From: Actinomycetota bacterium
Lineage (GTDB): Bacteria > Actinomycetota > Actinomycetes > Streptosporangiales > Streptosporangiaceae
Assembly: GCA_019240215.1 (NCBI GenBank)
Contig: JAFAYQ010000063.1
Coordinates: forward strand, 1-64,000
DNA length: 64,000 nucleotides
Reading direction: 5' to 3'
Positions 1 to 64,000 of this stretch are shown one piece after another. The notes below the pieces were generated by a model, which saw nothing but the letters and a program-made list of their open reading frames with translations, was not told where the DNA came from and made no database searches. Within the stretch, counting starts at the first letter, position 1, and the number at the start of each line of letters is the position of its first letter. A program made the position numbers and the translations under genes.

Positions 1-1
1 G

Positions 2-376
2 CACGCCGAGGCGATCGAGATCATCTTCGACCCCGATCAGATCTCATACCGCGACCTGCTGGAGTTCTTCTTCCAGATCCACGACCCGAGCACGCTGAAC
101 CGGCAGGGCAACGACATCGGCACCAGCTACCGGTCGGCCATCTTCTACACCAGCGACGCGCAGAAGCAGGTCGCGGAGGACACGATCGCCGACGTGGACG
201 CCTCCGGCCTGTGGCCAGGCAAGGTGGTCACCGAGGTGACGCCGGCCGGGCCGTTCTGGGAGGCCGAGCCGGAGCACCAGGACTACCTGCAGACCTACCC
301 CGACGGCTACACCTGCCACTGGGTGCGCCCGGGCTGGAAGCTGCCGCACCGCGACAAGGACGCAGTGACGCAGTAA
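2..376 (+). CDS. msrA: Peptide methionine-S-sulfoxide reductase MsrA, 3' part
   Basis: This is the C-terminal part (125 codons including stop) of MsrA, which reduces methionine-S-sulfoxide in oxidised proteins and free methionine in the cytoplasm. The frame is open from base 2 and contains the family block [20 protein letters not shown], then the typical [12 protein letters not shown] and the end [14 protein letters not shown]. The catalytic GCFW segment lies upstream of the window. One Cys remains (YTCHW); whether it is a resolving Cys cannot be judged from the fragment. A strong hairpin follows 14 bases after the stop. Identification is secure; the 5' half and start are not visible. Confidence 0.95.
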
Positions 377-389
377 CCACGTAATGACA

Positions 390-420
390 AGGCCCCGTCC
401 GCGGTTCGCGGACGGGGCCT
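390..420. terminator. Bidirectional hairpin terminator
   Basis: A perfect 14-bp stem (AGGCCCCGTCCGCG at 390-403 and its complement at 407-420) with a 3-nt loop lies between the convergent msrA and the beta-helix gene. It has no T-run, as is usual in actinomycetes, and can serve both strands. Confidence 0.85.
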
Positions 421-433
421 CAGTGTCGGTCGA

Positions 434-2545
434 TCAGGGGTAGCTGACGACGTTGCTCGGGCCGGGGTCGGTGGAGTCAACCGCGGCCCCGGTGTCGTTG
501 ACGACGTGGTCGATGCCGCCCAGGCCGTTCAGGAACCGGGTGAACACGTCGTGCAGCTGGACGCCGGGGGTGTCCGGCACCGAGAACGCGGTCGCCGAGT
601 GGATGTCGACGCCCTGGTTGAAGTAGCTGTAGCTGCCCAAGCCGTAACCGGAGAAGCTGGTCACCTTGGACCCGATCGCGATCGCCGGGTAGCCGTCGGT
701 GGTCGGGCTGGACATCCAGGCCGACTGGCTGGGCACCTCGTAGGGCATCTCGTTCTGGAAGAAGATGACCTCGCCGCCCTGGCCGTTCCAGACCACCTCG
801 TTCTTGAGGTAGTGCTCGACCGCCAGGCCGTAGGCCAGCACGTCGTTGCCGTTCACGACCAGCCCGGTCTGGGCCGGGTCGCAGGTGAAGCAGCCGTTGG
901 CGCCGCCCCCGACCCCGTTCTGGTCCGGGGTGCCGGTCTGCCCGGCCCCGTGGTCGGCCCGCCAGGCCCAGATGTCGTCCAGGATCACGTGCGAGCCGTC
1001 CACCACCAGGCTGTCGGTGGCACTACCGGCGGTCGCCCCGCCGATCCGGAAGAACACGTCCTGCACCAGCGTCGGGTCCGACGCGCTGCCGAGCCCGCTG
1101 GTGAGCGGGGTGCCCAGCTGGACCAGGGCGGCCGAGTTCTTCGGCCCGGCGTCCACGATCAGCCCGGACAGCTTGACCCCCTTGGGGTCCAGCACCTGCA
1201 GGGCGGCGGTGCCGTTCTGCGGGACCAGGGTGGCGAAGCCGAGGCCCAGCACGATCGTGTCCGGCCGGGAGACCAGGATCGGCGCCTTGAGGTCGTAGAC
1301 GCCCGGGGTCAGGATCAGGTTCTGGCCGAGGGCCAGGGCCGCGTCGATGGCCAGCACCGACGTGCTCGGCGAGGCGATGAAGAACTTGCTCAGCGGGACC
1401 GAGGCGCCCGCCGTGCTGCCGCTCGCCCACGACGGCCCCGAGGTGTTCTTCTGCAGCGACGGCACAAACACGCTGGTGGCGCCGGTGCTGCTGGTCTGCA
1501 GGAACGGCTCCTCCTGGGTCTGCGGGCTGGTGTCCAGGGTGGTGTACGGGTTGGCGTTACCGGGGTTGCCGTTGGTGAAGTTGGTGGCCGGGGCGCCCGG
1601 GTCACCGGAGAACACCTGGTTCCAGACCCCGTTCGACCAGCCGTCCAGGTTGGTGTTCCGGACGAAGAACTGCTGCTGAGACCCGTTGATCACGGTCCCG
1701 CCCGCGAACGAGGAGTCGGCGATGTACCCGCCGCTGGCGTACTGCGGCCCGGCCGAGCAGTAGTCCATCAGCGACAGGTTGCCGCCGGTCAGGTTGACCC
1801 GGCGCATCGGCGCGGCCTGGGACACCGCCCAGAAGTCGGCGCCCGTCTGGCAGCCGGTCTGCCCGGTGACGTTGATGCTCAGGTTGGACAGCGACCGCCA
1901 GAAGTTGTCCAGCGCGATGCAGTTGCTGCTGCCGTCGGTGGTGGCGAAGCACTGGTTGTACACGTTGATCGAGCCGTTGATGGTCACGTCCTTGGGCGAG
2001 CTGCCCAGGCCCGCGACCTCGGTGTAGTAACCGACCTGGAACGACAGCGGGTCGGCGGCCGACCCGTAGGTGCCCGGCTCGAACAGCAGCGCGTAGCGCT
2101 GGGTGCCGAACTGGTTGGGGATCTGCTGGGTGGCGATCGCGTTCACCGTGGCCTGGATCTGGCTCTGCGGCATGCTCGGGGTGAACACGTACACGTTCGG
2201 CCCGAAGTTCGGCGTCCCGGCCGCGTGGGTGGCCGGCCCGACCGTGGCCCGGCTGACGCTGGCGGCCGTCGCGGCCCGCACCGTGGCCTGGGTCGTGGCC
2301 GCGCCCGCCTGGGTGATCGTCCCGGCCGCGCCCAGGCCCAGCACGGCCGCCAGCACCGCGATCCCGCCCGTCAGGCTCCGCCGCCGAGGCCGCTGGGGCC
2401 GCCCGGCCCTCGCGCCCGCCGCCCCGGCCTCGGTCCCGGCGTCCGCCGCCCCGGCCTCAGTCCCGACGTCCGCCGCCCCGGCCCGCATGTAAGCGCTTTC
2501 ACCGAGCGCCGCAGGTTTCCGTCTCAAATTCATCAGCAGTCCCAT
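434..2545 (-). CDS. Secreted parallel beta-helix protein, GH55/pectate-lyase-like
   Basis: This is a large exported protein of about 700 aa. A basic, Ala/Gly-rich N-terminus containing a short duplicated GTEAGAAD-type repeat precedes a hydrophobic signal or anchor segment (TGGIAVLAAVLGLGAAG). The mature part carries Asn/Gly-rich beta-helix repeats with two glucanase-like halves (ALLFEPGTYGS and LILTPGVYDLKAPI are equivalent strand motifs) and the block EVVWNGQGGEVIFFQNEMPY. Related actinomycete proteins are often mislabelled adenylyl cyclase; the fold suggests an exo-beta-1,3-glucanase-like or other polysaccharide-active enzyme, which is inference. The frame is open to 2692, but ATG 2545 (or ATG 2533) leaves room for a promoter. 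A TTTCGAAA palindrome at 2637-2644 is a possible operator. The gene is convergent to msrA. Confidence 0.7.
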   Translation of the reverse strand: MGLLMNLRRKPAALGESAYMRAGAADVGTEAGAADAGTEAGAAGARAGRPQRPRRRSLTGGIAVLAAVLGLGAAGTITQAGAATTQATVRAATAASVSRATVGPATHAAGTPNFGPNVYVFTPSMPQSQIQATVNAIATQQIPNQFGTQRYALLFEPGTYGSAADPLSFQVGYYTEVAGLGSSPKDVTINGSINVYNQCFATTDGSSNCIALDNFWRSLSNLSINVTGQTGCQTGADFWAVSQAAPMRRVNLTGGNLSLMDYCSAGPQYASGGYIADSSFAGGTVINGSQQQFFVRNTNLDGWSNGVWNQVFSGDPGAPATNFTNGNPGNANPYTTLDTSPQTQEEPFLQTSSTGATSVFVPSLQKNTSGPSWASGSTAGASVPLSKFFIASPSTSVLAIDAALALGQNLILTPGVYDLKAPILVSRPDTIVLGLGFATLVPQNGTAALQVLDPKGVKLSGLIVDAGPKNSAALVQLGTPLTSGLGSASDPTLVQDVFFRIGGATAGSATDSLVVDGSHVILDDIWAWRADHGAGQTGTPDQNGVGGGANGCFTCDPAQTGLVVNGNDVLAYGLAVEHYLKNEVVWNGQGGEVIFFQNEMPYEVPSQSAWMSSPTTDGYPAIAIGSKVTSFSGYGLGSYSYFNQGVDIHSATAFSVPDTPGVQLHDVFTRFLNGLGGIDHVVNDTGAAVDSTDPGPSNVVSYP

Positions 2546-2636
2546 TTCTGTGCGCGTAGCGTCAGCGCTACCACCGCTCCGCCGACAGCATCTCCTATTG
2601 GAGACCAGGCTCCAAGGGTTCTGATAACACTTTTTG

Positions 2637-2644
2637 TTTCGAAA
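2637..2644. promoter_or_regulatory. TTTCGAAA palindrome upstream of the beta-helix gene
   Basis: This 8-bp perfect palindrome lies within an AT-rich patch about 95 bp upstream of the proposed start at 2545. Similar CGAAA/TTTCG elements are bound by ROK or LacI sugar regulators in actinomycetes. The assignment is inferred from position only. Confidence 0.3.
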
Positions 2645-2676
2645 AGTTGACTGGTGAGCGGTCACCGACGGATCGA

Positions 2677-2710
2677 GCCGCGCGGGGGTCACTGACCCGC
2701 ACCGCGCGGC
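2677..2710 (-). terminator. Hairpin downstream of the chitinase gene
   Basis: A 9-bp outer stem (GCCGCGCGG at 2677-2685, complement at 2702-2710) encloses an inner GGGTCA/TGACCC stem. It starts about 20 nt after the chitinase stop codon, so it probably ends that transcript before the beta-helix gene. Confidence 0.55.
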
Positions 2711-2731
2711 CCGATTTCCGCTCGGAACCGG

Positions 2732-3985
2732 TCAGCAGGCGCCGTCGTCGTTCCAGGCGCCGGAGGGCCCGCCGGGGGCCTCGTCGTAGTTCCACTGGTT
2801 GGCGGTCCAGTTGTGACCGTTGTAGGAGACCTCGTTGCCGGAGGTGTAGGCGGTCGAGTTGCTCCAGGCCGAGTCACACGAGCCGTTGCTGGGCGGCGGG
2901 GTCGTGGGCGGCGGGCTGGTCGGCGTCGTCGTCGTGCCGCCCCCGCCCCCGCCGGTGAACGCCTGGAACGCCTGGGTGAAGGCGCCGCTGTTCTGGCTCA
3001 GGCCGCTGCAGGTGGACGACGCGCTGGTCTGGCCCGGGCAGCCGCCGTTGTCGCGGCCCTCGGACCAGAACGACAGCATCGCGATGCCCTGCTGGGCCGC
3101 GTAGGACTCGACGGTGGAGGCGTCGGCCAGCGTGAAGATCTCGCCCGGGCTGTCGTTCTGGCCGATCATCGGGGTGTTGCCGAGCATGCCGTAGGCGGCC
3201 GCGGTGGAGACCCCGAACACGCTCGCCACCTGGCCGGCCGCGGCGTCCAGGGCCTGGTTGGAGGCGGAGCCCATCTCGGTCCCGGAGGTGCCGTAGTCCA
3301 TTGTCATGATGTTGACGACGTCGGGCTTGAAGCCGCTGGACTGGGCCGCGTTGAGCACGTTCAGGCCGTCGGAGGTGAAGCCGGTCGGCAGCACCGGCAG
3401 GGTGTAGGAGATGTTCAGGTTGTCCCCGTTGGCGCTGGCCCAGGACCGGACCTGCGCGAGCGCCTGCGCGGTGAGCGTGTAGTCGGCCGCGTTGGTCTCC
3501 TCGCTGGACTCGATGTCGAAGTCCAGGTGGGTCACGTTCATCGTGGTGACCGCGTTCTCGACCTGGCTCGCCATCGCGCTGGCGGACGAGCACTGGTTGC
3601 CCAGGTCGGTCCCGTCGGTGTCGACCGTGTAGCCGCCGAATGAGATCGACACGTCGCCGCCCTCGGCCTGCAGCGCCGAGATCTGCGACTGCCAGCCGGA
3701 CTGGTTCGGCAGCGACCACTGGCAGCCGGAGCCGTTGGCGAAGGCCAGCTCGAAGTACTTGGTGCCGTAATCGGCCGCCACCGTGGTGAGGGTGGTGTTG
3801 CTGAGCCCGGTGTCAACGTAAGGGGCGAACACGTGGGCCGGCCAGCTGGTGGCCGCGTCGGCCGTCAGGCTGGAGGTCAGCCCGGAGTTTGGGCCGAAGC
3901 CGGTCATGAACAGGCCGGCCCCGGTCAGGCCGGTGGCCAGCAGCGCGGCCGCCGTACAGGAGAGCAAGCGGGAAGGTCGGGGCAT
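2732..3985 (-). CDS. Secreted GH18 chitinase with C-terminal chitin-binding module
   Basis: This 417-aa exported endo-acting chitinase of glycoside hydrolase family 18 hydrolyses beta-1,4-GlcNAc polymers. A signal peptide (about 1-45) is followed by the TIM-barrel domain (about 48-345). The catalytic strand reads HLDFDIESSE, with D155, D157 and the acid/base E159; the first Asp of the classical DxxDxDxE motif is Thr, as in several members of this subfamily. IMTMDYG is the conserved barrel strand that follows. A Gly/Thr/Pro linker (about 346-370) leads to a Trp-rich CBM5/12 chitin-binding module (about 372-417). The gene is monocistronic, with a 17-bp palindrome upstream (4090-4106) as likely control site and a hairpin downstream. 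Confidence 0.92.
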   Translation of the reverse strand: MPRPSRLLSCTAAALLATGLTGAGLFMTGFGPNSGLTSSLTADAATSWPAHVFAPYVDTGLSNTTLTTVAADYGTKYFELAFANGSGCQWSLPNQSGWQSQISALQAEGGDVSISFGGYTVDTDGTDLGNQCSSASAMASQVENAVTTMNVTHLDFDIESSEETNAADYTLTAQALAQVRSWASANGDNLNISYTLPVLPTGFTSDGLNVLNAAQSSGFKPDVVNIMTMDYGTSGTEMGSASNQALDAAAGQVASVFGVSTAAAYGMLGNTPMIGQNDSPGEIFTLADASTVESYAAQQGIAMLSFWSEGRDNGGCPGQTSASSTCSGLSQNSGAFTQAFQAFTGGGGGGTTTTPTSPPPTTPPPSNGSCDSAWSNSTAYTSGNEVSYNGHNWTANQWNYDEAPGGPSGAWNDDGAC

Positions 3986-4089
3986 AGCGGGGGTCCGCCT
4001 TTCGTAGGCCGCCCATCAGCCCGGTGGCCGCGCGGTACGTCGCCCCCACCCGCCGTGCCGCCCGGTCACGGGCGATGCGCAACCCTCTA

Positions 4090-4106
4090 TTAGGAAAGTT
4101 TCCTAA
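4090..4106. promoter_or_regulatory. Palindromic operator candidate upstream of chitinase
   Basis: TTAGGAAAGTTTCCTAA is a perfect inverted repeat (8-bp arms, one central base) about 105 bp upstream of the chitinase start. Position and symmetry suggest a repressor or activator site controlling the exported hydrolase; the cognate protein is not in the window. Confidence 0.6.
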
Positions 4107-4504
4107 ACGTAATTCTGAGGGACGCACGCCGTCAACAGCTTCATCCAGGAATTCAACTTAAGAGACCATTACGTCCCTGGCTGGCGCCTGGACGCCGAAC
4201 ACTCACGCCCCAGGAGTCACTTAGGTTGCAGCTTCCCCATCCGCCTACAGCAGTTTGACGCTTCAAGGTCATTTCCGTTCGGAAAACCCTGAAAACGTCG
4301 CCCCGCCGGGAGTCCGCCGTACTGCCGAGCCCCACGTGGTCGGCGCGACGGGCCCACCCCCGCACGCCACGAGCACCCGCACCCCACGAGCACCCGCACC
4401 CCACAAGCACCACGAACACCACCAGCCTCTTCCGCCCCAGCCGCCCCGACGGTCCCAGCCGGTATCCGACGGCGACGGCGACGGCGACGGCGAGGCCAGC
4501 CCGG
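4107..4504. other. Intergenic region with short tandem repeats
   Basis: No convincing gene lies here. The region has a 17-bp tandem repeat (CCACGAGCACCCGCACC at 4367-4383 and 4384-4400, then a degenerate third copy) and a GACGGC hexamer run near 4470-4495, just beyond the 3' end of the methyltransferase gene. Open frames on both strands look like GC-rich shadows. Confidence 0.6.
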
Positions 4505-5299
4505 CTACGGCACCCGGGCCAGCCCCGCGCAGGCCAGCCCCAGCACCGGCACGTCCCGCTCACTCGGGGTGTCCGGGTCCGGGCGCCACTGCGGCACCGG
4601 CACCACGCCTGGCTCATCCACCTCCAGCCCGCCGAACAGCCCCTCCACCTCGCCCCGGGTCCGGAACTGGACCGGGCCCAGCGCCTGCGCCATCGCCGCC
4701 TGCAGGTCCGCGGCGGCCGGGTCTTCGCTGGCCAGCAGGTGGTGGATGAACACGTAGCTGCCCGGCGCGAGCGCCCGGATCCAGCTGGCGGTCAGCTCGG
4801 CCGGCTGCTCGTCGTCGGGTACGTAGTGCAGGATGCCGCACAGCAGCAGGCCGACCGGCTGCTCCCAGTCCAGGTGGCCGGCCACGGCCGGGTCGGCCAG
4901 CACCGCGGCCGCCGCCCGCAGGTCGCCGTTCACCGCCACCGTGGTCTCGTCGCTGGCCAGCAGCTCCTGCGCGCGCTCGACCACGGCCGGGTCGTGGTCG
5001 ACGTAGACCACCCGGGCGCCCGGGTGGTAGCGGGCGGCGATCTGGTGGACGTTGTCGGCGGTCGGCAGGCCCGAGCCGAGGTCGATGAACTGCCCGATAC
5101 CGGCGTCGGCGGCCAGGTGGCGGACCGCCCGGCGCAGCACGTCACGCTGGGCGCGCACGCCGATGGCCGCCTCCGGCAGGGCGGCGACGATCTGGTCACC
5201 GGCCGCCTGGTCGGTGTCCGAGTGGTCAGCGCCGCCCAGCAGGTAGTCGTAGACGCCCGCCACGCTCGGGCGGTCTGGTGCGGCTTCGGCTTCGGACAT
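4505..5299 (-). CDS. DUF574-family SAM-dependent methyltransferase
   Basis: This 264-aa protein of the actinomycete-specific Methyltransf_19 (DUF574) family has a Rossmann SAM-binding core. VAGVYDYLLGGADHSDTD near the N-terminus is the family hallmark. FIDLGSGLPTADNVHQIA (motif I) and VVYVDHDPAVV (acidic residue for the ribose) bind SAM, and LLLCGILHYVPDDEQP is the post-core strand. The substrate is unknown for the family. The start at 5299 is supported by AGGAG 8 nt upstream. The gene begins 74 nt inside the 3' end of the upstream LAL regulator gene, so the two are translationally linked and may share control. Confidence 0.88.
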   Translation of the reverse strand: MSEAEAAPDRPSVAGVYDYLLGGADHSDTDQAAGDQIVAALPEAAIGVRAQRDVLRRAVRHLAADAGIGQFIDLGSGLPTADNVHQIAARYHPGARVVYVDHDPAVVERAQELLASDETTVAVNGDLRAAAAVLADPAVAGHLDWEQPVGLLLCGILHYVPDDEQPAELTASWIRALAPGSYVFIHHLLASEDPAAADLQAAMAQALGPVQFRTRGEVEGLFGGLEVDEPGVVPVPQWRPDPDTPSERDVPVLGLACAGLARVP

Positions 5300-8060
5300 C
5301 GGGGGCTCCTAACGGGGAGGGATCGAGCTGCGTCCCGGCCAGCTGGCGGCGGGAGGTGACGCCGAGCTTCCGGAACACCTTGCGCAGGTGGTAGTCGATC
5401 GTGTTCGGGCTCAGGTAGAGCTGGGCGGCGATCTCGGCGTTGGTGGCGCCGCTCGCGGCCAGCTGGGCGACCTGCGCCTCCTGGGCGGTCAGGGCCTCCC
5501 GGTCCTGGCCCGGTGCCCGGACCGGGACCGACTCGCCGGCCGCCGACAGTTCCCGGCGGGTGCGGGCCGCGAACGCGGCCGCCCCCATCTCGTCGAAGCC
5601 CCGGTAGGCGGCCCGCAACGGCGCGCGGGCGTCCCGCGGGCGCTTGACCCGGCGCAGCCATTCCCCGTAGACGAGCTGGCTGCGGGCCTGGTGGACCGGG
5701 CCGCGGGCGGCGCCGTGCTGGCTGATCGCCTCGCGGTAATGTTCCTCGGCCCCGCTACCAGGCCCGTCGCCGGCCGTCAGCGCCCGCCCGCGGGCCAGGT
5801 AACCCAGCGTCAGCGGGGACGGGCTGGCCGCCGCCAGCCGCTCCAGCTGGGCCAGGAAGCCCCGGGCGGCGTCGGGCTGACCGGACCGCTGGGCCGCCTC
5901 GACCAGGTCGGGCAGCACGAACTTGACCTGCGATGTGTCCTCGAGGCCGGCCGTGAAGCTGGCGTAGGCGGCCCCGTAGCGGCCCTGGCCGAGTTCGATG
6001 ACACAGCGGGCGTAGTCGGCGAACACCAGCTGGTAGCCCTGGCCTTCGCGGCCGGCGTCGTCGGTGACCGCCGCCAGCAGCTGCTGGACCCGCTGGGTCT
6101 GCCCGCGCCAGGCCGCGATCAGCAGCGCCCCGATGTTCCAGCGCTGGCCGCGGGCCTCGGCGATGGCGGCGTGTTCGAGGAAGCAGCGCTGCGCCTCCGA
6201 CAGGTAGCCGGCCAGCAGGTTGGACACGCCGGCGTGGCTGAGGGCCAGGGTCAGCGGGAGCACCGCGCCGTGCTGGCGGGCCTCGGTCTCCATCCGCCGG
6301 GCCAGCTCGTCGAGCCGGTCCTCGTCGACCAGGATGGTGGCGTCCGCGCAGGCGGCCGCCAGCCACTGGAACAGCTCAGGCGCGCCCGGCGGGGCGACCC
6401 GGACGGCGTCGATCGCGGTCCGCAGCAGCGGCGCGGCCGCCGCCAGGCCCCGCCCGAGCAGCGTCGCGTCCGCGTCCAGCAGCAGGTCACCGGGGGTGGC
6501 GGCCGTCCCAGCGGGCAGCGGCAGCGACCGGGCGGCCCGGACCACGTCGCCCCGGGTGGTGCCGTCCGGCGCCAGCTGGCCGTTGATCTGGGCCTCGACC
6601 ACCGCCTCGACCAGGATGTCGCGGGCCAGCCGGAGATCGTCGTGGCCGAGGCCGGCCGCCGCCGCCAGCAGCGCCGAGGTGGCCTTGGCCGACTCATGCT
6701 GGGCGTGGTAGATCCGGCTCCGCACCCGCTGGGCGAGGCCGAGGTCGCGCCGGTCGCGGAGGTCGCCGGTGGCCTGGTCGAGCTGGAGCTGGGCCTGCCG
6801 CAGGGCACCCGCCCCGCAGCTGGCCTCGGCCGCCCGCAGCAGCCGGCGGCCCCGGCCGGCCGGGCTGGCGGTCAGCGCGGCCGCCCGCTGGAACGAGGCC
6901 GCCGCCGCCGTCCAGCCGCCACGCTGGCGCGCCCGGTCGCCGACCTGCTCGAGCTCGGCCGCCACCGCCTCGTCCGGCCCGGTGGCCGCCATCGCCAGGT
7001 GCCAGGCGCGCTGGTCGGGGTGGGCGACCGGGTCGGTCGCCGCCCCCAGGCTGGCGTGCACCCGCTGCCGGTCGGCGAACGAGGCCCCGTAGTACACCGC
7101 CGAGCGGATCAGCGGGTGGCGGAACCGCACCGCGTCGCGGATCGTCAGCAGGTGCCGGGCCTCGGCCGGGGTGGCCGCCTGGGCGGTGAAACCGAGCTGC
7201 TTCCCGGCCTGCCACAGCAGCTGGGGGTCGCCGGTCGGGTCGGCCGCCGCCGCCAGCAGCAGCACCCGGGTGCCGTCGGGCAGCCCCCGCACCTCCTGCA
7301 GGTAGCGCTGCTCGAGCTGACGGCCGATGGGTACCGGGTCGGGCAGCGGGGTGTCGCCGTTGAGCTGGCCGGGACCGAGCTGCTGGCCGATCTCGATCAG
7401 CGCCAGCGGGTTGCCGCCGGTCTCGGTCACGATCCGCTCGGCCACCGCCGGCCGCAGCCCCGGGCCGGCCGTCGCCGCCAGCAGGTCGGCCGCGTCCCGG
7501 TCATCCAGGCCCGTCACCGCCAGGTCGGGCAGGCCGCCGAGCAGGCCGGGCGAGGCGGCCGGCTCACGGACCGCGAAGACCATCGCGATCGAGTCCGCGT
7601 ACAGGCGGCGGGCCATGAACGCGAGCGTGTCGGCCGACTCCCGGTCCAGCCACTGGGCGTCGTCCACCAGGCACAGCAGCGGCCGCCGGGTGGCCTGGTC
7701 GGCCAGCAGGCCGAGGGCGGCCAGCCCGACCAGGAACCGGTCCGGGGCCGGGCCGGCCCGTAGCCCGAAGGCCAGTTCCAGCGCGGTCCGCTGGGGCGTG
7801 GCCAGCACCCCGGCCCGGGCCAGGTAGGGCCGCAGCAGCTGGTGCAGCGCCCCGAAGCTGAGCTCGATCTCGGTCTCGATGCCGTCGACCCGGATCACGG
7901 TCAGGTCGGCGGCGGCCGCCTGCGCGTAGTCGAGCAGCGAGGTCTTGCCCACCCCGGGCTCGCCCCCGAGCACGACGGTGCCGCTCAGCCCGGCCCGCGC
8001 GTCAGCCAGGATCCGGTCCAGCCGGTCACGCTCCGCGCCCCTTCCGAGCAGGCCATCCAC
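5226..8060 (-). CDS. LAL-type LuxR transcriptional regulator (AAA ATPase plus HTH)
   Basis: This 944-aa large ATP-binding LuxR-family regulator has an N-terminal P-loop GGEPGVGKTS (about 32-41), Walker B LLCLVDDAQWLD (about 134-145), a long helical TPR-like middle region, and a C-terminal LuxR HTH (about 868-925: LTAQEAQVAQLAASGATNAEIAAQL). Such proteins usually activate adjacent or pathway genes in response to ligand and ATP. The start is GTG 8060 without a clear Shine-Dalgarno, possibly leaderless. About 30 Arg/Pro-rich residues after the HTH overlap the start of the methyltransferase gene. It is divergent from the esterase gene at 8136, so the short shared promoter region could be its target. 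Confidence 0.9.
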   Translation of the reverse strand: MDGLLGRGAERDRLDRILADARAGLSGTVVLGGEPGVGKTSLLDYAQAAAADLTVIRVDGIETEIELSFGALHQLLRPYLARAGVLATPQRTALELAFGLRAGPAPDRFLVGLAALGLLADQATRRPLLCLVDDAQWLDRESADTLAFMARRLYADSIAMVFAVREPAASPGLLGGLPDLAVTGLDDRDAADLLAATAGPGLRPAVAERIVTETGGNPLALIEIGQQLGPGQLNGDTPLPDPVPIGRQLEQRYLQEVRGLPDGTRVLLLAAAADPTGDPQLLWQAGKQLGFTAQAATPAEARHLLTIRDAVRFRHPLIRSAVYYGASFADRQRVHASLGAATDPVAHPDQRAWHLAMAATGPDEAVAAELEQVGDRARQRGGWTAAAASFQRAAALTASPAGRGRRLLRAAEASCGAGALRQAQLQLDQATGDLRDRRDLGLAQRVRSRIYHAQHESAKATSALLAAAAGLGHDDLRLARDILVEAVVEAQINGQLAPDGTTRGDVVRAARSLPLPAGTAATPGDLLLDADATLLGRGLAAAAPLLRTAIDAVRVAPPGAPELFQWLAAACADATILVDEDRLDELARRMETEARQHGAVLPLTLALSHAGVSNLLAGYLSEAQRCFLEHAAIAEARGQRWNIGALLIAAWRGQTQRVQQLLAAVTDDAGREGQGYQLVFADYARCVIELGQGRYGAAYASFTAGLEDTSQVKFVLPDLVEAAQRSGQPDAARGFLAQLERLAAASPSPLTLGYLARGRALTAGDGPGSGAEEHYREAISQHGAARGPVHQARSQLVYGEWLRRVKRPRDARAPLRAAYRGFDEMGAAAFAARTRRELSAAGESVPVRAPGQDREALTAQEAQVAQLAASGATNAEIAAQLYLSPNTIDYHLRKVFRKLGVTSRRQLAGTQLDPSPLGAPDVRSRSRTRPPERGGRLRLPAGRR

Positions 8061-8135
8061 GAGGTCAATCTACGGCAGCCGGATTAAGTGCTTCCCCTGA
8101 TGCCGGGCCCGCCCGAGGCTGGGTACGGTCAGATC

Positions 8136-9131
8136 GTGATCAGGTTCCTGGCCCGGGTGCTGATCGTGGGCCTGGCCGGCGTGGCGGCCGCATTCGGTCT
8201 CTACCAGGTCTCGGTCCAGCCCGGGGCGGCGCTGGTGCATGCCGTGTTCCAGAAGAACCAGCAGGTCCACCCGCCGTCCGGGTTCACCGCCACCGAAGCC
8301 ACGGTGACCGAGACCCGGGTCCCGATCCAGGCCCCGGGGGCGCCGGCCGCCGCCATCGACGTGTACCGGCCCCGGGCCAGCGCGACCGCGCCGCGGCCGG
8401 TGATCTTGTGGGTGCACGGCGGCGGCTTCCTGGCCAGCAACGCCGCCCAGTTCGGGGACTGGGGGGTCCTGCTCGCCCACCAGGGCTACGTGGTCGCGCT
8501 GCTCGACTACAGCCTGGCCCCGCAGACCCACTATCCGGCCCCGGTCCGCCAGGCCAACGCCGCCCTGGCCTGGCTGAGCCAGCACGCCCGCCAGTTCGGC
8601 GGTGGCCCGGCCCGGATGGCGGTCGGCGGCGACTCGGCCGGGGCCCAGATCGCCAGCCAGCTGGCCGCGGTCGAGTCGAACCCGCAGCTGGCGGCGGCGA
8701 TGCGGCTGACCCCGGGCCTGCCCCCGGCTCGGCTGCGGGCGGTCGTGCTGTACTGCGGCCTGTACGACATGAGCACGGTCGGCGGCACCGGCTTCCCGGC
8801 GTTGCGGACCTACCTGTGGGCCTACACCGGGACCCGCAACTGGCTCGCCTACCCGCAGATCGGCCAGCTGTCCACCACCCGGCAGGCCACCTCGGCCTAC
8901 CCGCCGACCTACCTGACGGTCGGGGACAGGGACCCGTTCCGCACCCAGGCCGCCGAACTGGCCGGGGTGCTGCGGGCCCGCGGGGTGCCGGTGACCACGC
9001 TGTTCTGGCACGGTCAGGGCCTCGGCCATGAGTACCAGTTCGACTTCCGGTACCGGCAGGCCGGGACCAGCTTCCAGCAAACCCTGGCGTTTCTTGATCA
9101 GCGGCTGAGGGGGACGGGTGCTGATGGCTGA
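8136..9131 (+). CDS. Alpha/beta-hydrolase (HSL/BD-FAE-type esterase), membrane-anchored or secreted
   Basis: This carboxylesterase-like hydrolase has 331 aa if it starts at GTG 8136, and 347 aa from GTG 8088. The N-terminal hydrophobic stretch FLARVLIVGLAGVAAAFGLY is a signal anchor. The oxyanion motif HGGG (WVHGGGFLAS), nucleophile elbow GDSAGAQ, acidic residue in VGDRDPF and His in GLGHEYQF complete the catalytic set of the hormone-sensitive-lipase class. The substrate is unknown. The later start is preferred because it places the hydrophobic helix at the N-terminus, although neither start has a good RBS. Its stop overlaps the start of a 45-aa membrane protein gene, indicating coupled translation. 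Divergent from the LAL regulator. Confidence 0.85.
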   Translation: MIRFLARVLIVGLAGVAAAFGLYQVSVQPGAALVHAVFQKNQQVHPPSGFTATEATVTETRVPIQAPGAPAAAIDVYRPRASATAPRPVILWVHGGGFLASNAAQFGDWGVLLAHQGYVVALLDYSLAPQTHYPAPVRQANAALAWLSQHARQFGGGPARMAVGGDSAGAQIASQLAAVESNPQLAAAMRLTPGLPPARLRAVVLYCGLYDMSTVGGTGFPALRTYLWAYTGTRNWLAYPQIGQLSTTRQATSAYPPTYLTVGDRDPFRTQAAELAGVLRARGVPVTTLFWHGQGLGHEYQFDFRYRQAGTSFQQTLAFLDQRLRGTGADG

Positions 9132-9261
9132 GGTTCGCGATACTGAGACCACAACCCGTCCCCGGCGGCGCTGGCGCCTGCTGCGGGGCATCGGCTGGCT
9201 GGTGTTCTTCCTGGTGGTGGCCTCGGTCAGCTACGTAGTGCTGGTTATGGGTGGCCACTGA
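9124..9261 (+). CDS. Small single-span membrane protein (45 aa)
   Basis: This short gene starts with ATG inside the last codons of the esterase gene (overlap of 8 nt). It encodes a basic head (RPRRRWRLLRG) followed by one hydrophobic helix (WLVFFLVVASVSYVVLVM) and a GGH tail. Charge and length fit a type II single-pass peptide, perhaps an accessory of the esterase. No family is recognised. The overlap and the clean charge/hydrophobic layout support a real gene, but expression is unproven. Confidence 0.5.
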   Translation: MAEVRDTETTTRPRRRWRLLRGIGWLVFFLVVASVSYVVLVMGGH

Positions 9262-9284
9262 CCGGCCGCCGGGAGGTGGGCGTG

Positions 9285-10067
9285 GTGAACTGGGCCGGGG
9301 CGCGCTACGTGGCCATGGGCAGCTCGTTCGCGGCCGGCCCGGGGATCCCGCACCGGGTGCCCGGCAGCCCGCGGACGGCCGGACGTTCCACCGGAAACTA
9401 TGCGCATCTGGTGGCGGCCAAGCTCGGCCTCGACCTGACCGACGTCACGTTCTCCGGCGCCACCACCAACGATTTCCTGAACGGCTCGGCCACCCGTCCC
9501 GCCCAGCTCGACGCCGTCACCGAGCAGACCCGCCTGGTCACCTTGACCGGCGGCGGCAACGACGTCGGCTTCGCGCCCCGGATCCTGCTGTCGAGCCTGC
9601 CGTTCGGGCTGCGGGCGCTGCCCCCGGTCCGGCGCCAGCTCGCCTCCTACGCCGACCCCGACCTCACCGAGCAGCGCTTCACCCAGCTCAAGGAGAACCT
9701 GCTCAAGCTGGCGGTCCAGGTCCGCCAGCGCGCCCCGCACAGCTTGCTGCTGTTCGTCGAGTACCTCACCGTGCTGCCGCCCGACGCCAGCACCCCGACC
9801 GGCCTTCTTCCCGCCGACGTCGCCGAGTGGGGCCGGGGCATCGCCCGCCGCCTGAGCGCCACCACCCAGCAGGTCGCCGAGGAGTCCGGCGCCATCTTCG
9901 TCCCGGCCGGCGCGTTCAGCACCGCCCACCACGCCTGGTCGGCCGACCCCTGGACCCGCCGGTTCCACCTGACCCTGCACGGCGGCGCCCCCTACCACCC
10001 CCGCCCTCAGGGCATGGCCGCCGTCGCCGACCTGATCGCCGAGTCGCTGCCGGACGCCCCGGCCTGA
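9285..10067 (+). CDS. SGNH/GDSL-family hydrolase
   Basis: This 260-aa esterase/lipase of the SGNH fold shows block I as AMGSSFAAGPG (Asp of the usual GDS replaced by Ser, nucleophile Ser retained), the block III Asn in TLTGGGNDVGFAP, and the block V His in YHPRPQGMAAVAD. There is no signal peptide, so it appears cytoplasmic. GGAGG at 9272-9276 favours GTG 9285 (8 nt spacing) or GTG 9282 over GTG 9276. It follows the 45-aa membrane protein by 23 nt and is probably in the same transcript as the esterase. Confidence 0.85.
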   Translation: MNWAGARYVAMGSSFAAGPGIPHRVPGSPRTAGRSTGNYAHLVAAKLGLDLTDVTFSGATTNDFLNGSATRPAQLDAVTEQTRLVTLTGGGNDVGFAPRILLSSLPFGLRALPPVRRQLASYADPDLTEQRFTQLKENLLKLAVQVRQRAPHSLLLFVEYLTVLPPDASTPTGLLPADVAEWGRGIARRLSATTQQVAEESGAIFVPAGAFSTAHHAWSADPWTRRFHLTLHGGAPYHPRPQGMAAVADLIAESLPDAPA

Positions 10068-10104
10068 CGCGAGTCCCAGCCGGTTCCTGCGCCACACTGG
10101 TCCC

Positions 10105-10950
10105 ATGAGACGTGCGCTGGTGCTGGCGGGTGGCGGGGTCGCGGGAATCGCCTGGGAACTCGGGGTGCTGCGCGGCCTGCAGGATGCGGACCCCGAGCTG
10201 GCCGAGCGGGTGCTGGCCGCCGACCTGGTCGTCGGCACGTCGGCCGGCTCAGCGGTGGCCGCGCAGATCACCAGCGGGGTGCCGCTCGCCGATCTGTACG
10301 ACCGGCAGCTCAGCCAGGAGTCGGCCGAGATCGAGGTCGAGCTCGACATGGAGGAGCTGCTGGCCCGCTTCACCGCCGCCACCGCCGAGTTGACCAGCCA
10401 GGACGAGGCGCGGCAAGCGATCGGGGCGCTGGCCCTGGACAGCCGGACGGTGGACGAGCCGGTGCGCAAGGCGGCGATCGCGGCCCGGCTGCCGGTGCCG
10501 GACTGGCCCGACCGGGCAGTCCTGCTGCCGGCCATCGACGCGCTGAGCGGGGAGGTGGTCGTGTTCAGCCGTGACTCCGGGGTGGCGCTGGTCGACGCGG
10601 TCGCGGCCAGCTGCGCGGTCCCGGGCATCTGGCCGCCGGTGACGATCAACGGGCGCCGCTACATCGACGGCGGCGTCCAGTCGACGACCAACGCGGACCT
10701 GGCGGCGGGCTGCGACCGCATCCTGGTGGTGACGCCGGCGCTGCCTGACCAGCCCGCCCCGTTCGACCAGATCGGCGGGGAGATCGAGCAGCTCAAGCCG
10801 GGTGTGACCCACGTGATCTACGCCGACACCGCCTCGGTCGCGGCGTTCGGCACCAACCCGCTGTCACCCGCCACCCGGCCGCCAGCGGCGCAGGCCGGGC
10901 GGGCCATCGGCCGGGATCAGGCCGCGAAGGTTGCGACCCTCTGGGGCTAG
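10105..10950 (+). CDS. Patatin-like phospholipase
   Basis: This 281-aa serine acyl hydrolase of the patatin family cleaves phospholipids or other acyl esters with a Ser-Asp dyad. The oxyanion loop is LAGGGVAG (8-14), the nucleophile elbow GTSAGS (Ser46), and the Asp lies in YIDGGVQ (Asp188). The start ATG 10105 follows the SGNH stop by 37 nt, so it may be the last gene of the 8.1-10.9 kb hydrolase run. There is no signal peptide. All catalytic residues are present. Confidence 0.9.
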   Translation: MRRALVLAGGGVAGIAWELGVLRGLQDADPELAERVLAADLVVGTSAGSAVAAQITSGVPLADLYDRQLSQESAEIEVELDMEELLARFTAATAELTSQDEARQAIGALALDSRTVDEPVRKAAIAARLPVPDWPDRAVLLPAIDALSGEVVVFSRDSGVALVDAVAASCAVPGIWPPVTINGRRYIDGGVQSTTNADLAAGCDRILVVTPALPDQPAPFDQIGGEIEQLKPGVTHVIYADTASVAAFGTNPLSPATRPPAAQAGRAIGRDQAAKVATLWG

Positions 10951-11089
10951 CATCCGTATTGAACTCGGACAATTGAGATGCTTCGATCCACTGGTGACAG
11001 GACTGCTCCCTTGCCGCCGGTGGCACCTTCTGCAAGGATCTTGCAGTTCCCACCTTTCGTCGAGCTGAACGCCAGTAGGGTCAAGCGCT

Positions 11090-11980
11090 GTGACGGTCCT
11101 GCACAAGTCGGCGCGGCTAATTCTTCGCAGACTGACCCGTGGAGACTGCCGCGAATTCGTCGAACTCGCCCAGCGAAGCCATGGGTTGCATCACCCATGG
11201 ATCTATGCGCCTGCGGCTGATGACGCGTTCTGGAACTACCTCAGGCGCTTCGACAAGATTCACGCCGAGTGCATGCTGCTCTGCCATCGCGAATCAGACA
11301 AGATAGTCGGCTTCGTCAGCATCAACGGAATCGTTCGCGGTCCTTACCAACGGGCTAGTGTCGGTTATGGCATCTTCAAGCCGTATGAGCGTCAGGGATA
11401 CATGAAAGAAGGCTTCGAACTGGTCTTTCGGTTCGCCTTCGGCAATGGTGACAACGACCTGAAGCTTCATCGGCTGGAAGCTGATATCCAGGCTGATAAC
11501 AAGGCATCCCTGCGGCTCGCCCGCGCGGTGGGTTTTGCGAAGGAGGGAAAGTCCACTGCCTACATACTCGTCAATAAGCAGTGGACGGACCACCAGCGCT
11601 TCGCGATCACCTCGGAAGCAGCCGTTACCCGGGGAGTGATCGACCACGAAGAGGCGGCGTATGCACCGCCACTCGCCGGTCGGAGTGCCGTCTTGGTGAC
11701 TGCCGGCTGGGCCAAGAGCACCTCGCGGCCGCCTAGAGCGCTACCTTGGCCGATCGGCTTGGCGGGAGTGCGCGCCGCTTCAGGCCGGCTGCTCGGCCTG
11801 AAGCTCCTTCACTACCCGCAGCGCGTCGTTGACGTGGGCGTCGATGTTGGTCATCGAGCTGAACACGTGCCGGACCACGCCATTCCGGTCGATCACGTAG
11901 GTGACGCGTCCCGGGATTACGCCGAGGACGCCCGGCACCCCGTAGGATTTGCGGACGCGGCCGCCCTGGTCGCTGAGTAG
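11090..11980 (+). CDS. GNAT acetyltransferase (RimJ/RimL type) with anomalous C-terminal extension
   Basis: The first ~180 residues form a RimJ/RimL-like N-acetyltransferase: LILRRLTRGDCREF at the start, VGYGIFKPYERQGYMKEG (acetyl-CoA loop) and RLEADIQADNKASLRLARAVGF. Family members stop near residue 185, but this frame runs on to 296 aa and its last ~200 bases lie antisense to the Bcp gene. The tail has no recognisable fold, so a stop codon has probably been lost, or the tail is not stable. Base composition is clearly lower in GC than the neighbours, suggesting recent acquisition. The start is GTG 11090 with a weak AGGG upstream. Acetylation target unknown. Confidence 0.75.
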   Translation: MTVLHKSARLILRRLTRGDCREFVELAQRSHGLHHPWIYAPAADDAFWNYLRRFDKIHAECMLLCHRESDKIVGFVSINGIVRGPYQRASVGYGIFKPYERQGYMKEGFELVFRFAFGNGDNDLKLHRLEADIQADNKASLRLARAVGFAKEGKSTAYILVNKQWTDHQRFAITSEAAVTRGVIDHEEAAYAPPLAGRSAVLVTAGWAKSTSRPPRALPWPIGLAGVRAASGRLLGLKLLHYPQRVVDVGVDVGHRAEHVPDHAIPVDHVGDASRDYAEDARHPVGFADAAALVAE

Positions 11981-12256
11981 CGTGAACGGCAGCTCGTACT
12001 TCGAGGCGAAGCCCGCATGTTTGCCGACCGAGTCGGAGCTGACGCCGATCACGTCCGCGCCGGCCTCGGTGAAGACCTCGAAGCGGTCGCGGAACGCGCA
12101 CGCCTCGGCGGTACAGCCGGACGTGTTGTCCTTCGGGTAGAAGTACAGCACGACGACCCGCTCGCCCAGCCGGTCCTGCAGGCGGAACGAGTCGCCGGAC
12201 TGGGTGGGCAGGGTGAAGTCGGGGGCCTGGTCGCCGACCTGGATGCCTCGGGCCAT
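11780..12256 (-). CDS. bcp: Thioredoxin-dependent peroxiredoxin (Bcp/PrxQ)
   Basis: This 158-aa peroxiredoxin reduces hydrogen and organic peroxides using thioredoxin. FTLPTQSGDSF, the peroxidatic site DNTSGCTAEACAFRD (peroxidatic Cys plus resolving Cys five residues later, the atypical 2-Cys PrxQ arrangement) and FTLLSDQGGRVRKSYGV are diagnostic. The start ATG 12256 has GAAGGAGG 6 nt upstream. The 3' end overlaps the read-through tail of the convergent GNAT gene. Lies just downstream of the 2-keto-4-pentenoate hydratase family gene on the same strand (40 nt gap). Confidence 0.95.
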   Translation of the reverse strand: MARGIQVGDQAPDFTLPTQSGDSFRLQDRLGERVVVLYFYPKDNTSGCTAEACAFRDRFEVFTEAGADVIGVSSDSVGKHAGFASKYELPFTLLSDQGGRVRKSYGVPGVLGVIPGRVTYVIDRNGVVRHVFSSMTNIDAHVNDALRVVKELQAEQPA

Positions 12257-12296
12257 CGGTGGCCTCCTTCGCTGCTGCGCCGTCGCCGGCGCAAGA

Positions 12297-13106
12297 TCAG
12301 CGTACGCGGGCGCCGACCGGGCCGATGCGGTCGAACTCGGCCCGGTAGTACTCGCCGGGGTGGATGTCGACCGCCCCGTGCAGCGAGCCGGTCATCAGGA
12401 ACTGCCCCGCCTTGAGGTAACCGCCCAGCGGGTACAGGGTCTCGACCAGCCAGGCCACCGCCTGCAGGGGGTTGCCGAGGGCGCCCGCGCCCGCGCCGGT
12501 CGCGATCAGCTCGCCGTTGCGGGTCAGCACCATGCCCAGCAGCCGCAGGTCGAGGCCGGCGGCCGGGGTGATCGTCGGGCCCAGCACCACCGCGCCGCTG
12601 CTGGCCAGGTCGGCGATGGTGTCGGCCAGCTTGATCTTCCAGTCGGCGATCCGGCTGTCCACGATCTCCAGGGCCGGGACCGCCCCGCTGATGGCGGCGG
12701 CCACGTCCAGGGCCGAGCAGTCCGGGCCACGCAGGTCCTTGGCCAGTACCAGCGCGATCTCGGCCTCGATGCGCGGATAGATGAAGTCCCCGGCCGTAAC
12801 CGCGTCGCCGTCCGCGTGCACGTGCGAGGCCAGCACCGGCGCGAAGTCGGGCGAGTCGACGCCGAGCAGCTGCTGCATGGGCGCGCTGGTCAGCCCCAGC
12901 TTGTAGCCGACCGTGCGCTCGCCCTCGGCCGTCAGCCGGTCCAGCAGCTCCTGCTGGATCCGGTAACCGTCGGCCATGGTCAGCCCGGGCCGTTCGTCGG
13001 TCAGCGGCGGGATCGCGACCCCGGTCTGCCGGGCCTGGTAGAGGTCGGCCGCCAGCTTGCTGACTTCGGCGTCGGTCAGGGTCGTCTGCGGGCCAGCTTT
13101 GCTCAT
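12297..13106 (-). CDS. 2-keto-4-pentenoate hydratase / oxalocrotonate decarboxylase family
   Basis: This 269-aa member of the fumarylacetoacetase-like MhpD/DmpE/DmpH family hydrates 2-hydroxypenta-2,4-dienoate or decarboxylates 4-oxalocrotonate in aromatic meta-cleavage pathways. Family marks are TVGYKLGLTSAPMQQLLGV, the metal-binding IEAEIALVLAKDL (acidic ligands) and GNPLQAVAWLVETLYPLGGYLKAG. No other meta-pathway genes are adjacent, so the pathway is unassigned. The proposed ATG 13106 is preferred over TTG 13115; no clear RBS is visible. Confidence 0.88.
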   Translation of the reverse strand: MSKAGPQTTLTDAEVSKLAADLYQARQTGVAIPPLTDERPGLTMADGYRIQQELLDRLTAEGERTVGYKLGLTSAPMQQLLGVDSPDFAPVLASHVHADGDAVTAGDFIYPRIEAEIALVLAKDLRGPDCSALDVAAAISGAVPALEIVDSRIADWKIKLADTIADLASSGAVVLGPTITPAAGLDLRLLGMVLTRNGELIATGAGAGALGNPLQAVAWLVETLYPLGGYLKAGQFLMTGSLHGAVDIHPGEYYRAEFDRIGPVGARVR

Positions 13107-13151
13107 GGGCAGCAATCTAGAACAATCGCCGTCCGGGTGGGTCCGCGGGTC

Positions 13152-13640
13152 TCAGCAGCTGAGACGGATCGTCTGGTTGGCGGGCAGCCCGGGCCGGTCG
13201 GGGGCGGCCATGAACTGGGAGAAGTTCTGGCTGACGGGCACCCCCTGGAACGGCGAGGTGCCGACGAACACGTACTGCAGCCGCAGGTAGCCGTGTTGCC
13301 GCTGGCTGCAGGGGGCCAGCTCGGAGGCGACGAGCACGATCGGGGCCGAGGCGTAGTCGCCGGTGTGGCAGTCCTCGGTCGCGCACAGGTCGACCACGGC
13401 AGTGCCGCGGGCGGTGGCGACCGGGCCACCCCAGCCGCTCCAGGTCAGGTCGCGGGCGATGATGTCGTTGGTCGCGCAGATCACCTCCACCACCGTGGGT
13501 CGCGCCTGGGCGCCGCCCCCGCAGAACGCCATCGTGACCGCCGGCGGTGGAGTGCGGCTCGGGGCGGCGTGACTGCAGGCGGACATCAGCGCCGCCGCCG
13601 TCACGACCGCCGCCATGGCTCCGGCTCGGCTACCCCGCAT
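13152..13640 (-). CDS. Putative lipoprotein of unknown function
   Basis: This ~162-aa exported protein has a short signal peptide ending in a lipobox (ALMSAC), so it is probably lipid-anchored. The mature part contains several Cys residues (CATND, CATEDC, CSQRQ, final Cys) that could form disulfides and resembles small actinomycete DUF lipoproteins; I recognise no family. ATG 13640 has AGGG at a suitable distance; GTG 13649 and ATG 13646 are alternatives. It is divergent from the CGNR regulator and may be a regulated neighbour. Confidence 0.7.
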   Translation of the reverse strand: MRGSRAGAMAAVVTAAALMSACSHAAPSRTPPPAVTMAFCGGGAQARPTVVEVICATNDIIARDLTWSGWGGPVATARGTAVVDLCATEDCHTGDYASAPIVLVASELAPCSQRQHGYLRLQYVFVGTSPFQGVPVSQNFSQFMAAPDRPGLPANQTIRLSC

Positions 13641-13679
13641 GGTCATCACCCTAAGGCGATGACCGTTACTTTTAAAGAG

Positions 13680-13724
13680 CGTTATTCGGTAACGAAAGGG
13701 CGCTGGCTGGCACTCGGGTTACCA
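13680..13724. promoter_or_regulatory. GGTAAC inverted repeats in the lipoprotein/CGNR intergenic region
   Basis: CGTTA-N5-TAACG (13680-13694) is a perfect inverted repeat, and further GTTACC (near 13719) and GGTAAC (near 13740) copies flank the CGNR start. Their clustering around the start suggests autoregulation by the CGNR protein; this is inferred from position. Confidence 0.4.
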
Positions 13725-13731
13725 TAGGAGT

Positions 13732-14394
13732 GTGTCTGACGGTAACTTCGCAGCGCCGACGGCGGGCCGTGACCCGGGTGACCGGGCGCCGGCCCCAGGC
13801 GCCCTGCGGCTGGTGCAGACGCTGGTCAACACGCTGGCCCTGGAGTTCGAGCGTGACCTGCTGGCCACCCCCGCGGACGCGGACGCCTGGCTGACGGCGG
13901 CCGGCCTGTGGACTCCCGCTAGCCTCGCGGACGCCGCCGGCTCCGCGAACCCCGCCAGTCCCACCGGCCCCGCCGACCCCGTGAGCCCCGGCCTTCCGCT
14001 GACCGGCGCTCAGCACGGCCTGCTGACCGAGCTGCGGGAAGCCTGCCGCGGCGTGCTCTGGTCGCACACCGACCGGCGGCCCGACCCGGCCGCCGGGGCC
14101 CGGCTGGCGACCGCGCTCGGCTGCTGCCGGCTGACGCTGGCGGCCGGACCGGACGGTCAGCTGCGGCTGGTCTGCGCCGACCAGGATCCGTTCACCCGGG
14201 CGGTCGGCGCGGTGGCGACCGCGATCGCGGAGGCGTCGGTCGCGGGTACCTGGCCCCGGCTGAAGAGCTGCCCCGGGCACCTGTGCGGCTGGGCGTTCTA
14301 CGACCGTTCGCCGGCCGCCCGTTCGCGCTGGTGTTCCATGCAGGTCTGCGGATCCCGGGAGAAAATGCGCGCCTATCGTGGCCGTCCGCAGTAA
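13732..14394 (+). CDS. CGNR zinc-finger transcriptional regulator (ABATE domain)
   Basis: This 220-aa protein has an N-terminal ABATE-type helical domain starting LRLVQTLVNTLALEFERDLLATPADADAWL and a C-terminal CGNR zinc finger: CPGHLCGWAFYDRSP, then RWCSMQVCGSREKMRAYR, with Cys pairs that bind zinc and a basic recognition helix. The signature tetrapeptide reads VCGSR rather than CGNR. An Ala/Pro-rich insertion lies near residues 63-90. GTG 13732 follows AGGAG by only one base, so translation may be leaderless or inefficient. Probably a local regulator. Confidence 0.85.
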   Translation: MSDGNFAAPTAGRDPGDRAPAPGALRLVQTLVNTLALEFERDLLATPADADAWLTAAGLWTPASLADAAGSANPASPTGPADPVSPGLPLTGAQHGLLTELREACRGVLWSHTDRRPDPAAGARLATALGCCRLTLAAGPDGQLRLVCADQDPFTRAVGAVATAIAEASVAGTWPRLKSCPGHLCGWAFYDRSPAARSRWCSMQVCGSREKMRAYRGRPQ

Positions 14395-14583
14395 CCGGGG
14401 ACCCGATGCCGCCCGGACCCTTTTAATTGAATAAAATGTCCCTGCGCGCGGGCGGCCAGCGGAATGGCGGACGCCTGGGCGGCGGACCTCTGAATTCGCG
14501 CTGAATTCCAGGCCTGCGCTCTCATATGCGGGGCAGAAGATTCCTCCAGGTTCGGGTGGCGCGCGGCTGCTTGGCTGCGTTCC

Positions 14584-16290
14584 ATGCGACGCCGAACCTT
14601 GCTGAAGACGCTGGCCGGGGCGGCTGCCGTCCCGGTGGTGGCCGGCTGCGGTAAAGCCGCGTCCTCGGGCACCAAGGCGTACTCGCTCACCTTTGATACG
14701 AGTGCGTACACCACCAAAACCAAGAGCGTTGATACCGGCTCGGGGACCAGGACGGTCAAATACCGCTTTTACCGCAACAATGTCTACGTCCAGCACCCCG
14801 TCAACTACAAATACCAGTCGCTGAACGTCAGCGTCCCGGTCGAGATCGACGGCCAGGCGGTCGACGCGACCAGCGCGCCGGTCATGTTCGCGATCAACGT
14901 CGGCGGCTACACCTCCTCCTCGTCGTGGGGCGCGACCGCCCAGGGCGGCGGGATGTCGGCCGGCGGGGCGGCGGGCGGCTTCGGCTCACCGGGCTCCGGC
15001 GGCCGGAGTGGCTCGGGTGGTGCGCCGGGCGGCGGGGCGTCCGGCGGGTCCGGGTCGGGCGGCTCGGGTGGCTCGGGTGGTTAGAGTGGCCCAGGCGGGG
15101 CGCCCGGCGGATCCGGGTCGTCGGGGGCGAGCGGCGCGTCGATGGGCGCCTCCTCAGTCGGCCTGGGCAGCTCGATGGCCAGCTACTACACCAGCTACGA
15201 CGACGGTGAGCTGGCGCTGGCGCACGGCTACGTGGTGGTCGAGCCGGGGTGCCGGGGCCGGGACCTCAAGTGGTCCGACGGACGGTACTACGGTAAGGCG
15301 CCGGCGATGATCGTCGACCTCAAGGCGGCGGTTCGCTACCTGCGTCACAACCATGGGCGGATTCCCGGCAACACCGACTGGATCATCACCTCCGGCGGCA
15401 GCGCCGGCGGGGCGCTGTCGGCGCTGCTGGCGGCGTCGGGCAACAGCTCCCGGTACGACGCCGACCTGACCGCGCTGGGGGCGGCCGACGCCGCCGACAA
15501 CGTGTTCCTGTCGGCCAGCTACTCGCCCATCACCGACCTCGACCACGCCGATATGCAGTACGAGTGGATGTACGGCTCGCTGCCGGACGGCAAGAGCAAG
15601 GTCAACCAGACGTACTCCCGCCAGCTCAGCACCGCGTTCGGCGGCTACCTGGACACGCTGGCGCTACCGGGGCTCGGCCAGTTCGGCACGCTGACCGCCG
15701 AGAACTACGCCAGCTACCTGGTCCAGCAGTACCTGGAGCCGGCGGCCACCCGGGCGCTCAGCCAGACCCTGACCGCGTCGCAGCGGTCCGTCTACCTGGC
15801 CAAGAACACCTGGATCACCTGGTCCGGCGGTCAAGCCAGGTTCAGCTGGGACAAGTTCCTCGCCCACATCGGCAGCCGCAGCAAGGGGGTGCCCGCGTTC
15901 GACGCCTTCGACCTGTCGGCCACCGAGAACTCGGTCTACGGGGACGCGACCGCCAACACAAGGCACTTCACGCTGTACAGCCTGCGCCACGCGACCGGCC
16001 ACTCGGCCGCCCAGCTGGCCCGCGACCTGCCGGCCACGATCGCGATGATGAACCCGCTGTACCACCTGCGGCGCAAGAACCCGGACCGGGCCCGTTACTG
16101 GTGGATCCGGACCGGCACCCTCGACACCAACACCGCGCACACGGTGGTGGCCAACCTGGCCGCGATCACCAGCGGGCTCGGCGACCACGTCAACTCGGCC
16201 ATGTACTGGGACGGCGGCCACGCGGTCAACTTCGATTCACCGGACCTGATGACCTGGATCGGCCAGCTGACCGGCTACTCGGTCAGCTGA
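14584..16290 (+). pseudogene. Subtype-B tannase-like lipoprotein, interrupted by in-frame TAG
   Basis: One continuous frame of 569 codons encodes a tannase-like acyl esterase, but codon 167 (15082-15084) is TAG. The N-terminus (MRRRTLLKTLAGAAAVPVVAGC) is a Tat-like lipoprotein signal. Residues 20-130 form the N-terminal beta domain, then a Gly/Ser-rich linker holds the stop. The catalytic part after the stop has the nucleophile elbow GGSAGG (Ser codon 15400), the family block ADLTALGAADAADNVF, an acidic residue in RTGTLDTNTAH and the His in WDGGHAVNFD. Subtype-B tannases hydrolyse gallate esters of plant tannins. TAG is one substitution from the Ser codon TCG expected in the linker. It may be a recent pseudogene, a read-through gene, or a sequencing error. 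Confidence 0.75.
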
Positions 16291-16295
16291 GCGGT

Positions 16296-16328
16296 CCGGG
16301 CCCCGCGGTCCGTGTCCGCGGGGCCCGG
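16296..16328. terminator. Bidirectional hairpin terminator between tannase and GH16 genes
   Basis: A perfect 13-bp stem (CCGGGCCCCGCGG at 16296-16308, complement at 16316-16328) with a 7-nt loop separates the two convergent genes and starts 5 nt after the tannase stop. Confidence 0.85.
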
Positions 16329-16333
16329 CCGGG

Positions 16334-18583
16334 TCAATCGGTGTGCACCTGGAACTCCCACAGGCTGTAGCCGTACTGGGTGGCGCGGGCGGTGCCGTAC
16401 ATGCGGAGGTAGCGGCCGGTGCCGGTGACGTTCAGGGTCTGGTCACCGCCGGTGCCGGTCGTGGTCGAGTAGATGGTCGTCCAGTTGGTGCCGTCGGTGG
16501 AGGTCTGGAGCTGGAAGGCGGTCGCGTAGGCGTTCTCCCAGTCCAGCACCACCTGGCAGATCGACTTGCTGGAGCCGAGGTCGACCTCCAGCCACTGGGG
16601 ATCGGAGAACGCGCTCGACCAGCGGGTCCCGAGGTTGCCGTCGGTCGCCGCCGCCGCGGTGAACGCGCTGCTCTCCAGCGACGAGGCGGTGGTGGGCTGG
16701 TTCAGGGCCGCGTTGGCGGTGCCGCAGGACGTACCGGTACCGCCGCCGCTGCCGGTGCCGTAGACGCCGAACTCCCAGAGGCTGTAGCCGTACTGGGTGG
16801 CGCGGGCGGTGCCGTACATCCGTAGGTAGCGGCCGGAGCCGGTGACGTTCAGCGTCTGGTCACCGCCGGTGCCGCTGGTGGTCGAGTAGATCGTCGTCCA
16901 ATTCGATCCGTCGGTGGAGGTCTGGAGCTGGAACGCGGTCGCGTAGGCGTTCTCCCAGTCCAGCACCACCTGGCAGATCGACTGGGTCGAGCCGAGGTCG
17001 ACCTCGAGCCACTGGGGGTCGGAGAACGCGCTCGACCAGCGGGTGCCGGTGTTGCCGTCGACGGCGTTGGCGGCCGGGTAGGCCGCGCTCTCCAGCGAGG
17101 ACGCGGTGGCCGTCTGGTTCAGGGCCAGGTCGGTCGGCCCGCAGGTACCGCCGCCGGGCGGGGTCCCGCCGCCGCTGCCGGTCGGCAGCGTCCACTGCTG
17201 GTCGCTGGCGCCGGTGCAGGTCTCGATGTCGAGCCGGGCGCTGGTGTTACCGCCCGGATCGGTCAGGCACAGCCCCGAACTCGGGTTGACCAGCTCGCCG
17301 TTGGATTGATGGGTCCAGCCCTGGGCGGCGGTGCCGTTACACGGGTACCAGTCGACGTCGGTGCCGCTGGTCGTGCCCGCGCTGACCACATCCAGGCAGC
17401 CGCCCTGGGTGCGCACGGTCCCGTCGGTGTAGGGCGACCACTGCTGGCCCGCGCTACCGTTGCAGCCGCTCAGCCCGATCGGGTTGCCTTCGGTGTTGAG
17501 CGAGTTCTGGTTGGTCAGGCACTGGCCGTTCAGCCCGGTGAGCTGGCCGGTGGCGCTGGCCGTCCCGGTCGGGGTGGAGTTGCCGCCCTGCTCGTAGACC
17601 GCCACGTAGGCCACGCTCATCGAGGCGCCGGACGTGGTGGCCGAGGTCGGAGTGGTGCAGTTGCACTCGCCGCTGGGGTAGTTACCGCCCATGGCCAGGT
17701 CGAAGATGATGAAAAAGCCGTGGTCGATGGCCTCCTGCCAGGCGGTGGTGCCGACCGAGGCCTCGGTGATCGTGCTCTCGACAGTGCCGTCCATCAGGAA
17801 CTGCAGGGTCTCGGCGCTGGTGTTGGTGCGGTCGAGGATCACCGAGTAGGTGTGGTAGCCGGTCTGGCAGGACGAGCCACTGCCGGGGCAGGCGATCAGC
17901 GGGTGGCCGGGGCTGTTGGCCGCGTCGTGCAGGGTCTGCGAGGCCTCGTTGAGCCCGTTGACGTCCTCCATCATGTCGATCTCGCCCGAGGTCGGCCAGC
18001 CGCCGCCGGTCCGCATCGGCGCCCCCAGCGCCCAGAACGCGGGCCAGTAGCCGAGGACGTTGGCCGGGTTGGGCTGCTCGCTCGAGGCGGTCATCTCCAG
18101 CTTGCCGCCGGGCGGGGCCTGGAAGTCGTCGCGGGTGCTCTCGATCCGGCCCGAGGTCCAGGTGCCGTTGCTGTCGGTCGCCTTGAGCACCAGGTGGCCG
18201 CTGCCGTCGAGGTAGACGTTGCTGGTGGAGTTGGTGGTCTGCTCGTTCTCCCCGGTGCCGTAGCCGGTGCCGATGTCGTAGAACCAGTTCGACGCGGACG
18301 GGGCCGAGTTGGCCGCGCCCGCGAAGTTGTCCCCGAACACCGTGGTCCAGCCGGACGGGGCCGGCGGGACGGTGTCCGCCTTGGCGGCCGGGGCGCTGGC
18401 CGCGGCGGTGATGACGGCGGCGGCCAGGCAGCCGGCCAGCATGATCAGGACGACGACGGCGGCCCGGGCGCGTTTCGGCCAGGCGCTGGCGGTCGGCCCG
18501 CTGGCCCGGGATGGCGCGCCGGCCTGAGCTGGGGCGCCGACCTGCGCGGGAATGCCGGCCTGCGGCTCGTGGTGGGGATACAT
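16334..18583 (-). CDS. Secreted GH16 beta-glucanase with ricin-B lectin and two CBM32 modules
   Basis: This is a 749-aa exported endo-beta-glucanase. A Pro/Ala-rich cytoplasmic head and signal anchor (about 41-62) precede the GH16 jelly-roll domain (about 75-330), with active site GEIDMMED: nucleophile E201, D203 and acid/base E206. A ricin-B trefoil (CBM13, about 345-465, QxW repeats such as QQW and QGW) and two discoidin/CBM32 modules (about 480-610 and 620-749) follow. The discoidin modules are almost identical in DNA and protein, indicating recent duplication. Likely substrate is beta-1,3(-1,4)-glucan, such as fungal wall or cereal glucan. The start ATG 18583 has AGGAGG 8-9 nt upstream. 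Confidence 0.92.
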   Translation of the reverse strand: MYPHHEPQAGIPAQVGAPAQAGAPSRASGPTASAWPKRARAAVVVLIMLAGCLAAAVITAAASAPAAKADTVPPAPSGWTTVFGDNFAGAANSAPSASNWFYDIGTGYGTGENEQTTNSTSNVYLDGSGHLVLKATDSNGTWTSGRIESTRDDFQAPPGGKLEMTASSEQPNPANVLGYWPAFWALGAPMRTGGGWPTSGEIDMMEDVNGLNEASQTLHDAANSPGHPLIACPGSGSSCQTGYHTYSVILDRTNTSAETLQFLMDGTVESTITEASVGTTAWQEAIDHGFFIIFDLAMGGNYPSGECNCTTPTSATTSGASMSVAYVAVYEQGGNSTPTGTASATGQLTGLNGQCLTNQNSLNTEGNPIGLSGCNGSAGQQWSPYTDGTVRTQGGCLDVVSAGTTSGTDVDWYPCNGTAAQGWTHQSNGELVNPSSGLCLTDPGGNTSARLDIETCTGASDQQWTLPTGSGGGTPPGGGTCGPTDLALNQTATASSLESAAYPAANAVDGNTGTRWSSAFSDPQWLEVDLGSTQSICQVVLDWENAYATAFQLQTSTDGSNWTTIYSTTSGTGGDQTLNVTGSGRYLRMYGTARATQYGYSLWEFGVYGTGSGGGTGTSCGTANAALNQPTTASSLESSAFTAAAATDGNLGTRWSSAFSDPQWLEVDLGSSKSICQVVLDWENAYATAFQLQTSTDGTNWTTIYSTTTGTGGDQTLNVTGTGRYLRMYGTARATQYGYSLWEFQVHTD
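16340..17120 (-). repeat. Tandem duplication of the CBM32 module (about 370 bp)
   Basis: The segments at about 16340-16710 and 16760-17120 encode the two discoidin domains and are nearly identical over long stretches, for example the shared blocks for DPQWLEVDLGS and YLRMYGTARATQYGYSLW. The high DNA identity points to recent duplication or gene conversion. Confidence 0.8.
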
Positions 18584-18861
18584 GGGCCAAACCTCCTGCC
18601 AGGCCCTTCGCTGGGCCCGTCACGGCGGGTCGGGCGCGGCCCTCCACCACGCTCCACGCCTTAATACAAGGCGTGCATAAAGAGTCGCGTTCGTGGTCTG
18701 ATGTGTCAAGAGGTGATCGATAGTGTCGGAAAGTCACGCAGTGGGGCGGCCGGTCAGGCGCGGGCGGTCGGGCAGCGGAGCGGGAACCGGAGTACGGCGG
18801 GGTGCTGGCCGGTCACGGTAGATCCGCGCCCTCAGAGTGAAAGGGCCTCGGCCGGTTCGCG

Positions 18862-20499
18862 TCAGCCGATGGCGCTGGCGATGATCTCGCGGGCCTGGGC
18901 CTGGATCGCGGCCAGCTGCTCCGGTCCCTTGAACGACTCCGCGTAGAGCTTGTACACGTCCTCGGTGCCGGACGGGCGGGCCGCGAACCAGCCGGTGGCG
19001 GTGACCACCTTGAGCCCGCCGATCGGGGCGTCGTTGCCGGGCGCCCGGGTCAGCTTGGCGGTGATCTTCTCGCCGGCCAGGTCGTCGGCCGTGACCTGGT
19101 CCGGGGACAGCTTCCCCAGCGCGGCCTTCTGCTCGCGGGTGGCGGCGGTGTCGATGCGCGCGTACGCGGGCGAGCCGTACTGGCGGGTCAGCTCGTCGTA
19201 GCGCTGGGAAGGCGACTGGCCGGTGACCGCCTGCATTTCCGAGGCCAGCAGAGCGAGGATGATGCCGTCCTTGTCGGTCGTCCACACCGAGCCGTCGCGC
19301 TGCAGGAACGAGGCGCCCGCGCTCTCCTCGCCGCCGAACGCGACCGAGCCGTCCAGCAGGCCGGGCACGAACCACTTGAACCCGACCGGCACCTCCAGCA
19401 GCTTGCGGTCCAGGCCCTCGGCCACCCGGTCGATCATCGAGGAGCTGACCAGCGTCTTGCCCACGGCGGCGCCGCCGGGCCAGCCGTCCCGGTGGCCGAA
19501 CAGGTAGTCGATCGCCACCGCCAGGTAGTGGTTCGGGTTGAGCAGCCCGGCGTCCGGGGTGACGATGCCGTGCCGGTCGGAGTCGGTGTCGTTGCCGGTC
19601 GCGATCGTGAACTCGTGCTGGCGGCTGATCAGGCTGGCCATCGCCGACGGCGACGAGCAGTCCATCCGGATCTTGCCGTCCCAGTCCAGCGTCATGAACC
19701 GGAAGGTGGCGTCGACGGCCGGGTTGACCACGGTCAGGTCGAGGCCGTAGCGCTCGCCGATCGCGCCCCAGTAGGCGACGCTGGCGCCGCCCAGCGGGTC
19801 GGCCCCGATCCGGACCCCGGCCGCCCGGATCGCGTCGAGGTCGATGACACCGGGCAGCGCGGTCACGTACCGGTCCAGGAAGTCGAACTTGCCGGTGGTG
19901 CCGGCGGCCAGCGCCCGCCCCAGCGGGACCCGGCGGACACCGTTGAGGCCGGCCGCCAGCAGCTCGTTGGCCCGGTCCTGGATCCACTTGGTGATGTCGG
20001 TGCCGGCCGGGCCGCCGTCGGGCGGGTTGTACTTGAAGCCGCCGTCGGTGGGCGGGTTGTGGGACGGGGTGACCACGATCCCGTCGGCCCGCGCCCGCGG
20101 CCCGGGCTCGTTGTGGGCGAGGATCGCGCGCGACACCGACGGGGTCGGCGTGTAGCCGCCGCGGGAGTCGATGAGCACGCGCACGTCGTTGGCGGCCAGC
20201 ACCTCCAAGGCGCTGGCGGTGGCCGGCTCGGACAGCGCGTGGGTGTCGGCCCCCAGGTAGAGCGGCCCGTCGATGCCTTGCCCGGCCCGGTACTCGCAGA
20301 TCGCCTGGGTGGTGGCGACGATGTGGTCCTCGTTGAACGTCGCGCTGAACGCCGAACCGCGGTGCCCGGAGGTGCCGAACGACACCCGCTGGGCGGCGTC
20401 GCCCGGATCCGGGTGCACCGTGTAGTAGGCGGTCACCAGCTTGGCGACGTCGACCAGATCCTCAGCGGCAGCGGGCTGACCCGCGCGGGCATCGACCAT
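18862..20499 (-). CDS. pgm: Phosphoglucomutase (alpha-D-glucose phosphate-specific)
   Basis: This 545-aa enzyme interconverts glucose-1-phosphate and glucose-6-phosphate, linking glycolysis with glycogen, trehalose and nucleotide-sugar synthesis. The phosphoserine loop is [13 protein letters not shown] (Ser146), the Mg site [10 protein letters not shown] (D304, D306, D308), the sugar loop [11 protein letters not shown], and the phosphate loop [16 protein letters not shown] lies near the end. The length matches the long actinobacterial Pgm type. The start is ATG 20499. It is monocistronic. Its product is the precursor of UDP-glucose used by the operon at 28.5 kb. Confidence 0.96.
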
Positions 20500-20567
20500 G
20501 TTTCAATCCTGGCACGCGTCAACGGAGCCGGTAAGGGCCGGCTCCGTGCAATGGGCTGCGATGGGCC

Positions 20568-22385
20568 TCAGGCGGCCAGTTCCGCGTAGCGGCCCTGGTC
20601 AGCCAGCAGGCTGGTGTGAGTACCCGCTTCGACGACGTGGCCGTGGTCGAGGACCACGATCTGGTCGGCGTTGCGGACGGTGGACAGGCGGTGCGCGATG
20701 GTGATCGTGGTCCGCCCCTTCGCCAGGTGGTCGAACGCCTGCTGGACGGCGCGCTCGGTCTCGGTGTCGAGGGCGCTGGTCGCCTCGTCCAGGACCAGGA
20801 TCCGCGGGTTGCGGAGCAGGGTCCGGGCGATCGCGATGCGCTGCTTCTCGCCGCCCGAGAACCGGTGCCCGCGCGAGCCGACCATGGTGTCGTATCCGTC
20901 GGGCAGGCTGACGATGAGGTCGTGGATCTGAGCCGCGCGGGCGGCGTCCTCGATCTGTTCGTCGGTGGCGGCCGGGTTGGCGTAGCGCAGGTTCTCGCGC
21001 ACGGTGGTGTGCAGCAGGTAGGTCTCCTGGCTGACCACCCCGACCACGGCCGCCAGGTCGGCCAGCCGCAGGTCACGCACGTCGATGCCGTCGATCCGGA
21101 CCGAGCCGCTGCTGGGATCGTAGAGCCGGGCCATCAGGGACCCGAGGGTGGTCTTGCCCGAGCCGGTCTCGCCGACCAGGGCCAGCGTGCTGCCCGCGGG
21201 GACGTCCAGGTTGACGTCGCTCAGGGCCGGGCGGTCGGCGCCGGGGTAGGCGAACGTGACGTCTTCGAAGGTGACGTGCCCGTTGACCTGGGCGGGGTCG
21301 ATGCTGACCGGGTGGGCGGGCTCGTCGATCTCGACCGGCAGGTCCAGGTACTCGAAGATCCGCGCGAACAGGGCCAGCGAGCTGACCACCGAGACGCTGG
21401 TGTTGAGCAGGCCGGTGATCGGCCGGAACAGGGTGTTCTGGAGGGTGGTGAACGCGATCAGGGTGCCGATGCTGATCACCCCGGCCGTGGCCGGCAGGCC
21501 GGCCGCCTCGTAGATGATCGCCGGGATGGCCGCGAAGATGATGCTCAGCGAGGCCATCCGCCAGCGCCCGGCCAGCTGCGAGCGCAGCTCGAGGTCGATG
21601 AGGCGGGCCGAGGAGGCGCTGAACCGCTGGATCAGGCTGGGGCTGGTGCCCATCGTCTTGGCCAGCTGGACGCCGTTGATCGACAGGCCTTCCTCGATGG
21701 TGACGTTGAGGTCGGCCAGCTCACGCTGCTGCTCGGTGGTGATCGCCTTGCGCATCCTGGCTACCTTGCGGGTCAGGTAGATGGCGGGCGGCATCACGAC
21801 CAGCGAGATCAGCGACAGCCGCCAGGACAGCGCGACCATCGCGACCGCGGTGGCGACGGCGGTGGTGAGGTTGGAGGCGATCGAGGTGGCGGTCGAGGTG
21901 ACGACCGCTTCCATGCCGCCGATGTCGTTCTGGATGCGGGACTGCACCTCGCCGGTGCGGGTCCGGGTGAAGAACGCGATCGACTGGCGCTGCAGGTGCT
22001 CGAACACGCTGGTCCGCAGCTTGTGCATGACCTGCTGGCCGACCTTGGTGCTGATGAACGTCTGGATGACGCCCAGCCCGGAACTGATCGCGGCCACCGC
22101 GACCATGCCGATGACCAGCCAGGACAGCAGCTGGAGGTTCTTTTGCGGCAGCGCGTTGTCGATGACCGCGCGCAGCAGGAACGGGGAGGCCAGGCTGACC
22201 AGCGACGACGCCACGATGATGGCGGTCACGACGGCCAGCGGCCACTTGTAGGGGATGAACAGGGCGCCGATGCGGCGCAGGGACACGTTGTGGGCCTGGG
22301 CCTTCTCGGCAGCGGTGACGGACCGGGATCCGCCGCGGCGGCCCGGGGTGCTGATATCTCGATTACTCGTCTGTGGTGTCGCCAA
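20568..22385 (-). CDS. ABC exporter half-transporter (membrane plus ATPase)
   Basis: This 605-aa ABCB-type half-transporter has six transmembrane helices (about 45-330) fused to a nucleotide-binding domain: Walker A LVGETGSGKTT, Q-loop VSQETYLLHTT, signature FSGGEKQRIAIARTL, Walker B ILVLDEATSALD and H-loop IAHRLSTV. It is expected to work as a homodimer exporting lipids, peptides or drugs. The start is TTG 22385, with no strong SD. The divergent MarR-family gene and the 13-bp palindrome between them suggest drug- or metabolite-induced expression. Confidence 0.93.
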   Translation of the reverse strand: MATPQTSNRDISTPGRRGGSRSVTAAEKAQAHNVSLRRIGALFIPYKWPLAVVTAIIVASSLVSLASPFLLRAVIDNALPQKNLQLLSWLVIGMVAVAAISSGLGVIQTFISTKVGQQVMHKLRTSVFEHLQRQSIAFFTRTRTGEVQSRIQNDIGGMEAVVTSTATSIASNLTTAVATAVAMVALSWRLSLISLVVMPPAIYLTRKVARMRKAITTEQQRELADLNVTIEEGLSINGVQLAKTMGTSPSLIQRFSASSARLIDLELRSQLAGRWRMASLSIIFAAIPAIIYEAAGLPATAGVISIGTLIAFTTLQNTLFRPITGLLNTSVSVVSSLALFARIFEYLDLPVEIDEPAHPVSIDPAQVNGHVTFEDVTFAYPGADRPALSDVNLDVPAGSTLALVGETGSGKTTLGSLMARLYDPSSGSVRIDGIDVRDLRLADLAAVVGVVSQETYLLHTTVRENLRYANPAATDEQIEDAARAAQIHDLIVSLPDGYDTMVGSRGHRFSGGEKQRIAIARTLLRNPRILVLDEATSALDTETERAVQQAFDHLAKGRTTITIAHRLSTVRNADQIVVLDHGHVVEAGTHTSLLADQGRYAELAA

Positions 22386-22447
22386 GTGCTTCTCTTTTCT
22401 TTCGGAATGTAAAAGGTCTGGGGTGGGGAACCGTCGAAGCTAATTGC

Positions 22448-22460
22448 TGAGGTAACCTCA
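22448..22460. promoter_or_regulatory. Palindromic operator between ABC exporter and MarR genes
   Basis: TGAGGTAACCTCA is a perfect 13-bp palindrome centred in the 114-bp divergent intergenic region, flanked by a wider GCTG...CAGC symmetry. Its position is typical of a MarR autoregulatory site controlling both genes. Confidence 0.6.
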
Positions 22461-22499
22461 CTATGAGGCTACAGCAGTGATGGGCGGTACGCTATTCCC

Positions 22500-22955
22500 G
22501 TGACCCAGGAACGTGAAGCCGGGCCGGAGGCGGCCGCCCGCGACGCGGCCGACGAGTCGCTGGCCGATGCGTTCTGGTCGGTGGCGCGGCGGCTGCGCGA
22601 GACCTCCCAGGAGACGCTCGCCCCCTGGGACATCACCCCCGCTCACCTGCGGGCCTTGCGTGTGCTCAGGCGACACGGGACGATGCGCCTGTCGGAGCTG
22701 TCGGATTACCTGCACATCGCGCCCCGTTCGGCCACCGAGGTCGTGGACGCGCTGGAGTCCCGTGGGCTGGTGCGGCGCCGCCCCGATCCGGGGGACCGGC
22801 GGGCCACCCTGGCCGAGCTGACCGAGCCCGGCGCCGAGGTGCTGGCCGCCATCCGGACGGCCGCCCGCGGGACCGAGGCGGAGCGGGTGTTCGGGTCGCT
22901 GAGCCCGGCCGACCGGGCCGAGCTGGCCCGGATCCTCGGCCAGCTCCGCGGCTAG
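22500..22955 (+). CDS. MarR-family transcriptional regulator
   Basis: This 151-aa winged-helix repressor has the recognition region MRLSELSDYLHIAPRSATEVVDALESRGLVRRRPDPGDRRATL, which contains the conserved wing D-R-R. It starts at GTG 22500 without an RBS, and the TACGCT box about 10 nt before the start fits a leaderless transcript. It is divergent from the ABC exporter and probably its ligand-responsive repressor. Confidence 0.9.
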   Translation: MTQEREAGPEAAARDAADESLADAFWSVARRLRETSQETLAPWDITPAHLRALRVLRRHGTMRLSELSDYLHIAPRSATEVVDALESRGLVRRRPDPGDRRATLAELTEPGAEVLAAIRTAARGTEAERVFGSLSPADRAELARILGQLRG

Positions 22956-22970
22956 CCGGACGCGCCTACG

Positions 22971-23000
22971 CCCGGCGCGGTCACGCCCGGCGCGGTCACG
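22971..23000. repeat. 15-bp direct repeat before the GMC gene
   Basis: The unit ACGCCCGGCGCGGTC occurs twice in tandem in the short gap between the MarR stop and the GMC oxidoreductase start. No function is evident. Confidence 0.5.
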
Positions 23001-23018
23001 CCACCTCGAGGGGATCCC

Positions 23019-24518
23019 TTGCCTGAATTCGACTTCATCGTGGTGGGCGCGGGCACGGCCGGTTGCGTGCTTGCCGCCCGGCTGAGCGAAGACGACCGGG
23101 TCCGGGTGCTGCTGCTGGAAGCCGGCGGCGCCGACCGGACCCGGGCCATGACCGTGCCCAGCGCCTGGCCGGAGAACCTCGGCTCCGACGCCGACTGGGC
23201 CCAGGTCACCACCCCGCAGGCGGAGGCCGGGCCCGCTTTGTACCCGCGTGGCCGGACGCTCGGTGGTGGCAGCGCCATCAACGCGATGGGGCACGTCCGC
23301 GCGCATCCGGCCCTTTATGACGGCTGGGCCAGTGGCGGCGCGCCCGGCTGGGGCTACCGCGACCTGCTGCCGTACTTCCGGCGCAGCGAGCAGGCGCCCG
23401 GCCATGACCCCGAGTTGCGCGGCACCGACGGCCCGATCCGGGTCGCCCCGGCCGCCCCGGCCGACCGCCATCCGGTCGCCCAGGCACTGGCGGGGGGTCT
23501 CGAAGCCATCGGCTGCCCGGTCACCGACGACCTCAGCGGCGCCCGGCCGGAGGGGGTGGCCTGGGTCGACCTCGCCATCGCGGACGGCGAGCGGGTCAGC
23601 TCGGCCGACGCCTACCTGCGGCCGGCGCTGGGTCGCCCGAACCTGGTCGTCCGCACCGGCGGCCTGGTCACCGGCCTCGACGTCCGCGGCGACAGCTGCG
23701 CCGGGGTCAGCTACGTCTGGGACGGCATCCCCGGCCATGCGAGTGCCGCCGAGGTGGTGCTGGCGGCCGGCGCGGTCGGCTCGCCCCAGCTGTTGCTGCT
23801 GTCCGGCATCGGCCCGGCCGGCGCCCTGCGCGCCCTCGGCCTCGACGTGGTCGCTGACCTGGCCGGCGTCGGCCAGAACCTGCAGGACCACCCGGTGGTG
23901 ATGGTCACCTACCAGGCGGCGGCCGCGCTGCCCCGGAGCCGCTACAACCACGGCGAGGTCTACACCGCGGTCCGCACCGAGCTGGCCAACGGCTACCCCG
24001 ACCTGCAGGTGTTCCCGATCCTGCGGCCGCTGGCGGCGCCGGGCTTCGACGCCCCCGCCGTCGGTTGCAACCTGGTGGCCGCGGTCGTCGCCCCCAGCAG
24101 CCGCGGCTCGCTGCGGCTGGCCTCACCGGTCCCGGGCGCCGCCCCGCTGATCGACCCCGGCTTCCTGGCCGACCCGCGCGACGTCGACCGGCTCGAGGCC
24201 GGCCTGGACCTGATCCGGGCGGCCGCCGCCACCGACGTGTTCCAGGCGACCGGCCTGACCGAGCTCTGGCCCGGCCCCGGCGCCGGCCCGCGCGACTACA
24301 TCGGCCGGGCGGTCGGCAGCTACTACCACCCGGCCGGCACCTGCCGGATGGGCGTCGGCCCCGACGCCGTCGTCGACCCCGTCCTCAGGGTCGGCGGCTT
24401 GTCCGGGCTACGGGTGGCCGACGCCTCGGTCATGCCGGTCATCACCAACGCCCATCCCAACGCCACCGTCCTCGCCATCGCCGAACGGGCGGCCGGCCTC
24501 CTGCTCGGCCAGGCGTGA
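23019..24518 (+). CDS. GMC-family flavin oxidoreductase (choline dehydrogenase-like)
   Basis: This 499-aa FAD alcohol dehydrogenase/oxidase begins with the dinucleotide fold DFIVVGAGTAGCVLAARLSE and EAGG for the FAD ribose. GRTLGGGSAINAMGHVRAHPALYDGW is GMC signature 1, AGAVGSPQLLLLSGIGPAG is signature 2, and the C-terminal active-site region is YYHPAGTCRMG followed by NAHPNATVLAIAERAA, with the catalytic His/Asn pair. The substrate (alcohol, choline or sugar) cannot be told. TTG 23019 is supported by GAGGGG about 7 nt upstream. It follows the MarR gene by 63 nt on the same strand and may be co-transcribed. Confidence 0.92.
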   Translation: MPEFDFIVVGAGTAGCVLAARLSEDDRVRVLLLEAGGADRTRAMTVPSAWPENLGSDADWAQVTTPQAEAGPALYPRGRTLGGGSAINAMGHVRAHPALYDGWASGGAPGWGYRDLLPYFRRSEQAPGHDPELRGTDGPIRVAPAAPADRHPVAQALAGGLEAIGCPVTDDLSGARPEGVAWVDLAIADGERVSSADAYLRPALGRPNLVVRTGGLVTGLDVRGDSCAGVSYVWDGIPGHASAAEVVLAAGAVGSPQLLLLSGIGPAGALRALGLDVVADLAGVGQNLQDHPVVMVTYQAAAALPRSRYNHGEVYTAVRTELANGYPDLQVFPILRPLAAPGFDAPAVGCNLVAAVVAPSSRGSLRLASPVPGAAPLIDPGFLADPRDVDRLEAGLDLIRAAAATDVFQATGLTELWPGPGAGPRDYIGRAVGSYYHPAGTCRMGVGPDAVVDPVLRVGGLSGLRVADASVMPVITNAHPNATVLAIAERAAGLLLGQA

Positions 24519-24521
24519 GAG

Positions 24522-25277
24522 TCAGCGCGGCGTCAGCACGCAGAACTCGTTGCCCTCGGGATCGGCCAGCACGGTCCAGTTGACGCCGGAACCCTGCCCG
24601 ACGTCGGCCTTGGTGGCGCCGGCTTCGCGCAGCCGGGCCACCTCGTCGTCCAGCTCGTCGCCCAGGTACGGGGCCACGTCGGGGTGCCAGCGGTTCTTGG
24701 CCGCCTTGTCGCCGGGCACCTTCACCAGCTCCAGGTACGGCCCCACCCCGTCGGGGGCGCGCAGGCCGGCGATGCCCTTCCCGGTCCACGCGATCGGCCA
24801 GCCGGCCGCCTCGGTCCAGAACTGGGCCAGCCGCTTGGGATGGGTGCAGTCGGTGACGACGGCCGCGACCGGGCCGGTGTCCATGTACAGCTCGCGCGGC
24901 TCCAGCACGCAGAACTCGTTACCCTCGGGGTCGGCCAGCACCGTCCAGGGCACTTCCTGCTCGTCGGAGCGGTACTGCCCGATGTCGACGGGGGTCGCGC
25001 CCAGGTCGCGCAGCCGCTTCACCAGCTTGGCCTGGTCCTTCTTGGAGGTGCTGGCCAGGTCCAGGTGCACCCGGTTCTTGTCCTGCTTGGGCTCGGACAC
25101 CGGCACGAACACCAGCGGCAGGGCCGACGGGTCCGGGTAGCTGTAGCCCTTGGGCCAGATGTCGACCTCGTCGTCGGCCACGTCGCCGACCACCCAGTCC
25201 AGCGCGTCCGCCCAGAACCGGGCCAGCCGGGCCGGATCGTTGGCGTCCACGACCACGTGGACCAGGCGAGTCGCCAT
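24522..25277 (-). CDS. VOC-family protein with two glyoxalase-like domains
   Basis: This 251-aa protein consists of two vicinal-oxygen-chelate units, each starting with a beta strand (ATRLVHVVVDANDPARLARFWADAL and VAAVVTDCTHPKRLAQFWTEAAGW) and ending with TVLADPEGNEFCVL. The identical ends show internal duplication. In this actinomycete group (glyoxalase_6 type) such proteins can be enzymes or ligand-binding or resistance proteins; the function is unassigned. The frame is open upstream to 25589, but ATG 25277 starts the first domain. It is divergent from the OsmC gene and convergent with GMC (3 nt gap). Confidence 0.88.
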   Translation of the reverse strand: MATRLVHVVVDANDPARLARFWADALDWVVGDVADDEVDIWPKGYSYPDPSALPLVFVPVSEPKQDKNRVHLDLASTSKKDQAKLVKRLRDLGATPVDIGQYRSDEQEVPWTVLADPEGNEFCVLEPRELYMDTGPVAAVVTDCTHPKRLAQFWTEAAGWPIAWTGKGIAGLRAPDGVGPYLELVKVPGDKAAKNRWHPDVAPYLGDELDDEVARLREAGATKADVGQGSGVNWTVLADPEGNEFCVLTPR

Positions 25278-25365
25278 CAGCTGCACCCCCGGGAACGGCG
25301 CTGAGCCCGACAGCATACGCTCGCGGAGATCAGGCTCGCCAATACCCCGAGGCAGTGAGGCCCCC

Positions 25366-25779
25366 GTGAGCTTCGAAGTCGAGGTCAGGAACGTCGACGG
25401 GGCGGTCACCGCCCTGGGTGCGGCCGGCCCGTTCACGCTGGTGGTCGACAGCCCGGCCGAAGCGGGCGGGGGCGGCCGCGGCTTCAACGGCGGCCAGCTC
25501 CTGCACCTGGCGGTGGCGGGCTGCGTGTCCAACGACCTGTTCCGCGAGGCCGCGCGCCGTGGCATCACCCTGACCCGGGTGGCGGTCACCGTCGACGGCG
25601 GCTACGGCGGCCAGCCCGCGACCTCGACCGGGATCTCCTACTCGGTCGAGGTCAGCGGCCAGGCTCCCGAATCGGACCTGGCCGCCCTGGTCAGCCACGT
25701 CGACGTGATCGCCGAGATCCCCAACTCGCTGCGCCAGGGCACCCCGGTCACCCTCGACCGGGTCACGATCGCCCCCTGA
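25366..25779 (+). CDS. OsmC/Ohr-family protein
   Basis: This 137-aa OsmC-fold protein has the family core FNGGQLLHLAVAGCVSNDLFREAARRGI with one Cys in the helix, as in OsmC-like hydroperoxide reductases. The second conserved Cys of OsmC/Ohr is absent in the C-terminal half, so peroxidase activity is uncertain. GTG 25366 has TGAGG 6 nt upstream. It ends 3 nt before the stop of the convergent repeat-protein gene. Confidence 0.85.
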   Translation: MSFEVEVRNVDGAVTALGAAGPFTLVVDSPAEAGGGGRGFNGGQLLHLAVAGCVSNDLFREAARRGITLTRVAVTVDGGYGGQPATSTGISYSVEVSGQAPESDLAALVSHVDVIAEIPNSLRQGTPVTLDRVTIAP

Positions 25780-25782
25780 CGG

Positions 25783-27828
25783 TCAGGGCAGCCAGCTGCT
25801 GAACGGAGACCGTGGCACCTGGCCCACCAGCGTGCGGCCGTCACCGTCGCCGGCGACGCAGAACGAGCTGGCCGCGCACGAAACCGACCAGACGACCGTG
25901 CCCGGGTCGACCACGCTGGCCTGCCAGGCGGTCGGCCCGGCGGGCGGATTGCCCGACACCAGGGCCTGGCCGGTGTCGTCGGTGGCCACGCAGCGCGTGG
26001 CCGACGGGCACGAAACGGCGGCGATCCAGTGCCCCGAACCCACCACCAGGCTTTTCCAGGCGTCCGCGTGGCCGGCCGGGGCCCGGGAGACCAGCAGGTC
26101 GCCCCGGCCATCGCCGGCGACGCACAGTTGCCGGGTCGGGCACGACACCGCCCCGATGCCCGGCACCCCGAGCAGGGTGGCGGCCCAGCGGGTCCCGCTC
26201 GCCGGTGAGCGGGAAGTGAGGATGCGGCCCGCCTCGTCGCCGGCCACGCACAAGCTCTGGCTGGGGCAGGACACCGACCAAATGATGGTCCCGGGGTCGG
26301 CGGCCGTGCGCTGCCAGGCGGATGCGCCTCCGGCCGGGTGGGTGGCCGACAGAATGCCACCGTCGCCGTCGGCCGCCACGCAGAGCCCGGCCGATGGGCA
26401 CGACACCGACCAGATCGTCTGGCTGCGATCGACTGCAAACGTGCGCCAGGTGGGCGCCCCGGCGGCCGGATCGGTGGACACCAGGACGTTGCCGGAGCCG
26501 TCGGCGGCGACACACAGGCGGGCTGAAGGGCAGGACAGGCTGCTGATCCAGTTGTTCCGGTCGGTCCAGGCCACGGACCACGACGTGGTGGGCTGTGCGG
26601 GCGCCCGGGTGACCAGGAGCTCGCCCGCGTCGTCGCCCGCAACGCACAGCGAGGGGGTGGGGCAGGAGACGATGTTGACCGAGCTACCGGTGACGACGGC
26701 CCGGGGCCGCCAGCCGACCGCCGGGGCGCCGACCAGGACGGCGCCGTGGGCGGTGGTCGCCGCGCACCAGCCGTCGCTGGCGCAGGAGACGCCGGTGACG
26801 GGCCTTCCGGTGTCAACGGCCGCCCATCGAGCCGACCGCCGGGCCGGCGCCGCCGACGCGAACAGATGCCCGGCCGTGTCGACCATGGCACAACCCCCGG
26901 TGGCCGAGCAGCTCACCTGCGACAGAGGGCCGCTCTCCACCTGGCGCGGCGCCCAGGCCAGGCCAGCGGTTGGCTGCGCGGTCGTCAGCACGGTGCCCGA
27001 ATCGGTGGCCGCGACGCACTCGAAGTCAGCGGTGCAGCTCAGTGAGACAATCCGCGTCCGGCCGCCGTCCAGGTTCCCGCGGTAGATCCACTGGCCGCGG
27101 GCCGGACTGGCCGCGACGAAAACGTCGCCGCCCTGATCGACGGCCGCGCACAACCGCACCGACGGGCAGGAGATGCCGGTGATCGGCGTCGACGCCCCGG
27201 TGTCGACGGCGTGCCAGCTCGACGACGGGCCGGCCGGCCCGGACACCAGCAGCGAGCCGTCCGCGTCGGTGGCTACGCACAGTTCGCTGCTGGGGCAGGC
27301 CAGCTGCCGGATGCCTTTCGAGCTGGCCTGCACCGGATGCCACCCGCTGCCCGTGGCCGGGCCCGACGAGGTGATGACGTAGCCGTCGTTGCTTCCAGCC
27401 GCGCAGAAATCCGCCGTGGGACACGAGATCGTCGGCAGCCAGCCTCCGACCCGCGGTAGCTGCCGGTGCCAGGCCGCCGAGCTTGCGGCCGGGTTGGCCG
27501 AGGTGCTGATACCGCCGGCACCGTCTGTCACCGCGCAGAAGTCGCGCCCCGCGCAGGAGACCGCGAGCAACCGGCCCTGCGGGCCCAGCGCCGCGGTATT
27601 CGCGGCCCGATGCGGCGCGGACCATGCGAGCGGCTGGTCGCCGGCGCCGGTGACCGCCAGCACGGTGGCCACCAGGGCCACGATGACCACGACGAGGGCG
27701 ATGGCCGTAGCCGGACGATGTCGCGCCCGCGCCCACAGCCCGGCCCGAGCGGCCGCGGTGGTGCCCGGCCAGTGCGGCAACAGCCGGCTCCCCTCCCCAT
27801 AGGGCTCAGCAGCTTCGGAAAGGGTCAT
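25783..27828 (-). CDS. Membrane-anchored protein with 14 Cys-paired propeller-like repeats
   Basis: This is a ~681-aa protein of unknown function. A cytoplasmic segment (about 1-43) precedes one transmembrane helix (TAIALVVVIVALVATVLAV), and the remaining ~600 residues are exported. They are built from 14 copies of a ~42-residue unit with the pattern I-x-x-[VI]-S-C-P-[ST]-x4-C-V-A-x-D-x-x-G-x-[VIL]-[LV]-x-S, then a Pro/Ala turn and a Trp (for example SCPSAGLCVAADGDGG). Each unit holds two Cys six residues apart, likely a disulfide, and the Gly-rich turn fits a beta-propeller blade; 14 units would make two seven-bladed rings. ATG 27828 (or GTG 27834) is preferred to the frame's far start at 27924. 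Possibly adhesive or a surface sensor; no enzyme motif is visible. Confidence 0.75.
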   Translation of the reverse strand: MTLSEAAEPYGEGSRLLPHWPGTTAAARAGLWARARHRPATAIALVVVIVALVATVLAVTGAGDQPLAWSAPHRAANTAALGPQGRLLAVSCAGRDFCAVTDGAGGISTSANPAASSAAWHRQLPRVGGWLPTISCPTADFCAAGSNDGYVITSSGPATGSGWHPVQASSKGIRQLACPSSELCVATDADGSLLVSGPAGPSSSWHAVDTGASTPITGISCPSVRLCAAVDQGGDVFVAASPARGQWIYRGNLDGGRTRIVSLSCTADFECVAATDSGTVLTTAQPTAGLAWAPRQVESGPLSQVSCSATGGCAMVDTAGHLFASAAPARRSARWAAVDTGRPVTGVSCASDGWCAATTAHGAVLVGAPAVGWRPRAVVTGSSVNIVSCPTPSLCVAGDDAGELLVTRAPAQPTTSWSVAWTDRNNWISSLSCPSARLCVAADGSGNVLVSTDPAAGAPTWRTFAVDRSQTIWSVSCPSAGLCVAADGDGGILSATHPAGGASAWQRTAADPGTIIWSVSCPSQSLCVAGDEAGRILTSRSPASGTRWAATLLGVPGIGAVSCPTRQLCVAGDGRGDLLVSRAPAGHADAWKSLVVGSGHWIAAVSCPSATRCVATDDTGQALVSGNPPAGPTAWQASVVDPGTVVWSVSCAASSFCVAGDGDGRTLVGQVPRSPFSSWLP

Positions 27829-28466
27829 TTGCACGTTAATCACCGCACAGCTTGACCCTGATCGGCAGGATATCTGCTGCTCAGATGAGCGCCGTCCGTT
27901 GATGGCCGCACGGAATTCGGGCAAAACATGACAAATTTTGATAAGTCACAAAAAGTTAACCGGGAAAGGTACACCAAGCCATCGACTATGACGTCTACTT
28001 ACTGCTGACACGACAATCGGTGTGCGATCTTGTGCCGCGCACACCATCGCGAGCCTGGCCCTGCCGAACCAGCTTGCGGTCTATGTGGGGGGGTCCCATA
28101 TGCGGCATAGCGGCGGCGTCTGCCCGCGGCAAGACGGCCTTGAGCCGGATCAACTGTCTGACCGTTTCTGAGTCAGTAACCGCTGCGCAGCGCGATCTCG
28201 CGTAGCGCATCTTTCTGCTCGACGGCGAACAGGAAAACTGGCCTTTCCCGGGTCAGGTTGATGTCTTCAGGCTGCACTGACCCAACCAGTGCGGGCAAAC
28301 CAGCTCTAAGTAACCAGCGCTGCGAAATCTGGATGACACCTACCTCGATCCGGTAATGCGCCAGAAATTATTCATGGCAAAAGCGTGACCTTCTGCTGCC
28401 CAAAATCGGCCGCAGACGCTCATTTCCCATGTCTCAAAAGTCTCTGTACAGAAGGGGGGCGCAGCC
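27829..28466. other. Long AT-richer divergent intergenic region
   Basis: No convincing gene lies here. Base composition is lower in GC than the surroundings. It contains an 8-bp inverted repeat GGTGTGCG (28019-28026) / CGCACACC (28038-28045) and a looser CTATG...CATAG repeat near 28081-28110. It must hold the promoters of the repeat protein (leftward) and the nucleotide-sugar operon (rightward). Confidence 0.6.
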
Positions 28467-29819
28467 ATGCCCAATTACGACTCAAATGAAGTCCAGCCCG
28501 CGATCAGGAGCCAGCAGATCGCCGTCATCGGATCTGGCTATGTCGGCCTGACGCTCAGCGCGAGCCTGGCCCTGCTGGGTCACGACGTGGAGTGCACCGA
28601 CAAATCACACGAGCGGGTGGAGCAACTCGCGCACGGCCACGTGCCGATCACCGAAGAGGGGCTCACCGAGGTGGTCGAACAGATGCTGGCCACCGGGCAC
28701 CTGCGGTTCGGGAGGGACAACCAGGGCGCGGCCCGGCGGGCGGAATTTGTCTTCCTGTGCCTGCCCACTCCCATGGGGGGCGACGGGTGGGCTGACCTGT
28801 CGTTCGTCAAGCAGGTCGCCGAGGAGATCGGCCCGCACCTGCGCCCGGGCGCGACCGTCATCACCAAGTCGACGGTGCCGGTCGGCACCGGGCAGATGGT
28901 CCGCCAGGCATTGGGGCGCGACGACGTGCACGTGGTCTCCAACCCGGAATTCCTGGCCGAGGGAACGGCTCTGCGGGACTGCCTGCGGCCGGACCGGATC
29001 GTCGTGGGGGCCGCCTCGGAAGCGGTCGCGCGGACGGTCGCCGACCTGTACGGCCCGTTCGCTCATTCCCGCTCGATCCTCACCGATGTGGCCAGCGCCG
29101 AGATCATCAAGTACGCGTCGAACGCCTACCTGGCGGTCCGCCTCACCTTCGTCAACTCGATGGCACAGCTGTGCGAGCTGGCCGGGGCCGACGTCCGCGC
29201 GGTGACCCGGGGGATGGGCGCGGACCGCCGCATCGGCCCGGGCTTCCTGCAGCCGGGCCCGGGCTGGGGCGGCTCCTGTTTCCCCAAGGACACCGAGGCG
29301 CTGGTCCAGACTGCGGCCGGGTTCGGCTGCGACCTGGCGCTGGTCCAGACCGCGATCGCCACCAACGCCCAGCACATTGACTGGGTCGCCGGCAAAGTGG
29401 CCGCAATTCTGGACGGCCATGTCCACGGGAAGCGAATCGCGATGTGGGGGCTGACGTTCAAAGCGGGAACCGATGACCAACGGCAATCACCAGCGCTGGC
29501 GATAGCACGGCGCCTGACTGAGATGGGGGCCGTCGTCCACGCCTATGACCCGACCGTTCCGGCCGGGACCCTGCACGGTATCGAAGTCCATTCTTCATCG
29601 TTCTCGGCCTGCAAAGAAGCAGATGCTTTGGTCATCGCCACCGAATGGCCAGAATTCGCGGCGGCCGACCTTACTGCCCTGGCCGCGGTCATGGGCGACC
29701 GGGTCATCATGGACGCCCGGAACATGATCGATCCGGTCGCCGCCGTCAATGCGGGATTCCGTTACTCGGGGATAGGCGTTCCGGTTCAGCTCCGGCGCGA
29801 AGAGGGTGTCGCGGTATGA
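28467..29819 (+). CDS. UDP-glucose 6-dehydrogenase / nucleotide-sugar dehydrogenase
   Basis: This 450-aa NAD-dependent enzyme oxidises UDP-glucose to UDP-glucuronate in two steps. It has the N-terminal Rossmann motif IAVIGSGYVGLTLSASLALLGHDV, TKSTVPVGTG, the conserved NPEFLAEGTALRD, EIIKYASNAYLAVRLTFVN, and the catalytic Cys271 in GWGGSCFPKD. The C-terminal domain starts at MWGLTFKAGTDDQRQSPA. A ~15-aa N-terminal extension precedes the fold. AAGGGGGG upstream supports ATG 28467. The stop overlaps the next start (ATGA), making it the first gene of a four-gene operon. GDP-mannose or UDP-sugar variants are possible, but the decarboxylase downstream favours UDP-glucose. Confidence 0.92.
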   Translation: MPNYDSNEVQPAIRSQQIAVIGSGYVGLTLSASLALLGHDVECTDKSHERVEQLAHGHVPITEEGLTEVVEQMLATGHLRFGRDNQGAARRAEFVFLCLPTPMGGDGWADLSFVKQVAEEIGPHLRPGATVITKSTVPVGTGQMVRQALGRDDVHVVSNPEFLAEGTALRDCLRPDRIVVGAASEAVARTVADLYGPFAHSRSILTDVASAEIIKYASNAYLAVRLTFVNSMAQLCELAGADVRAVTRGMGADRRIGPGFLQPGPGWGGSCFPKDTEALVQTAAGFGCDLALVQTAIATNAQHIDWVAGKVAAILDGHVHGKRIAMWGLTFKAGTDDQRQSPALAIARRLTEMGAVVHAYDPTVPAGTLHGIEVHSSSFSACKEADALVIATEWPEFAAADLTALAAVMGDRVIMDARNMIDPVAAVNAGFRYSGIGVPVQLRREEGVAV

Positions 29820-30757
29820 GAATCCTGGTAACCGGAGGTGCCGGCTTTCTCGGATCTCACCTCTGCGCGGCAATTCTGGCCCGCGGGGACGAAGTTGTCG
29901 CTATCGACAACTTCGCGACCAGCGACTATTCGGCGATCAAGCGTCTGTCGCACAATGACCGGTTCCACTTCGTCGAGGCCGACGTCTGCACGGCCCCGCC
30001 GGTTACCGGCCGATTCGACGCCATCGCTCACCTCGCCTGCCCGGCCTCACCGGACGAGTACCTCCGGCTGCCGCTGGAGACGCTGGCCATCGGCAGTCAC
30101 GGGAGCGAGTTCGTCCTCAGGCTGGCCGAGCTGAACCGGTGCCGCGTGCTGCTCGCCTCGACCAGCGAGATCTACGGAGACCCGCTGGTGCGGCCGCAGC
30201 GCGAGGACTACTGGGGGAACGTGAACCCGATCGGGCCGCGCAGCGTCTACGACGAGTCCAAGCGGTACGCGGAAGCGCTATTCACGGCGCACCGCAGGGC
30301 CCTCGGGACGAACACCGCAATCGTCCGGATCTTCAATACCTACGGGCCGGGCCTGCGGCCCAATGATGGCCGTGTCGTCTCCAACTTCATCGCCCAGGCG
30401 CTGAACGGTGAACCGCTGACCGTCTACGGCGACGGTCAGCAGACCCGGAGCTTCTGCTACGTCACCGACCTGGTCGGCGGCCTGTTGCGGATGCTCCATT
30501 CGATCGAGCCGGGTCCGGTCAACCTCGGCAATCCCAATGAGATCACCGTCCTTGAGCTGGCCGAGACCATCCGCCTGCTGACCGGCTCGGATGTGCCGCT
30601 CGATTTCCGCCCGGCCCCACAGGACGACCCCACCACCCGGCGACCGGACATCAGCAAGGCCGCGGCCCTTCTGGGCTGGACGCCAGAGGTGCCGCTGGCC
30701 GAAGGGCTCGAGCGCACCATCGCCTGGCAGCGAAGCCTGTCCGCCGTCCCCGCCTGA
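29816..30757 (+). CDS. UDP-glucuronate decarboxylase (UDP-xylose synthase type)
   Basis: This 313-aa extended SDR has NAD motif TGGAGFLG, catalytic Y145-x3-K149 in PRSVYDESKRYAEA and the UXS-typical block STSEIYGDPLVRPQREDYWGNVNPIGPRSVYDE. UXS converts UDP-glucuronate to UDP-xylose, so with the preceding dehydrogenase the pair makes UDP-xylose from UDP-glucose. NTYGPGLRPNDGRVVSNFI and GDGQQTRSFCYVTDLV are also conserved. The start ATG 29816 overlaps the upstream stop by 4 nt. The product-level assignment is strong by motif but untested. Confidence 0.88.
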   Translation: MRILVTGGAGFLGSHLCAAILARGDEVVAIDNFATSDYSAIKRLSHNDRFHFVEADVCTAPPVTGRFDAIAHLACPASPDEYLRLPLETLAIGSHGSEFVLRLAELNRCRVLLASTSEIYGDPLVRPQREDYWGNVNPIGPRSVYDESKRYAEALFTAHRRALGTNTAIVRIFNTYGPGLRPNDGRVVSNFIAQALNGEPLTVYGDGQQTRSFCYVTDLVGGLLRMLHSIEPGPVNLGNPNEITVLELAETIRLLTGSDVPLDFRPAPQDDPTTRRPDISKAAALLGWTPEVPLAEGLERTIAWQRSLSAVPA

Positions 30758-30792
30758 TCGATCCATCCACCAGCCAGAAAGAGAAATCAGCC

Positions 30793-31914
30793 ATGTCCAA
30801 GGGAACTGTTCTCGTCACCGGCGGAGCCGGTTTCATCGGCTCGCACGTCGTCGAGCAACTGCTGCGCCAGGGCTACCCGGTCCGCGTCTATGACGCCCTG
30901 GTGGAGCAGGTCCACCAGGGCGCGGGCCCGCGTTACGTCTCCGAAGAGGCCGAGTTCGTCTACGGCGACGTCCGCGACCGGGACAGCCTGGCCCGCGCGT
31001 TGCGGGGGGTCGATCAGGTGGTCCACCTGGCGGCCGAGGTGGGCGTCGGCCAGTCGATGTACGAGGTGTCCAAGTACGTCGACACCAACACCGGCGGGAC
31101 CGGGGTGCTGCTGGACATCGTGGCCAACGACCACACCGACGTCGGCCGGATCGTCGTCGCCTCGTCGATGTCGATCTACGGCGAGGGTTCGTACCGGTGC
31201 TCCGAGCACGGCCTCACCGCGCCCGGGCTCCGTCCCGAAACCCAGCTGAAGAACCGCGAGTGGAATCCGCGCTGCCCGGTGTGCGGGGCCGCGCTCAGCC
31301 CGGTGGCCACGGCGGAGGACAAGAAGCTGCTGCCGACCTCGGTCTACGCGATCTCGAAGATGGACCAGGAGCTCCTGTGCCTCTCGGTCGGCGCCGCCTA
31401 CAACGTGGGTGTCGTGGCGCTGCGTTACTTCAACGCCTACGGTCCCCGTCAGGCCCTGTCCAACCCCTACACCGGCGTCGCGGCCATCTTCTCCGGCCGG
31501 CTGCTGAACGGCCGGCCGCCGCTGGCGTTCGAGGACGGTGAGCAGCTACGGGACTTCGTGCACGTCCGCGACGTCGCGCGGGCCACCGTGCTGGCGCTGG
31601 AGAGTGAGAAGGCGACCGGCCACGCGATCAACGTCGGCGTCGGGGCGCCGCTGACGATCTCCCAGGTCGCGCAGCTGCTGGCCAAGCAGCTCGGGTTGGA
31701 CATCGAGCCCGAGATCACCGGCAAGTTCCGGGCCGGGGACATCAGGCACTGCTGGGCCGACCCCATCCGCGCGCGGGAGCTGCTCGGCTTCTCGGCCGAG
31801 ATACCGCTGGAGGCCGGGGTGGCCGAGCTCATCGACTGGGTCTCGACCCAGTCGGCCGACGATCAGGTCGACACCGCCTACGCCGAGCTCGGCCGGCGTG
31901 GCCTCGCGGTCTGA
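30793..31914 (+). CDS. NAD-dependent sugar epimerase with Cys cluster (dTDP-L-rhamnose 4-epimerase-like)
   Basis: This 373-aa extended SDR has VTGGAGFIGSHVVEQLL, SSMSIYGEG and catalytic Y185-A-I-S-K189. An insertion of about 45 residues between the Ser and Tyr motifs holds C-SEH and NPRCPVCG, a possible zinc site. This insertion is typical of the WbiB/dTDP-L-rhamnose 4-epimerase-like subfamily. The C-terminus extends past the fold with an Asp/Ala-rich tail. It may epimerise UDP-xylose, rhamnose or another donor for the glycosyltransferase downstream; the substrate is inferred. It begins 35 nt after the decarboxylase, and its stop overlaps the GT start (TGATG). Confidence 0.85.
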   Translation: MSKGTVLVTGGAGFIGSHVVEQLLRQGYPVRVYDALVEQVHQGAGPRYVSEEAEFVYGDVRDRDSLARALRGVDQVVHLAAEVGVGQSMYEVSKYVDTNTGGTGVLLDIVANDHTDVGRIVVASSMSIYGEGSYRCSEHGLTAPGLRPETQLKNREWNPRCPVCGAALSPVATAEDKKLLPTSVYAISKMDQELLCLSVGAAYNVGVVALRYFNAYGPRQALSNPYTGVAAIFSGRLLNGRPPLAFEDGEQLRDFVHVRDVARATVLALESEKATGHAINVGVGAPLTISQVAQLLAKQLGLDIEPEITGKFRAGDIRHCWADPIRARELLGFSAEIPLEAGVAELIDWVSTQSADDQVDTAYAELGRRGLAV

Positions 31915-33371
31915 TGGGCGGCTCTGCTCTGCTGCATGACGGCCGGCTGGCCCTGCTGGTGATCTTCGCGGTCACCCAGATCTGCTATTTCGGGTCGATG
32001 CTGGTGACCGTCTACTTCTACAGTCGGCCGGTCGACCTGGTCCGGCCGGAGGATCTGCCGGGGCGTCACGCCGCCTACCCGCCGGTCCTGCTCTTCTACC
32101 CCGTGCTACGGGAACTCGAAGAGACCATGCGCACGACCTTCCTCGCCCTCGACAACATCGACTACCCCCGTGACCGGTACCGGATCGTGGCCATCCCCAA
32201 TCACGACGACCACGAGACGATCGCTTCGCTCCGGCGCCTGCAGGCCAGCTTCCCGTGGCTGGAGGTGCTGACCATTCCGGCGACATCCGACCCGTCCTGG
32301 AACGTGGTGTGGGACCAGTGGGAGCTCAACCCCAAGGTCTACTGGTGGCACGTTGGCAAGCGGGCCGGCGTCCGGGATCTGCCGCCGAAGAAGACCCGGC
32401 AGCTCGTCTATGCCTTCTACCGCCTCTGCCCGCCGGGCGCCGAGGACACGCTGATCAGCTACATCGACGCCGATAGCGCCCCGCCGCCCAACTACTTCCT
32501 GCTGGGAGCGGCGGGCGCGGCCAGTTTCGACGTCGTTCAGCTCACCAACGTGGCGGGCAACGTGCTCAGGTCGTGGGCCAGCACCTTCCACGGCTTCGAC
32601 CACATGTGCTGGGACGCCTCGATGTACCAGCACATGACCGCTCACGGCAAGCACCCCTACTACGTCCTGGGTAAAGGGCTGTTCTTCCGGTCCTCGGACC
32701 TGCACGCCTTCGGCGGTTTCCATCCGTGGCTGACGATCGAAGACCCCGAGGTCGGAATGCGGCTGTGGACCAACGGGCGCCGTCTCGGGGTGGTGACGCA
32801 GCCACTGGTCGAAGAGGTACCACGGACGTTCCGGCAGGGAGTCACCCAGCGCAAGCGCTGGGTCTGCGGGTTCTTCCAGTCGCTGGGCAGTCCGCTGACC
32901 CAGATGGGCATGACGGCCGGGCAGCGGTTCCGGGCCCGGCTCAACCTCGTGCCCTGCCTGTCGCTGCTGATCAACCCGCTCGGCCTGGCGGTCGGGATCT
33001 GGATCCTGCAGCAGACGATCGCGGGCCACCGGCCCGAAGATCTGCCGCTCACCGTGCTGTCGGCGGTGAACATCGTGGCAGCCGTGGTCATCATGGGCTT
33101 CAACTGGGTCAACGCCTGCCGGGTGTCGGGCCTGGTCCTTGGACGCCGCCGGGACAGGTTGCGGTTCGCGTTGCGCGTGAACCCCCTGTTCGTCATGCTC
33201 TACTGGCTCTTCTGGAGCGTGTCCCTCGTTATCGGGATCCAGATGTTCCTGCGGGACAAGGGACTGGTCTGGGAGCGGACCGAGAAGGTGGACGCCAACC
33301 ACGATCTGGTCCGGGTGCTGGAGCTGGCCGATCAGGAACACTCCCGCCAAGAGGTCCATCTGCCGCGGTAA
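31914..33371 (+). CDS. Membrane family-2 glycosyltransferase
   Basis: This 485-aa inverting processive-type GT2 has an N-terminal helix (LALLVIFAVTQICYFGSMLVTVYF), a cytoplasmic GT-A domain with SYIDADSAPPPNYF (DxD), TIEDPEVGMRLW (the acidic catalytic motif) and QRKRW (Q-x-x-R-W), and three to four C-terminal membrane helices (about 345-450). The D, DxD, ED, QxxRW layout matches cellulose/hyaluronan/chitin-synthase-like enzymes, so it probably extrudes or transfers a sugar polymer, perhaps using the UDP-sugar made by the three upstream genes. There is no Cys-rich or PilZ domain. Last gene of the operon. Confidence 0.88.
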   Translation: MGGSALLHDGRLALLVIFAVTQICYFGSMLVTVYFYSRPVDLVRPEDLPGRHAAYPPVLLFYPVLRELEETMRTTFLALDNIDYPRDRYRIVAIPNHDDHETIASLRRLQASFPWLEVLTIPATSDPSWNVVWDQWELNPKVYWWHVGKRAGVRDLPPKKTRQLVYAFYRLCPPGAEDTLISYIDADSAPPPNYFLLGAAGAASFDVVQLTNVAGNVLRSWASTFHGFDHMCWDASMYQHMTAHGKHPYYVLGKGLFFRSSDLHAFGGFHPWLTIEDPEVGMRLWTNGRRLGVVTQPLVEEVPRTFRQGVTQRKRWVCGFFQSLGSPLTQMGMTAGQRFRARLNLVPCLSLLINPLGLAVGIWILQQTIAGHRPEDLPLTVLSAVNIVAAVVIMGFNWVNACRVSGLVLGRRRDRLRFALRVNPLFVMLYWLFWSVSLVIGIQMFLRDKGLVWERTEKVDANHDLVRVLELADQEHSRQEVHLPR

Positions 33372-33441
33372 GCCACTGAGTGCGCGGACGCTGCCCGCCG
33401 GGCCCGGGAATCCCGGCGCCGCCGCCGGCGCTGTCACCGGC

Positions 33442-34476
33442 GTGAAGAAGATCGGATTCCTGTCGTTCGGGCACTGGCGGGCCGCGCCCGGGTCGCAGAC
33501 CCAGAGCGCCGCCGACGCGCTGCTGCAGACGATCGAGCTGGCCCAGGCGGCCGAGGAGCTGGGCGTGGACGGCGCGTTCGTCCGCGTGCACCACTTCGAG
33601 CGCCAGCTCGCCTCGCCGTTCCCGCTGCTGTCGGCCATCGCCGCCAAGACCAGCCGGATCGAGATCGGCACGGCCGTCATCGACATGCGCTACGAGAACC
33701 CGCTCTACATGGCCGAGGAAGCGGCCGCCGCCGACCTCATCAGCGGCGGGCGGCTCCAGCTCGGCGTGAGCCGGGGCTCACCGGAGACCGTGCTGCGCGG
33801 GGCCGAGACGTTCGGGTACCAGCCGTCCGACGGGGAGACCGACGCCGACCTCGCCCGTCGCAAGACCGAGCTGTTCCTGGCCGCGATCGGCGGCGCCGCG
33901 GTGGCCCGGACCGACCCGGCCCGCACCGGCATCAGCGGCGGCCTGGCCATCCAGCCGCAGTCACCCGGCCTGGCCGACCGGATCTGGTGGGGGTCCGGCA
34001 CCCGGGCCACCGCCCAGTGGGCGGCCCGGGCCGGGATGAACCTGCAGAGCTCGACGCTGCTGACTGAGGACACCGGGGTCCCGTTCGGTGACCTCCAGGC
34101 CGAGCAGATCCAGCTGTACCGCGACGCCTGGGCCGAGCAGGGCTGGGACCGTGCGCCGCGGGTGTCGGTGTCCCGCAGCGTGCTGCCGATCACCGAGGAC
34201 ATCGACCGCCTGTACTTCGGCGAGCAGGCCCACGACGACCAGGTCGGCGTGCTCGACGGCGTCCACGCCCGGTTCGGCCGCACCTACACCGGCGAGCCCG
34301 GCCAGATCGCCGCCGAGCTGGCCGCCGACGCCGCCGTCCAGGCCGCCGACACCGTGCTGTTCACCGTGCCCAACCAGCTCGGGGTCGCTTACAACACGCG
34401 GATTCTCGGCACCATCGCCCGGGAGATCGCGCCCGCCCTCGGCTGGTCGCCAGCCAGCGCGTCGGTCGCCCTTTAA
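33442..34476 (+). CDS. LLM-class flavin-dependent oxidoreductase (luciferase-like)
   Basis: This 344-aa protein has the bacterial-luciferase TIM barrel: KKIGFLSFGHW, DGAFVRVHHFERQLASPFPLLSAIAAKTSRIEIGTAVIDMRY and RLQLGVSRGSPE are typical strands of the FMN- or F420-using family. An N-terminal His pair (VHHFE) sits at the active-site mouth. The substrate is unknown. GTG 33442 lacks an SD and may be leaderless. Probably its own unit, 70 nt after the GT gene. Confidence 0.88.
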   Translation: MKKIGFLSFGHWRAAPGSQTQSAADALLQTIELAQAAEELGVDGAFVRVHHFERQLASPFPLLSAIAAKTSRIEIGTAVIDMRYENPLYMAEEAAAADLISGGRLQLGVSRGSPETVLRGAETFGYQPSDGETDADLARRKTELFLAAIGGAAVARTDPARTGISGGLAIQPQSPGLADRIWWGSGTRATAQWAARAGMNLQSSTLLTEDTGVPFGDLQAEQIQLYRDAWAEQGWDRAPRVSVSRSVLPITEDIDRLYFGEQAHDDQVGVLDGVHARFGRTYTGEPGQIAAELAADAAVQAADTVLFTVPNQLGVAYNTRILGTIAREIAPALGWSPASASVAL

Positions 34477-35047
34477 TAAAAAGTAAAATCCCGCTCGGCT
34501 GGTTGGGCTGCTCTGGCGTTCCTTCTGCCCCGGGCGCGCCGCCTGCGTCACAGCTATCGCTCTGGTGCCGGGAGGCTGGCGGTGGTGGGCCTCCGGCGGG
34601 GCGTTTTGGGCTCCGTGCCCCACTCCCACCGGAGCACGGCCCGGGGTCACCCGTGCACCGGCGACCCTGGCCTGGTCCCACTGACACCTGAAGTCACTCA
34701 CACCCCACCAAGCTCAGCACTAGGTGTGTACTTCTCATTAGGGAAGACTTTTGGGGAGCATTTGTAAAAAAGTCTGCCCGAACCAAAACGCCCAGCGCAC
34801 AGCCACAAAGGTCACCTGAGCATCAGCAGTTATCAGCTGGGGGAGCCAGTTGTCAGCTGCGGGAGCACCGCCGGGCCCACGACTACCTTCGAGCCCACTT
34901 GCCACCTGTGTTCAGCAGTCGGTACCTCGGCCGCCACGTTTCGGATAGGCGGCGTGGCTGCCCGCACTGTTGAGGCCGCCTGCAGTTGTTCGTGGTGCGT
35001 CTGGAAGTGAGACGTGGGGCGAGCGCGGTCCGGGTTGACAATCGACC
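34477..35047. other. Intergenic region with hairpin and 20-bp tandem repeat
   Basis: No supported gene lies here. Within an AT-rich patch, an 8-bp stem AGACTTTT (34745-34752) / AAAAGTCT (34768-34775) may be a terminator-like hairpin. A 20-bp unit beginning CAGTTATCAG occurs twice in direct tandem (34827-34846 and 34847-34866, two mismatches). Short open frames here look like composition shadows. Confidence 0.55.
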
Positions 35048-35974
35048 ATGATCTGGACCGCCGGTCGTAACCAGCAGCTGGGCGAGCTGATCGCCGAGGT
35101 CTTCCGGACCGCCGACCCGGTGCCGCGTGAGTACCGCGCGGTCATCGCGGGCGGCCCGCCCGGGGCCGACAAGACGGCCGCGCTCGATCAGCACGGGGTC
35201 GACCGGTCGCAGTTCCTGACGGTCAGCGTCAACGACGTGCTGAACCGGATGGCCGCCCGGGCGCTCATCCCGGTGGTGGCGGACCGGCCGCCGCTGGCGG
35301 GCGCCGAGCTGGTGCACACCGAGGCTCAGCACGTGGCCAAGCGGATCGGGCTGGCGGCGGTCAACGACGGCTGGAACGTCATCCTCGACGTGACGCTGGC
35401 CTCGCGGCCTTCCGCGGAATCCTGGACCTACGCGCTGCGGTTCTCGGACTACTCGATCACCGCGGTCTACGCCGGGCTCAACATCGAGGAGTCGGTCCGC
35501 CGGTCGGCCGCCGCCTACCAGCGGGCCGAGGAGGAGTACCGCCAGGGCCGCGGCTACGGCGGCCGCTACCTGCCGCCGGACGCGATCCGGGCGCTGGACG
35601 GGCCGGCCGCCACCGCCGCCCGCGACAGCATCCGCTGGGTGTCGGGGGCCGAGCCGGCCAGCGTGACCGCGGGCCGGACCCGCCGGGGCGGCCTGCCCGG
35701 CGGGGCGGTGTCGGCCATGATCGACGCCTACCGGCGTGGCCAGCTGAGCCTGGACGGGCTCGGCCTGGAGTTCCGGGCCCGGCGCTGGCCCGCGGTGCCG
35801 GCCGTCTGCCCGCCCGCGCTCGAGCCGGCCGCCGCCGTCGTCGATGACCTCGAGCCCTACGTGCCCGGCTCGTTCGACGACGTGGTGCTGGCCTACGACC
35901 GGGGCAAGCTGTCCGACGACGAGTACGAGTTCCTGGCCGAAGCGGCCAACGTCTCGGTCGCCGAACCCGGCTGA
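35048..35974 (+). CDS. Zeta-toxin-family-like P-loop protein, orphan
   Basis: This 308-aa protein's first ~200 residues resemble zeta-toxin kinases (PezT/UDP-GlcNAc kinase fold): the P-loop region VIAGGPPGADKTAALDQHG, then DVLNRMAARALIP, ILDVTLAS (strand with acidic residue) and GYGGRYLPPDAIRALDGP. The second Gly of GxxGxGK is Asp (GADKT), which may weaken ATP binding. The C-terminal ~100 residues end in SFDDVVLAYDRGKLSDDEYEFLAEA and are not recognised. No epsilon-type antitoxin gene is adjacent, so toxicity is doubtful, or the C-terminal part acts as a fused inhibitor (inference). Confidence 0.6.
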   Translation: MIWTAGRNQQLGELIAEVFRTADPVPREYRAVIAGGPPGADKTAALDQHGVDRSQFLTVSVNDVLNRMAARALIPVVADRPPLAGAELVHTEAQHVAKRIGLAAVNDGWNVILDVTLASRPSAESWTYALRFSDYSITAVYAGLNIEESVRRSAAAYQRAEEEYRQGRGYGGRYLPPDAIRALDGPAATAARDSIRWVSGAEPASVTAGRTRRGGLPGGAVSAMIDAYRRGQLSLDGLGLEFRARRWPAVPAVCPPALEPAAAVVDDLEPYVPGSFDDVVLAYDRGKLSDDEYEFLAEAANVSVAEPG

Positions 35975-36340
35975 TCCGCACCGCCGCCCCGCGCGCCGCC
36001 GTCCCGCGCGAGCCGCGCCTCCACCCCGCGCGCCCCGCGCCTCCACCCCGCGCGCCCCGCGCCTCAAGAACCACTCGCGCCACACGGGCCCTGGTAGACC
36101 CGTATGTCTCAGACGGCCGGTGTAAGCGGCTGACCTGCGGCAGCGTTGTCTTTCGTGTGACCTTGTCCGCCTGCGCGCACTCCGAGCCGTTTCCCTGTGC
36201 GCCTACGCGGCTCCAGATCGATCTTTGCGGTGACGCGTACGTTTTTCTCAATTTTGCGTCGGGATATTGCGTGAAGATGTTGGAAAGGCTACGGTCCTCG
36301 GTACATCGGCTGCTTGTTGTCCCCGGAAAGGGGCGCCCAG
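35975..36340. other. Intergenic region with 22-bp tandem repeat
   Basis: No gene is seen. A 22-bp unit starting CCGCGCCTCCACCCCG is repeated (36013-36034, 36035-36056, then a 9-nt partial copy to 36065). The rest should contain the GH87 promoter, but no clear box is recognised. Confidence 0.6.
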
Positions 36341-39300
36341 GTGTTTACATCGTTCCGAGATCTGCGACGGGCCTTCGCGCTGACCGCCGCCGCCGTGTCG
36401 CTGTCGGCCGCCGGGCTCGCGGCCGTCGCCGCCCCGCCCGCGTCGGCGGCCGCCACCGGCGGCAGCGGCGCCAGCCTCCCCTACACCGAAGTCCAGGCCG
36501 AGAACTCGGCCACCAACGGCACCGTCATCGGCCCCAGCTACACCCAGGGTCAGCTGGCCGACGAGGCCTCCGGCCGCAAGGCGGTGACCCTGCAGGGCAG
36601 CGGCAGCGGCCAGTACGTCACGTTCACCTCACCGGTCGCGACCAACTCGATCGACTTCCGCTACAGCATCCCCGACAGCTCCGACGGCTCGGTCTACACC
36701 GCCCCGCTGTCGCTCTACGTCAACGGCACCAAGCAGGCCGACTTCACGCTGACCAACGCCTACAGCTGGTACTACGGCAGCTACCCGTTCACCAACACCC
36801 CCGGCAGCGGCCAGCACCACTTCTACGACGAGGTGCACCGGCTGTTCTCGACCACCTATCCGGCCGGTACCACGTTCAAGCTGGCGGTCGACTCCGAAGA
36901 CACCGCGTCCTCCTACACGATCGACTTCGCCGACTTCGAGCAGGTCGGGGCGGCCCTGAGCCAGCCCGCCGGGTCGGTCTCGGTGGTCAGCGAGGGGGCC
37001 GACGCCAGCGGGGCGGCCGACTCGACCAGCGCGTTCAACGCCGCGATCGCGGCGGCCGGGGCGGGCGGCACCGTGTGGATCCCGCCCGGCACCTACAACA
37101 TCCCCGGGCACATCGCGGTCAACAACGTGACGATCGCCGGCGCCGGCATGTGGTACTCGACGGTGACCGGGACCGCCCCGGGCTTCTACGGCAACTCGGC
37201 CCCGAACCCGAGCACCCACGTGCACCTGCAGAACTTCGCGATCTTCGGCAACGTCCAGGACCGTGACGACAGCGCCCAGGTCAACGGCATCGGCGGCGCG
37301 ATGAGCGATTCGACCGTGTCCAATATCTGGATCGAGCACATGAAGGTCGGGGCCTGGATGGACGGCCCGATGGACAGCCTGACGTTCAGCGGCATGCGCA
37401 TCCGCGACACCACCGCCGACGGCATCAACTTCCACGGCGGCGTCACCAACTCGACCGTGACCGGCAGCGACATCCGCAACACCGGGGACGACGGCATCGC
37501 GACCTGGGCCGACTCCAGCATTGGGGCGGACGCCAATGACACCATCTCCGACAACACCGTCCAGCTCCAGCAGCTGGCCAACGGCATCGCCATCTACGGC
37601 GGCCACGACAACACCGTCAGCGGCAACCTGGTGGTCGACACCGGCATCACCCAGGGCGGCGGCATCCAGGTCGGCCAGCGGTTCTCCTCGACCCCGGTCG
37701 GCACCACCACGATCACCGGCAACACCATGATCCGGGACGGCGACCTGGACCCGAACTGGCAGTTCGGGGTGGGCGCGCTGTGGTTCGACGGCAGCCAGGG
37801 CGCGGTCACCGGGCCGATCAACGTCAGCAACGACCTGATCGAGCAGAGCCCGTTCGAGGCCATCCAGTGGGTCGAGGGCACGATCAGCGGGGTCAACCTC
37901 AGCAACGTCACCATCAACGGCACCGGCACGTTCGCGCTGCAGGAGCAGACCGGCGGCGCCGCCACCATGACCAACGTCACCGCGACCAACGTGGCCCAGG
38001 CCAACGCGGGCAACCCGCCCAGCTACAGCTGTGAGGGCAGCAGCTTCACCCTCACCGACGACGGCGGCAACTCCGGCGTCACCCCGACCCAGTGCAACGG
38101 CTGGCCGGCCCCGGTCTACCCGCCGTACCCGGGCTCGGGCGGCGGCACCGGGAGCGGCAGCGCCACCCTGACCGCGTCGCCGGCCTCGGTCGCGTTCGGC
38201 AGCGAGGCGGCCGGCTCGACCAGCGCGGCCCAGAAAGTCACGGTGACCAACACCGGCAGCGCCGCCGCGGCCGTCTCCTCGATCAGCGCCGGGGCGCCGT
38301 TCGCCCAGACCAACACCTGCGGCTCGTCGATCGCGGCGGGCGCCTCGTGCACGGTCAGCGTGACGTTCACCCCGACCGCGGCCGGTGCGGCCTCGGCCAG
38401 CCTCACCGTGGCCAGCAACGCCACCAACGCATCGCTGACCGTCCCGCTGACCGGGACCGGCACCAGCAGCGGCGGTGGCGGCACCGCCACCAACCTGGCC
38501 CTGAACGCCTCCATCACCGCGTCCAGCTCCACCCAGAACTACGTGCCCGCCAACGCGGTCGACGGCAACACCAGCACCTACTGGGAGGGCACCAACGGCG
38601 TCTGGCCGACCACGCTGACCGTCAACCTGGGCGCCACCGACGCGCTGACCAAGGTGGTCATCGACCTGCCACCCGCCTCAGCCTGGAACACCCGCACCCA
38701 GACGCTGTCGGTGCTCGGCTCGACCGACGGCTCGAACTACAGCACGCTGGTCGGCTCGGCCACCTACACCTTCGACCCGTCGACCGGTAACACGGTGACG
38801 ATCCCGCTGGCCGCCGGCACCAGCGCCCAGTACGTCCGGCTGTCGTTCACCGCCAACAGCGTCCAGAACGGCGCCCAGGCCTCGGAGTTCCAGGTCTGGG
38901 GAACGGCCGGGTCCAGCGGCTCCGGGTCCGGCCACCCCGACCTGGCGCTCAACGCCGCCGTCACCGCGTCCAGCTACACCCAGAGCTACGTCCCCGCCAA
39001 CGCGGTCGACGGCAACACCAGTACCTACTGGGAGGGCACCAACGGCGCCTGGCCCACCACCTTCACCGCCAACCTGGGCGCCAGCAAGTCCCTGGGCTCG
39101 ATCGTGCTCGACCTGCCGCCCTCGTCGGCCTGGGGTACTCGCACCCAGACCCTGTCGGTGCTCGGCTCCGCCAACGGCTCCAGCTACTCCACGCTGGCCG
39201 GCTCGGCCACCTACACCTTCAACCCGTCGACCGGTAACACGGTGACGATCCCGCTGCCGTCCGGCACCAGCGACCAGTACGTGCAGCTGTCGTTCACCGC

Positions 39301-39355
39301 CAACAGCGTCCAGAACGGCGCCCAGATCTCCGAACTGGACGTCTACGGACCCTGA
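36341..39355 (+). CDS. Secreted GH87-type alpha-1,3-glucanase (mycodextranase-like)
   Basis: This 1004-aa exported enzyme has, in order: a signal peptide (about 1-30, ending PPASAAA), a CBM6/35-like module (about 40-185), a right-handed beta-helix (about 190-585), a choice-of-anchor/ASH-like beta domain (about 595-700) and two CBM32/discoidin modules (about 715-855 and 860-1004, very similar in DNA). The helix contains NTGDDGIATWAD (D383, D384) and LANGIAIYGGHDNTVSGN, the hallmarks I recognise from GH87 alpha-1,3-glucanases, which attack fungal alpha-1,3-glucan or nigeran. GTG 36341 follows AAAGGGG at 9-10 nt and is preferred to TTG 36314. A pectate-lyase-like specificity is the alternative. 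Confidence 0.8.
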   Translation: MFTSFRDLRRAFALTAAAVSLSAAGLAAVAAPPASAAATGGSGASLPYTEVQAENSATNGTVIGPSYTQGQLADEASGRKAVTLQGSGSGQYVTFTSPVATNSIDFRYSIPDSSDGSVYTAPLSLYVNGTKQADFTLTNAYSWYYGSYPFTNTPGSGQHHFYDEVHRLFSTTYPAGTTFKLAVDSEDTASSYTIDFADFEQVGAALSQPAGSVSVVSEGADASGAADSTSAFNAAIAAAGAGGTVWIPPGTYNIPGHIAVNNVTIAGAGMWYSTVTGTAPGFYGNSAPNPSTHVHLQNFAIFGNVQDRDDSAQVNGIGGAMSDSTVSNIWIEHMKVGAWMDGPMDSLTFSGMRIRDTTADGINFHGGVTNSTVTGSDIRNTGDDGIATWADSSIGADANDTISDNTVQLQQLANGIAIYGGHDNTVSGNLVVDTGITQGGGIQVGQRFSSTPVGTTTITGNTMIRDGDLDPNWQFGVGALWFDGSQGAVTGPINVSNDLIEQSPFEAIQWVEGTISGVNLSNVTINGTGTFALQEQTGGAATMTNVTATNVAQANAGNPPSYSCEGSSFTLTDDGGNSGVTPTQCNGWPAPVYPPYPGSGGGTGSGSATLTASPASVAFGSEAAGSTSAAQKVTVTNTGSAAAAVSSISAGAPFAQTNTCGSSIAAGASCTVSVTFTPTAAGAASASLTVASNATNASLTVPLTGTGTSSGGGGTATNLALNASITASSSTQNYVPANAVDGNTSTYWEGTNGVWPTTLTVNLGATDALTKVVIDLPPASAWNTRTQTLSVLGSTDGSNYSTLVGSATYTFDPSTGNTVTIPLAAGTSAQYVRLSFTANSVQNGAQASEFQVWGTAGSSGSGSGHPDLALNAAVTASSYTQSYVPANAVDGNTSTYWEGTNGAWPTTFTANLGASKSLGSIVLDLPPSSAWGTRTQTLSVLGSANGSSYSTLAGSATYTFNPSTGNTVTIPLPSGTSDQYVQLSFTANSVQNGAQISELDVYGP
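38500..39350 (+). repeat. Tandem CBM32 module duplication in the GH87 gene
   Basis: The two C-terminal discoidin modules share long near-identical DNA blocks (for example around 38540-38590 versus 38990-39040), consistent with recent duplication. They differ in sequence from the CBM32 pair in the GH16 gene. Confidence 0.75.
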
Positions 39356-39380
39356 CCAGCTGATCAACCGGTAAGAGCAA

Positions 39381-39410
39381 GGGCGGGCCGGGTATGCACC
39401 CGGCCCGCCC
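39381..39410. terminator. Bidirectional hairpin terminator
   Basis: A perfect 13-bp stem (GGGCGGGCCGGGT at 39381-39393, complement 39398-39410) with a 4-nt loop separates the convergent GH87 and TetR genes. Confidence 0.88.
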
Positions 39411-39413
39411 TGG

Positions 39414-40070
39414 TCAGCGCCTGAGCAGGGCGGCGATCAGGTTCTGTTCCATCCAGCCCCGGAACTCCTCCAGCCGGTAGCCGAGCCGGTGGACGAGCAG
39501 GTCGTAGCTTTCCGGGCTCGCGATCGCCCAGGCCGTGTCGGCCGCCCGCTTGCTGGTGAGACCCTCGGTCAGCGTGCTGACGGGAATGTCGGCCAGCACC
39601 CGGGTGATGAGCTGGTGCCGCAGCAGCTGGAGCTCGTTCCAGTCGGCCGCGATCTCGGGGTCGACGGCGGCCGCGTCCCGGTAGAGGCGCCAGCCGGTGG
39701 CGGCCCGTTCGGCGATCTCGGTGACCAGCGTGGCCAGTTCCGTGAGCCGCTCGCGGGGGGACAGGCCCGCGAAGCGCCGGGCGGCGTCCTCGGGTGAGCC
39801 GTCGCCGCCGGCCAGGGCGTTTTCCATGTAGCCGCGCAGCAGGGCCCGCTTGCTGCCCCAGGCCAGGTACAGCGTCTGGACGGAGACGCCGGCGGCGGCC
39901 GCCAGCCGGGTCACGGTCGTCCCCGCGTAACCGTGGGCCGGGAACTCTTCCCCGGCGGCTTGCAGCAGACGGTTCCGGGTGTCCTGCCGCAGCATCTCGC
40001 CGACCTTCTTCTGGCGGCTCGGGTGGCTGGACGCATCCGGCTGAACCGCAGCCCGCTGAGAAGTGCTCAT
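39414..40070 (-). CDS. TetR-family transcriptional regulator
   Basis: This ~218-aa repressor has the N-terminal HTH TRNRLLQAAGEEFPAHGYAGTTVTRLAAAAGVSVQTLYLAWGSKRALL, followed by a helical ligand domain. ATG 40070 has TTAGGA 9-10 nt upstream and is preferred to ATG 40079 or 40088. It is divergent from the CocE-type hydrolase; the inverted repeat at 40096-40114 is its likely operator. Confidence 0.9.
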   Translation of the reverse strand: MSTSQRAAVQPDASSHPSRQKKVGEMLRQDTRNRLLQAAGEEFPAHGYAGTTVTRLAAAAGVSVQTLYLAWGSKRALLRGYMENALAGGDGSPEDAARRFAGLSPRERLTELATLVTEIAERAATGWRLYRDAAAVDPEIAADWNELQLLRHQLITRVLADIPVSTLTEGLTSKRAADTAWAIASPESYDLLVHRLGYRLEEFRGWMEQNLIAALLRR

Positions 40071-40095
40071 GGACAACATCCTAACCATGCTTTAG

Positions 40096-40114
40096 AGTGC
40101 CAATCAAATGCACT
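40096..40114. promoter_or_regulatory. Inverted repeat between TetR and CocE genes
   Basis: AGTGC-N9-GCACT lies in an AT-rich 77-bp divergent spacer, in a position to block both promoters. It is the probable TetR operator. Confidence 0.5.
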
Positions 40115-40147
40115 TGAACGTCACTCAAAACCATGAAGGGCAAGATC

Positions 40148-41848
40148 ATGAACAGCGTCACCCTCGACCGTCCCTGGCACCGTCCCGGCCGCTTCGCCTA
40201 CGCGCGGAAACGCATTCCAGCGGCGCTGCGCCCGCCGGTCACCGTCTATCCGATGCCGTCCGAGGTCACCAAGGACGAGGACGTGCCGGTGCGGATGAGC
40301 GACGGGGTCACGCTGCGGCTGAACCTGTTCCGCCCGGCCGGCGACGGGCCGTTCCCGGTGCTGATGTCGGCCCACCCGTACGGCAAGGACAAGGTGCCGA
40401 CGATGAAGCGGGGCCGCTGGTCGCTGAACCCGCAGTTCCGGATCATGAACCAGCCCGCGCCGCTGCGGATCTCGGACCAGACCAGCTGGGAAGCGCCCGA
40501 CCCGGTCTGGTGGGCCCAGCAGGGGTACGCGGTGATCAACCTGGACACCCGCGGCGGCGGCCACTCCGAGGGGCGCGGCGATCTGCTGTCCGATCAGGAA
40601 GCCGACGATCTCGCCCAGGTGATCGCCTGGGCGGCCGAGCAGCCGTGGTCGACCGGCCGGGTCGGCCTGCTCGGGGTGTCCTACCTCGCGCTCTCGCAGT
40701 ACAAGGTGGCCGCCCTGAACCCGCCCGCGCTGAAGGCGATCTGCCCGTGGGAAGGGTTCACCGACGCCTACCGCGACTTCTTCACCCCCGGCGGCGTCAC
40801 CGAGAACGGCTTCGCCCGGGTATGGCTGTTCCTGACCAGCCGCGTCGCCCGCCTCAACACCAACCTGGCCGCCGAACGCCGCCGCCACCCGCTGCGCGAC
40901 GCCTGGTGGGAGGCCCTCACCCCTGAACTGTCGAAGATCAGGGTCCCGATCCTGGAGTGCACCAGCTTCTCCGACGACAACCTGCACAGCGTCGGGTCGA
41001 TGCGCGCCTTCCAGCAGGCCGGCTCGGACGACCGGCACGCCTACGCGCACCGGGGGCCGAAGTGGGCGACCTTTTACGGCGAGGAAGCACGCCGCACCCA
41101 GCTGGCGTTCTTCGACCGGCACCTGCGCGGCCGGGACGCCGCCCCGCTGCCGCGCCTGCGGCTGGAGGTCCGGGACCGGCGCGACCACATCGTCGAGGTC
41201 CGGGACGAGCAGGAGTGGCCGCTGGCGCGCACCGACTGGCGTCAGCTGCACCTCGCCGCCGGCGGCACTTTGACCGAACACCAGGCTGGCGACGGCCGCG
41301 TCAGCTTCGACCTGCGGCGCAACGCGGCCGCCTTCGACCACCGCTTCACCGAGGACACCGAGCTCAGCGGCCCGATGACCCTCCGGCTGCAGGTGGCCAC
41401 CACCGGCGCCAGCGACCCGCGGCTCTTCGTCGGCGTCGAGAAGTGGTCAGCTGGCACCCCGGTCCCCTTCAACGGCTCCTACGGGTACGGCCGCGATCGC
41501 GTCGCCCAGGGCCGGCTGCGTCTCGCCCTGCGCGAGCTCGATCCCGAGCTCAGCGCCCCCCACCAGCCCGAGCACACGTTCCGGACGCTCCAGCCGGTTC
41601 ACGACGGCGAGCAGGTCGAGGTCCTGATCCCGCTCAGCTCCTCGGCCACGCTGTTCCGGGCGGGCGACCGGCTGCGGCTGATGGTGGCGGGCCGGTACCT
41701 GCAGCCCCGCAACCCCTTCTTCGGCCACTTCCCCACCCACTACGAGCCCAGCGGCCGAGGCCAGGCCACCATCAGCTGGAGCCCGGGCCACCCGTCCAGC
41801 CTGGAGATCCCGGTCATCCCCAGGGGCGCCAGCCCGAGCCCGTGCTAG
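40148..41848 (+). CDS. CocE/NonD-family hydrolase (S15 peptidase-like)
   Basis: This ~566-aa alpha/beta-hydrolase of the CocE/X-Pro dipeptidyl-peptidase class has the N-terminal DVPVRMSDGVTLRLNLFRP and VINLDTRGGGHSEG, the nucleophile elbow LLGVSYLALSQY (Ser178), and a C-terminal jelly-roll domain (FRTLQPVHDGEQVEVLIPLSSSATLFRAGDRLRLMVAG). It may hydrolyse esters or amides of small molecules; the substrate is unknown. GAAGGG favours ATG 40148 over ATG 40133. It is controlled by the divergent TetR gene. Its TAG stop shares CTAG with the stop of the convergent small gene. Confidence 0.88.
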   Translation: MNSVTLDRPWHRPGRFAYARKRIPAALRPPVTVYPMPSEVTKDEDVPVRMSDGVTLRLNLFRPAGDGPFPVLMSAHPYGKDKVPTMKRGRWSLNPQFRIMNQPAPLRISDQTSWEAPDPVWWAQQGYAVINLDTRGGGHSEGRGDLLSDQEADDLAQVIAWAAEQPWSTGRVGLLGVSYLALSQYKVAALNPPALKAICPWEGFTDAYRDFFTPGGVTENGFARVWLFLTSRVARLNTNLAAERRRHPLRDAWWEALTPELSKIRVPILECTSFSDDNLHSVGSMRAFQQAGSDDRHAYAHRGPKWATFYGEEARRTQLAFFDRHLRGRDAAPLPRLRLEVRDRRDHIVEVRDEQEWPLARTDWRQLHLAAGGTLTEHQAGDGRVSFDLRRNAAAFDHRFTEDTELSGPMTLRLQVATTGASDPRLFVGVEKWSAGTPVPFNGSYGYGRDRVAQGRLRLALRELDPELSAPHQPEHTFRTLQPVHDGEQVEVLIPLSSSATLFRAGDRLRLMVAGRYLQPRNPFFGHFPTHYEPSGRGQATISWSPGHPSSLEIPVIPRGASPSPC

Positions 41849-42318
41849 GCCGGCACCAGGGCCGGATAGCGGGCCTCGACCGCGCCGATCACGGCCAGGC
41901 ACTCGGCGAAGAAGTAGATGGTCTTGAAGAACTCCAGCAGGTTGCCCTCTTCGAGCAGGATCTTGCGGTACATGACCGTGCGCTGGGCGTCGTAGCCGTC
42001 GTGCAGGGCCTTCCAGTCGGCGTAGTCCATGGCCAGCACGTAGGTCGCCGCCAGCGGCTCGTCCGGCCCGATGATCCGGCAATCGGCCACCGTGCCGCCC
42101 GCCCACTGGACGAACAGGTAGGCCGGGCCGCCGCCCAGTTCGGCGGGCAGCTCACGGCAGCCGAGCGCCCAGGATGCCGGGTACACGCTCTTGATCGTCT
42201 CGAACAGGTCCCAGTACTCCTGCAGCTTGCCCGCTCGGACCTGGTCGGATGGGCCGGCGTCGAGCGCGTCCCGGACCACGGCCGCCCACCCGGAACTGAA
42301 GAAGTTCGTCTCGGTCAT
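41845..42318 (-). CDS. Small protein, possible SCP2-like partner of the diiron oxidase
   Basis: This 157-aa soluble protein is of unknown function. It starts 2 nt after the stop of the R2lox-like gene, so translation is tightly coupled. The C-terminal half (AATYVLAMDYADWKALHDGYDAQRTVMYRKI, then LEEGNLLEFFKTIYFFAECL) resembles an SCP2/lipid-binding fold, in which a strand, a Trp and a Gly-turn precede helices that line a hydrophobic tunnel. This is inferred from pattern only. The context suggests it presents a hydrophobic substrate or protects the diiron protein. Confidence 0.55.
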   Translation of the reverse strand: MTETNFFSSGWAAVVRDALDAGPSDQVRAGKLQEYWDLFETIKSVYPASWALGCRELPAELGGGPAYLFVQWAGGTVADCRIIGPDEPLAATYVLAMDYADWKALHDGYDAQRTVMYRKILLEEGNLLEFFKTIYFFAECLAVIGAVEARYPALVPA

Positions 42319-42320
42319 GG

Positions 42321-43325
42321 TCAGCCACCGGCCAGCACGGGCTGGACCTTGGTCAGCAGCTCCTCGAGGTCCGGCGACAGGCTGATACCGACGTCGTTGA
42401 GCTTGCGCCGCAGCTGCTGGAAGAACAGGATCCGCACTTCGTCCTGGGTCCAGCCGAGCGGCTCGTAGTAGATCTGGCGGCTGTTCACCCCGGACGTGTA
42501 GAGGATCGTCCGTAGCGTGTCGTGAATCTCGTTGATCATCGACGGGTCCTTCCGGACCGCATCCTGGAGGTACTTCATGCCCCCCTGGACGTGCCGCGAC
42601 TCGTCCCGGCAGGTGGCGGTGAAGCCGGTGTAGTAGGCGGGCAGGAAGCCGCGCCAGCGGGCGTAGGACAGCGTCACCTTCATGACCGACAGGGCCAGCA
42701 CGCCCTCGATCCAGAGGAAGTAGGTGGTGCCGTAGCGGACCCGGGCGCGCTCGTCGTAGGGGTGCCGGCGCAGTTCGTCGGCCTGGTAGGCCAGCAGCCC
42801 GAACGGCCCCACGAACGTCTCCGACACCCACGGGAACGAGGCGTCGAGGATGTCCATGATGTCGTCACCCTTGAGGCCGACGACCTCACGGTAGAACCGG
42901 TCGAAAAACACCGTGTGCCGGGCCTCGTCCTCGATCTGGGCCGCGATGTGCAGCTTTTCTTCCTCGCTGGCGCCGATCATGAATACCGGCAGCTCGATCT
43001 CGACCTGGCGCTCGCCGTGGTGGAAGCCGGAGGCGATGGCCATGAACGACTGGCGTTCGTCCTCGGTCATCTTTTCCTGCCAGTCGATCACGTCCTGGCT
43101 GAAGTCCAGGTCGTAGACGTCCCACCGCTGCTTGAGGTACTTGCGGTACAGGGTGGTGAAGTCGGGCAACGCCTTGAGGTCCTTGTGCACGTACTCGATG
43201 ACGTCGTCGATGTCGACCTTGAGCACGTCGGCCAGGTTCGACTCCTCGATCTCGCGGACCTGGGCGTCGCTCAGCGCGCGCGGGCCCTCGTGCAGCACCG
43301 CGGTCGGGCTCGGGCGATCAGTCAT
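42321..43325 (-). CDS. R2-like diiron protein (R2lox-type ligand-binding oxidase)
   Basis: This 334-aa ferritin-fold protein is related to the ribonucleotide reductase R2 subunit. Metal ligands can be placed at E105 (HHGERQVE), E134-x-x-H137 (EDEARHTVFF), E207 (LWIEGVLAL) and E242-x-x-H245 (RDESRHVQ). The position of the radical Tyr of R2 (His+4) is Phe141, and no NrdA large subunit is nearby. Both facts favour an R2lox-type oxidase over a nucleotide reductase. R2lox proteins bind long-chain ligands near a Mn/Fe centre. ATG 43325 is preceded by GGGAGG. Third gene of the leftward operon hydrolase, cupin, diiron, small protein. Confidence 0.8.
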   Translation of the reverse strand: MTDRPSPTAVLHEGPRALSDAQVREIEESNLADVLKVDIDDVIEYVHKDLKALPDFTTLYRKYLKQRWDVYDLDFSQDVIDWQEKMTEDERQSFMAIASGFHHGERQVEIELPVFMIGASEEEKLHIAAQIEDEARHTVFFDRFYREVVGLKGDDIMDILDASFPWVSETFVGPFGLLAYQADELRRHPYDERARVRYGTTYFLWIEGVLALSVMKVTLSYARWRGFLPAYYTGFTATCRDESRHVQGGMKYLQDAVRKDPSMINEIHDTLRTILYTSGVNSRQIYYEPLGWTQDEVRILFFQQLRRKLNDVGISLSPDLEELLTKVQPVLAGG

Positions 43326-43427
43326 CGTGGTCGGCCTCCCAGTTAATAGAACGGGATTCGGTTTCCAGGACACCGGTAAACCGCCCGCCCTGTCAAGGCC
43401 GCCAGCGGGGTGGCCGGACCGCCCGCT

Positions 43428-43988
43428 TCAGTCCTGGGCGTCTGACCAGTCGAAGTCCGGCCGGAACTCCATATCGTGATTCTGAGCGGCCGCTTGCATC
43501 CGCGGAAATTCCGGGATGAAAGGCGGCTGGCCGACGTCGCCGTGGTCGGACGGCTGCCCCATCTCAGCGAAAAATCGCTCGAAGCCGCCGGTGGCCACGC
43601 CCAGCACCTGGCTTGGCGCTTCCACCTGGTAGGCGTGCACCAGCCCGGCCGGCACGAACCCGAAGTCACCGGCGGTCAGCCGCTGGGCCCGCTTGGTCCC
43701 GTCCTGGTCGGCCACGTAGACCCGGACGGTCCCGTCCACCACGTAGAACACCTCGTGGGTGCCGTGGTGGTTGTGGGCCGGGATCAGCTGCCCGGCCGGC
43801 GCCTGCATGGTGAACACCCCGAACTGCCCGCCGGTCTCATCCCCGGACAGCAGCACCGTGAACAGGTCGGTGAACAGCATCGCGTGCTCACCGTCCCCCT
43901 TTTTGAGGAAAAAGGGGGCCGGGCGACCGGGCAGCAACCCCTGCCAGCGGGGCCCGTGGCTGGGGTCGGTGAGGTACTCGAAGCTCAT
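43428..43988 (-). CDS. Cupin protein (quercetin 2,3-dioxygenase-like)
   Basis: This 186-aa single-domain cupin has metal motif 1 as PAHNHHGTHEVFYVVDGTV (three His and a Glu) and motif 2 as GDFGFVPAGLVHAYQ. Members include flavonol dioxygenases and sensors. An FFLKKGDGEHAMLF segment near the N-terminus is typical of the quercetinase-like group. It begins 9 nt after the hydrolase stop and lies ~100 nt before the diiron gene, so all four genes probably form one operon. It may be a dioxygenase acting with the diiron oxidase; the substrate is unknown. Confidence 0.85.
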   Translation of the reverse strand: MSFEYLTDPSHGPRWQGLLPGRPAPFFLKKGDGEHAMLFTDLFTVLLSGDETGGQFGVFTMQAPAGQLIPAHNHHGTHEVFYVVDGTVRVYVADQDGTKRAQRLTAGDFGFVPAGLVHAYQVEAPSQVLGVATGGFERFFAEMGQPSDHGDVGQPPFIPEFPRMQAAAQNHDMEFRPDFDWSDAQD

Positions 43989-43997
43989 GCTGGCACC

Positions 43998-44738
43998 CTA
44001 CGGCCTGGCCGCCCGCGCGGCCCGGGTCCGGGCCAGCAGGTCGCGGACGGCGCCGGCCACCAGCTCGGGGGTCTCGTAGACCGGGGTGTGCCCGGCGTCG
44101 GCCAGCCGGAACTCGGCGTCGGGGAGCGCCACCGCCAGCTCGCGGCCCTGCTCCGGCGGCCGGGCCCGGTCGTGGCGGCCGTGCACCACGATGGCGGGCT
44201 GGTGGAGGCCGGCCAGCCGGCCGGTCAGGTCGAGGTCACGCTGGCTGGCCAGCACGTCGTAGACCGCGCGCGGGTCGCAGGCCAGCGCCCAGCGCAGGTA
44301 GCGGGCCCGGACGGCCGGGTCCAGCGGCCGCTGGAACGACCGGTCGAGCACCGCCGCCACCAGCTCCTCACCCCAGCTGATACGAATCCGTTCCAGGATC
44401 GCGCCCACGTCGCCGTGCCCCTGCATGTGGGCTCCGGTGTCCACCAGCAGCAGACCCGTCACGGTGCCGGGGTGGCTCACCGCCAGCTGCAGCGCGATGG
44501 CGCCGCCGGTCGAGTGCCCGGCGACCAGCACCGGCCCGCCCCCGCGTTCTTCGATGCGCCGGGCCACCCGGGCGGCGACCGCCGGGATGTCCCACGGCCC
44601 GGGCTCGGTCAGCCAGGACACCGGGTCCACGGTGACCTGGCCGGCCAGCGCCGCCGCCAGCGGCTCGAACACGGCCGGGGTGCACAGCGTCCCGGGCAGC
44701 GCGACCAGGACCGGGGCCGCGGCCGGTTCGGGGTTCAT
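43998..44738 (-). CDS. Alpha/beta-fold hydrolase
   Basis: This 246-aa soluble hydrolase has the nucleophile elbow VAGHSTGGAIALQ (Ser76), acid in VVHGRHDRARPPEQG and His in LADAGHTPVYETPE, so it has a full Ser-Asp-His triad of the esterase/BphD/lactonase class. First gene of the putative leftward operon with cupin, diiron protein and small protein, where it could cleave a ring-opened or ester product. Confidence 0.87.
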   Translation of the reverse strand: MNPEPAAAPVLVALPGTLCTPAVFEPLAAALAGQVTVDPVSWLTEPGPWDIPAVAARVARRIEERGGGPVLVAGHSTGGAIALQLAVSHPGTVTGLLLVDTGAHMQGHGDVGAILERIRISWGEELVAAVLDRSFQRPLDPAVRARYLRWALACDPRAVYDVLASQRDLDLTGRLAGLHQPAIVVHGRHDRARPPEQGRELAVALPDAEFRLADAGHTPVYETPELVAGAVRDLLARTRAARAARP

Positions 44739-45130
44739 GCCGGGACCCTAACGCGCCCGCCCCGGCGCCGTCGCGCACCCGGCCCCGGCCCCCGCCCAGC
44801 GCGCACGACCCGCCCCACCTCCTCCGCAACCGATTGTGGAGCAATCTGCGCGAACGGACATACAAGGGCCAGAGGCGGGTACCGCCGAACAGAGGCCGCC
44901 GGGCTGACCAGCACTTCCGGACCGGGCGAGCCGCAGGGTCCTGAAGTGCAATAACTACGCGTCCAATTGCATCCAGTTGCCGGTTATGCGTTATTAAATT
45001 ATCTCAATAAAGATATTCCATTGTGACTTGATCTTGATATAGGATTGGCACACAATCACGCAGGAACCGGCGCTTTCCACCACAATCCGGCGCGTTGGGG
45101 CCTGCAACGTCCTCCGGCTAAGGAGATTGC
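44739..45130. other. Divergent promoter region with strongly AT-rich stretch
   Basis: No gene is seen. Bases about 44950-45060 are unusually AT-rich for this genome and contain TAGGAT, a plausible -10 element for the eqolisin gene. AAGGAG at 45120-45125 is its RBS. The left part (44739-44940) is GC-rich. Confidence 0.55.
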
Positions 45131-46003
45131 ATGACCTCCCGCTGGCGCGTCCTGAGCGCGCGCACCGTTGTTCCCTGGAGAGTTTCCCTCGCCGTCGGCG
45201 CCTTAATACTGGGTTCCTTCGGGGCGGCCGTCGGCACCGCGGGCGCGGCTGGCGCCGCCACCACCGCCACCCACCCCGGCACCACGCATACCCGTCCCGG
45301 CGGGTCGGTCGGCGGGTACCAGCCCGGCGGCCTGATCAAGGCGCACAAATCCGGGGCCACCCCGGATGCCGCCCAGGGCGTCAAGAACGACAGCAGCACC
45401 AGCACCAACTGGTCGGGCTACGTCGTGACCGGCGGCACCGGCGCCTTCAACAGCGTGTCGTCGAGCTGGACCGAACCCGCGGCCAGCTGCGGTAGCGGTA
45501 CCCAGTACGCCGCGTTCTGGGTGGGCCTGGACGGCTACAACAGCGACTCCGTGGAACAGACCGGCACCGACTCCGACTGCAGCAACGGGTCGCCGGACTA
45601 CTACGGCTGGTATGAGATGTACCCGGCCGACCCGGTCTACTTCACCAACCCGGTCTCGCCCGGGGACAGCATGAGCGCCTCGGTCGCGGTCAGCGGGACC
45701 AGCTACACGCTGACGCTGACCGACAGCACCCAGGGCTGGACCCAGACCGAGAACGAGACCGGAAGCTATTCCAACTCCTCCGCGGAAGTCATCACCGAGG
45801 CGCCGTCGTCCTCCACCGGACCGCTGCCGCTGGCTGACTTCGGCACCGTCAACTACTCGGCTGCATCCGCCAACGGGACCTCCATGAGCTCCCAGAACCC
45901 GACCTCGATCACGATGGTCGGCAGTAGCGGTGACCAGCTGGACTCCACCAGTGCCATCGATGGATCCGGTGATTTCAGCAATACCTGGGACGCCTCGAGC
46001 TGA
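45131..46003 (+). CDS. Secreted glutamic peptidase (eqolisin, family G1)
   Basis: This 290-aa exported acid protease is of the G1 family. After a signal peptide (cleavage near residue 40) and a Gly/His-rich propeptide, the jelly-roll domain begins at STNWSGYVVTGG. The catalytic Gln is Q143 (SVEQTGTD) and the catalytic Glu is in AEVITEAPSS (E219 or E223); PDYYGWYEMYPADPVYF is the conserved substrate loop. AAGGAG 5 nt before ATG 45131 is a strong RBS. Codon 25 is TTA (45203-45205), rare in this genome, so translation may depend on a developmental Leu-tRNA of the bldA type. The protein likely degrades extracellular protein at acid pH. Confidence 0.87.
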   Translation: MTSRWRVLSARTVVPWRVSLAVGALILGSFGAAVGTAGAAGAATTATHPGTTHTRPGGSVGGYQPGGLIKAHKSGATPDAAQGVKNDSSTSTNWSGYVVTGGTGAFNSVSSSWTEPAASCGSGTQYAAFWVGLDGYNSDSVEQTGTDSDCSNGSPDYYGWYEMYPADPVYFTNPVSPGDSMSASVAVSGTSYTLTLTDSTQGWTQTENETGSYSNSSAEVITEAPSSSTGPLPLADFGTVNYSAASANGTSMSSQNPTSITMVGSSGDQLDSTSAIDGSGDFSNTWDASS

Positions 46004-46034
46004 TCGTTCGCGGCTCCCGCCGCCTCGCCGCTGG

Positions 46035-46062
46035 CCCCCGGGGGATTGATGACCTCCGGGGG
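46035..46062. terminator. Possible terminator after the eqolisin gene
   Basis: A 7-bp stem (CCCCCGG at 46035-46041, CCGGGGG at 46056-46062) lies 32 nt after the eqolisin stop and before the convergent phosphatase remnant. Confidence 0.4.
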
Positions 46063-46085
46063 TCAGCGCGGTCAGGGCTGGGTGG

Positions 46086-46546
46086 TCAGGGCCGGTGCTG
46101 TCCGGGGGCGCCGTCCCGGCTGAGCTGGCCGGCGATCAGTTCCAGCGAACGCCACAGTTCGAGCGCGGGCATGGCCTGGGGCCGGGCGGCCCGGACCTGG
46201 CGGCGGGCGGCGTTGAGCGAGTGGCCGCGCACCAGCAGGTAGGCGATGGCGACGGCCGAGGTGCGGGAGATGCCGGCCTGGCAGTAGATGCCGGTGGTGA
46301 CGCCGGCCGCGGCCTGGGCGGCGACGTGGCGGGCGGCCGCCAGGATCAGGTCCTCCTGGCCGCCTTCGAGATCCATGATCGGGAAATGGTCGATCGGGAT
46401 CGGCAGGCCGGGCGGCCGGGTCTCACCGCGCAGTCGACCAGGCGCTCGGCCCCGGCCTAAATCATGTGCATGGCCAGCCCGGCGTCGGCCAGCAGCACGT
46501 GGTCGTCGAGCCGGCTGACGCCGACCACCTTAAGCTCGAAGGTCAT
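46086..46546 (-). pseudogene. Dual-specificity phosphatase-like remnant
   Basis: Reading leftward from ATG 46546, the frame gives [19 protein letters not shown] and then stops at TAG after HMI. Homologous-looking sequence resumes (AGAERLVDCA), then a frameshift leads into a 96-codon frame (46086-46376) containing YCQAGISRTSAVAIAYLL, a Cys-x5-Arg phosphatase loop whose preceding His is Tyr. Two lesions make it a probable pseudogene, although the last 96-codon frame might still be translated. Its ATG overlaps the stop of the MaoC remnant (ATGA), showing the two were once an operon. Confidence 0.65.
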
Positions 46547-47050
46547 GGGCCGACGTCCGCGCCCGGACGGACCTGGATCCGGCCGCGGTCGATGACCACG
46601 GTGCCGTCCGGCTTGGCCGTCTGGAACCGTCAGCGCCTCGCCCGGCAGTACCGGCCGGACATGGCCTGGAAGCGGCCGGGTCTGAGCCGCACAGCGCGTG
46701 CAGCAGCGCCCGCCCGGTCACCCCGTAGGTGCACAAGCCGGGCAGGATCGGCCGGCTGAACCCGCCGCGGGCGGCGAACTTGGGGTCCACGTGCAGCGGG
46801 TTGCGGTCGCCGGACAGCCGGTAGATCAGCGCCTGCTACGCGGTGGCCTCGCCTGCGCGATCAGCACCGCGAACGTCGGCAGCACCTGCTGCTCGATCCC
46901 CTGGCCGTTCTCGGTGGTGAACTCCAGCTCCTGCAGCGGATCACCCAGCCCGGCCCCCACCCCGACCGCGTACAGCAGCGCGTCCTTGCTGTCCCAGGAC
47001 CGTTCGTGGGGTTCGCTCGGTACGCCGGCCAAGCTGTGGTCCAGGCTCAT
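46543..47050 (-). pseudogene. MaoC-type enoyl-CoA hydratase remnant
   Basis: The intact 5' part (MSLDHSLAGVPSEPHERSW, then DALLYAVGVGAGLGDPL and VLPTFAVLIAQ) is the N-terminal hot-dog of a MaoC-like (R)-enoyl-CoA hydratase of fatty-acid or steroid side-chain breakdown. The frame then breaks. About 100 residues are missing, and the sequence resumes with [20 protein letters not shown] (hydratase motif) and [16 protein letters not shown]. At least two further frameshifts precede the end [10 protein letters not shown]. The promoter at 47083-47108 still carries the shared TAGAA-N5-TTCTA operator. Confidence 0.8.
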
Positions 47051-47082
47051 GGCACCCCTCCACCGCGGCCGGGCTCTTTAGC

Positions 47083-47108
47083 TAGAATCCATTTCTAGAA
47101 ATAATTCT
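47083..47108. promoter_or_regulatory. TAGAA-N5-TTCTA operator at the MaoC promoter
   Basis: TAGAATCCATTTCTA (47083-47097) is a perfect inverted repeat, with a further half-site to 47108. On the minus strand TTGACA lies 17 nt upstream of CAGAAT, so the operator overlaps the -10 region. The same motif recurs at 47568, 53193, 56565, 56669, 56682 and 61351. Confidence 0.75.
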
Positions 47109-47582
47109 GTTGGGTGGGGTTGAGAGTGTCAAGGGTGGCGGGTCTGCCGGGGGCGTGACGGGATGAGGCCAGCCCGGGCCGTGTGTGCACTTCGCATGCC
47201 TCTCCAGCTCTCCAGTCGCTGGAGTAACAGACCCGGTCTCGCTGGAGCGAAGTCGGCGATTATCGCCGGTTTCGCTCCAGCGAGGTCGCGAGCTCGTTTC
47301 CGATGCGCGGGACTCTCAGGGCTGATGTGATTCGAGGGTCTGGTGGTGGCGAGACAACAGTGGCCGCCCCCGCCAGGGCCTCGCCGGGTCCGGCGGGGGC
47401 CTCCACCGGATCCGCCGTCGCCCACCCGTCACCGGCGCCCGAACGGGCCGGCTGGCCGCCGCTCACCCGTCCGGGGCCCCCGGGCGGCCCGGTCAGCCGT
47501 CGGCGCCTCACCCCCTACGGGCACCCGGGCGGCTTGACAGCACCCGGCCCGCACGATCAAATGATCCTAGAATCTGCTTCTA
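47109..47582. other. Gene-free remnant between two operators
   Basis: No supported gene lies here. It is bounded by a TAGAA-N5-TTCTA site on each side and probably marks where a gene was lost. It also contains an inverted repeat GATCA-AA-TGATC near 47556 and a TTGACA box near 47534. GC-rich open frames on both strands have no family likeness. Confidence 0.5.
47568..47582. promoter_or_regulatory. Orphan TAGAA-N5-TTCTA operator
   Basis: TAGAATCTGCTTCTA is a perfect 5-5-5 inverted repeat sitting next to the 3' end of the endonuclease gene, with no functional gene to control. It supports loss of a regulon member here. Confidence 0.65.
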
Positions 47583-48194
47583 CTATTGACCGGCCGGCGG
47601 GAGATGGGTATGGGCGGCGTCCTGGAATCTATTTTCAAAGCGTTCGGCGTGCAGTGTGTTCTCGCGGAGAATCGCGATCTCTATCGTCGCCGGATATGCG
47701 GATTCATCGCGGTAGAGCAGGTGCCCGAAATAAAAAGCGCCAGGGGTGGCGGCCGCTTCCCGTTCCAGGGCCCGGTATCGCTTACCCTCCGCTGACCAGC
47801 CTCGGTTCAACGCCCGGTCCTGGCGGAAGATATTCGGCCCGAATTCTCCGCCGGACAGATGCGGGATGAGATGCCCCCGATCGACGGCGAGGCTGTCCGG
47901 TTCGGCAGCAAGCGGATAACCGCGCTGATAAGAGACGTCCCGGCTGGCCACGGTCGCGGGGGTAACGGCCCAGGCTGCTACCGTGCGGTCCTCTTGCCCG
48001 GCGTCTACGGCGCTTGCCTGATCGAACAGGTACGTCGCGCCCGACTGGGGGAATCGCAGCAGCAAACTGTCCGGGCATGTGGACGCATAGTGGGCCGCCG
48101 CCGCGTCCAGGAGCACCCGCCCTGCCGTTGCTGGATCGATCGGCCGGCTGAGTGCCGCGGCCAGGCCCGCAAAGTCGATCGACAGTCCGGTCAT
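47583..48194 (-). CDS. DNA/RNA non-specific endonuclease-like protein
   Basis: This 203-aa protein has the beta-beta-alpha-metal nuclease pattern: DRGHLIPHLSGGEFG (catalytic His and neighbouring residues, DRGH type), then NIFRQDRALNRGWSAEGKRYRALEREAA (metal-binding Asn/Gln-Asn block). There is no signal peptide; the N-terminal ~90 residues are not recognised. It could be a cytoplasmic nuclease, or a toxin domain lacking a delivery part. No immunity gene is obvious. The start ATG 48194 follows GGGAG. GC and codon use are slightly lower than its neighbours. Confidence 0.65.
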   Translation of the reverse strand: MTGLSIDFAGLAAALSRPIDPATAGRVLLDAAAAHYASTCPDSLLLRFPQSGATYLFDQASAVDAGQEDRTVAAWAVTPATVASRDVSYQRGYPLAAEPDSLAVDRGHLIPHLSGGEFGPNIFRQDRALNRGWSAEGKRYRALEREAAATPGAFYFGHLLYRDESAYPATIEIAILRENTLHAERFENRFQDAAHTHLPPAGQ

Positions 48195-48249
48195 GGTCTC
48201 TTCTTACTCCCTGGCGGGTGGCCACTTGTTCGACGGGTCAGGGATCGGC

Positions 48250-49023
48250 CTACCGGTTCAAATTGTGAAAAGCAGTTCCAGCCTGCGACTCGCCGCTGGC
48301 CAGCCGGGCGAGTGCCGCCGGGACATCGGCCTGGCTGAGCAGCCGGATCTCCTCGCCGCCGGCCGTGGCCAGCGACGCGGCCACGGCGACCGCGCCGACC
48401 TGTTCGGCCGTCACCCAGTCCGAGTCGGCCGCCTCGGCCTGCCGGGTGTTCACCGGCCCCAGGACCAGGGCGAACACCCGCTTGGTGTCGGCCAGCTCGG
48501 CCGCCAGGACCCGTTGCATCATCAGCAGGGCGGCCTGCTCCATGCTGACCAGGCCGCTGCCGGGGACCGGCGTGAAGGCCGACCCGCCGATGATCAGGTG
48601 GTACGCCCCGTCCCGGTTCAGCCGGGGCAGGGCCGCCCGCAACACCGCCATGTGCGCGGTCGCCAGCCCGGTGAAGGCGGCCTGCCAGTCGGCCTCGGTC
48701 ACCTCCCAGAGCCGCCGCCCGGCCCAGAACCCGCCGATCGGGGCGGCCACGTCGTCGATGCCACCGAGCAGGCGTTCCATCTCACCGGCGAGCCGTTCGG
48801 CGCTGGCGAACGTCGTGTAGTCGTGCACCACCAGATGCAGCCGGGGCGACGCGGCGTCGCCGAGCAGCTGGCGGAACTCCGCCGCCCGGGCCTCGGCCCG
48901 GGTCGGGACCACCACGTCGGCCCCGGCCGCCAGGTAGCGCCGGACGATCCCCTCACCCACGCCACCGGTGCCGCCCGGCACCAGCACCCGTCGTCCCGCC
49001 AGATCCGGCTGCGACCCATCCAT
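48250..49023 (-). CDS. SDR-family protein lacking the catalytic Tyr and Lys
   Basis: This 257-aa short-chain dehydrogenase fold has the cofactor motif VLVPGGTGGVGEG. The expected active site after the conserved Ser (IIGGSAF) reads ...GLVSMEQAALL: positions +13 and +17, normally Tyr and Lys, are Met and Ala. It may therefore bind NAD(P) or a ligand without classical oxidoreduction, as atypical SDR sensors do. ATG 49023 has AAAGGTGA upstream. It is divergent from a MarR gene with three shared operators, so it is the main regulated target. Confidence 0.8.
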   Translation of the reverse strand: MDGSQPDLAGRRVLVPGGTGGVGEGIVRRYLAAGADVVVPTRAEARAAEFRQLLGDAASPRLHLVVHDYTTFASAERLAGEMERLLGGIDDVAAPIGGFWAGRRLWEVTEADWQAAFTGLATAHMAVLRAALPRLNRDGAYHLIIGGSAFTPVPGSGLVSMEQAALLMMQRVLAAELADTKRVFALVLGPVNTRQAEAADSDWVTAEQVGAVAVAASLATAGGEEIRLLSQADVPAALARLASGESQAGTAFHNLNR

Positions 49024-49046
49024 ACGATCACCTTTTCAGAAAGAAT

Positions 49047-49121
49047 GTTGGCTGAACCAACGTTGGTAGTACCAACATATTTTGAAAAGGCTGGATTGTC
49101 CAGGACGTTGGGCTAACCAAC
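49047..49121. promoter_or_regulatory. Three GTTGG-N5-CCAAC operators between SDR and MarR
   Basis: GTTGG-CTGAA-CCAAC (49047-49061), GTTGG-TAGTA-CCAAC (49062-49076, a perfect 15-bp palindrome) and GTTGG-GCTAA-CCAAC (49107-49121) occupy the 113-bp divergent spacer. The first two are directly adjacent. Spacing and identity indicate a MarR binding array governing both genes. Confidence 0.85.
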
Positions 49122-49136
49122 GGTTAGGATGGCCGA

Positions 49137-49607
49137 GTGGCAGATCCGGACGAGGTGCGACCGCCTCCCGCCCGGCCGCCGGCTCGGCTCCGGGGGCTGG
49201 CCAGCTGGCAGTTCAGCAAGCTGTCGACGCTGGGCGGTCGGCTGTTCGCGCGGCACCTGCCGCTCGGCGCCCGCGCCGACTACGCCGTCCTGGCCGCGCT
49301 GGCCGAGTACGGAGCGCTGAGCCAGGCCGATATCGGGCGCTGCCTCGGACTGGACCGCAACGACGTGCACGGCATCCTCAACCGGCTGGAAAGCCGTGGC
49401 CAGGCCGGCCGCCAGCCCGACCCGGCCGACCGGCGCCGCAACGTGGTCACGCTCACCGGTGACGGCCGTCGCCACCTGGCCGAGCTGCAGCGGTACGCCG
49501 ACACTGTGCAGGACGAGCTGCTGGCCGGTCTCGGCCCCGGCGAACGGCAGCAGCTCCAGCGGCTACTGGCCAAGCTGCTCGACGCCCACCCGCCGCAGCC
49601 CGCCTGA
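49137..49607 (+). CDS. MarR-family transcriptional regulator
   Basis: This 156-aa winged-helix regulator has the HTH/wing LSQADIGRCLGLDRNDVHGILNRLESRGQAGRQPDPADRRRNVVTLT, with the conserved DRRR wing. The GTG 49137 start has AGGA about 8 nt upstream. It is divergent from the atypical SDR and flanked by the GTTGG-N5-CCAAC array, which also covers its own promoter. Confidence 0.9.
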   Translation: MADPDEVRPPPARPPARLRGLASWQFSKLSTLGGRLFARHLPLGARADYAVLAALAEYGALSQADIGRCLGLDRNDVHGILNRLESRGQAGRQPDPADRRRNVVTLTGDGRRHLAELQRYADTVQDELLAGLGPGERQQLQRLLAKLLDAHPPQPA

Positions 49608-49612
49608 CGCCC

Positions 49613-50569
49613 TCAGCCGGGTTCTTCGTAGCGGACCGGCGTGGCATACCGGGGATCGGCGTGGCTGGCCCAGTACCGGTCCCGGAGCTCCCCGGTCCGG
49701 GGGCCCGGCGCACCGTTACCCACCGGCTGGCCGCCAACCACGGTCACCGGCATGACTCCACCAGCGGACGAGGTGATGAGCACCTCGGTCGCCCGGCGCA
49801 GGTCATCGGGGGTCAGCCGGCCCTCTTCGACCGGCTCGCCGGCCGCGCGGGCCAGCTCGATCACCGTCCGCCGGGTGATGCCCTTCAGGGTGCCGTGGGC
49901 CGGGGTCAGCCAGCGGCCGTCCACCCAGGCGAACACGTTGTAACCGGGTCCCTCGGTGATGGCACCGGACAGGTCACGCAGCGCTACCAGGTCGGCGCCG
50001 TGGTCGTAGGCCTCCAGCAGCCCCAGGTCGAGGTCCAGCCAGTGGTAGTTCTTCACCCGCGGGTCCACGCTGGCGGGCGGGATCCGGACCAGGTCGCTGA
50101 CCCACAGCCGCGCCCCCGTCTGCTGCTGCTCGGGGCGGCTGACCCACGCGAACGGCACCGCGTAGCAGTAGAAGGTCGGCCGTGCGGTGCGCAGGTCCCG
50201 GCTACCGGGTGCCAGCCGGCCGCGGGTGCAGGTCATCGACACGTACGCCTCGGGCAGCCCGGCGTGGCGGACGCACCCGTGCAGGATGGCCTCGAGCTGG
50301 GCGCGGTCGACGCCGGGGTCGAGCCGCAGCCGGGCCAGGCTGGCGGTGAACCGGTCGAGATGGTCCGCCAGCCGGAAGAACCGTCCGTCCCACACGTGCA
50401 CCACGTCGTAGGTGCCGTCCGACCGGGTGACGCCCAGGTCGAGCACCGAGATCTTCGCCTCTTCGACCGGGCCGTACCGCCCGTCGGCCCAGGCCGCCCC
50501 GCCCGGCCAGGGCGGCCCTGACCCGTCAGCACCCGCCACCGGCACCTCCCCGTTCGTCAGGCCGACCAT
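49613..50569 (-). CDS. Class IV PLP-dependent aminotransferase
   Basis: This 318-aa fold-type IV enzyme is related to branched-chain and D-amino-acid aminotransferases and aminodeoxychorismate lyase. ISVLDLGVTRSDGTYDVVHVWDGRFFRLADHLDRF is the N-terminal block; the Schiff-base Lys is in DPRVKNYHWLDLDLG, followed by GAITEGPGYNVFAWVDG and ITRRTVIELA with the PLP-phosphate site near SSAGGVMPV. The exact substrate is unknown. It starts 8 nt after the PPOX-family stop, so the two are co-transcribed. Confidence 0.9.
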   Translation of the reverse strand: MVGLTNGEVPVAGADGSGPPWPGGAAWADGRYGPVEEAKISVLDLGVTRSDGTYDVVHVWDGRFFRLADHLDRFTASLARLRLDPGVDRAQLEAILHGCVRHAGLPEAYVSMTCTRGRLAPGSRDLRTARPTFYCYAVPFAWVSRPEQQQTGARLWVSDLVRIPPASVDPRVKNYHWLDLDLGLLEAYDHGADLVALRDLSGAITEGPGYNVFAWVDGRWLTPAHGTLKGITRRTVIELARAAGEPVEEGRLTPDDLRRATEVLITSSAGGVMPVTVVGGQPVGNGAPGPRTGELRDRYWASHADPRYATPVRYEEPG

Positions 50570-50577
50570 AGCGTCCG

Positions 50578-50982
50578 CTACGACGAACCGGCCGAGCGCG
50601 CGCTGGTCGCCTCGCTGGAGTCGATGCCGAACGCGATGATGCGGGTGGGCTGGATGCGGACGACGGTGTCCTCGAACCCTTCACCGAAGGCCTTGCCCCC
50701 GGTGGGGACCACGGTCGCGGTCCCGCGCACTTCGATCATGCGGGGCTGCCACGGCGGGAGCACGTCGTCGATCACGATGCTCGCCCGGCCCGTCCGCTGG
50801 ACGTCACGGGTTTTCTTGGTCTGGCTCATCCGCATGCCGCCCACGTCAATCGCGTCATGGTCGGCGTTGTAGCGGAATGAGGTCGGCACCACGTGGGGCT
50901 GCCCGTCCGGGCCGACGGTCGCGATCCGGCCCAGGCGCTGCGAGGCGAGGTAGTCGAGTTCCTTGTCGGTGAACGCGCTCAT
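50578..50982 (-). CDS. PPOX-class F420-dependent oxidoreductase
   Basis: This 134-aa split-barrel flavin/deazaflavin protein shows the family pattern LGRIATVGPDGQPHVVPTSFRYNADHDAIDVGG and SQTKKTRDVQRTGRASIVIDD. Such proteins reduce substrates with F420H2 or bind FMN. Upstream of, and probably co-transcribed with, the class IV aminotransferase gene. Confidence 0.88.
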   Translation of the reverse strand: MSAFTDKELDYLASQRLGRIATVGPDGQPHVVPTSFRYNADHDAIDVGGMRMSQTKKTRDVQRTGRASIVIDDVLPPWQPRMIEVRGTATVVPTGGKAFGEGFEDTVVRIQPTRIIAFGIDSSEATSARSAGSS

Positions 50983-51090
50983 GCCCGGCTAACCGGTGCG
51001 CCTGCTGCGGCATTCCGGGACCATCAGGCCGGTGTTCGCCCGGAGATTCCAGGATGTGGTTGCCGACCATCGGTGACGGTGCGTCGGTCT

Positions 51091-51116
51091 GCCAGCGGTT
51101 ATGGGTAACCGCTGGC
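51091..51116 (-). terminator. Hairpin between DUF4386-like gene and PPOX gene
   Basis: A perfect 11-bp stem (GCCAGCGGTTA at 51091-51101, complement 51106-51116) with loop TGGG lies about 70 nt beyond the stop of the leftward membrane-protein gene, consistent with a terminator. Confidence 0.7.
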
Positions 51117-51187
51117 TCAGCCCAGCGTTTCCTTGCGTGCATCCCGGCTGTTGCTGGGAGATCTTTGCCATGTTGCGTCGCCGCCAG

Positions 51188-51844
51188 CTAACTGGCGAGG
51201 ACAGCATCGCCGATCTTTTCTCCGGCTGACCCGGGAGTCCGGGAGCGTCGCCAGGTCAGCACGCTCACGATCAGGGTCCAGACCGCGAACGCCAGGAAGG
51301 CCGCGAACTCGGCCGGCGTCACCACCACGATGGCGATTACGACTGACACCCAGCCGAGCCAGCTGGGCAGCGCCTTGCTGCGGATGATCGCCAGGCCGAT
51401 GGCGACCGAGAAAATGAACCAGCCCGCGGCGCTGGTGATCACCATGTCGTTCGCGGCCGCGTTCAGGGCTTGCGCGGCCGCGGGCTGCAGCTGGCCGGGT
51501 GCCGCGGAGAGCGTCCAGCCGAGGCCGGCGCCGATCGTCTGCCCGGTCGCCAGCACGGCCACACCGGCGAGCGCGGTCACCGCAAGGCCATCCTGCGATG
51601 TCTGCCGCCGGAAATAGACCCGGAGCCAGCTTGCGAAAAAGATCAGGGCGACGAAGGCGAACGCGAGGAAGGCAACCGCGGCCTTCTGCCGCGCGGCATG
51701 CGTGAGGTAGAACGCGATCACGGCCCGGCCGCTGGCGGTGTCCCCGGGGGTACTGCCGCTCAGCACGGCGCCGGCCGCCACCAGAATTGTGAACGCGGCC
51801 CCGGTCAGCGCCGCGCCGCGGCTCCAGTTGTCCAAGCCTTTCAT
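51188..51844 (-). CDS. Multi-pass membrane protein, DUF4386-like
   Basis: This ~218-aa integral membrane protein has six hydrophobic helices (for example [36 protein letters not shown] and [17 protein letters not shown]). The pattern [25 protein letters not shown] between helices is seen in DUF4386-type actinomycete proteins; no enzymatic motif is visible. The ATG 51844 start has GGGGAGGG about 8 nt upstream. It is divergent from the LuxR-type regulator, which may control it. Confidence 0.75.
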
Positions 51845-51901
51845 TACATTCCCTCCCCTTGGCATTACGGCGAGTCTCCGGTCCCGGGGCCACCGGCAGC
51901 A

Positions 51902-51919
51902 ATACGCACTTCGGCGTAT
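51902..51919. promoter_or_regulatory. Inverted repeat ATACGC-N6-GCGTAT
   Basis: A perfect 6-bp inverted repeat sits just upstream of the LuxR start (51931) in the divergent spacer shared with the membrane protein. It may be the regulator's own binding site. Confidence 0.45.
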
Positions 51920-51930
51920 GCTGCGGAAAT

Positions 51931-52755
51931 ATGACCCCGGGCGAGGGTAATGATCCGGTGGCGCGGGTACTGCCGGAGTTGTACGCGCTGACGACGATCG
52001 AGCAGTTCCCTGCCCGGGCTCTATCGGTCACCCGTCGGCTCATCGGGGGCGACAAGGCCGATTACACGCAGGCCGATACCGTCTCGGGTGAATGGCAGGT
52101 GCTGGTCGACCCCGAGCCGCCGCAGCTGCGGTCGCTGGCGCCGGCCCGGGAGGCCTACATGCGCCAGCATCCGGTCATGGCGCATTTCCTGCGCAATGAT
52201 GTCCACGGCGCGTGCACCATCTCCGACTTCCTCAGCCCTCGCGAATATCACCGCCTGGGGCTCTACGGCGAATTCTTCCGGCCGCTGGGCGTCGAAGATC
52301 AGCTGACGGTGCTCGTCAGCGGTCCCCCGCACGGGGCCGGAATCTCCATCGACCGGGAACACCGGGGGTTCAGCGAACACGAACGCCGGCTGCTGGACCG
52401 GCTGCAGGTCCACCTGGGGGCAGCCCACAGCAACGCCGTCCGTTTCAGCCAGGCGCTGGCGCGGTCACAACGTGCCGGGCTGGACGACGTGCCGGCCGCT
52501 CCGCTGGACAACCTCACCGGGCGCGAACGTGAGGTCCTCGCCCGCATCGCCTCCGGCCACACCAACGCCCAGATCGCCCGCGCGCTCGACATCAGCCCCG
52601 GCACGGTCCGCAAGCACGTGGAACACATCTTGTTTCGCCTCGGCGTGCCGAGCCGGACCGCCGCCGCCGTCTGCTATATCACCGGGTCGGCTCCTCGCCG
52701 GGCGCCATCATGGACCGCTGAGCTGGCCCTCGCCTCCGTAGCCGATCCGCGCTAG
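51931..52755 (+). CDS. LuxR-family transcriptional regulator with GAF-like sensor
   Basis: This 274-aa protein has an N-terminal ~180-residue sensor-like region ([69 protein letters not shown], resembling GAF-type LuxR proteins) followed by a LuxR HTH ([40 protein letters not shown]). The ATG 51931 start has only a weak SD. Its TAG stop shares CTAG with the crotonase remnant. Confidence 0.88.
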
Positions 52756-53162
52756 TGTTGCCCGGTCCAGTGGAAGACCGTGCGTTCCAGCTCGTGGTGC
52801 CGGTCCCGGTCCGGGGTCCGCAGTTGCCAGGGCCGGGTCAGATAGGGCTCAGGATCCCGGGCGGGGCGCCGCCACCGGGTCGTTCCTCGTCCGGCCGGGC
52901 CCAGAACGTGTCCGGGCCCCGGCGGCTGAGGTCGGCGCCGGCGCTGAAGTACCGCCCCGCGCCGGTCAGCACGACCGCCTGGATCGCGTCGTCGTGCTCG
53001 AACCGCCCCAGGGCCGCGTTCAGCTCGGCCCGCATCGTCGGGGTGAACGCGTTGCGCTGCTCCGGCCGGTTGAGCCAGTTCGTCGCCACCCCGGCGTCGA
53101 CCCCGGTCCGGTCGCCTGCTCGCTCATGCGTCGGCCCCGGTCCGGATTTCCTGCTCGCTCAT
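52752..53162 (-). pseudogene. Enoyl-CoA hydratase (crotonase) remnant with 5' duplication
   Basis: Leftward reading gives ATG 53162 MSEQEIRTGADA and a stop. A second copy of the same 5' end starts at ATG 53127 (35 nt away), so the start was tandemly duplicated and the frame lost. Crotonase sequence follows in another frame: VATNWLNRPEQRNAFTPTMR and VVLTGAGRYFSAGADLSRRG (oxyanion-hole region). After another frameshift come LTRPWQLRTP and the C-terminal HHELERTVFHWTG, with the central part deleted. The gene once belonged to the regulon, since a TAGAA-type operator and a TTGACC...GATAAT promoter remain upstream. Confidence 0.8.
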
Positions 53163-53180
53163 GCCCACCGCCGGCCTTTT

Positions 53181-53207
53181 CAGAATAAATTCTAGAATTA
53201 TCTTCCG
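53181..53207. promoter_or_regulatory. TAGAA-N5-TTC operator at the crotonase remnant
   Basis: TAGAATTATCTTCCG (53193-53207) matches the shared motif, preceded by CAGAATAAATTCTA (53181-53194). On the minus strand TTGACC and GATAAT, 18 nt apart, form the promoter it overlaps. Confidence 0.65.
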
Positions 53208-53290
53208 GCTCGGGACGGGCGGTCAAGGACGCCACTGGGAGACAACGACGGAGCGGCGGTCAAGCCACGCCGCCGCGAGACAATCAGCGG

Positions 53291-53761
53291 GTGACCGCCG
53301 AACCACCGCTGACCCGGGCCACCAGCGCCGACGCGGACGCCGCGGCCGAGCTCTACCTGCTCGCCCGTCACCGCGCGGTGCCGGCCATCCCGCCGCCGTT
53401 CCATCCCGACGATGACGTCCGGCAGTGGCTGCGCGGTGTCGTGCGCGACCAGGAGGTATGGCTCGCGGTGGCTGTCGGCGGGGCGCCGCTCGGGCTGATG
53501 GTGCTGGACGGCGACTGGCTCGACCAGTTGTACGTGCACCCGGCCTGGACCAGCCGCGGTCTCGGTGCCCGGTTCGTTGAGCTGGCCAAGCAACGGCGGC
53601 CGGGCGGGTTGCAGCTGTGGACGTTCGAGTCGAACGTCCGGGCCCAGCGGTTCTACGAGCGCCACGGCTTCACCGTGGCCGAGCGCACCGACGGCCGCGG
53701 CAACGAGGAACAGGCCCCCGACCTGAGATACGTCTGGCGGCCGTCCGCGCCAGCGGCTTAG
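53291..53761 (+). CDS. GNAT N-acetyltransferase
   Basis: This 156-aa acetyltransferase has a short beta-alpha start, then WLDQLYVHPAWTSRGLGARFVELAKQRRP (acetyl-CoA pyrophosphate loop R-G-x-G-A) and LWTFESNVRAQRFYERHGFTVAERTDG, a typical GNAT end. The acceptor is unknown. The start is GTG 53291. Convergent with the PNPOx-like gene (8 nt gap). Confidence 0.88.
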   Translation: MTAEPPLTRATSADADAAAELYLLARHRAVPAIPPPFHPDDDVRQWLRGVVRDQEVWLAVAVGGAPLGLMVLDGDWLDQLYVHPAWTSRGLGARFVELAKQRRPGGLQLWTFESNVRAQRFYERHGFTVAERTDGRGNEEQAPDLRYVWRPSAPAA

Positions 53762-53769
53762 CCGGCCGG

Positions 53770-54291
53770 TCAGAACTGGAAGCGGGTGAGGCCACCGGGC
53801 GCGGCCGACAGGCCCGCTACCACCGAGCGGGTCCCGATGCGGTACACGTTCCAGGGCGGCGGTCCCTGCGTCGGCGCGTTGAACGGCGCGGTGATGCCCG
53901 GCCCGCTGGCGTCCGGTTCGGCCGGCCAGCCCTGATCCGCCCAGGCCTGGGCGGCGCGGGCCAGCGCGTCCGGCTCGGTCACCCGGACCGCCTCCCCCTC
54001 GACCACGATGTCGGCGCCGTCGACCGACACCGCGATCGAGCAGCGCGGATCGCGGGCGACGTTGCGCCCCTTCCGGGTGCTGGCCCCGGTCTGGAACCAG
54101 TACGCCCCGTCCAGCCACAGCGCCCCGACCGCGGTCAGGTGCGGGCGGCCGTCCTGGTTGATCGTGGTCAGCCAGGTCGTGCGGGAATTGATCGCGTCCG
54201 CGGCGGGCGCCGGCCCGGCGAGCTTCTCGGTCACGATGGCCCAGTCCACGGGGGGCAGCCCATCCGCCTGGCCCAGATTCTTGCCCTCCAT
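53770..54291 (-). CDS. Pyridoxamine-5'-phosphate-oxidase-family protein
   Basis: This 173-aa split-barrel flavoprotein-like protein contains TTWLTTINQDGRPHLTAVGALWLDGAYWFQTGASTRKGRNVARDP, with the basic residues that bind FMN or F420 phosphate. The exact reaction is unknown. ATG 54291 has AAGGATG upstream. Confidence 0.85.
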   Translation of the reverse strand: MEGKNLGQADGLPPVDWAIVTEKLAGPAPAADAINSRTTWLTTINQDGRPHLTAVGALWLDGAYWFQTGASTRKGRNVARDPRCSIAVSVDGADIVVEGEAVRVTEPDALARAAQAWADQGWPAEPDASGPGITAPFNAPTQGPPPWNVYRIGTRSVVAGLSAAPGGLTRFQF

Positions 54292-54397
54292 GGTTCATCC
54301 TTCCGTTGTCGAGCGGAGCCTCCAGGTGGGCGGCTCCGCGAGCGAGAGGCTGTTACAGTCCGGATCCAGAGTCTGAGACGGCGGCGGCCACCGAAAA

Positions 54398-54661
54398 TCA
54401 CCGGCGGAGCCGCAGGGCCACGATGATGACGGCGCTGCCGATGAGCAGAGCGACCGAGTTGGGGATCACCAGCGCCGGGAGTCCGGCCGCCGCGCCGTAG
54501 GCGATCCAGAGCAGGAAGCCGACCAGCAGGACCGCGAAATAGGTGATCGACACCTCGCGGGAGGATCGCTGCCGGAGCATCCGGCGGATCTGCAGGAGCG
54601 GGGCGATGCCCATCAGGACCGCCCACGACGAGGCCGCGGTAGCGAGGAAAGTCTGTGCCAT
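54398..54661 (-). CDS. SemiSWEET/PQ-loop small transporter
   Basis: This 87-aa protein has three hydrophobic helices (SSWAVLMGIAPLLQIRRML, ITYFAVLLVGFLLWIAYG, NSVALLIGSAVIIVALRL) typical of a half-SWEET unit that dimerises to move small sugars or similar solutes. The PQ pair of the first helix is replaced (PLLQ). ATG 54661 has GGAGG 7 nt upstream; the frame is open to 54814, but that part is not needed. Confidence 0.8.
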   Translation of the reverse strand: MAQTFLATAASSWAVLMGIAPLLQIRRMLRQRSSREVSITYFAVLLVGFLLWIAYGAAAGLPALVIPNSVALLIGSAVIIVALRLRR

Positions 54662-54758
54662 GGCACACCTCCACAGAGGCGCCCGGCTGATGGGATCGTG
54701 TTCGCCAGTTACCTGGAGAGGGGCGCAAGCACGACCACTACGAGAGTACCGGTAGTTG

Positions 54759-55187
54759 TCACGCGTCCTGAAGCCATGGCTCAGGCTCAACTTCCAGATA
54801 TCCGTCGTAAGCATTGATGGTCACGACGAAGTGGTGCAGGAAGCCTTCCAATCCGGCCAAGCCAAATGGAAGGGGCCATGGATCGCAGAACCAAACTGGC
54901 GCATCCCACGAAAATTCATTCTGGTCCCTGGTCACCGTGAGAGACACGCGGGCGAGCGTACCGACGGTTTTCACTCCTCCGACGTAGAACTCTTCAGTCA
55001 AGTCGCCGATCAGTTCAATGCCGGCCAGCGGGGCAATTTCCGCGCTCATTCTGGTCCTGAGCGCTCCCGTATCGAGCAGGCACGCTATAGGCGCGACCTC
55101 CAGCCCTTCAAGAGCAATGTCAACCACCGGTCGTGGTGTCAAAACGCCACCGCTCGCCGACGGCAATGCCCGGAACGCAAATCTCAT
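54759..55187 (-). CDS. Retropepsin-like aspartic protease
   Basis: This 142-aa single-lobe aspartyl protease fold has the catalytic loop LLDTGALRTRM (Asp39-Thr-Gly) and a second hydrophobic-Gly block (FGLAGLEGFLHHF) resembling the conserved ILG of retropepsins. It would act as a homodimer. Its ATG overlaps the stop of the upstream ScoMcrA-head/DUF5678-like gene by 4 nt, a pairing known for DUF5678-type proteins. Target unknown. Confidence 0.8.
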   Translation of the reverse strand: MRFAFRALPSASGGVLTPRPVVDIALEGLEVAPIACLLDTGALRTRMSAEIAPLAGIELIGDLTEEFYVGGVKTVGTLARVSLTVTRDQNEFSWDAPVWFCDPWPLPFGLAGLEGFLHHFVVTINAYDGYLEVEPEPWLQDA

Positions 55188-55681
55188 TGGGGGGTCGCCC
55201 CGGTGATGGCTTCTTCGGAATCAACGACCCGGAACATGGACTGCGCACGCTGACGGTGCTTTGCCAGCCACGCCACCACCTCTGCTGGTGTTGGTGCGGC
55301 CACCAGTACCTCATCGTCACGCACGGCCACCCACATGCCGATGAAAGGACGCAAGGCCTCCGTCAACGGAGTCACCGGATCATCCGACGGGCACGGCCGT
55401 AGCCCAACCGTCCGGGATGTCTGAGGGTGCCGGGCCCGTGTGCTCACCGCGCGCCCGGCTGGGAAGCCCAGGCGGGTCAGCGCCCGGCGTGCCTGATGGG
55501 TGGTGAAGTCAGCCCGGTCAAGGCCGGTTACCAGCGCCAAAACCTGCTTGGGAGGCCAGCGACGGCCGTTGATTACTACGAAGTGTTCGTGGATCGGCTC
55601 GGGCAGCACTCCTTGGAGTGACGCCTCCACAGTGCTCGATTCGAGGTCGAACTGATGGCCTGAGACCGTCATCGTCGGCAT
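55184..55681 (-). CDS. ScoMcrA-head-like plus DUF5678-like two-domain protein
   Basis: In this 165-aa protein the first ~75 residues (VEASLQGVLPEPIHEHFVVINGRRWPPKQVLALVTGLDRADFTTHQARRALTRLGF) resemble the N-terminal head domain of ScoMcrA-type modification-dependent endonucleases, a small DNA-recognition-like fold. Residues ~115-160 (GMWVAVRDDEVLVAAPTPAEVVAWLAKH) match the short DUF5678 pattern. It is translationally coupled to a retropepsin-like gene, so the protein could be its substrate or regulator. GGAG lies upstream of ATG 55681. Two palindromes in the promoter (55706-55715, 55733-55744) suggest self-regulation. Confidence 0.65.
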   Translation of the reverse strand: MPTMTVSGHQFDLESSTVEASLQGVLPEPIHEHFVVINGRRWPPKQVLALVTGLDRADFTTHQARRALTRLGFPAGRAVSTRARHPQTSRTVGLRPCPSDDPVTPLTEALRPFIGMWVAVRDDEVLVAAPTPAEVVAWLAKHRQRAQSMFRVVDSEEAITGATPQ

Positions 55682-55705
55682 GATTCTCCGATCGCTGCTC
55701 TCCGA

Positions 55706-55744
55706 AGAGTACTCTCTGATCCGTCTCTACTCAGGAGTACTTCT
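55706..55744. promoter_or_regulatory. Paired AGAGTACTCT-type palindromes
   Basis: AGAGTACTCT (55706-55715) is a perfect palindrome, and AGGAGTACTTCT (55733-55744) is a near copy with the same AGTACT core, about 27 nt away. They lie directly upstream of the ScoMcrA-head-like gene. Confidence 0.5.
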
Positions 55745-55793
55745 GTATCGGACGGCTGGCCTGAACCGTCAGCAATGATCGGGGACAGCGGAG

Positions 55794-56531
55794 TTAGCGG
55801 GTGGCGGGCTGGCGGCCCGGCGGGCGACGGGCCGGAGTCCGGCTCGCCGCACGCTTCGACTTGGCAGCGGCCGATCCGCTTCCGGACTTGGCCGGGGGCT
55901 GCCAGGGGCCGCCGGTCATCAGGCGGCGGGTGTACTCCAGCACCGCGTCGATGATCTTGTTGGCTTGCGGGCGGGTGCGGGCGGCGGCCACCTCGCGAGC
56001 GCCCTCGCCGGTCAGCGAGGTGAGGATGGTGGCGTAGAGGCGGTCGAGGGACGTGTCGGCCAGCTTGAGCAGGGTGTCGTTCTGGCCGATCCACTCGCGG
56101 CCGCGGCGGCGGCGCATCAGTTCGAAGCCGGGCGGGCCGTCGCCCGCGTTGAACAGCAGCGACAGTTCGCGGCGCTCCCAGGCGCCTTCGAGGTAGCCGC
56201 GGGCGCCGGCCGAGAACAGCTCGTAGGGGTCGACCTCCCCGGCCTGCTTGGCGGCGGCGACCGCGGCCGTGGCCGAGGCCTCCTGGGCCTGGGTGTACTC
56301 CTGCCAGAGGGCGATGAACAGCTCGCTCTTGCCGCCGAAGTGGTGGTAAAGGCTGCCCACACTGGAACCGGCTCGTTCGACCACGTCGGCGATGCTGGCT
56401 TCGGCGAAGCCCTGGTCGGTGAACACCTCGCGGGCGGCGTCCAGCAGCGCCCGCTGGGTCTCGGCGGTCCGGGCCCACTGCCAGGAGCCCGCGGCTGCCT
56501 TGCCGCGCGGTCGTGGGGAGGTTGCTGCCAC
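55794..56531 (-). CDS. TetR-family regulator A of the lipid regulon
   Basis: This 245-aa repressor has the HTH TQRALLDAAREVFTDQGFAEASIADVVERAGSSVGSLYHHFGGKSELF. Its ligand domain contains GPPGFELMRRRRGREWIGQNDTLLKL. It is clearly a sister of the TetR at 61472 (the blocks GSSVGSLYHHFGGKSELFI, REWIGQND and RRLMTGGPW are shared). A basic Lys/Arg/Ala tail (about 215-245) is extra. GTG 56531 has AGGAGG upstream. It is divergent from the SDR gene; operators at 56565-56579 and 56669-56696 fit acyl-CoA or steroid-CoA sensing. Confidence 0.9.
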   Translation of the reverse strand: MAATSPRPRGKAAAGSWQWARTAETQRALLDAAREVFTDQGFAEASIADVVERAGSSVGSLYHHFGGKSELFIALWQEYTQAQEASATAAVAAAKQAGEVDPYELFSAGARGYLEGAWERRELSLLFNAGDGPPGFELMRRRRGREWIGQNDTLLKLADTSLDRLYATILTSLTGEGAREVAAARTRPQANKIIDAVLEYTRRLMTGGPWQPPAKSGSGSAAAKSKRAASRTPARRPPGRQPATR

Positions 56532-56564
56532 CGAATCCGCCTCCTGTCGGTACCCGGCCGGTTT

Positions 56565-56579
56565 CGGAACGAGATTCTA
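56565..56579. promoter_or_regulatory. CGGAA-N5-TTCTA operator upstream of TetR A
   Basis: This variant of the shared motif (TAGAA-N5-TTCCG on the minus strand) lies 34 nt upstream of the TetR A start, so autoregulation is likely. Confidence 0.6.
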
Positions 56580-56668
56580 GGAGTCTAACCGCACTCAACC
56601 GACTCACCAGCATGCTTGCCGGGCGGCGGGCCCGGGGAGGTGATCCCTTGACACCGGCGGTTACCTCC

Positions 56669-56696
56669 TAGAAGGTAATTCCAGAAGATGATTCCA
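56669..56696. promoter_or_regulatory. Double YAGAA-N5-TTCCA operator before the SDR
   Basis: TAGAAGGTAATTCCA (56669-56683) and CAGAAGATGATTCCA (56682-56696) overlap by two bases, 289 nt upstream of the SDR start and just downstream of TTGACA. This is probably the main control site of the SDR transcript. Confidence 0.65.
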
Positions 56697-56768
56697 AAAA
56701 TTGCCCGGTGCGGACTGCCGGGGCGCCCGGTGCGCGATCGGGGAGACCCGGGTGCGCGGCCGAGGGTC

Positions 56769-56893
56769 TGGCGGACGGCCAGAAATCCGGCTGACTACCG
56801 GGGGCCTGGCGGACGGCCAGAAATCCGGCTGACTACCGGAGGCCTGGCGGACGGCCAGAAACCGGCTGACTACCGGAGGCCTGGCGGACGGCC
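56769..56893. repeat. 38-bp tandem repeat, 3.3 copies
   Basis: The unit starts TGGCGGACGGCCAGAAA and ends CTACCGGAGGCC. Copies lie at 56769-56806, 56807-56844 and 56845-56881 (37 nt), plus a partial copy to 56893. It is located in the SDR leader between operator and RBS; slippage could change the leader length. Confidence 0.85.
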
Positions 56894-56984
56894 GGGGGTG
56901 CCCGGCGCCGATCGTCGGGGAGCCCCGGCCCGCCGCCGGAGTAACCCGGTGCCCGTGGCCCGGGGAAGGAGCTGGTGAGCTGCT

Positions 56985-57869
56985 ATGACGCGACTGAGCG
57001 GTCGGGTCGCCATCGTGACCGGGGCTGGCCGGGGGATCGGCCAGTCGGCAGCCAAGCTGCTGGCCAGCGAGGGCGCCGCGGTGGTGGTCAACGACCTCGG
57101 GGTGGCGATGGACGGTTCCGGTAACGACACCGGGCCCGCCCACGACACGGTGGCCGCGATCACCGAGGCGGGCGGCAAGGCCGTCGCCAACGGCGCCGAC
57201 ATCTCCGACCACGCCGCCGCCGAGGACCTGATCAAGACCGCGATCGAGCAGTTCGGGCGGCTCGACGTGCTGGTCAACGTGGCCGGCATCCTGCGCGACC
57301 GGATGGTGTTCAACATGACCGAGCAGGAGTGGGACGACGTCATCCGGGTCCACCTCAAGGGGACGTTCAACACCACCAAGTTCGCGTCCGCGCACTGGCG
57401 GTCGCTGCGCGACGAGACCGCCCAGAACCGGATCATCAACTTCACCTCGGTCTCCGGCCTGCACGGGGCGCCCGGGCAGCCCAACTACGCGGCGGCCAAG
57501 ATGGGCATCGTCGGGCTGACCTACTCGGCCGCCAACTCCCTGGCCAAGTACGGCGTCACCGTCAACGCGATCTCGCCCGGCGCCGCCACCCGGATGACCG
57601 ACTCGGTGCCGGCCGACCGCCGCCGGGCCCAGACCAGGACCGACGACGAGCGATCGCCGGACAACGTGGCCCCGATCGTCGCCTACCTGGCCTCCGAGCG
57701 CTCGGGCTGGATCACCGGCCGGATCATCCACTCCAGCGGCTACGAGGTCTCGCTCTACAACAACCCGGAGCCGATCGTCCGGCTGCTGAACTCCGGTCCC
57801 TGGGAGGCCGACGCGCTGGCCGCTCAGGTCGAGCGGGCGTTCGGGCCGCCGCTGGGCCGCAAGCCCTAA
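56985..57869 (+). CDS. SDR-family 3-hydroxyacyl-CoA/steroid dehydrogenase-like
   Basis: This 294-aa SDR of the MFE-2/17-beta-HSD4 subgroup has VAIVTGAGRGIGQSAAKLLASEGAAVVVND, NVAGILRDRMVFNMTEQEWDDVIRVHLKGTF, the catalytic Ser in INFTSVSG, and Tyr/Lys in PNYAAAKMG. It ends with an extension (SGYEVSLYNNPEPIVRLL) seen in this subgroup. It probably oxidises a 3-hydroxyacyl-CoA in fatty-acid or steroid side-chain breakdown. It is divergent from TetR A and controlled by the double operator. The RBS is AAGGAG, 13 nt from ATG. Confidence 0.92.
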   Translation: MTRLSGRVAIVTGAGRGIGQSAAKLLASEGAAVVVNDLGVAMDGSGNDTGPAHDTVAAITEAGGKAVANGADISDHAAAEDLIKTAIEQFGRLDVLVNVAGILRDRMVFNMTEQEWDDVIRVHLKGTFNTTKFASAHWRSLRDETAQNRIINFTSVSGLHGAPGQPNYAAAKMGIVGLTYSAANSLAKYGVTVNAISPGAATRMTDSVPADRRRAQTRTDDERSPDNVAPIVAYLASERSGWITGRIIHSSGYEVSLYNNPEPIVRLLNSGPWEADALAAQVERAFGPPLGRKP

Positions 57870-57945
57870 CCCTGGCCGGCGCCATCACCGCCCCGGCGGC
57901 CGCCACCGCCGGAGCGGGATGTTCGATGAAGTGAGAAAGTGAGTC

Positions 57946-57968
57946 AACCTTTCAGCCCTCCAGGTGTC
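57946..57968 (+). promoter_or_regulatory. ECF-type promoter of the sigma-factor gene
   Basis: AACC (57946-57949) and GTC (57966-57968) lie 16 nt apart, matching the AAC...GTC pattern of ECF sigma promoters. Transcription would begin almost at the sigma gene ATG (57977), implying a leaderless, autoregulated transcript. Confidence 0.55.
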
Positions 57969-57976
57969 TTATCTGC

Positions 57977-58489
57977 ATGACCGATGTGTGGCGGCCTTCA
58001 GCTCCGGAATCAGGGGCGGTACCGGTGAGCGCCTTGTTCCGGGCCCGGTACCCGGAGCTCGTACGGCTCGCCGATCTGCTGGGCGCCGACGACCCCGAGG
58101 ACATCGCCCAGGAGGCGTTCGCCCGGCTGATCCGGAAGCAGGAAACGCTCCGCGACCAGGACGCCGCGCTCGCTTACGTCCGCTCGACCACCTGCAACCT
58201 GGTCCGCAACCGGCGCCGCCACCTGCGGGTGGCCCGGTTGCGGACCCCGGCCGGGCAGGACGAGGTCTCGTCCGAGCACGCGGTCATGCTCCGCGAAGAC
58301 CACCGCGAGCTGCTGGCCGCGCTGGCGGCCCTGGCCCCGCGGCGCCGGGAGGCGATCGTGCTGCGCTACTGGCTCGAGCTGTCCGAGCGCGAGACGGCCG
58401 CCACCATGGGGGTGTCCCCCGGAACCGTGAAATCGCTGGTGAGCCGGGGTCTGGACGCGCTCGGTAAGGCACTGGAGGGCAAGCTGTGA
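57977..58489 (+). CDS. ECF RNA polymerase sigma factor (SigE/SigM-like)
   Basis: This 170-aa group-4 sigma factor has region 2 with LFRARYPELVRLADLLGADDPEDIAQEAFARLIRKQ and region 4 with RRREAIVLRYWLELSERETAATMGVSPGTVKSLVSRGLDAL. There is no extra domain. Its stop overlaps the start of the next gene (GTGA), so it is coupled to a putative anti-sigma factor. No SD precedes ATG 57977; the ECF promoter placement suggests leaderless translation. Confidence 0.92.
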   Translation: MTDVWRPSAPESGAVPVSALFRARYPELVRLADLLGADDPEDIAQEAFARLIRKQETLRDQDAALAYVRSTTCNLVRNRRRHLRVARLRTPAGQDEVSSEHAVMLREDHRELLAALAALAPRRREAIVLRYWLELSERETAATMGVSPGTVKSLVSRGLDALGKALEGKL

Positions 58490-59649
58490 ACCCTGTCGAG
58501 GATCGGCTGCGGGAAGCCCTGGCCGCGCGGGCCGCGCAGTCGCCGGTTGATCCGGACGCCTGGGACAAGGCGGTGGCCCGGAGCCGCCACCGGGTATTCC
58601 CGTGGCGATGGCCGGCCTGGGTCGTGCGGCTGGTCCCGGTGGCGGCGGTGGCGGTGGTCGCTGGCGTGGTGATCGCGGCCACCACGCTGGGCCAGAGCAT
58701 CGGTCAGGGCGCGCGGCCGGCCGGGTCGGCGAGCACGAAGCCGGCCAGCCCGCACCCGAGCGCGTCGCTGCCGGCCGGTATGGCCTCAGTGGTCGATCAG
58801 ATCCCGCCGGCCACCCCGTTCGTCCCGATCAGCCTGCGCGCCGACGGCCACCAGGTGCGGGTTTCCCTGTGGTTCGGTTACGTGCCCGCAGACGCGGCGG
58901 CCGGGCTCGCACTCTGCCAGTACGACAGCGGTGGCGCCTACAGTGGCTACTCCACCTGCACCTCCGGGCAGTTGCCGGCCGGGAAGCTGGCCCAGTGGGC
59001 CCAGACCGACGGTACGGGATGGATCCACCTGGGCGTAGCCGCCCCGCAGGTCACCTCGGTCACCGCGCTGCTGCCGGGCGGCCAGACGGTCCAGGGGACG
59101 GTCCGGGCGGTTCGTGGGGTCGCAGACAAAGTCTGGGCGGTCAGCCACCCGGCCGACTCCGCCGCCATGCTGGTGTTCCGCGACGCCGCCGGGCACGTGG
59201 TCGCCCGCCTCACGACACCCAAGCCCTCGTCCCCGCCGTCGCGTCCGAGCCAGGGCGGGATCCCGCTCTTTCGCTACGGCAACGACACCGTGACCGGGTA
59301 CCGGATCAGCGGCGACCGCATCGGATTCTTCGAGGGCGGCAGCTCCAGCTGGTCCGACACCCCGATCAGCCAGTCGGCCCTGAGCGTGAACAACATCGGC
59401 GTCGACTCAGGACCGGATGACCTGTACGGCTACGCGCCCACCGGCACCGCGCGGGTGGCCGTGCGGCTGGCCGACGGCCGGCTGCTCACCTCGCCGCCGA
59501 CGATCGCCGGCTGGCCGGGCAGCGGGGTCGTGTTCTGGGGGCCGGTGGCACTGCCCGCCCACACCGGCTTGGGCTACGACACCATCGTGATCACCTACGA
59601 CCGCGCCGGCCACGTCCTGCGCGAGGTGCCACTCCTATTCACCCAGTAG
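58486..59649 (+). CDS. Single-span membrane protein, putative anti-sigma partner
   Basis: In this 387-aa protein the N-terminal ~45 cytoplasmic residues (VEDRLREALAARAAQSPVDPDAWDKAV) resemble short anti-sigma heads. A TM helix (WVVRLVPVAAVAVVAGVVIAATTL) and a ~310-residue extracellular Ser/Pro- then beta-rich domain follow. The overlap with the sigma gene is the main evidence for an anti-sigma role; a zinc HxxxCxxC motif is absent. The start is GTG 58486. Its extracellular part could sense envelope stress; no family recognised. Confidence 0.7.
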   Translation: MNPVEDRLREALAARAAQSPVDPDAWDKAVARSRHRVFPWRWPAWVVRLVPVAAVAVVAGVVIAATTLGQSIGQGARPAGSASTKPASPHPSASLPAGMASVVDQIPPATPFVPISLRADGHQVRVSLWFGYVPADAAAGLALCQYDSGGAYSGYSTCTSGQLPAGKLAQWAQTDGTGWIHLGVAAPQVTSVTALLPGGQTVQGTVRAVRGVADKVWAVSHPADSAAMLVFRDAAGHVVARLTTPKPSSPPSRPSQGGIPLFRYGNDTVTGYRISGDRIGFFEGGSSSWSDTPISQSALSVNNIGVDSGPDDLYGYAPTGTARVAVRLADGRLLTSPPTIAGWPGSGVVFWGPVALPAHTGLGYDTIVITYDRAGHVLREVPLLFTQ

Positions 59650-59712
59650 AAAAACGTCCGCTGGAGTGCCGCCTGCCCCTGCCCCATCCGGCTGACCGCT
59701 CCCGGGCATGCA

Positions 59713-59743
59713 ACAGCCGGGCCGCGGCGAGCGGCCCGGCTGT
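59713..59743. terminator. Bidirectional hairpin terminator
   Basis: A perfect 13-bp stem (ACAGCCGGGCCGC at 59713-59725, complement at 59731-59743) with a 5-nt loop separates the convergent anti-sigma and thiolase-fold genes. Confidence 0.88.
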
Positions 59744-59755
59744 CGGCCTGGGTGC

Positions 59756-60904
59756 CTAGCGCGGCTGGCGGCCGAGGACCAGCACGCCGGCGGTGGCGAA
59801 CATCCCGCCGTTGCCGAGCACCACGCTGATCTGCGGGTCGCCGATCTGGGCGGCGGCCTCGCCGCGGATCTGGCGGACCCCCTCCTGGATCGCGAACATG
59901 CCGTACATGCCGGTGTGGGTGTAGGAGAGGCCGCCGCCGTTGGTGTTCAGCGGCAGCCGCCCGCCCGGCTCGGTGTTGCCGTCGGCGATGAACGCGCCCG
60001 CCTCGCCCTTCTTCACGAAGCCGAGCGCCTCCAGGCCGTAGATCGGCACGTGCGCGAAGGCGTCGTAGATCATCAGGTGGTCGACGTCACCGGTGCTGAT
60101 GCCGGCCTCGGCGAATGCGGTCTGGCCGGCCAGCCGGAACGCCTGCGACTCGGTGAAGTCGGCCATCTGCGAGATCATCGGCGTCTCCGAGCGCTCGCCG
60201 GTGCCGAGGATGTGCACCGGCGGCTTGGGGAAGCCGCCCGCCCGGTCGGCCGACGTCACCACCAAGGCGCCGCCGCCGTCGGTGACCAGGCAGCACTCCA
60301 GCAGGTGGAACGGGTAGGCGACCATCCGCGAGGCGAGCACGTCGTCGACCGTGATCGGGTCGCGGAACGCCGCCCGCGGGTTCTTGGCCGCCCACTGGCG
60401 CTGGGCGACGGCCACGTAGGCCAGCTGCTCGTGGGTCAGCCCGTAGTCCTTCATGTAGCGCAGGGCGGGGATGGTGAAGGTGGTGGTGGGCCCGAACGTG
60501 CCGTAGGGCGCCTCGAACTGGCCGGGCGGGGAGGTGGGAGCGGCCCGGAACGGCACCGCGCCGACCCGGGAGCGGCCGGACTCGCCGTGCGTGATCAGGA
60601 TGGTCTTGGCGTAGCCGGCCCGGATGGCGGCGACCGCGTGCCGGACGTGCAGCAGGAACGAGGTGCCGCCGACGCCGGTGCCGTCGATCCAGTCCGGCAT
60701 GATGCCGAGCGCGTGCGCGACCTGGACCGGCCCGGGGGCGGCGACGGTGGCGATGCCGTCGATGTCGCGCAGGGTCAGGCCCGCGTCGGCCACCGCGTTG
60801 AGCGCGCCCTCGATGTGCAGCTCCAGGGTGGACTGGCCAGGCAGTCTGCCGATCTGGTCGGTCTCGGCCGCGCCCGCGATGATGACGCCGGTCTCGCTGC
60901 TCAT
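59756..60904 (-). CDS. Thiolase-fold protein, Ltp2-like aldolase or lipid-transfer type
   Basis: This 382-aa thiolase-superfamily protein of the SCP-x/Ltp2 class lacks the SCP2 tail. The nucleophilic Cys position of true thiolases reads GTGVGGTSFLLHVRHAV, with no Cys, and the C-terminal motifs are MIYDAFAHVPIYGLEALGF and NTNGGGLSYTHTGMYGM. Ltp2 relatives use Tyr residues as acid/base to cleave steroid side chains by retro-aldol reaction together with a DUF35 partner, which is the overlapping gene here (ATGA overlap at 60901-60904). An aldolase is therefore more likely than a thiolase. ATG 60904 is preferred to the longer frame. Confidence 0.82.
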   Translation of the reverse strand: MSSETGVIIAGAAETDQIGRLPGQSTLELHIEGALNAVADAGLTLRDIDGIATVAAPGPVQVAHALGIMPDWIDGTGVGGTSFLLHVRHAVAAIRAGYAKTILITHGESGRSRVGAVPFRAAPTSPPGQFEAPYGTFGPTTTFTIPALRYMKDYGLTHEQLAYVAVAQRQWAAKNPRAAFRDPITVDDVLASRMVAYPFHLLECCLVTDGGGALVVTSADRAGGFPKPPVHILGTGERSETPMISQMADFTESQAFRLAGQTAFAEAGISTGDVDHLMIYDAFAHVPIYGLEALGFVKKGEAGAFIADGNTEPGGRLPLNTNGGGLSYTHTGMYGMFAIQEGVRQIRGEAAAQIGDPQISVVLGNGGMFATAGVLVLGRQPR

Positions 60905-61329
60905 CGGTTCGCCTCCGTGGCGGCGCTGCCAGAGGGCTTGAACAGGGGCAGGCTGACGTCGCCGCGCGGCTCGAACGTGACCTCGAGCGGCATGTCCAGC
61001 ACCAGCGCCTCGGGGGTGGCCGGCAGCCCGCTCAGGCTGGTCATCATCCGCGGGCCCTCTTCGAGCTGGACGACCGCGATCGCGTAGGGGCCGTCGTCGG
61101 CGAAGCCGGGGGCCGGCCGGTGGTTGATCACGTAGGAGTAGAGCGTGGCCCGGCCGCTGGCCGTGAACCACTCGACGTTGCGCGAACCGCAGTCCGGGCA
61201 CACCGGCCGCGGATAGAAGTAGGGCTTGCCGCAATCGGTGCACCGCTGCAGACGCAGCTCGTCGGCGGCGCAGCCGTCCCAGAACGGCTGGGTCTCCGGA
61301 GTCGGCACCGGAACCGCCTTGTCCGCCAC
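60901..61329 (-). CDS. DUF35 zinc-ribbon OB-fold protein, partner of the aldolase
   Basis: This 142-aa protein has a rubredoxin-like zinc ribbon (CTDCGKPYFYPRPVCPDCGS) followed by an OB-fold (SGRATLYSYVINHRPAPGFADDGPYAIAVVQLEEGPRMM). DUF35 proteins form the CoA-binding side of Ltp2- and thiolase-like complexes. GTG 61329 has GAGGTGA upstream and is preferred to ATG 61347, because the operator (61351-61365) is immediately beyond. First gene of the leftward two-gene operon. Confidence 0.88.
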   Translation of the reverse strand: MADKAVPVPTPETQPFWDGCAADELRLQRCTDCGKPYFYPRPVCPDCGSRNVEWFTASGRATLYSYVINHRPAPGFADDGPYAIAVVQLEEGPRMMTSLSGLPATPEALVLDMPLEVTFEPRGDVSLPLFKPSGSAATEANR

Positions 61330-61350
61330 GCAGTCACCTCTGCCCATTAT

Positions 61351-61378
61351 CAGAATTAATTTCTGGAATCAGCTTCAA
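61351..61378. promoter_or_regulatory. CAGAA-N5-TTCTG operator between DUF35 and TetR B
   Basis: CAGAATTAATTTCTG (61351-61365) is a perfect inverted repeat, with a second weaker copy TGGAATCAGCTTCAA (61364-61378). On the minus strand TTGACA lies upstream, so the sites overlap the DUF35/aldolase promoter. Confidence 0.75.
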
Positions 61379-61471
61379 ATCTGAGGATGGTAGCTGTCAA
61401 GGGCGGCACCGGGCAGCGTAGTCGGGAAGGATGGGCCCTGACCAACGACGTCAAGCAGGACGGGGAAGGCG

Positions 61472-62101
61472 ATGCCCAGGCAGCTCAAGAGCGGTGCGGT
61501 CACCGCCTGGCAGTGGAGCCGGACCGCGCAGACCCAGCGCGAGCTGCTCGACGCCGCCCGCCAGGTGTTCAGCGAGCGCGGCTTCTCCGAGGCCTCCATC
61601 GCCGAGATCGTGGACCGGGCCGGATCCAGCGTGGGCAGCCTCTACCACCACTTCGGGGGCAAGAGCGAGCTGTTCATCGCGCTCTGGCAGGAGCACCAGC
61701 TGGCCCACGAGGAGGCGGCCAGCCAGGCGGTCGCCACCGCCCGCCAGCAGGGCGTCACCGACCCCGGCCAGCTGTTCGAGGCGGGCGCCCGGGCGTTCAT
61801 GCGCGGCAGCTGGGAGCGCCGCGACCTGGCCCTGCTGTTCGCCTCGGGCGACGCCCCGTCCGGCTTCGAGGTCATGCGCCGTCGCCGCAACCGGGAGTGG
61901 ATCGGCCAGAACGACTCACTGCTCAAGCTGTCCGACACCCCGGCCGACCGGGTCTACGCGGCCATCCTCACCTCGCTGATCGGCGAGGGCGCCTACGAGG
62001 TGGCGGCGGCCGCCAACCGCCGCCAGGCCGAGACGATCATCGACGCGGTGGCCGAGTACGCCCGCCGCCTGATGACCGGCGGCCCCTGGCGTCCGGACTG
62101 A
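61472..62101 (+). CDS. TetR-family regulator B of the lipid regulon
   Basis: This 209-aa repressor is paralogous to TetR A: TQRELLDAARQVFSERGFSEASIAEIVDRAGSSVGSLYHHFGGKSELF is the HTH, and REWIGQNDSLLKLSDTPADRVYAAILTSLIGEGAYEV lies in the ligand domain. It lacks the basic tail of TetR A. It is divergent from the DUF35/aldolase operon and flanked by the operator at 61351. The HTH recognition helices of A and B are nearly the same (GSSVGSLYHHFGG), so both may bind the same site. Confidence 0.92.
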   Translation: MPRQLKSGAVTAWQWSRTAQTQRELLDAARQVFSERGFSEASIAEIVDRAGSSVGSLYHHFGGKSELFIALWQEHQLAHEEAASQAVATARQQGVTDPGQLFEAGARAFMRGSWERRDLALLFASGDAPSGFEVMRRRRNREWIGQNDSLLKLSDTPADRVYAAILTSLIGEGAYEVAAAANRRQAETIIDAVAEYARRLMTGGPWRPD

Positions 62102-62106
62102 GCCTC

Positions 62107-62463
62107 CTACCGGAATCCGTACTGCTTCCAGACCGCGGCCGCCCGCGGGTGCAGCGGCACGTCGAGCGGGGTGACCGGGGAGTCCCGCACCATCCGGGCC
62201 AGCGGCAGCGGCGGCTGCTGGACGCCGCCGATGTTGACGGTGGAGACGTCCACCCGGCCCTCGTGCACGGCGTCGATGGTGCCGGGGTGGTTGGCGCCGT
62301 AGAAGCTGAACCGCCCGGGCCCGCCGTGGCTCTCCATCACCACCGTCACCGCCCGGTAGGGCCAGCCCGGGTTGAGCATCAGCTGGTTTGCCACGTCCAG
62401 GAACAGCAGCGGCCGCAGGTTGGTCGGGTCGATGGGGGCGACCGGACGGAATTCCTGGCCCAT
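62107..62463 (-). pseudogene. TAXI-type substrate-binding-protein-like remnant
   Basis: A 118-aa frame from ATG 62463: NLRPLLFLDVANQLMLNPGWPYRAVTV and TIDAVHEGRVDVSTVN resemble the N-terminus of TAXI/NMT1-like solute-binding proteins. The last part, VTPLDVPLHPRAAAVWKQYG, resembles the C-terminus. About 150-200 residues expected between them are missing, and there is no signal peptide. An internal deletion is therefore likely; a short functional protein is possible but less so. Confidence 0.5.
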
Positions 62464-62465
62464 CC

Positions 62466-63275
62466 TCAGCCGGCCGCCGAGCTGAACACCGGCAGGTAGC
62501 CGAGCTCCTGGCCGCTGGCGTTGGGGTGGTAGGACTCCTCGATCGGCCAGGTCACCGAGTTCAGCCAAGAGGACGACCCGTCGCAGATCTCGTGACCGGC
62601 GAACTGGGAGCGGACGTCGGCGAACGTGTCCCCGTTGCGGGCGGCGGCCGCCGCGACCGCGCTGTCCAGCTGGTCGGCGCCCTGGTCGAGGGCGGTCCGG
62701 TCGGCCGTGCTGAGCCCGATGCAGCCGCTCGACCGGGACAGGTCATACAGGTCGGGGTAGCCGAGCACGACGATCCGGGCGGCCGGGGCGTCCTTGCGGA
62801 TCGTCTGCAGCACCGAGTCCAGCTCGCCGGGCAGCGGGCTCGCCACCTTGGCCTCGGCCCCGGCCACGGCGTTCTCGCACGAGCTGGTCGACTCCAGCAC
62901 GCAGGTCTCCATCACGCTGGCGAAGCCGACGTCGTTGCCGCCGATGCTGATGCTGACCAGCGTGGTGCTGGCGCTCAGGGCCGACACCTGGCTGCTGAGC
63001 ACGTCGCTGGTGGTCGCGCCCGAGCAGGCCACGAACGCGAACGAGGCGGGCGCGTTGGCGTTGGCCCACTGCTGCGGATAGGCGTTGGCGCTCCGGTAAC
63101 AGCTCCCGCTGCTGCCGTAGTTGCCGGCGCCGTCACCCGAGGAGTAGGAGTCGCCCAGGGCGACGTAGTGGGCCCCGGACGCGGCCGCGGTCTGGGCCGA
63201 CGCCGACACCGCCACCGCGGGCACGGCGAGGACCGCCGCCAGCGGGACACCCAGCAGGACACGAGAAATACGCAC
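62466..63275 (-). CDS. Secreted SGNH-family esterase/lipase
   Basis: This ~269-aa exported GDSL-type hydrolase has signal peptide VRISRVLLGVPLAAVLAVPAVAVSASA, then ALGDSYSSGDGAGNY (nucleophile Ser), SIGGNDVGF (block III) and SYHPNASGQELGY (catalytic His). It belongs to the two-residue Ser-His esterase group of Streptomyces SGNH proteins with several disulfides (Cys pairs at CYRS, ACSG, CVLE, SCEN, GCIG, ICDG). GTG 63275 has GGAG at a good distance. It probably acts on plant, microbial or wall esters. Confidence 0.88.
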   Translation of the reverse strand: MRISRVLLGVPLAAVLAVPAVAVSASAQTAAASGAHYVALGDSYSSGDGAGNYGSSGSCYRSANAYPQQWANANAPASFAFVACSGATTSDVLSSQVSALSASTTLVSISIGGNDVGFASVMETCVLESTSSCENAVAGAEAKVASPLPGELDSVLQTIRKDAPAARIVVLGYPDLYDLSRSSGCIGLSTADRTALDQGADQLDSAVAAAAARNGDTFADVRSQFAGHEICDGSSSWLNSVTWPIEESYHPNASGQELGYLPVFSSAAG

Positions 63276-63441
63276 GATACACTCCAATGGCCAAACCAGC
63301 TGACGGGGCGAATGCGCGCGCGTTCGTTCACTAATAACCAAACATCATTATTACCGGTTAGTAAATAGCGCCGGGATGAATAGGTTGTGACTCATTCCGG
63401 CCGCCGTGGCCGACGGTGGGCCCGGGCGATAGCGTCGGCTT

Positions 63442-64000
63442 GTGGAGCCAGTCGCGCCGGTGCCGGCCGTCGGCGAGGCCCGGCCGCCGGCCACGGTGAC
63501 GCTGCGGCCGCTGTTCACCTACCTGATCATCTTCGACGCGCTGCTCGGCTTCCTGACCTGGATGTTCCTGTTCCTGATCCTCAACCTGAGCGGGGCCCCC
63601 AAGGGCTGGCAGCTGATCGGCCTGCCGGCCGGAGTGGTGGCCGGAGTCTGGTTCTGGTGGCGGAACGCGATCGAGTTCACCGATCGGGACATGGCGGTGA
63701 CGATGTTCTTCCGGCCGCACCGGGTGCCCTGGTCCCGGGTGGCGGGCGTGTCGTTTTCTGACATCACCGACGACGATAACGAGGTGACCGGCCGTCGTCT
63801 CACCGTCCGCTACCACCGGGCAGCCGAGCCGCCGTCCGAGCCGATGCCGGCCGTCTTCGGCCAATGGCGGGAGTGGAACCGGCGGCACTTCCGCAGCCTG
63901 ACCCTGCCGGTGCAGTTCCCGCCCAGCCTGACCGAGATCGGCTACGTCCCGCGCGCGCCGCGGACCTGGCACGGCCGCCACGGCCACGCCCAGCGGGCCG
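63442..64000 (+). CDS. PH-like membrane protein, 5' part (runs off the window)
   Basis: A frame of at least 186 codons starts at GTG 63442 and is open to the window end. Two hydrophobic helices (LFTYLIIFDALLGFLTWMFLFLILNL and WQLIGLPAGVVAGVWFWW) are followed by a cytoplasmic PH-like beta domain (NAIEFTDRDMAVTMFFRPHRVPWSRVAGVSFSD) of the type found in actinomycete DUF-PH proteins. Function unknown. AT-rich bases 63276-63400 upstream hold divergent promoters with the SGNH esterase gene. Confidence 0.75.
   Translation, partial: MEPVAPVPAVGEARPPATVTLRPLFTYLIIFDALLGFLTWMFLFLILNLSGAPKGWQLIGLPAGVVAGVWFWWRNAIEFTDRDMAVTMFFRPHRVPWSRVAGVSFSDITDDDNEVTGRRLTVRYHRAAEPPSEPMPAVFGQWREWNRRHFRSLTLPVQFPPSLTEIGYVPRAPRTWHGRHGHAQRA

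What the first reader, a model, noticed from the sequence alone, without database searches (positions are those of the whole stretch)
41845..44738. Operon joining an R2lox-like diiron protein, cupin, alpha/beta-hydrolase and SCP2-like protein
Four co-directional genes with gaps of 9, ~100 and 2 nt encode a hydrolase with full triad, a quercetinase-like cupin, a ferritin-fold protein with six metal ligands but Phe at the radical-Tyr position and no NrdA nearby, and a small protein with an SCP2-like pattern. I know of no described pathway with this set. It could oxidise, then cleave, a hydrophobic substrate delivered by the small protein.
Basis: partly seen in the sequence, partly recalled or inferred. 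Interest (0 to 1): 0.65.

Follow-up and report, generated by a model that had tools for sequence, protein, structure and literature searches.

The report
Oxidase gene paired with lipid-carrier gene
Two neighbouring genes, one for an oxygen-using metal enzyme of the R2lox type whose natural job is still debated and one for a small lipid-carrying protein, stay together across unrelated bacteria and in some are even fused into one protein, which suggests that the carrier hands greasy molecules to the enzyme; the two other genes of the reported operon are chance neighbours.

Summary
The four-gene order is not a unit: in 60 other loci neither the cupin nor the hydrolase lies beside the diiron gene.

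What is conserved is the last pair. An SCP2-fold gene directly follows the diiron gene in every locus where the following DNA is held (Streptosporangiaceae, Pseudonocardia, Mycolicibacterium, Streptomyces, Neobacillus, an Acidobacteriota MAG, a Spirochaetaceae MAG). The two proteins co-diverge (Mantel r 0.90).

The diiron protein keeps all six metal ligands, the R2lox cross-link Val and Tyr, and Phe at the radical-Tyr site. It belongs to a clade sister to canonical R2lox, with its own FHHGERQV motif and Met where R2lox has Tyr175. In related clades, R2lox-like proteins carry a C-terminal SCP2 domain (12 proteins, Pfam). Canonical R2lox genes on Rhodococcus and Mycobacterium plasmids share operons with SCP2, alcohol dehydrogenase and acyl-CoA ligase genes.

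Best explanation: an O2-activating dimetal lipid oxidase served by a dedicated SCP2 carrier. The carrier link is well supported. Substrate, reaction and metal identity are inferred. I found no paper describing the R2lox-SCP2 link. Verdict: new variant of a known kind.

The parts
42321..43325 (-). R2lox-like dimetal oxidase gene (334 aa); core of the conserved pair
   Evidence: Pfam Ribonuc_red_sm 49.6 bits; best PDB sequence matches are R2lox proteins; AlphaFold pLDDT 90, Foldseek top hits R2lox; ligand and cross-link residues invariant
41845..42318 (-). SCP2-fold small protein gene (157 aa); starts 2 nt after the oxidase stop; second member of the conserved pair
   Evidence: profile vs 2cx7 E 5e-11; 12 of 38 family members hit Pfam SCP2; AlphaFold pLDDT 95.9 and Foldseek 2cx7 E 1.8e-8; follows the oxidase in 56 of 60 loci, the other 4 explained
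43002..43025 (-). Codons 101-108, FHHGERQV: first ligand Glu105 and cross-link Val108; His102-His103 are diagnostic of the paired clade
   Evidence: HH in 18 of 18 paired rows; no canonical R2lox row has His at either position; E105 and V108 invariant in paired, fused and canonical R2lox groups
42705..42722 (-). Codons 202-207, YFLWIE: cross-link Tyr202 and ligand Glu207
   Evidence: invariant in paired, fused and canonical R2lox groups; Phe at the Tyr position in the two NrdB/F rows
43326..43427 (-). 102-nt gap upstream of the pair, with TTGACA and a block similar to the same-genus locus that has a different upstream gene; possible promoter of the pair
   Evidence: pairwise alignment window vs L035; no sigma-70 match was scored here by the scan
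43428..43988 (-). QueD-like cupin gene (186 aa); local neighbour, not part of the conserved unit
   Evidence: 5fli/QueD E 2e-44; absent beside the pair in all other loci
43998..44738 (-). PcaD-like alpha/beta-hydrolase gene (246 aa); local neighbour, not part of the conserved unit
   Evidence: NCBIfam PcaD-type matches below cut-off; absent beside the pair in all other loci
59756..61329 (-). Thiolase (59756-60904) and DUF35-type subunit (60901-61329); same families recur near the pair in other genera, functional link here unproven
   Evidence: 86% and 74% identical to genes of the compact L160 cluster, which holds a canonical-clade R2lox
56985..57869 (+). SDR dehydrogenase of the family that recurs near the pair in other genera

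Best explanation
The functional unit is a two-gene cassette: an R2lox-like dimetal (Fe/Fe or Mn/Fe) oxidase with a dedicated SCP2-fold lipid carrier. Proposed mechanism: the carrier holds a hydrophobic or acyl-type substrate in its tunnel and delivers it to the ligand channel of the oxidase. The reduced dimetal site activates O2 and carries out a two-electron C-H oxidation (hydroxylation or desaturation). Electrons would come from a ferredoxin/reductase, which some relatives encode next door. The product would enter acyl-CoA (beta-oxidation-type) metabolism. Shown here: the obligate pairing, the fusions, the SCP2 fold, the conserved ligand and cross-link residues, the absence of NrdA. Inferred: carrier delivery, substrate class, reaction type, metal identity, electron source.
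For: (1) SCP2-type gene directly 3' of the oxidase in 56 of 60 loci; of the other four, two contigs end before it could lie (L122, L123), one ends 46 nt after the stop (L080), and L116 carries a separate oxidase+SCP2 pair nearby. Intergenic distance -4 to +20 nt. Of 814 genes in these loci, all 54 SCP2-type hits are pair partners. Protein distances correlate, Mantel r 0.90, 0 of 2000 permutations. (2) Natural fusions: 12 R2lox-like proteins of about 420-490 aa group as fused; all nine scanned with Pfam pass the cut-offs for both Ribonuc_red_sm and SCP2. (3) Canonical R2lox genes on plasmids share operons with SCP2: Rhodococcus pROB01 (ADH, R2lox, FAD reductase, ferredoxin, ALDH, SCP2, acyl-CoA ligase), pRB11, M. 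intracellulare pMyong1 (R2lox, SCP2-like, ligase, ADH). (4) Active site: six ligands, Val/Tyr cross-link pair, Ala at the channel-opening position, Phe instead of radical Tyr. (5) Contexts: Rieske ferredoxin and FAD reductase beside the pair in Microbacterium and relatives; SDR, TetR, ACAD, thiolase, DUF35, MaoC orthologues recurring across genera. (6) Literature: canonical R2lox binds fatty acids (PMC6399176) and GkR2loxI is reported as an alkane monooxygenase in an ADH/ALDH/ligase/beta-oxidation cluster (PMC10867098).
Against: No biochemistry exists for this clade. Tyr175, which lines the R2lox cavity, is Met here, so the chemistry may differ. 20 chromosomal canonical R2lox loci have no SCP2 nearby, so SCP2 is not needed by all R2lox. 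Raw counts of acyl-CoA gene families among near neighbours are not higher than among far neighbours; only MFS transporters are (12 of 110 vs 2 of 84). No reductase gene is adjacent in the window. The alkane claim for GkR2loxI rests largely on crude lysates.
Confidence: 0.6

Rival explanations
1. The SCP2-like protein is a regulatory or structural component (like MmoB of methane monooxygenase, or an assembly factor), not a substrate carrier; the oxidase takes its substrate by itself.
For: Strict adjacency and co-divergence also fit an obligate subunit. Canonical R2lox can bind fatty acids without SCP2 (PMC6399176), and 20 chromosomal R2lox loci lack SCP2.
Against: SCP2 domains are generally lipid binders (established knowledge). 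SCP2 domains of two divergent types (the paired form and the fused or plasmid-operon form) are associated with R2lox-like proteins in separate lineages, which fits a shared lipid role better than a single recruited subunit.
Confidence: 0.2
2. Four-gene pathway: the oxidase oxidises and the cupin and hydrolase cleave a hydrophobic substrate.
For: Co-directional genes with short gaps in this genome.
Against: Neither gene is beside the pair in any of the other loci, including the same-genus genome. Cupin relatives sit with another hydrolase type without the oxidase. The pair has similar upstream sequence in the same-genus genome despite a different upstream gene.
Confidence: 0.05
3. The diiron protein is a divergent ribonucleotide reductase R2 subunit.
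For: Pfam Ribonuc_red_sm match; public annotation often calls such proteins RNR beta.
Against: Phe at the radical-Tyr site, the R2lox Tyr/Val pair present, Ala instead of the channel-blocking Phe; no NrdA in 61 loci; the tree separates it from NrdB/F with full support. A class Ic-type R2 also lacks the Tyr, but no R1 partner is present.
Confidence: 0.03
4. The pair serves biosynthesis rather than catabolism, modifying a carrier-bound acyl or aromatic intermediate of a secondary metabolite or membrane lipid.
For: Streptomyces ipomoeae locus L107 has two AMP-ligases, ACAD, an acyl carrier-like protein and an FAD halogenase around the pair. Distant R2-like relatives lie in NRPS-type and similar clusters on Streptomyces plasmids.
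Against: Most loci are not in such clusters; plasmid R2lox-SCP2 operons look catabolic.
Confidence: 0.12

Closest known systems
[quoted passage not shown] tuberculosis Rv0233, G. kaustophilus GK2771, S. erythraea 7qbp)
   Same: Fold, six ligands, Val/Tyr cross-link pair, Phe at the radical-Tyr position, Ala that opens the ligand channel
   Different: Separate sister clade; 91.6 bits against the R2lox NCBIfam cut-off of 194; FHHGERQV motif; Tyr175 replaced by Met; obligate SCP2 partner
SCP2 / non-specific lipid transfer domain (PF02036; T. thermophilus 2cx7; UbiJ)
   Same: Fold and the lipid-binding segment
   Different: N-terminal helical extension with FFxxxWA motif; the window protein itself falls below Pfam detection; tied to one oxidase
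GkR2loxI alkane monooxygenase cluster (PMC10867098)
   Same: R2lox-type oxidase within acyl-CoA and alcohol-oxidation genes
   Different: No SCP2 is mentioned there; canonical R2lox clade
Diiron CoA-ester oxygenases (PaaA, BoxB) and acyl-ACP desaturases
   Same: Ferritin-type dimetal oxidation of carrier-bound acyl groups (analogy from general knowledge)
   Different: Different families; no Pfam match to them above cut-off
QueD quercetinase (5fli), for the cupin only
   Same: Sequence and metal ligands
   Different: Not functionally tied to the pair

Membership tests
R2lox (canonical) | Six carboxylate/His metal ligands | tested here: met
   E105, E134, H137, E207, E242, H245 invariant
R2lox (canonical) | Cross-link Val72 and Tyr162 | tested here: met
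   V108 and Y202 in 18 of 18 paired rows; the bond itself was not testable
R2lox (canonical) | Small residue (Ala171) opening a ligand channel | tested here: met
   A211 in 18 of 18 paired rows; role from PMC4118035
R2lox (canonical) | Conserved Tyr175 lining the cavity | tested here: not met
   Met in 17 of 18 and Gln in 1 paired row; Tyr in 17 of 17 canonical R2lox rows
R2lox (canonical) | NCBIfam R2lox cut-off (NF006200, 194 bits) | tested here: not met
   91.6 bits
R2lox (canonical) | Groups within the canonical clade | tested here: not met
   paired rows fall in a separate 47-row clade, SH-aLRT 99; paired group 100/100 in the careful tree
R2lox (canonical) | Mn/Fe cofactor and bound long-chain fatty acid | not testable with these tools
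   needs purified protein
Ribonucleotide reductase R2 | Radical Tyr (classes Ia/Ib) and NrdA partner | tested here: not met
   Phe141; no NrdA in 61 loci
SCP2 domain family | SCP2 fold | tested here: met
SCP2 domain family | Pfam PF02036 match of the window protein itself | tested here: not met
   no hit; 12 of 38 family members match at E up to 1, best 4.9e-5; family profile hits 2cx7 at 5e-11
SCP2 domain family | Lipid binding | not testable with these tools
   needs protein
QueD-type quercetinase (cupin) | 3-His/1-Glu metal site | tested here: met
   alignment to 5fli

The most novel reading that the evidence does not exclude
SCP2 domains are a recurrent partner (adjacent, fused or in the same operon) of R2lox-type oxidases, and R2lox-type enzymes work as lipid or hydrocarbon oxygenases that receive substrate from an SCP2 carrier. 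The window shows one clade in which this partnership is obligate.
Probability: 0.45. Interest if true: 0.8.

Novelty: new variant of a known kind. Interest (0 to 1): 0.62.

Why it matters
R2lox proteins have been studied structurally for over a decade, yet reviews state that their physiological function is unknown (PMC4118035, PMC6060897); one 2024 paper proposes alkane oxidation (PMC10867098). A lipid-carrier domain that is obligately paired with one R2lox-like clade and fused to others points at the substrate class. It also gives a ready experiment: purify the pair or a natural fusion, identify the lipid carried by the SCP2 part, and test it as substrate. An SCP2 carrier feeding a dimetal oxygenase would be a new arrangement among such oxygenases.

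Tried and rejected
Viral contigs: no relatives. Rfam found nothing in 38000-50000. The promoter scan found no match in the 102-nt gap and only one promoter-like site in the whole stretch. Simple counts of acyl-CoA families near versus far from the pair gave no enrichment except for MFS transporters, so I rely on orthologue recurrence rather than counts. AibH2/SfbO Mn/Fe oxygenases (PMC10401708, PMC10811679) were considered as parallels and set aside: different fold. A single origin of the SCP2 fusion is not rejected (AU p 0.081), so I do not claim two independent fusions.
Full report
Observation. The four genes exist at the stated coordinates on the minus strand: hydrolase 44738-43998, cupin 43988-43428, diiron 43325-42321, small protein 42318-41845. 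Gaps are 9, 102 and 2 nt. The diiron protein matches Ribonuc_red_sm and, among solved structures, R2lox first. The cupin matches QueD at E 2e-44. The hydrolase is PcaD-like. The small protein has no direct Pfam or NCBIfam hit.

The four-gene order is not conserved. In the same GTDB family, 33 of 343 genomes hold the diiron gene. In the 33 relatives' regions read, no cupin or hydrolase homologue lies nearby, while the small gene follows the diiron gene wherever both are on the contig. In a scan of one genome per species (60 loci; Streptosporangiaceae, Pseudonocardia, Saccharopolyspora, Nonomuraea, Mycolicibacterium, Streptomyces ipomoeae, Microbacterium, Neobacillus, a Thermoanaerobaculia MAG, a Spirochaetaceae MAG; part of these are the same contigs as in the family search) the result is the same: 56 of 60 show the SCP2-like gene directly downstream. 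Of the other four, two contigs end at the diiron gene, one ends 46 nt after it, and L116 carries its own oxidase+SCP2 pair beside a second R2lox-type gene. Start-stop distances are -4 to +20 nt. Cupin relatives elsewhere sit beside a different alpha/beta-hydrolase and an IclR-type regulator, so the cupin and hydrolase look like a separate catabolic neighbour. In the same-genus locus the upstream gene differs but the sequence upstream of the pair is similar.

The small protein is an SCP2 fold. The family profile finds T. thermophilus SCP2 (2cx7) at E 5e-11; 12 of 38 members match Pfam SCP2; the AlphaFold model has pLDDT 95.9; Foldseek ranks SCP2 structures first.

The diiron protein is R2lox-like but separate. 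Foldseek ranks R2lox first, then class Ic R2. All six ligands, the cross-link Val and Tyr and the channel-opening Ala are invariant in the paired clade, and Phe replaces the radical Tyr. The paired clade has its own FHHGERQV motif, and Met replaces Tyr175, a residue conserved in R2lox (role in PMC4118035 and PMC6060897). A maximum-likelihood tree places it, with fused and other forms, in a clade (SH-aLRT 99) apart from canonical R2lox; the paired group has full support. No NrdA-like gene lies in its loci.

The oxidase-SCP2 link recurs. Twelve R2lox-like proteins of about 420-490 aa from other Actinomycetota group as fused; all nine tested pass Pfam cut-offs for both the R2 domain and a C-terminal SCP2 domain. 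The fused domain and the stand-alone SCP2-like protein align in profile comparison (probability 84%, E 8e-6). Canonical R2lox on Rhodococcus plasmids lies near NDMA-alcohol dehydrogenase, ferredoxin, FAD reductase, aldehyde dehydrogenase, SCP2 and acyl-CoA ligase genes (a third plasmid lacks the SCP2 part in the stretch read). On a Mycobacterium plasmid R2lox is followed by an SCP2-like gene, ligase and alcohol dehydrogenase. That SCP2-like protein scores just below the Pfam cut-off but is 60% identical to the Rhodococcus one, which passes it. In contrast, 20 chromosomal canonical R2lox loci had none. Of 814 genes in the paired loci, every SCP2-type hit is a pair partner. Oxidase and SCP2-like proteins co-diverge, Mantel r 0.90.

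Context. Orthologues of an SDR, a TetR regulator, acyl-CoA dehydrogenase, thiolase, DUF35 subunit, MaoC hydratase and one MFS transporter subfamily recur near the pair in several unrelated genera, some in Bacillota too. Rieske ferredoxin and FAD reductase genes lie divergent to the pair in Microbacterium and a related MAG; another lineage has a reductase only. The window carries thiolase, DUF35, SDR and TetR relatives at 55.8-62.1 kb and a broken MaoC gene at 46.6-47.05 kb. They match a compact cluster in another genome (L160) that contains a canonical-clade R2lox. A plain count of acyl-CoA families near versus far from the pair showed no enrichment except for MFS transporters (12 of 110 vs 2 of 84), so the metabolic context is suggestive, not proven.

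Mechanism. Best supported: the SCP2-like protein carries a hydrophobic or acyl substrate and delivers it to the R2lox-like dimetal site, which activates O2 for a two-electron C-H oxidation. Literature fits: canonical R2lox binds fatty acids (PMC6399176), may act as a desaturase (PMC4118035), and GkR2loxI is reported as an alkane monooxygenase in a cluster of alcohol and aldehyde dehydrogenases, ligase and beta-oxidation genes (PMC10867098). Delivery, substrate, reaction and metal are inferred. No paper found links R2lox with SCP2; the search covers open-licence PMC papers only, and a 2022 comparative R2lox paper was not held.

Noticed in passing
window 46567-47050 (-): Broken MaoC-type hydratase gene: residues 79-183 are missing relative to the L160 homologue and the tail has a stop.
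   Followed up: partly
own genome G000:C17, locus L159 5157-5918: A 253-aa R2-like protein gene is coupled to genes that look like pqqB, pqqC, pqqD and pqqE and is followed by a dipeptidase-like gene; role unknown.
   Followed up: no
window 55794-62101: Thiolase, DUF35, SDR and two TetR genes related to a compact cluster in another Streptosporangiaceae genome (L160), where a canonical-clade R2lox sits beside the MaoC gene.
   Followed up: partly
L166 and L167 (Streptomyces plasmids): Divergent R2-like proteins inside NRPS-type and other biosynthetic-looking clusters, without SCP2.
   Followed up: no
L238, L240-L243, L246, L248, L256-L266: Large unnamed radiation of R2lox-like proteins in other Actinomycetota, several per genome; one lineage lies beside genes resembling prfB, ftsE and ftsX (L256, L258, L260, L263).
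   Followed up: partly
window 40133-41848 (+): CocE/NonD-type hydrolase gene converging on the SCP2-like gene with a 4-nt overlap of their ends; TetR gene divergent to it.
   Followed up: no
L107 (Streptomyces ipomoeae): The pair lies in a cluster with two AMP-ligases, ACAD, an acyl carrier-like protein and an FAD halogenase.
   Followed up: no
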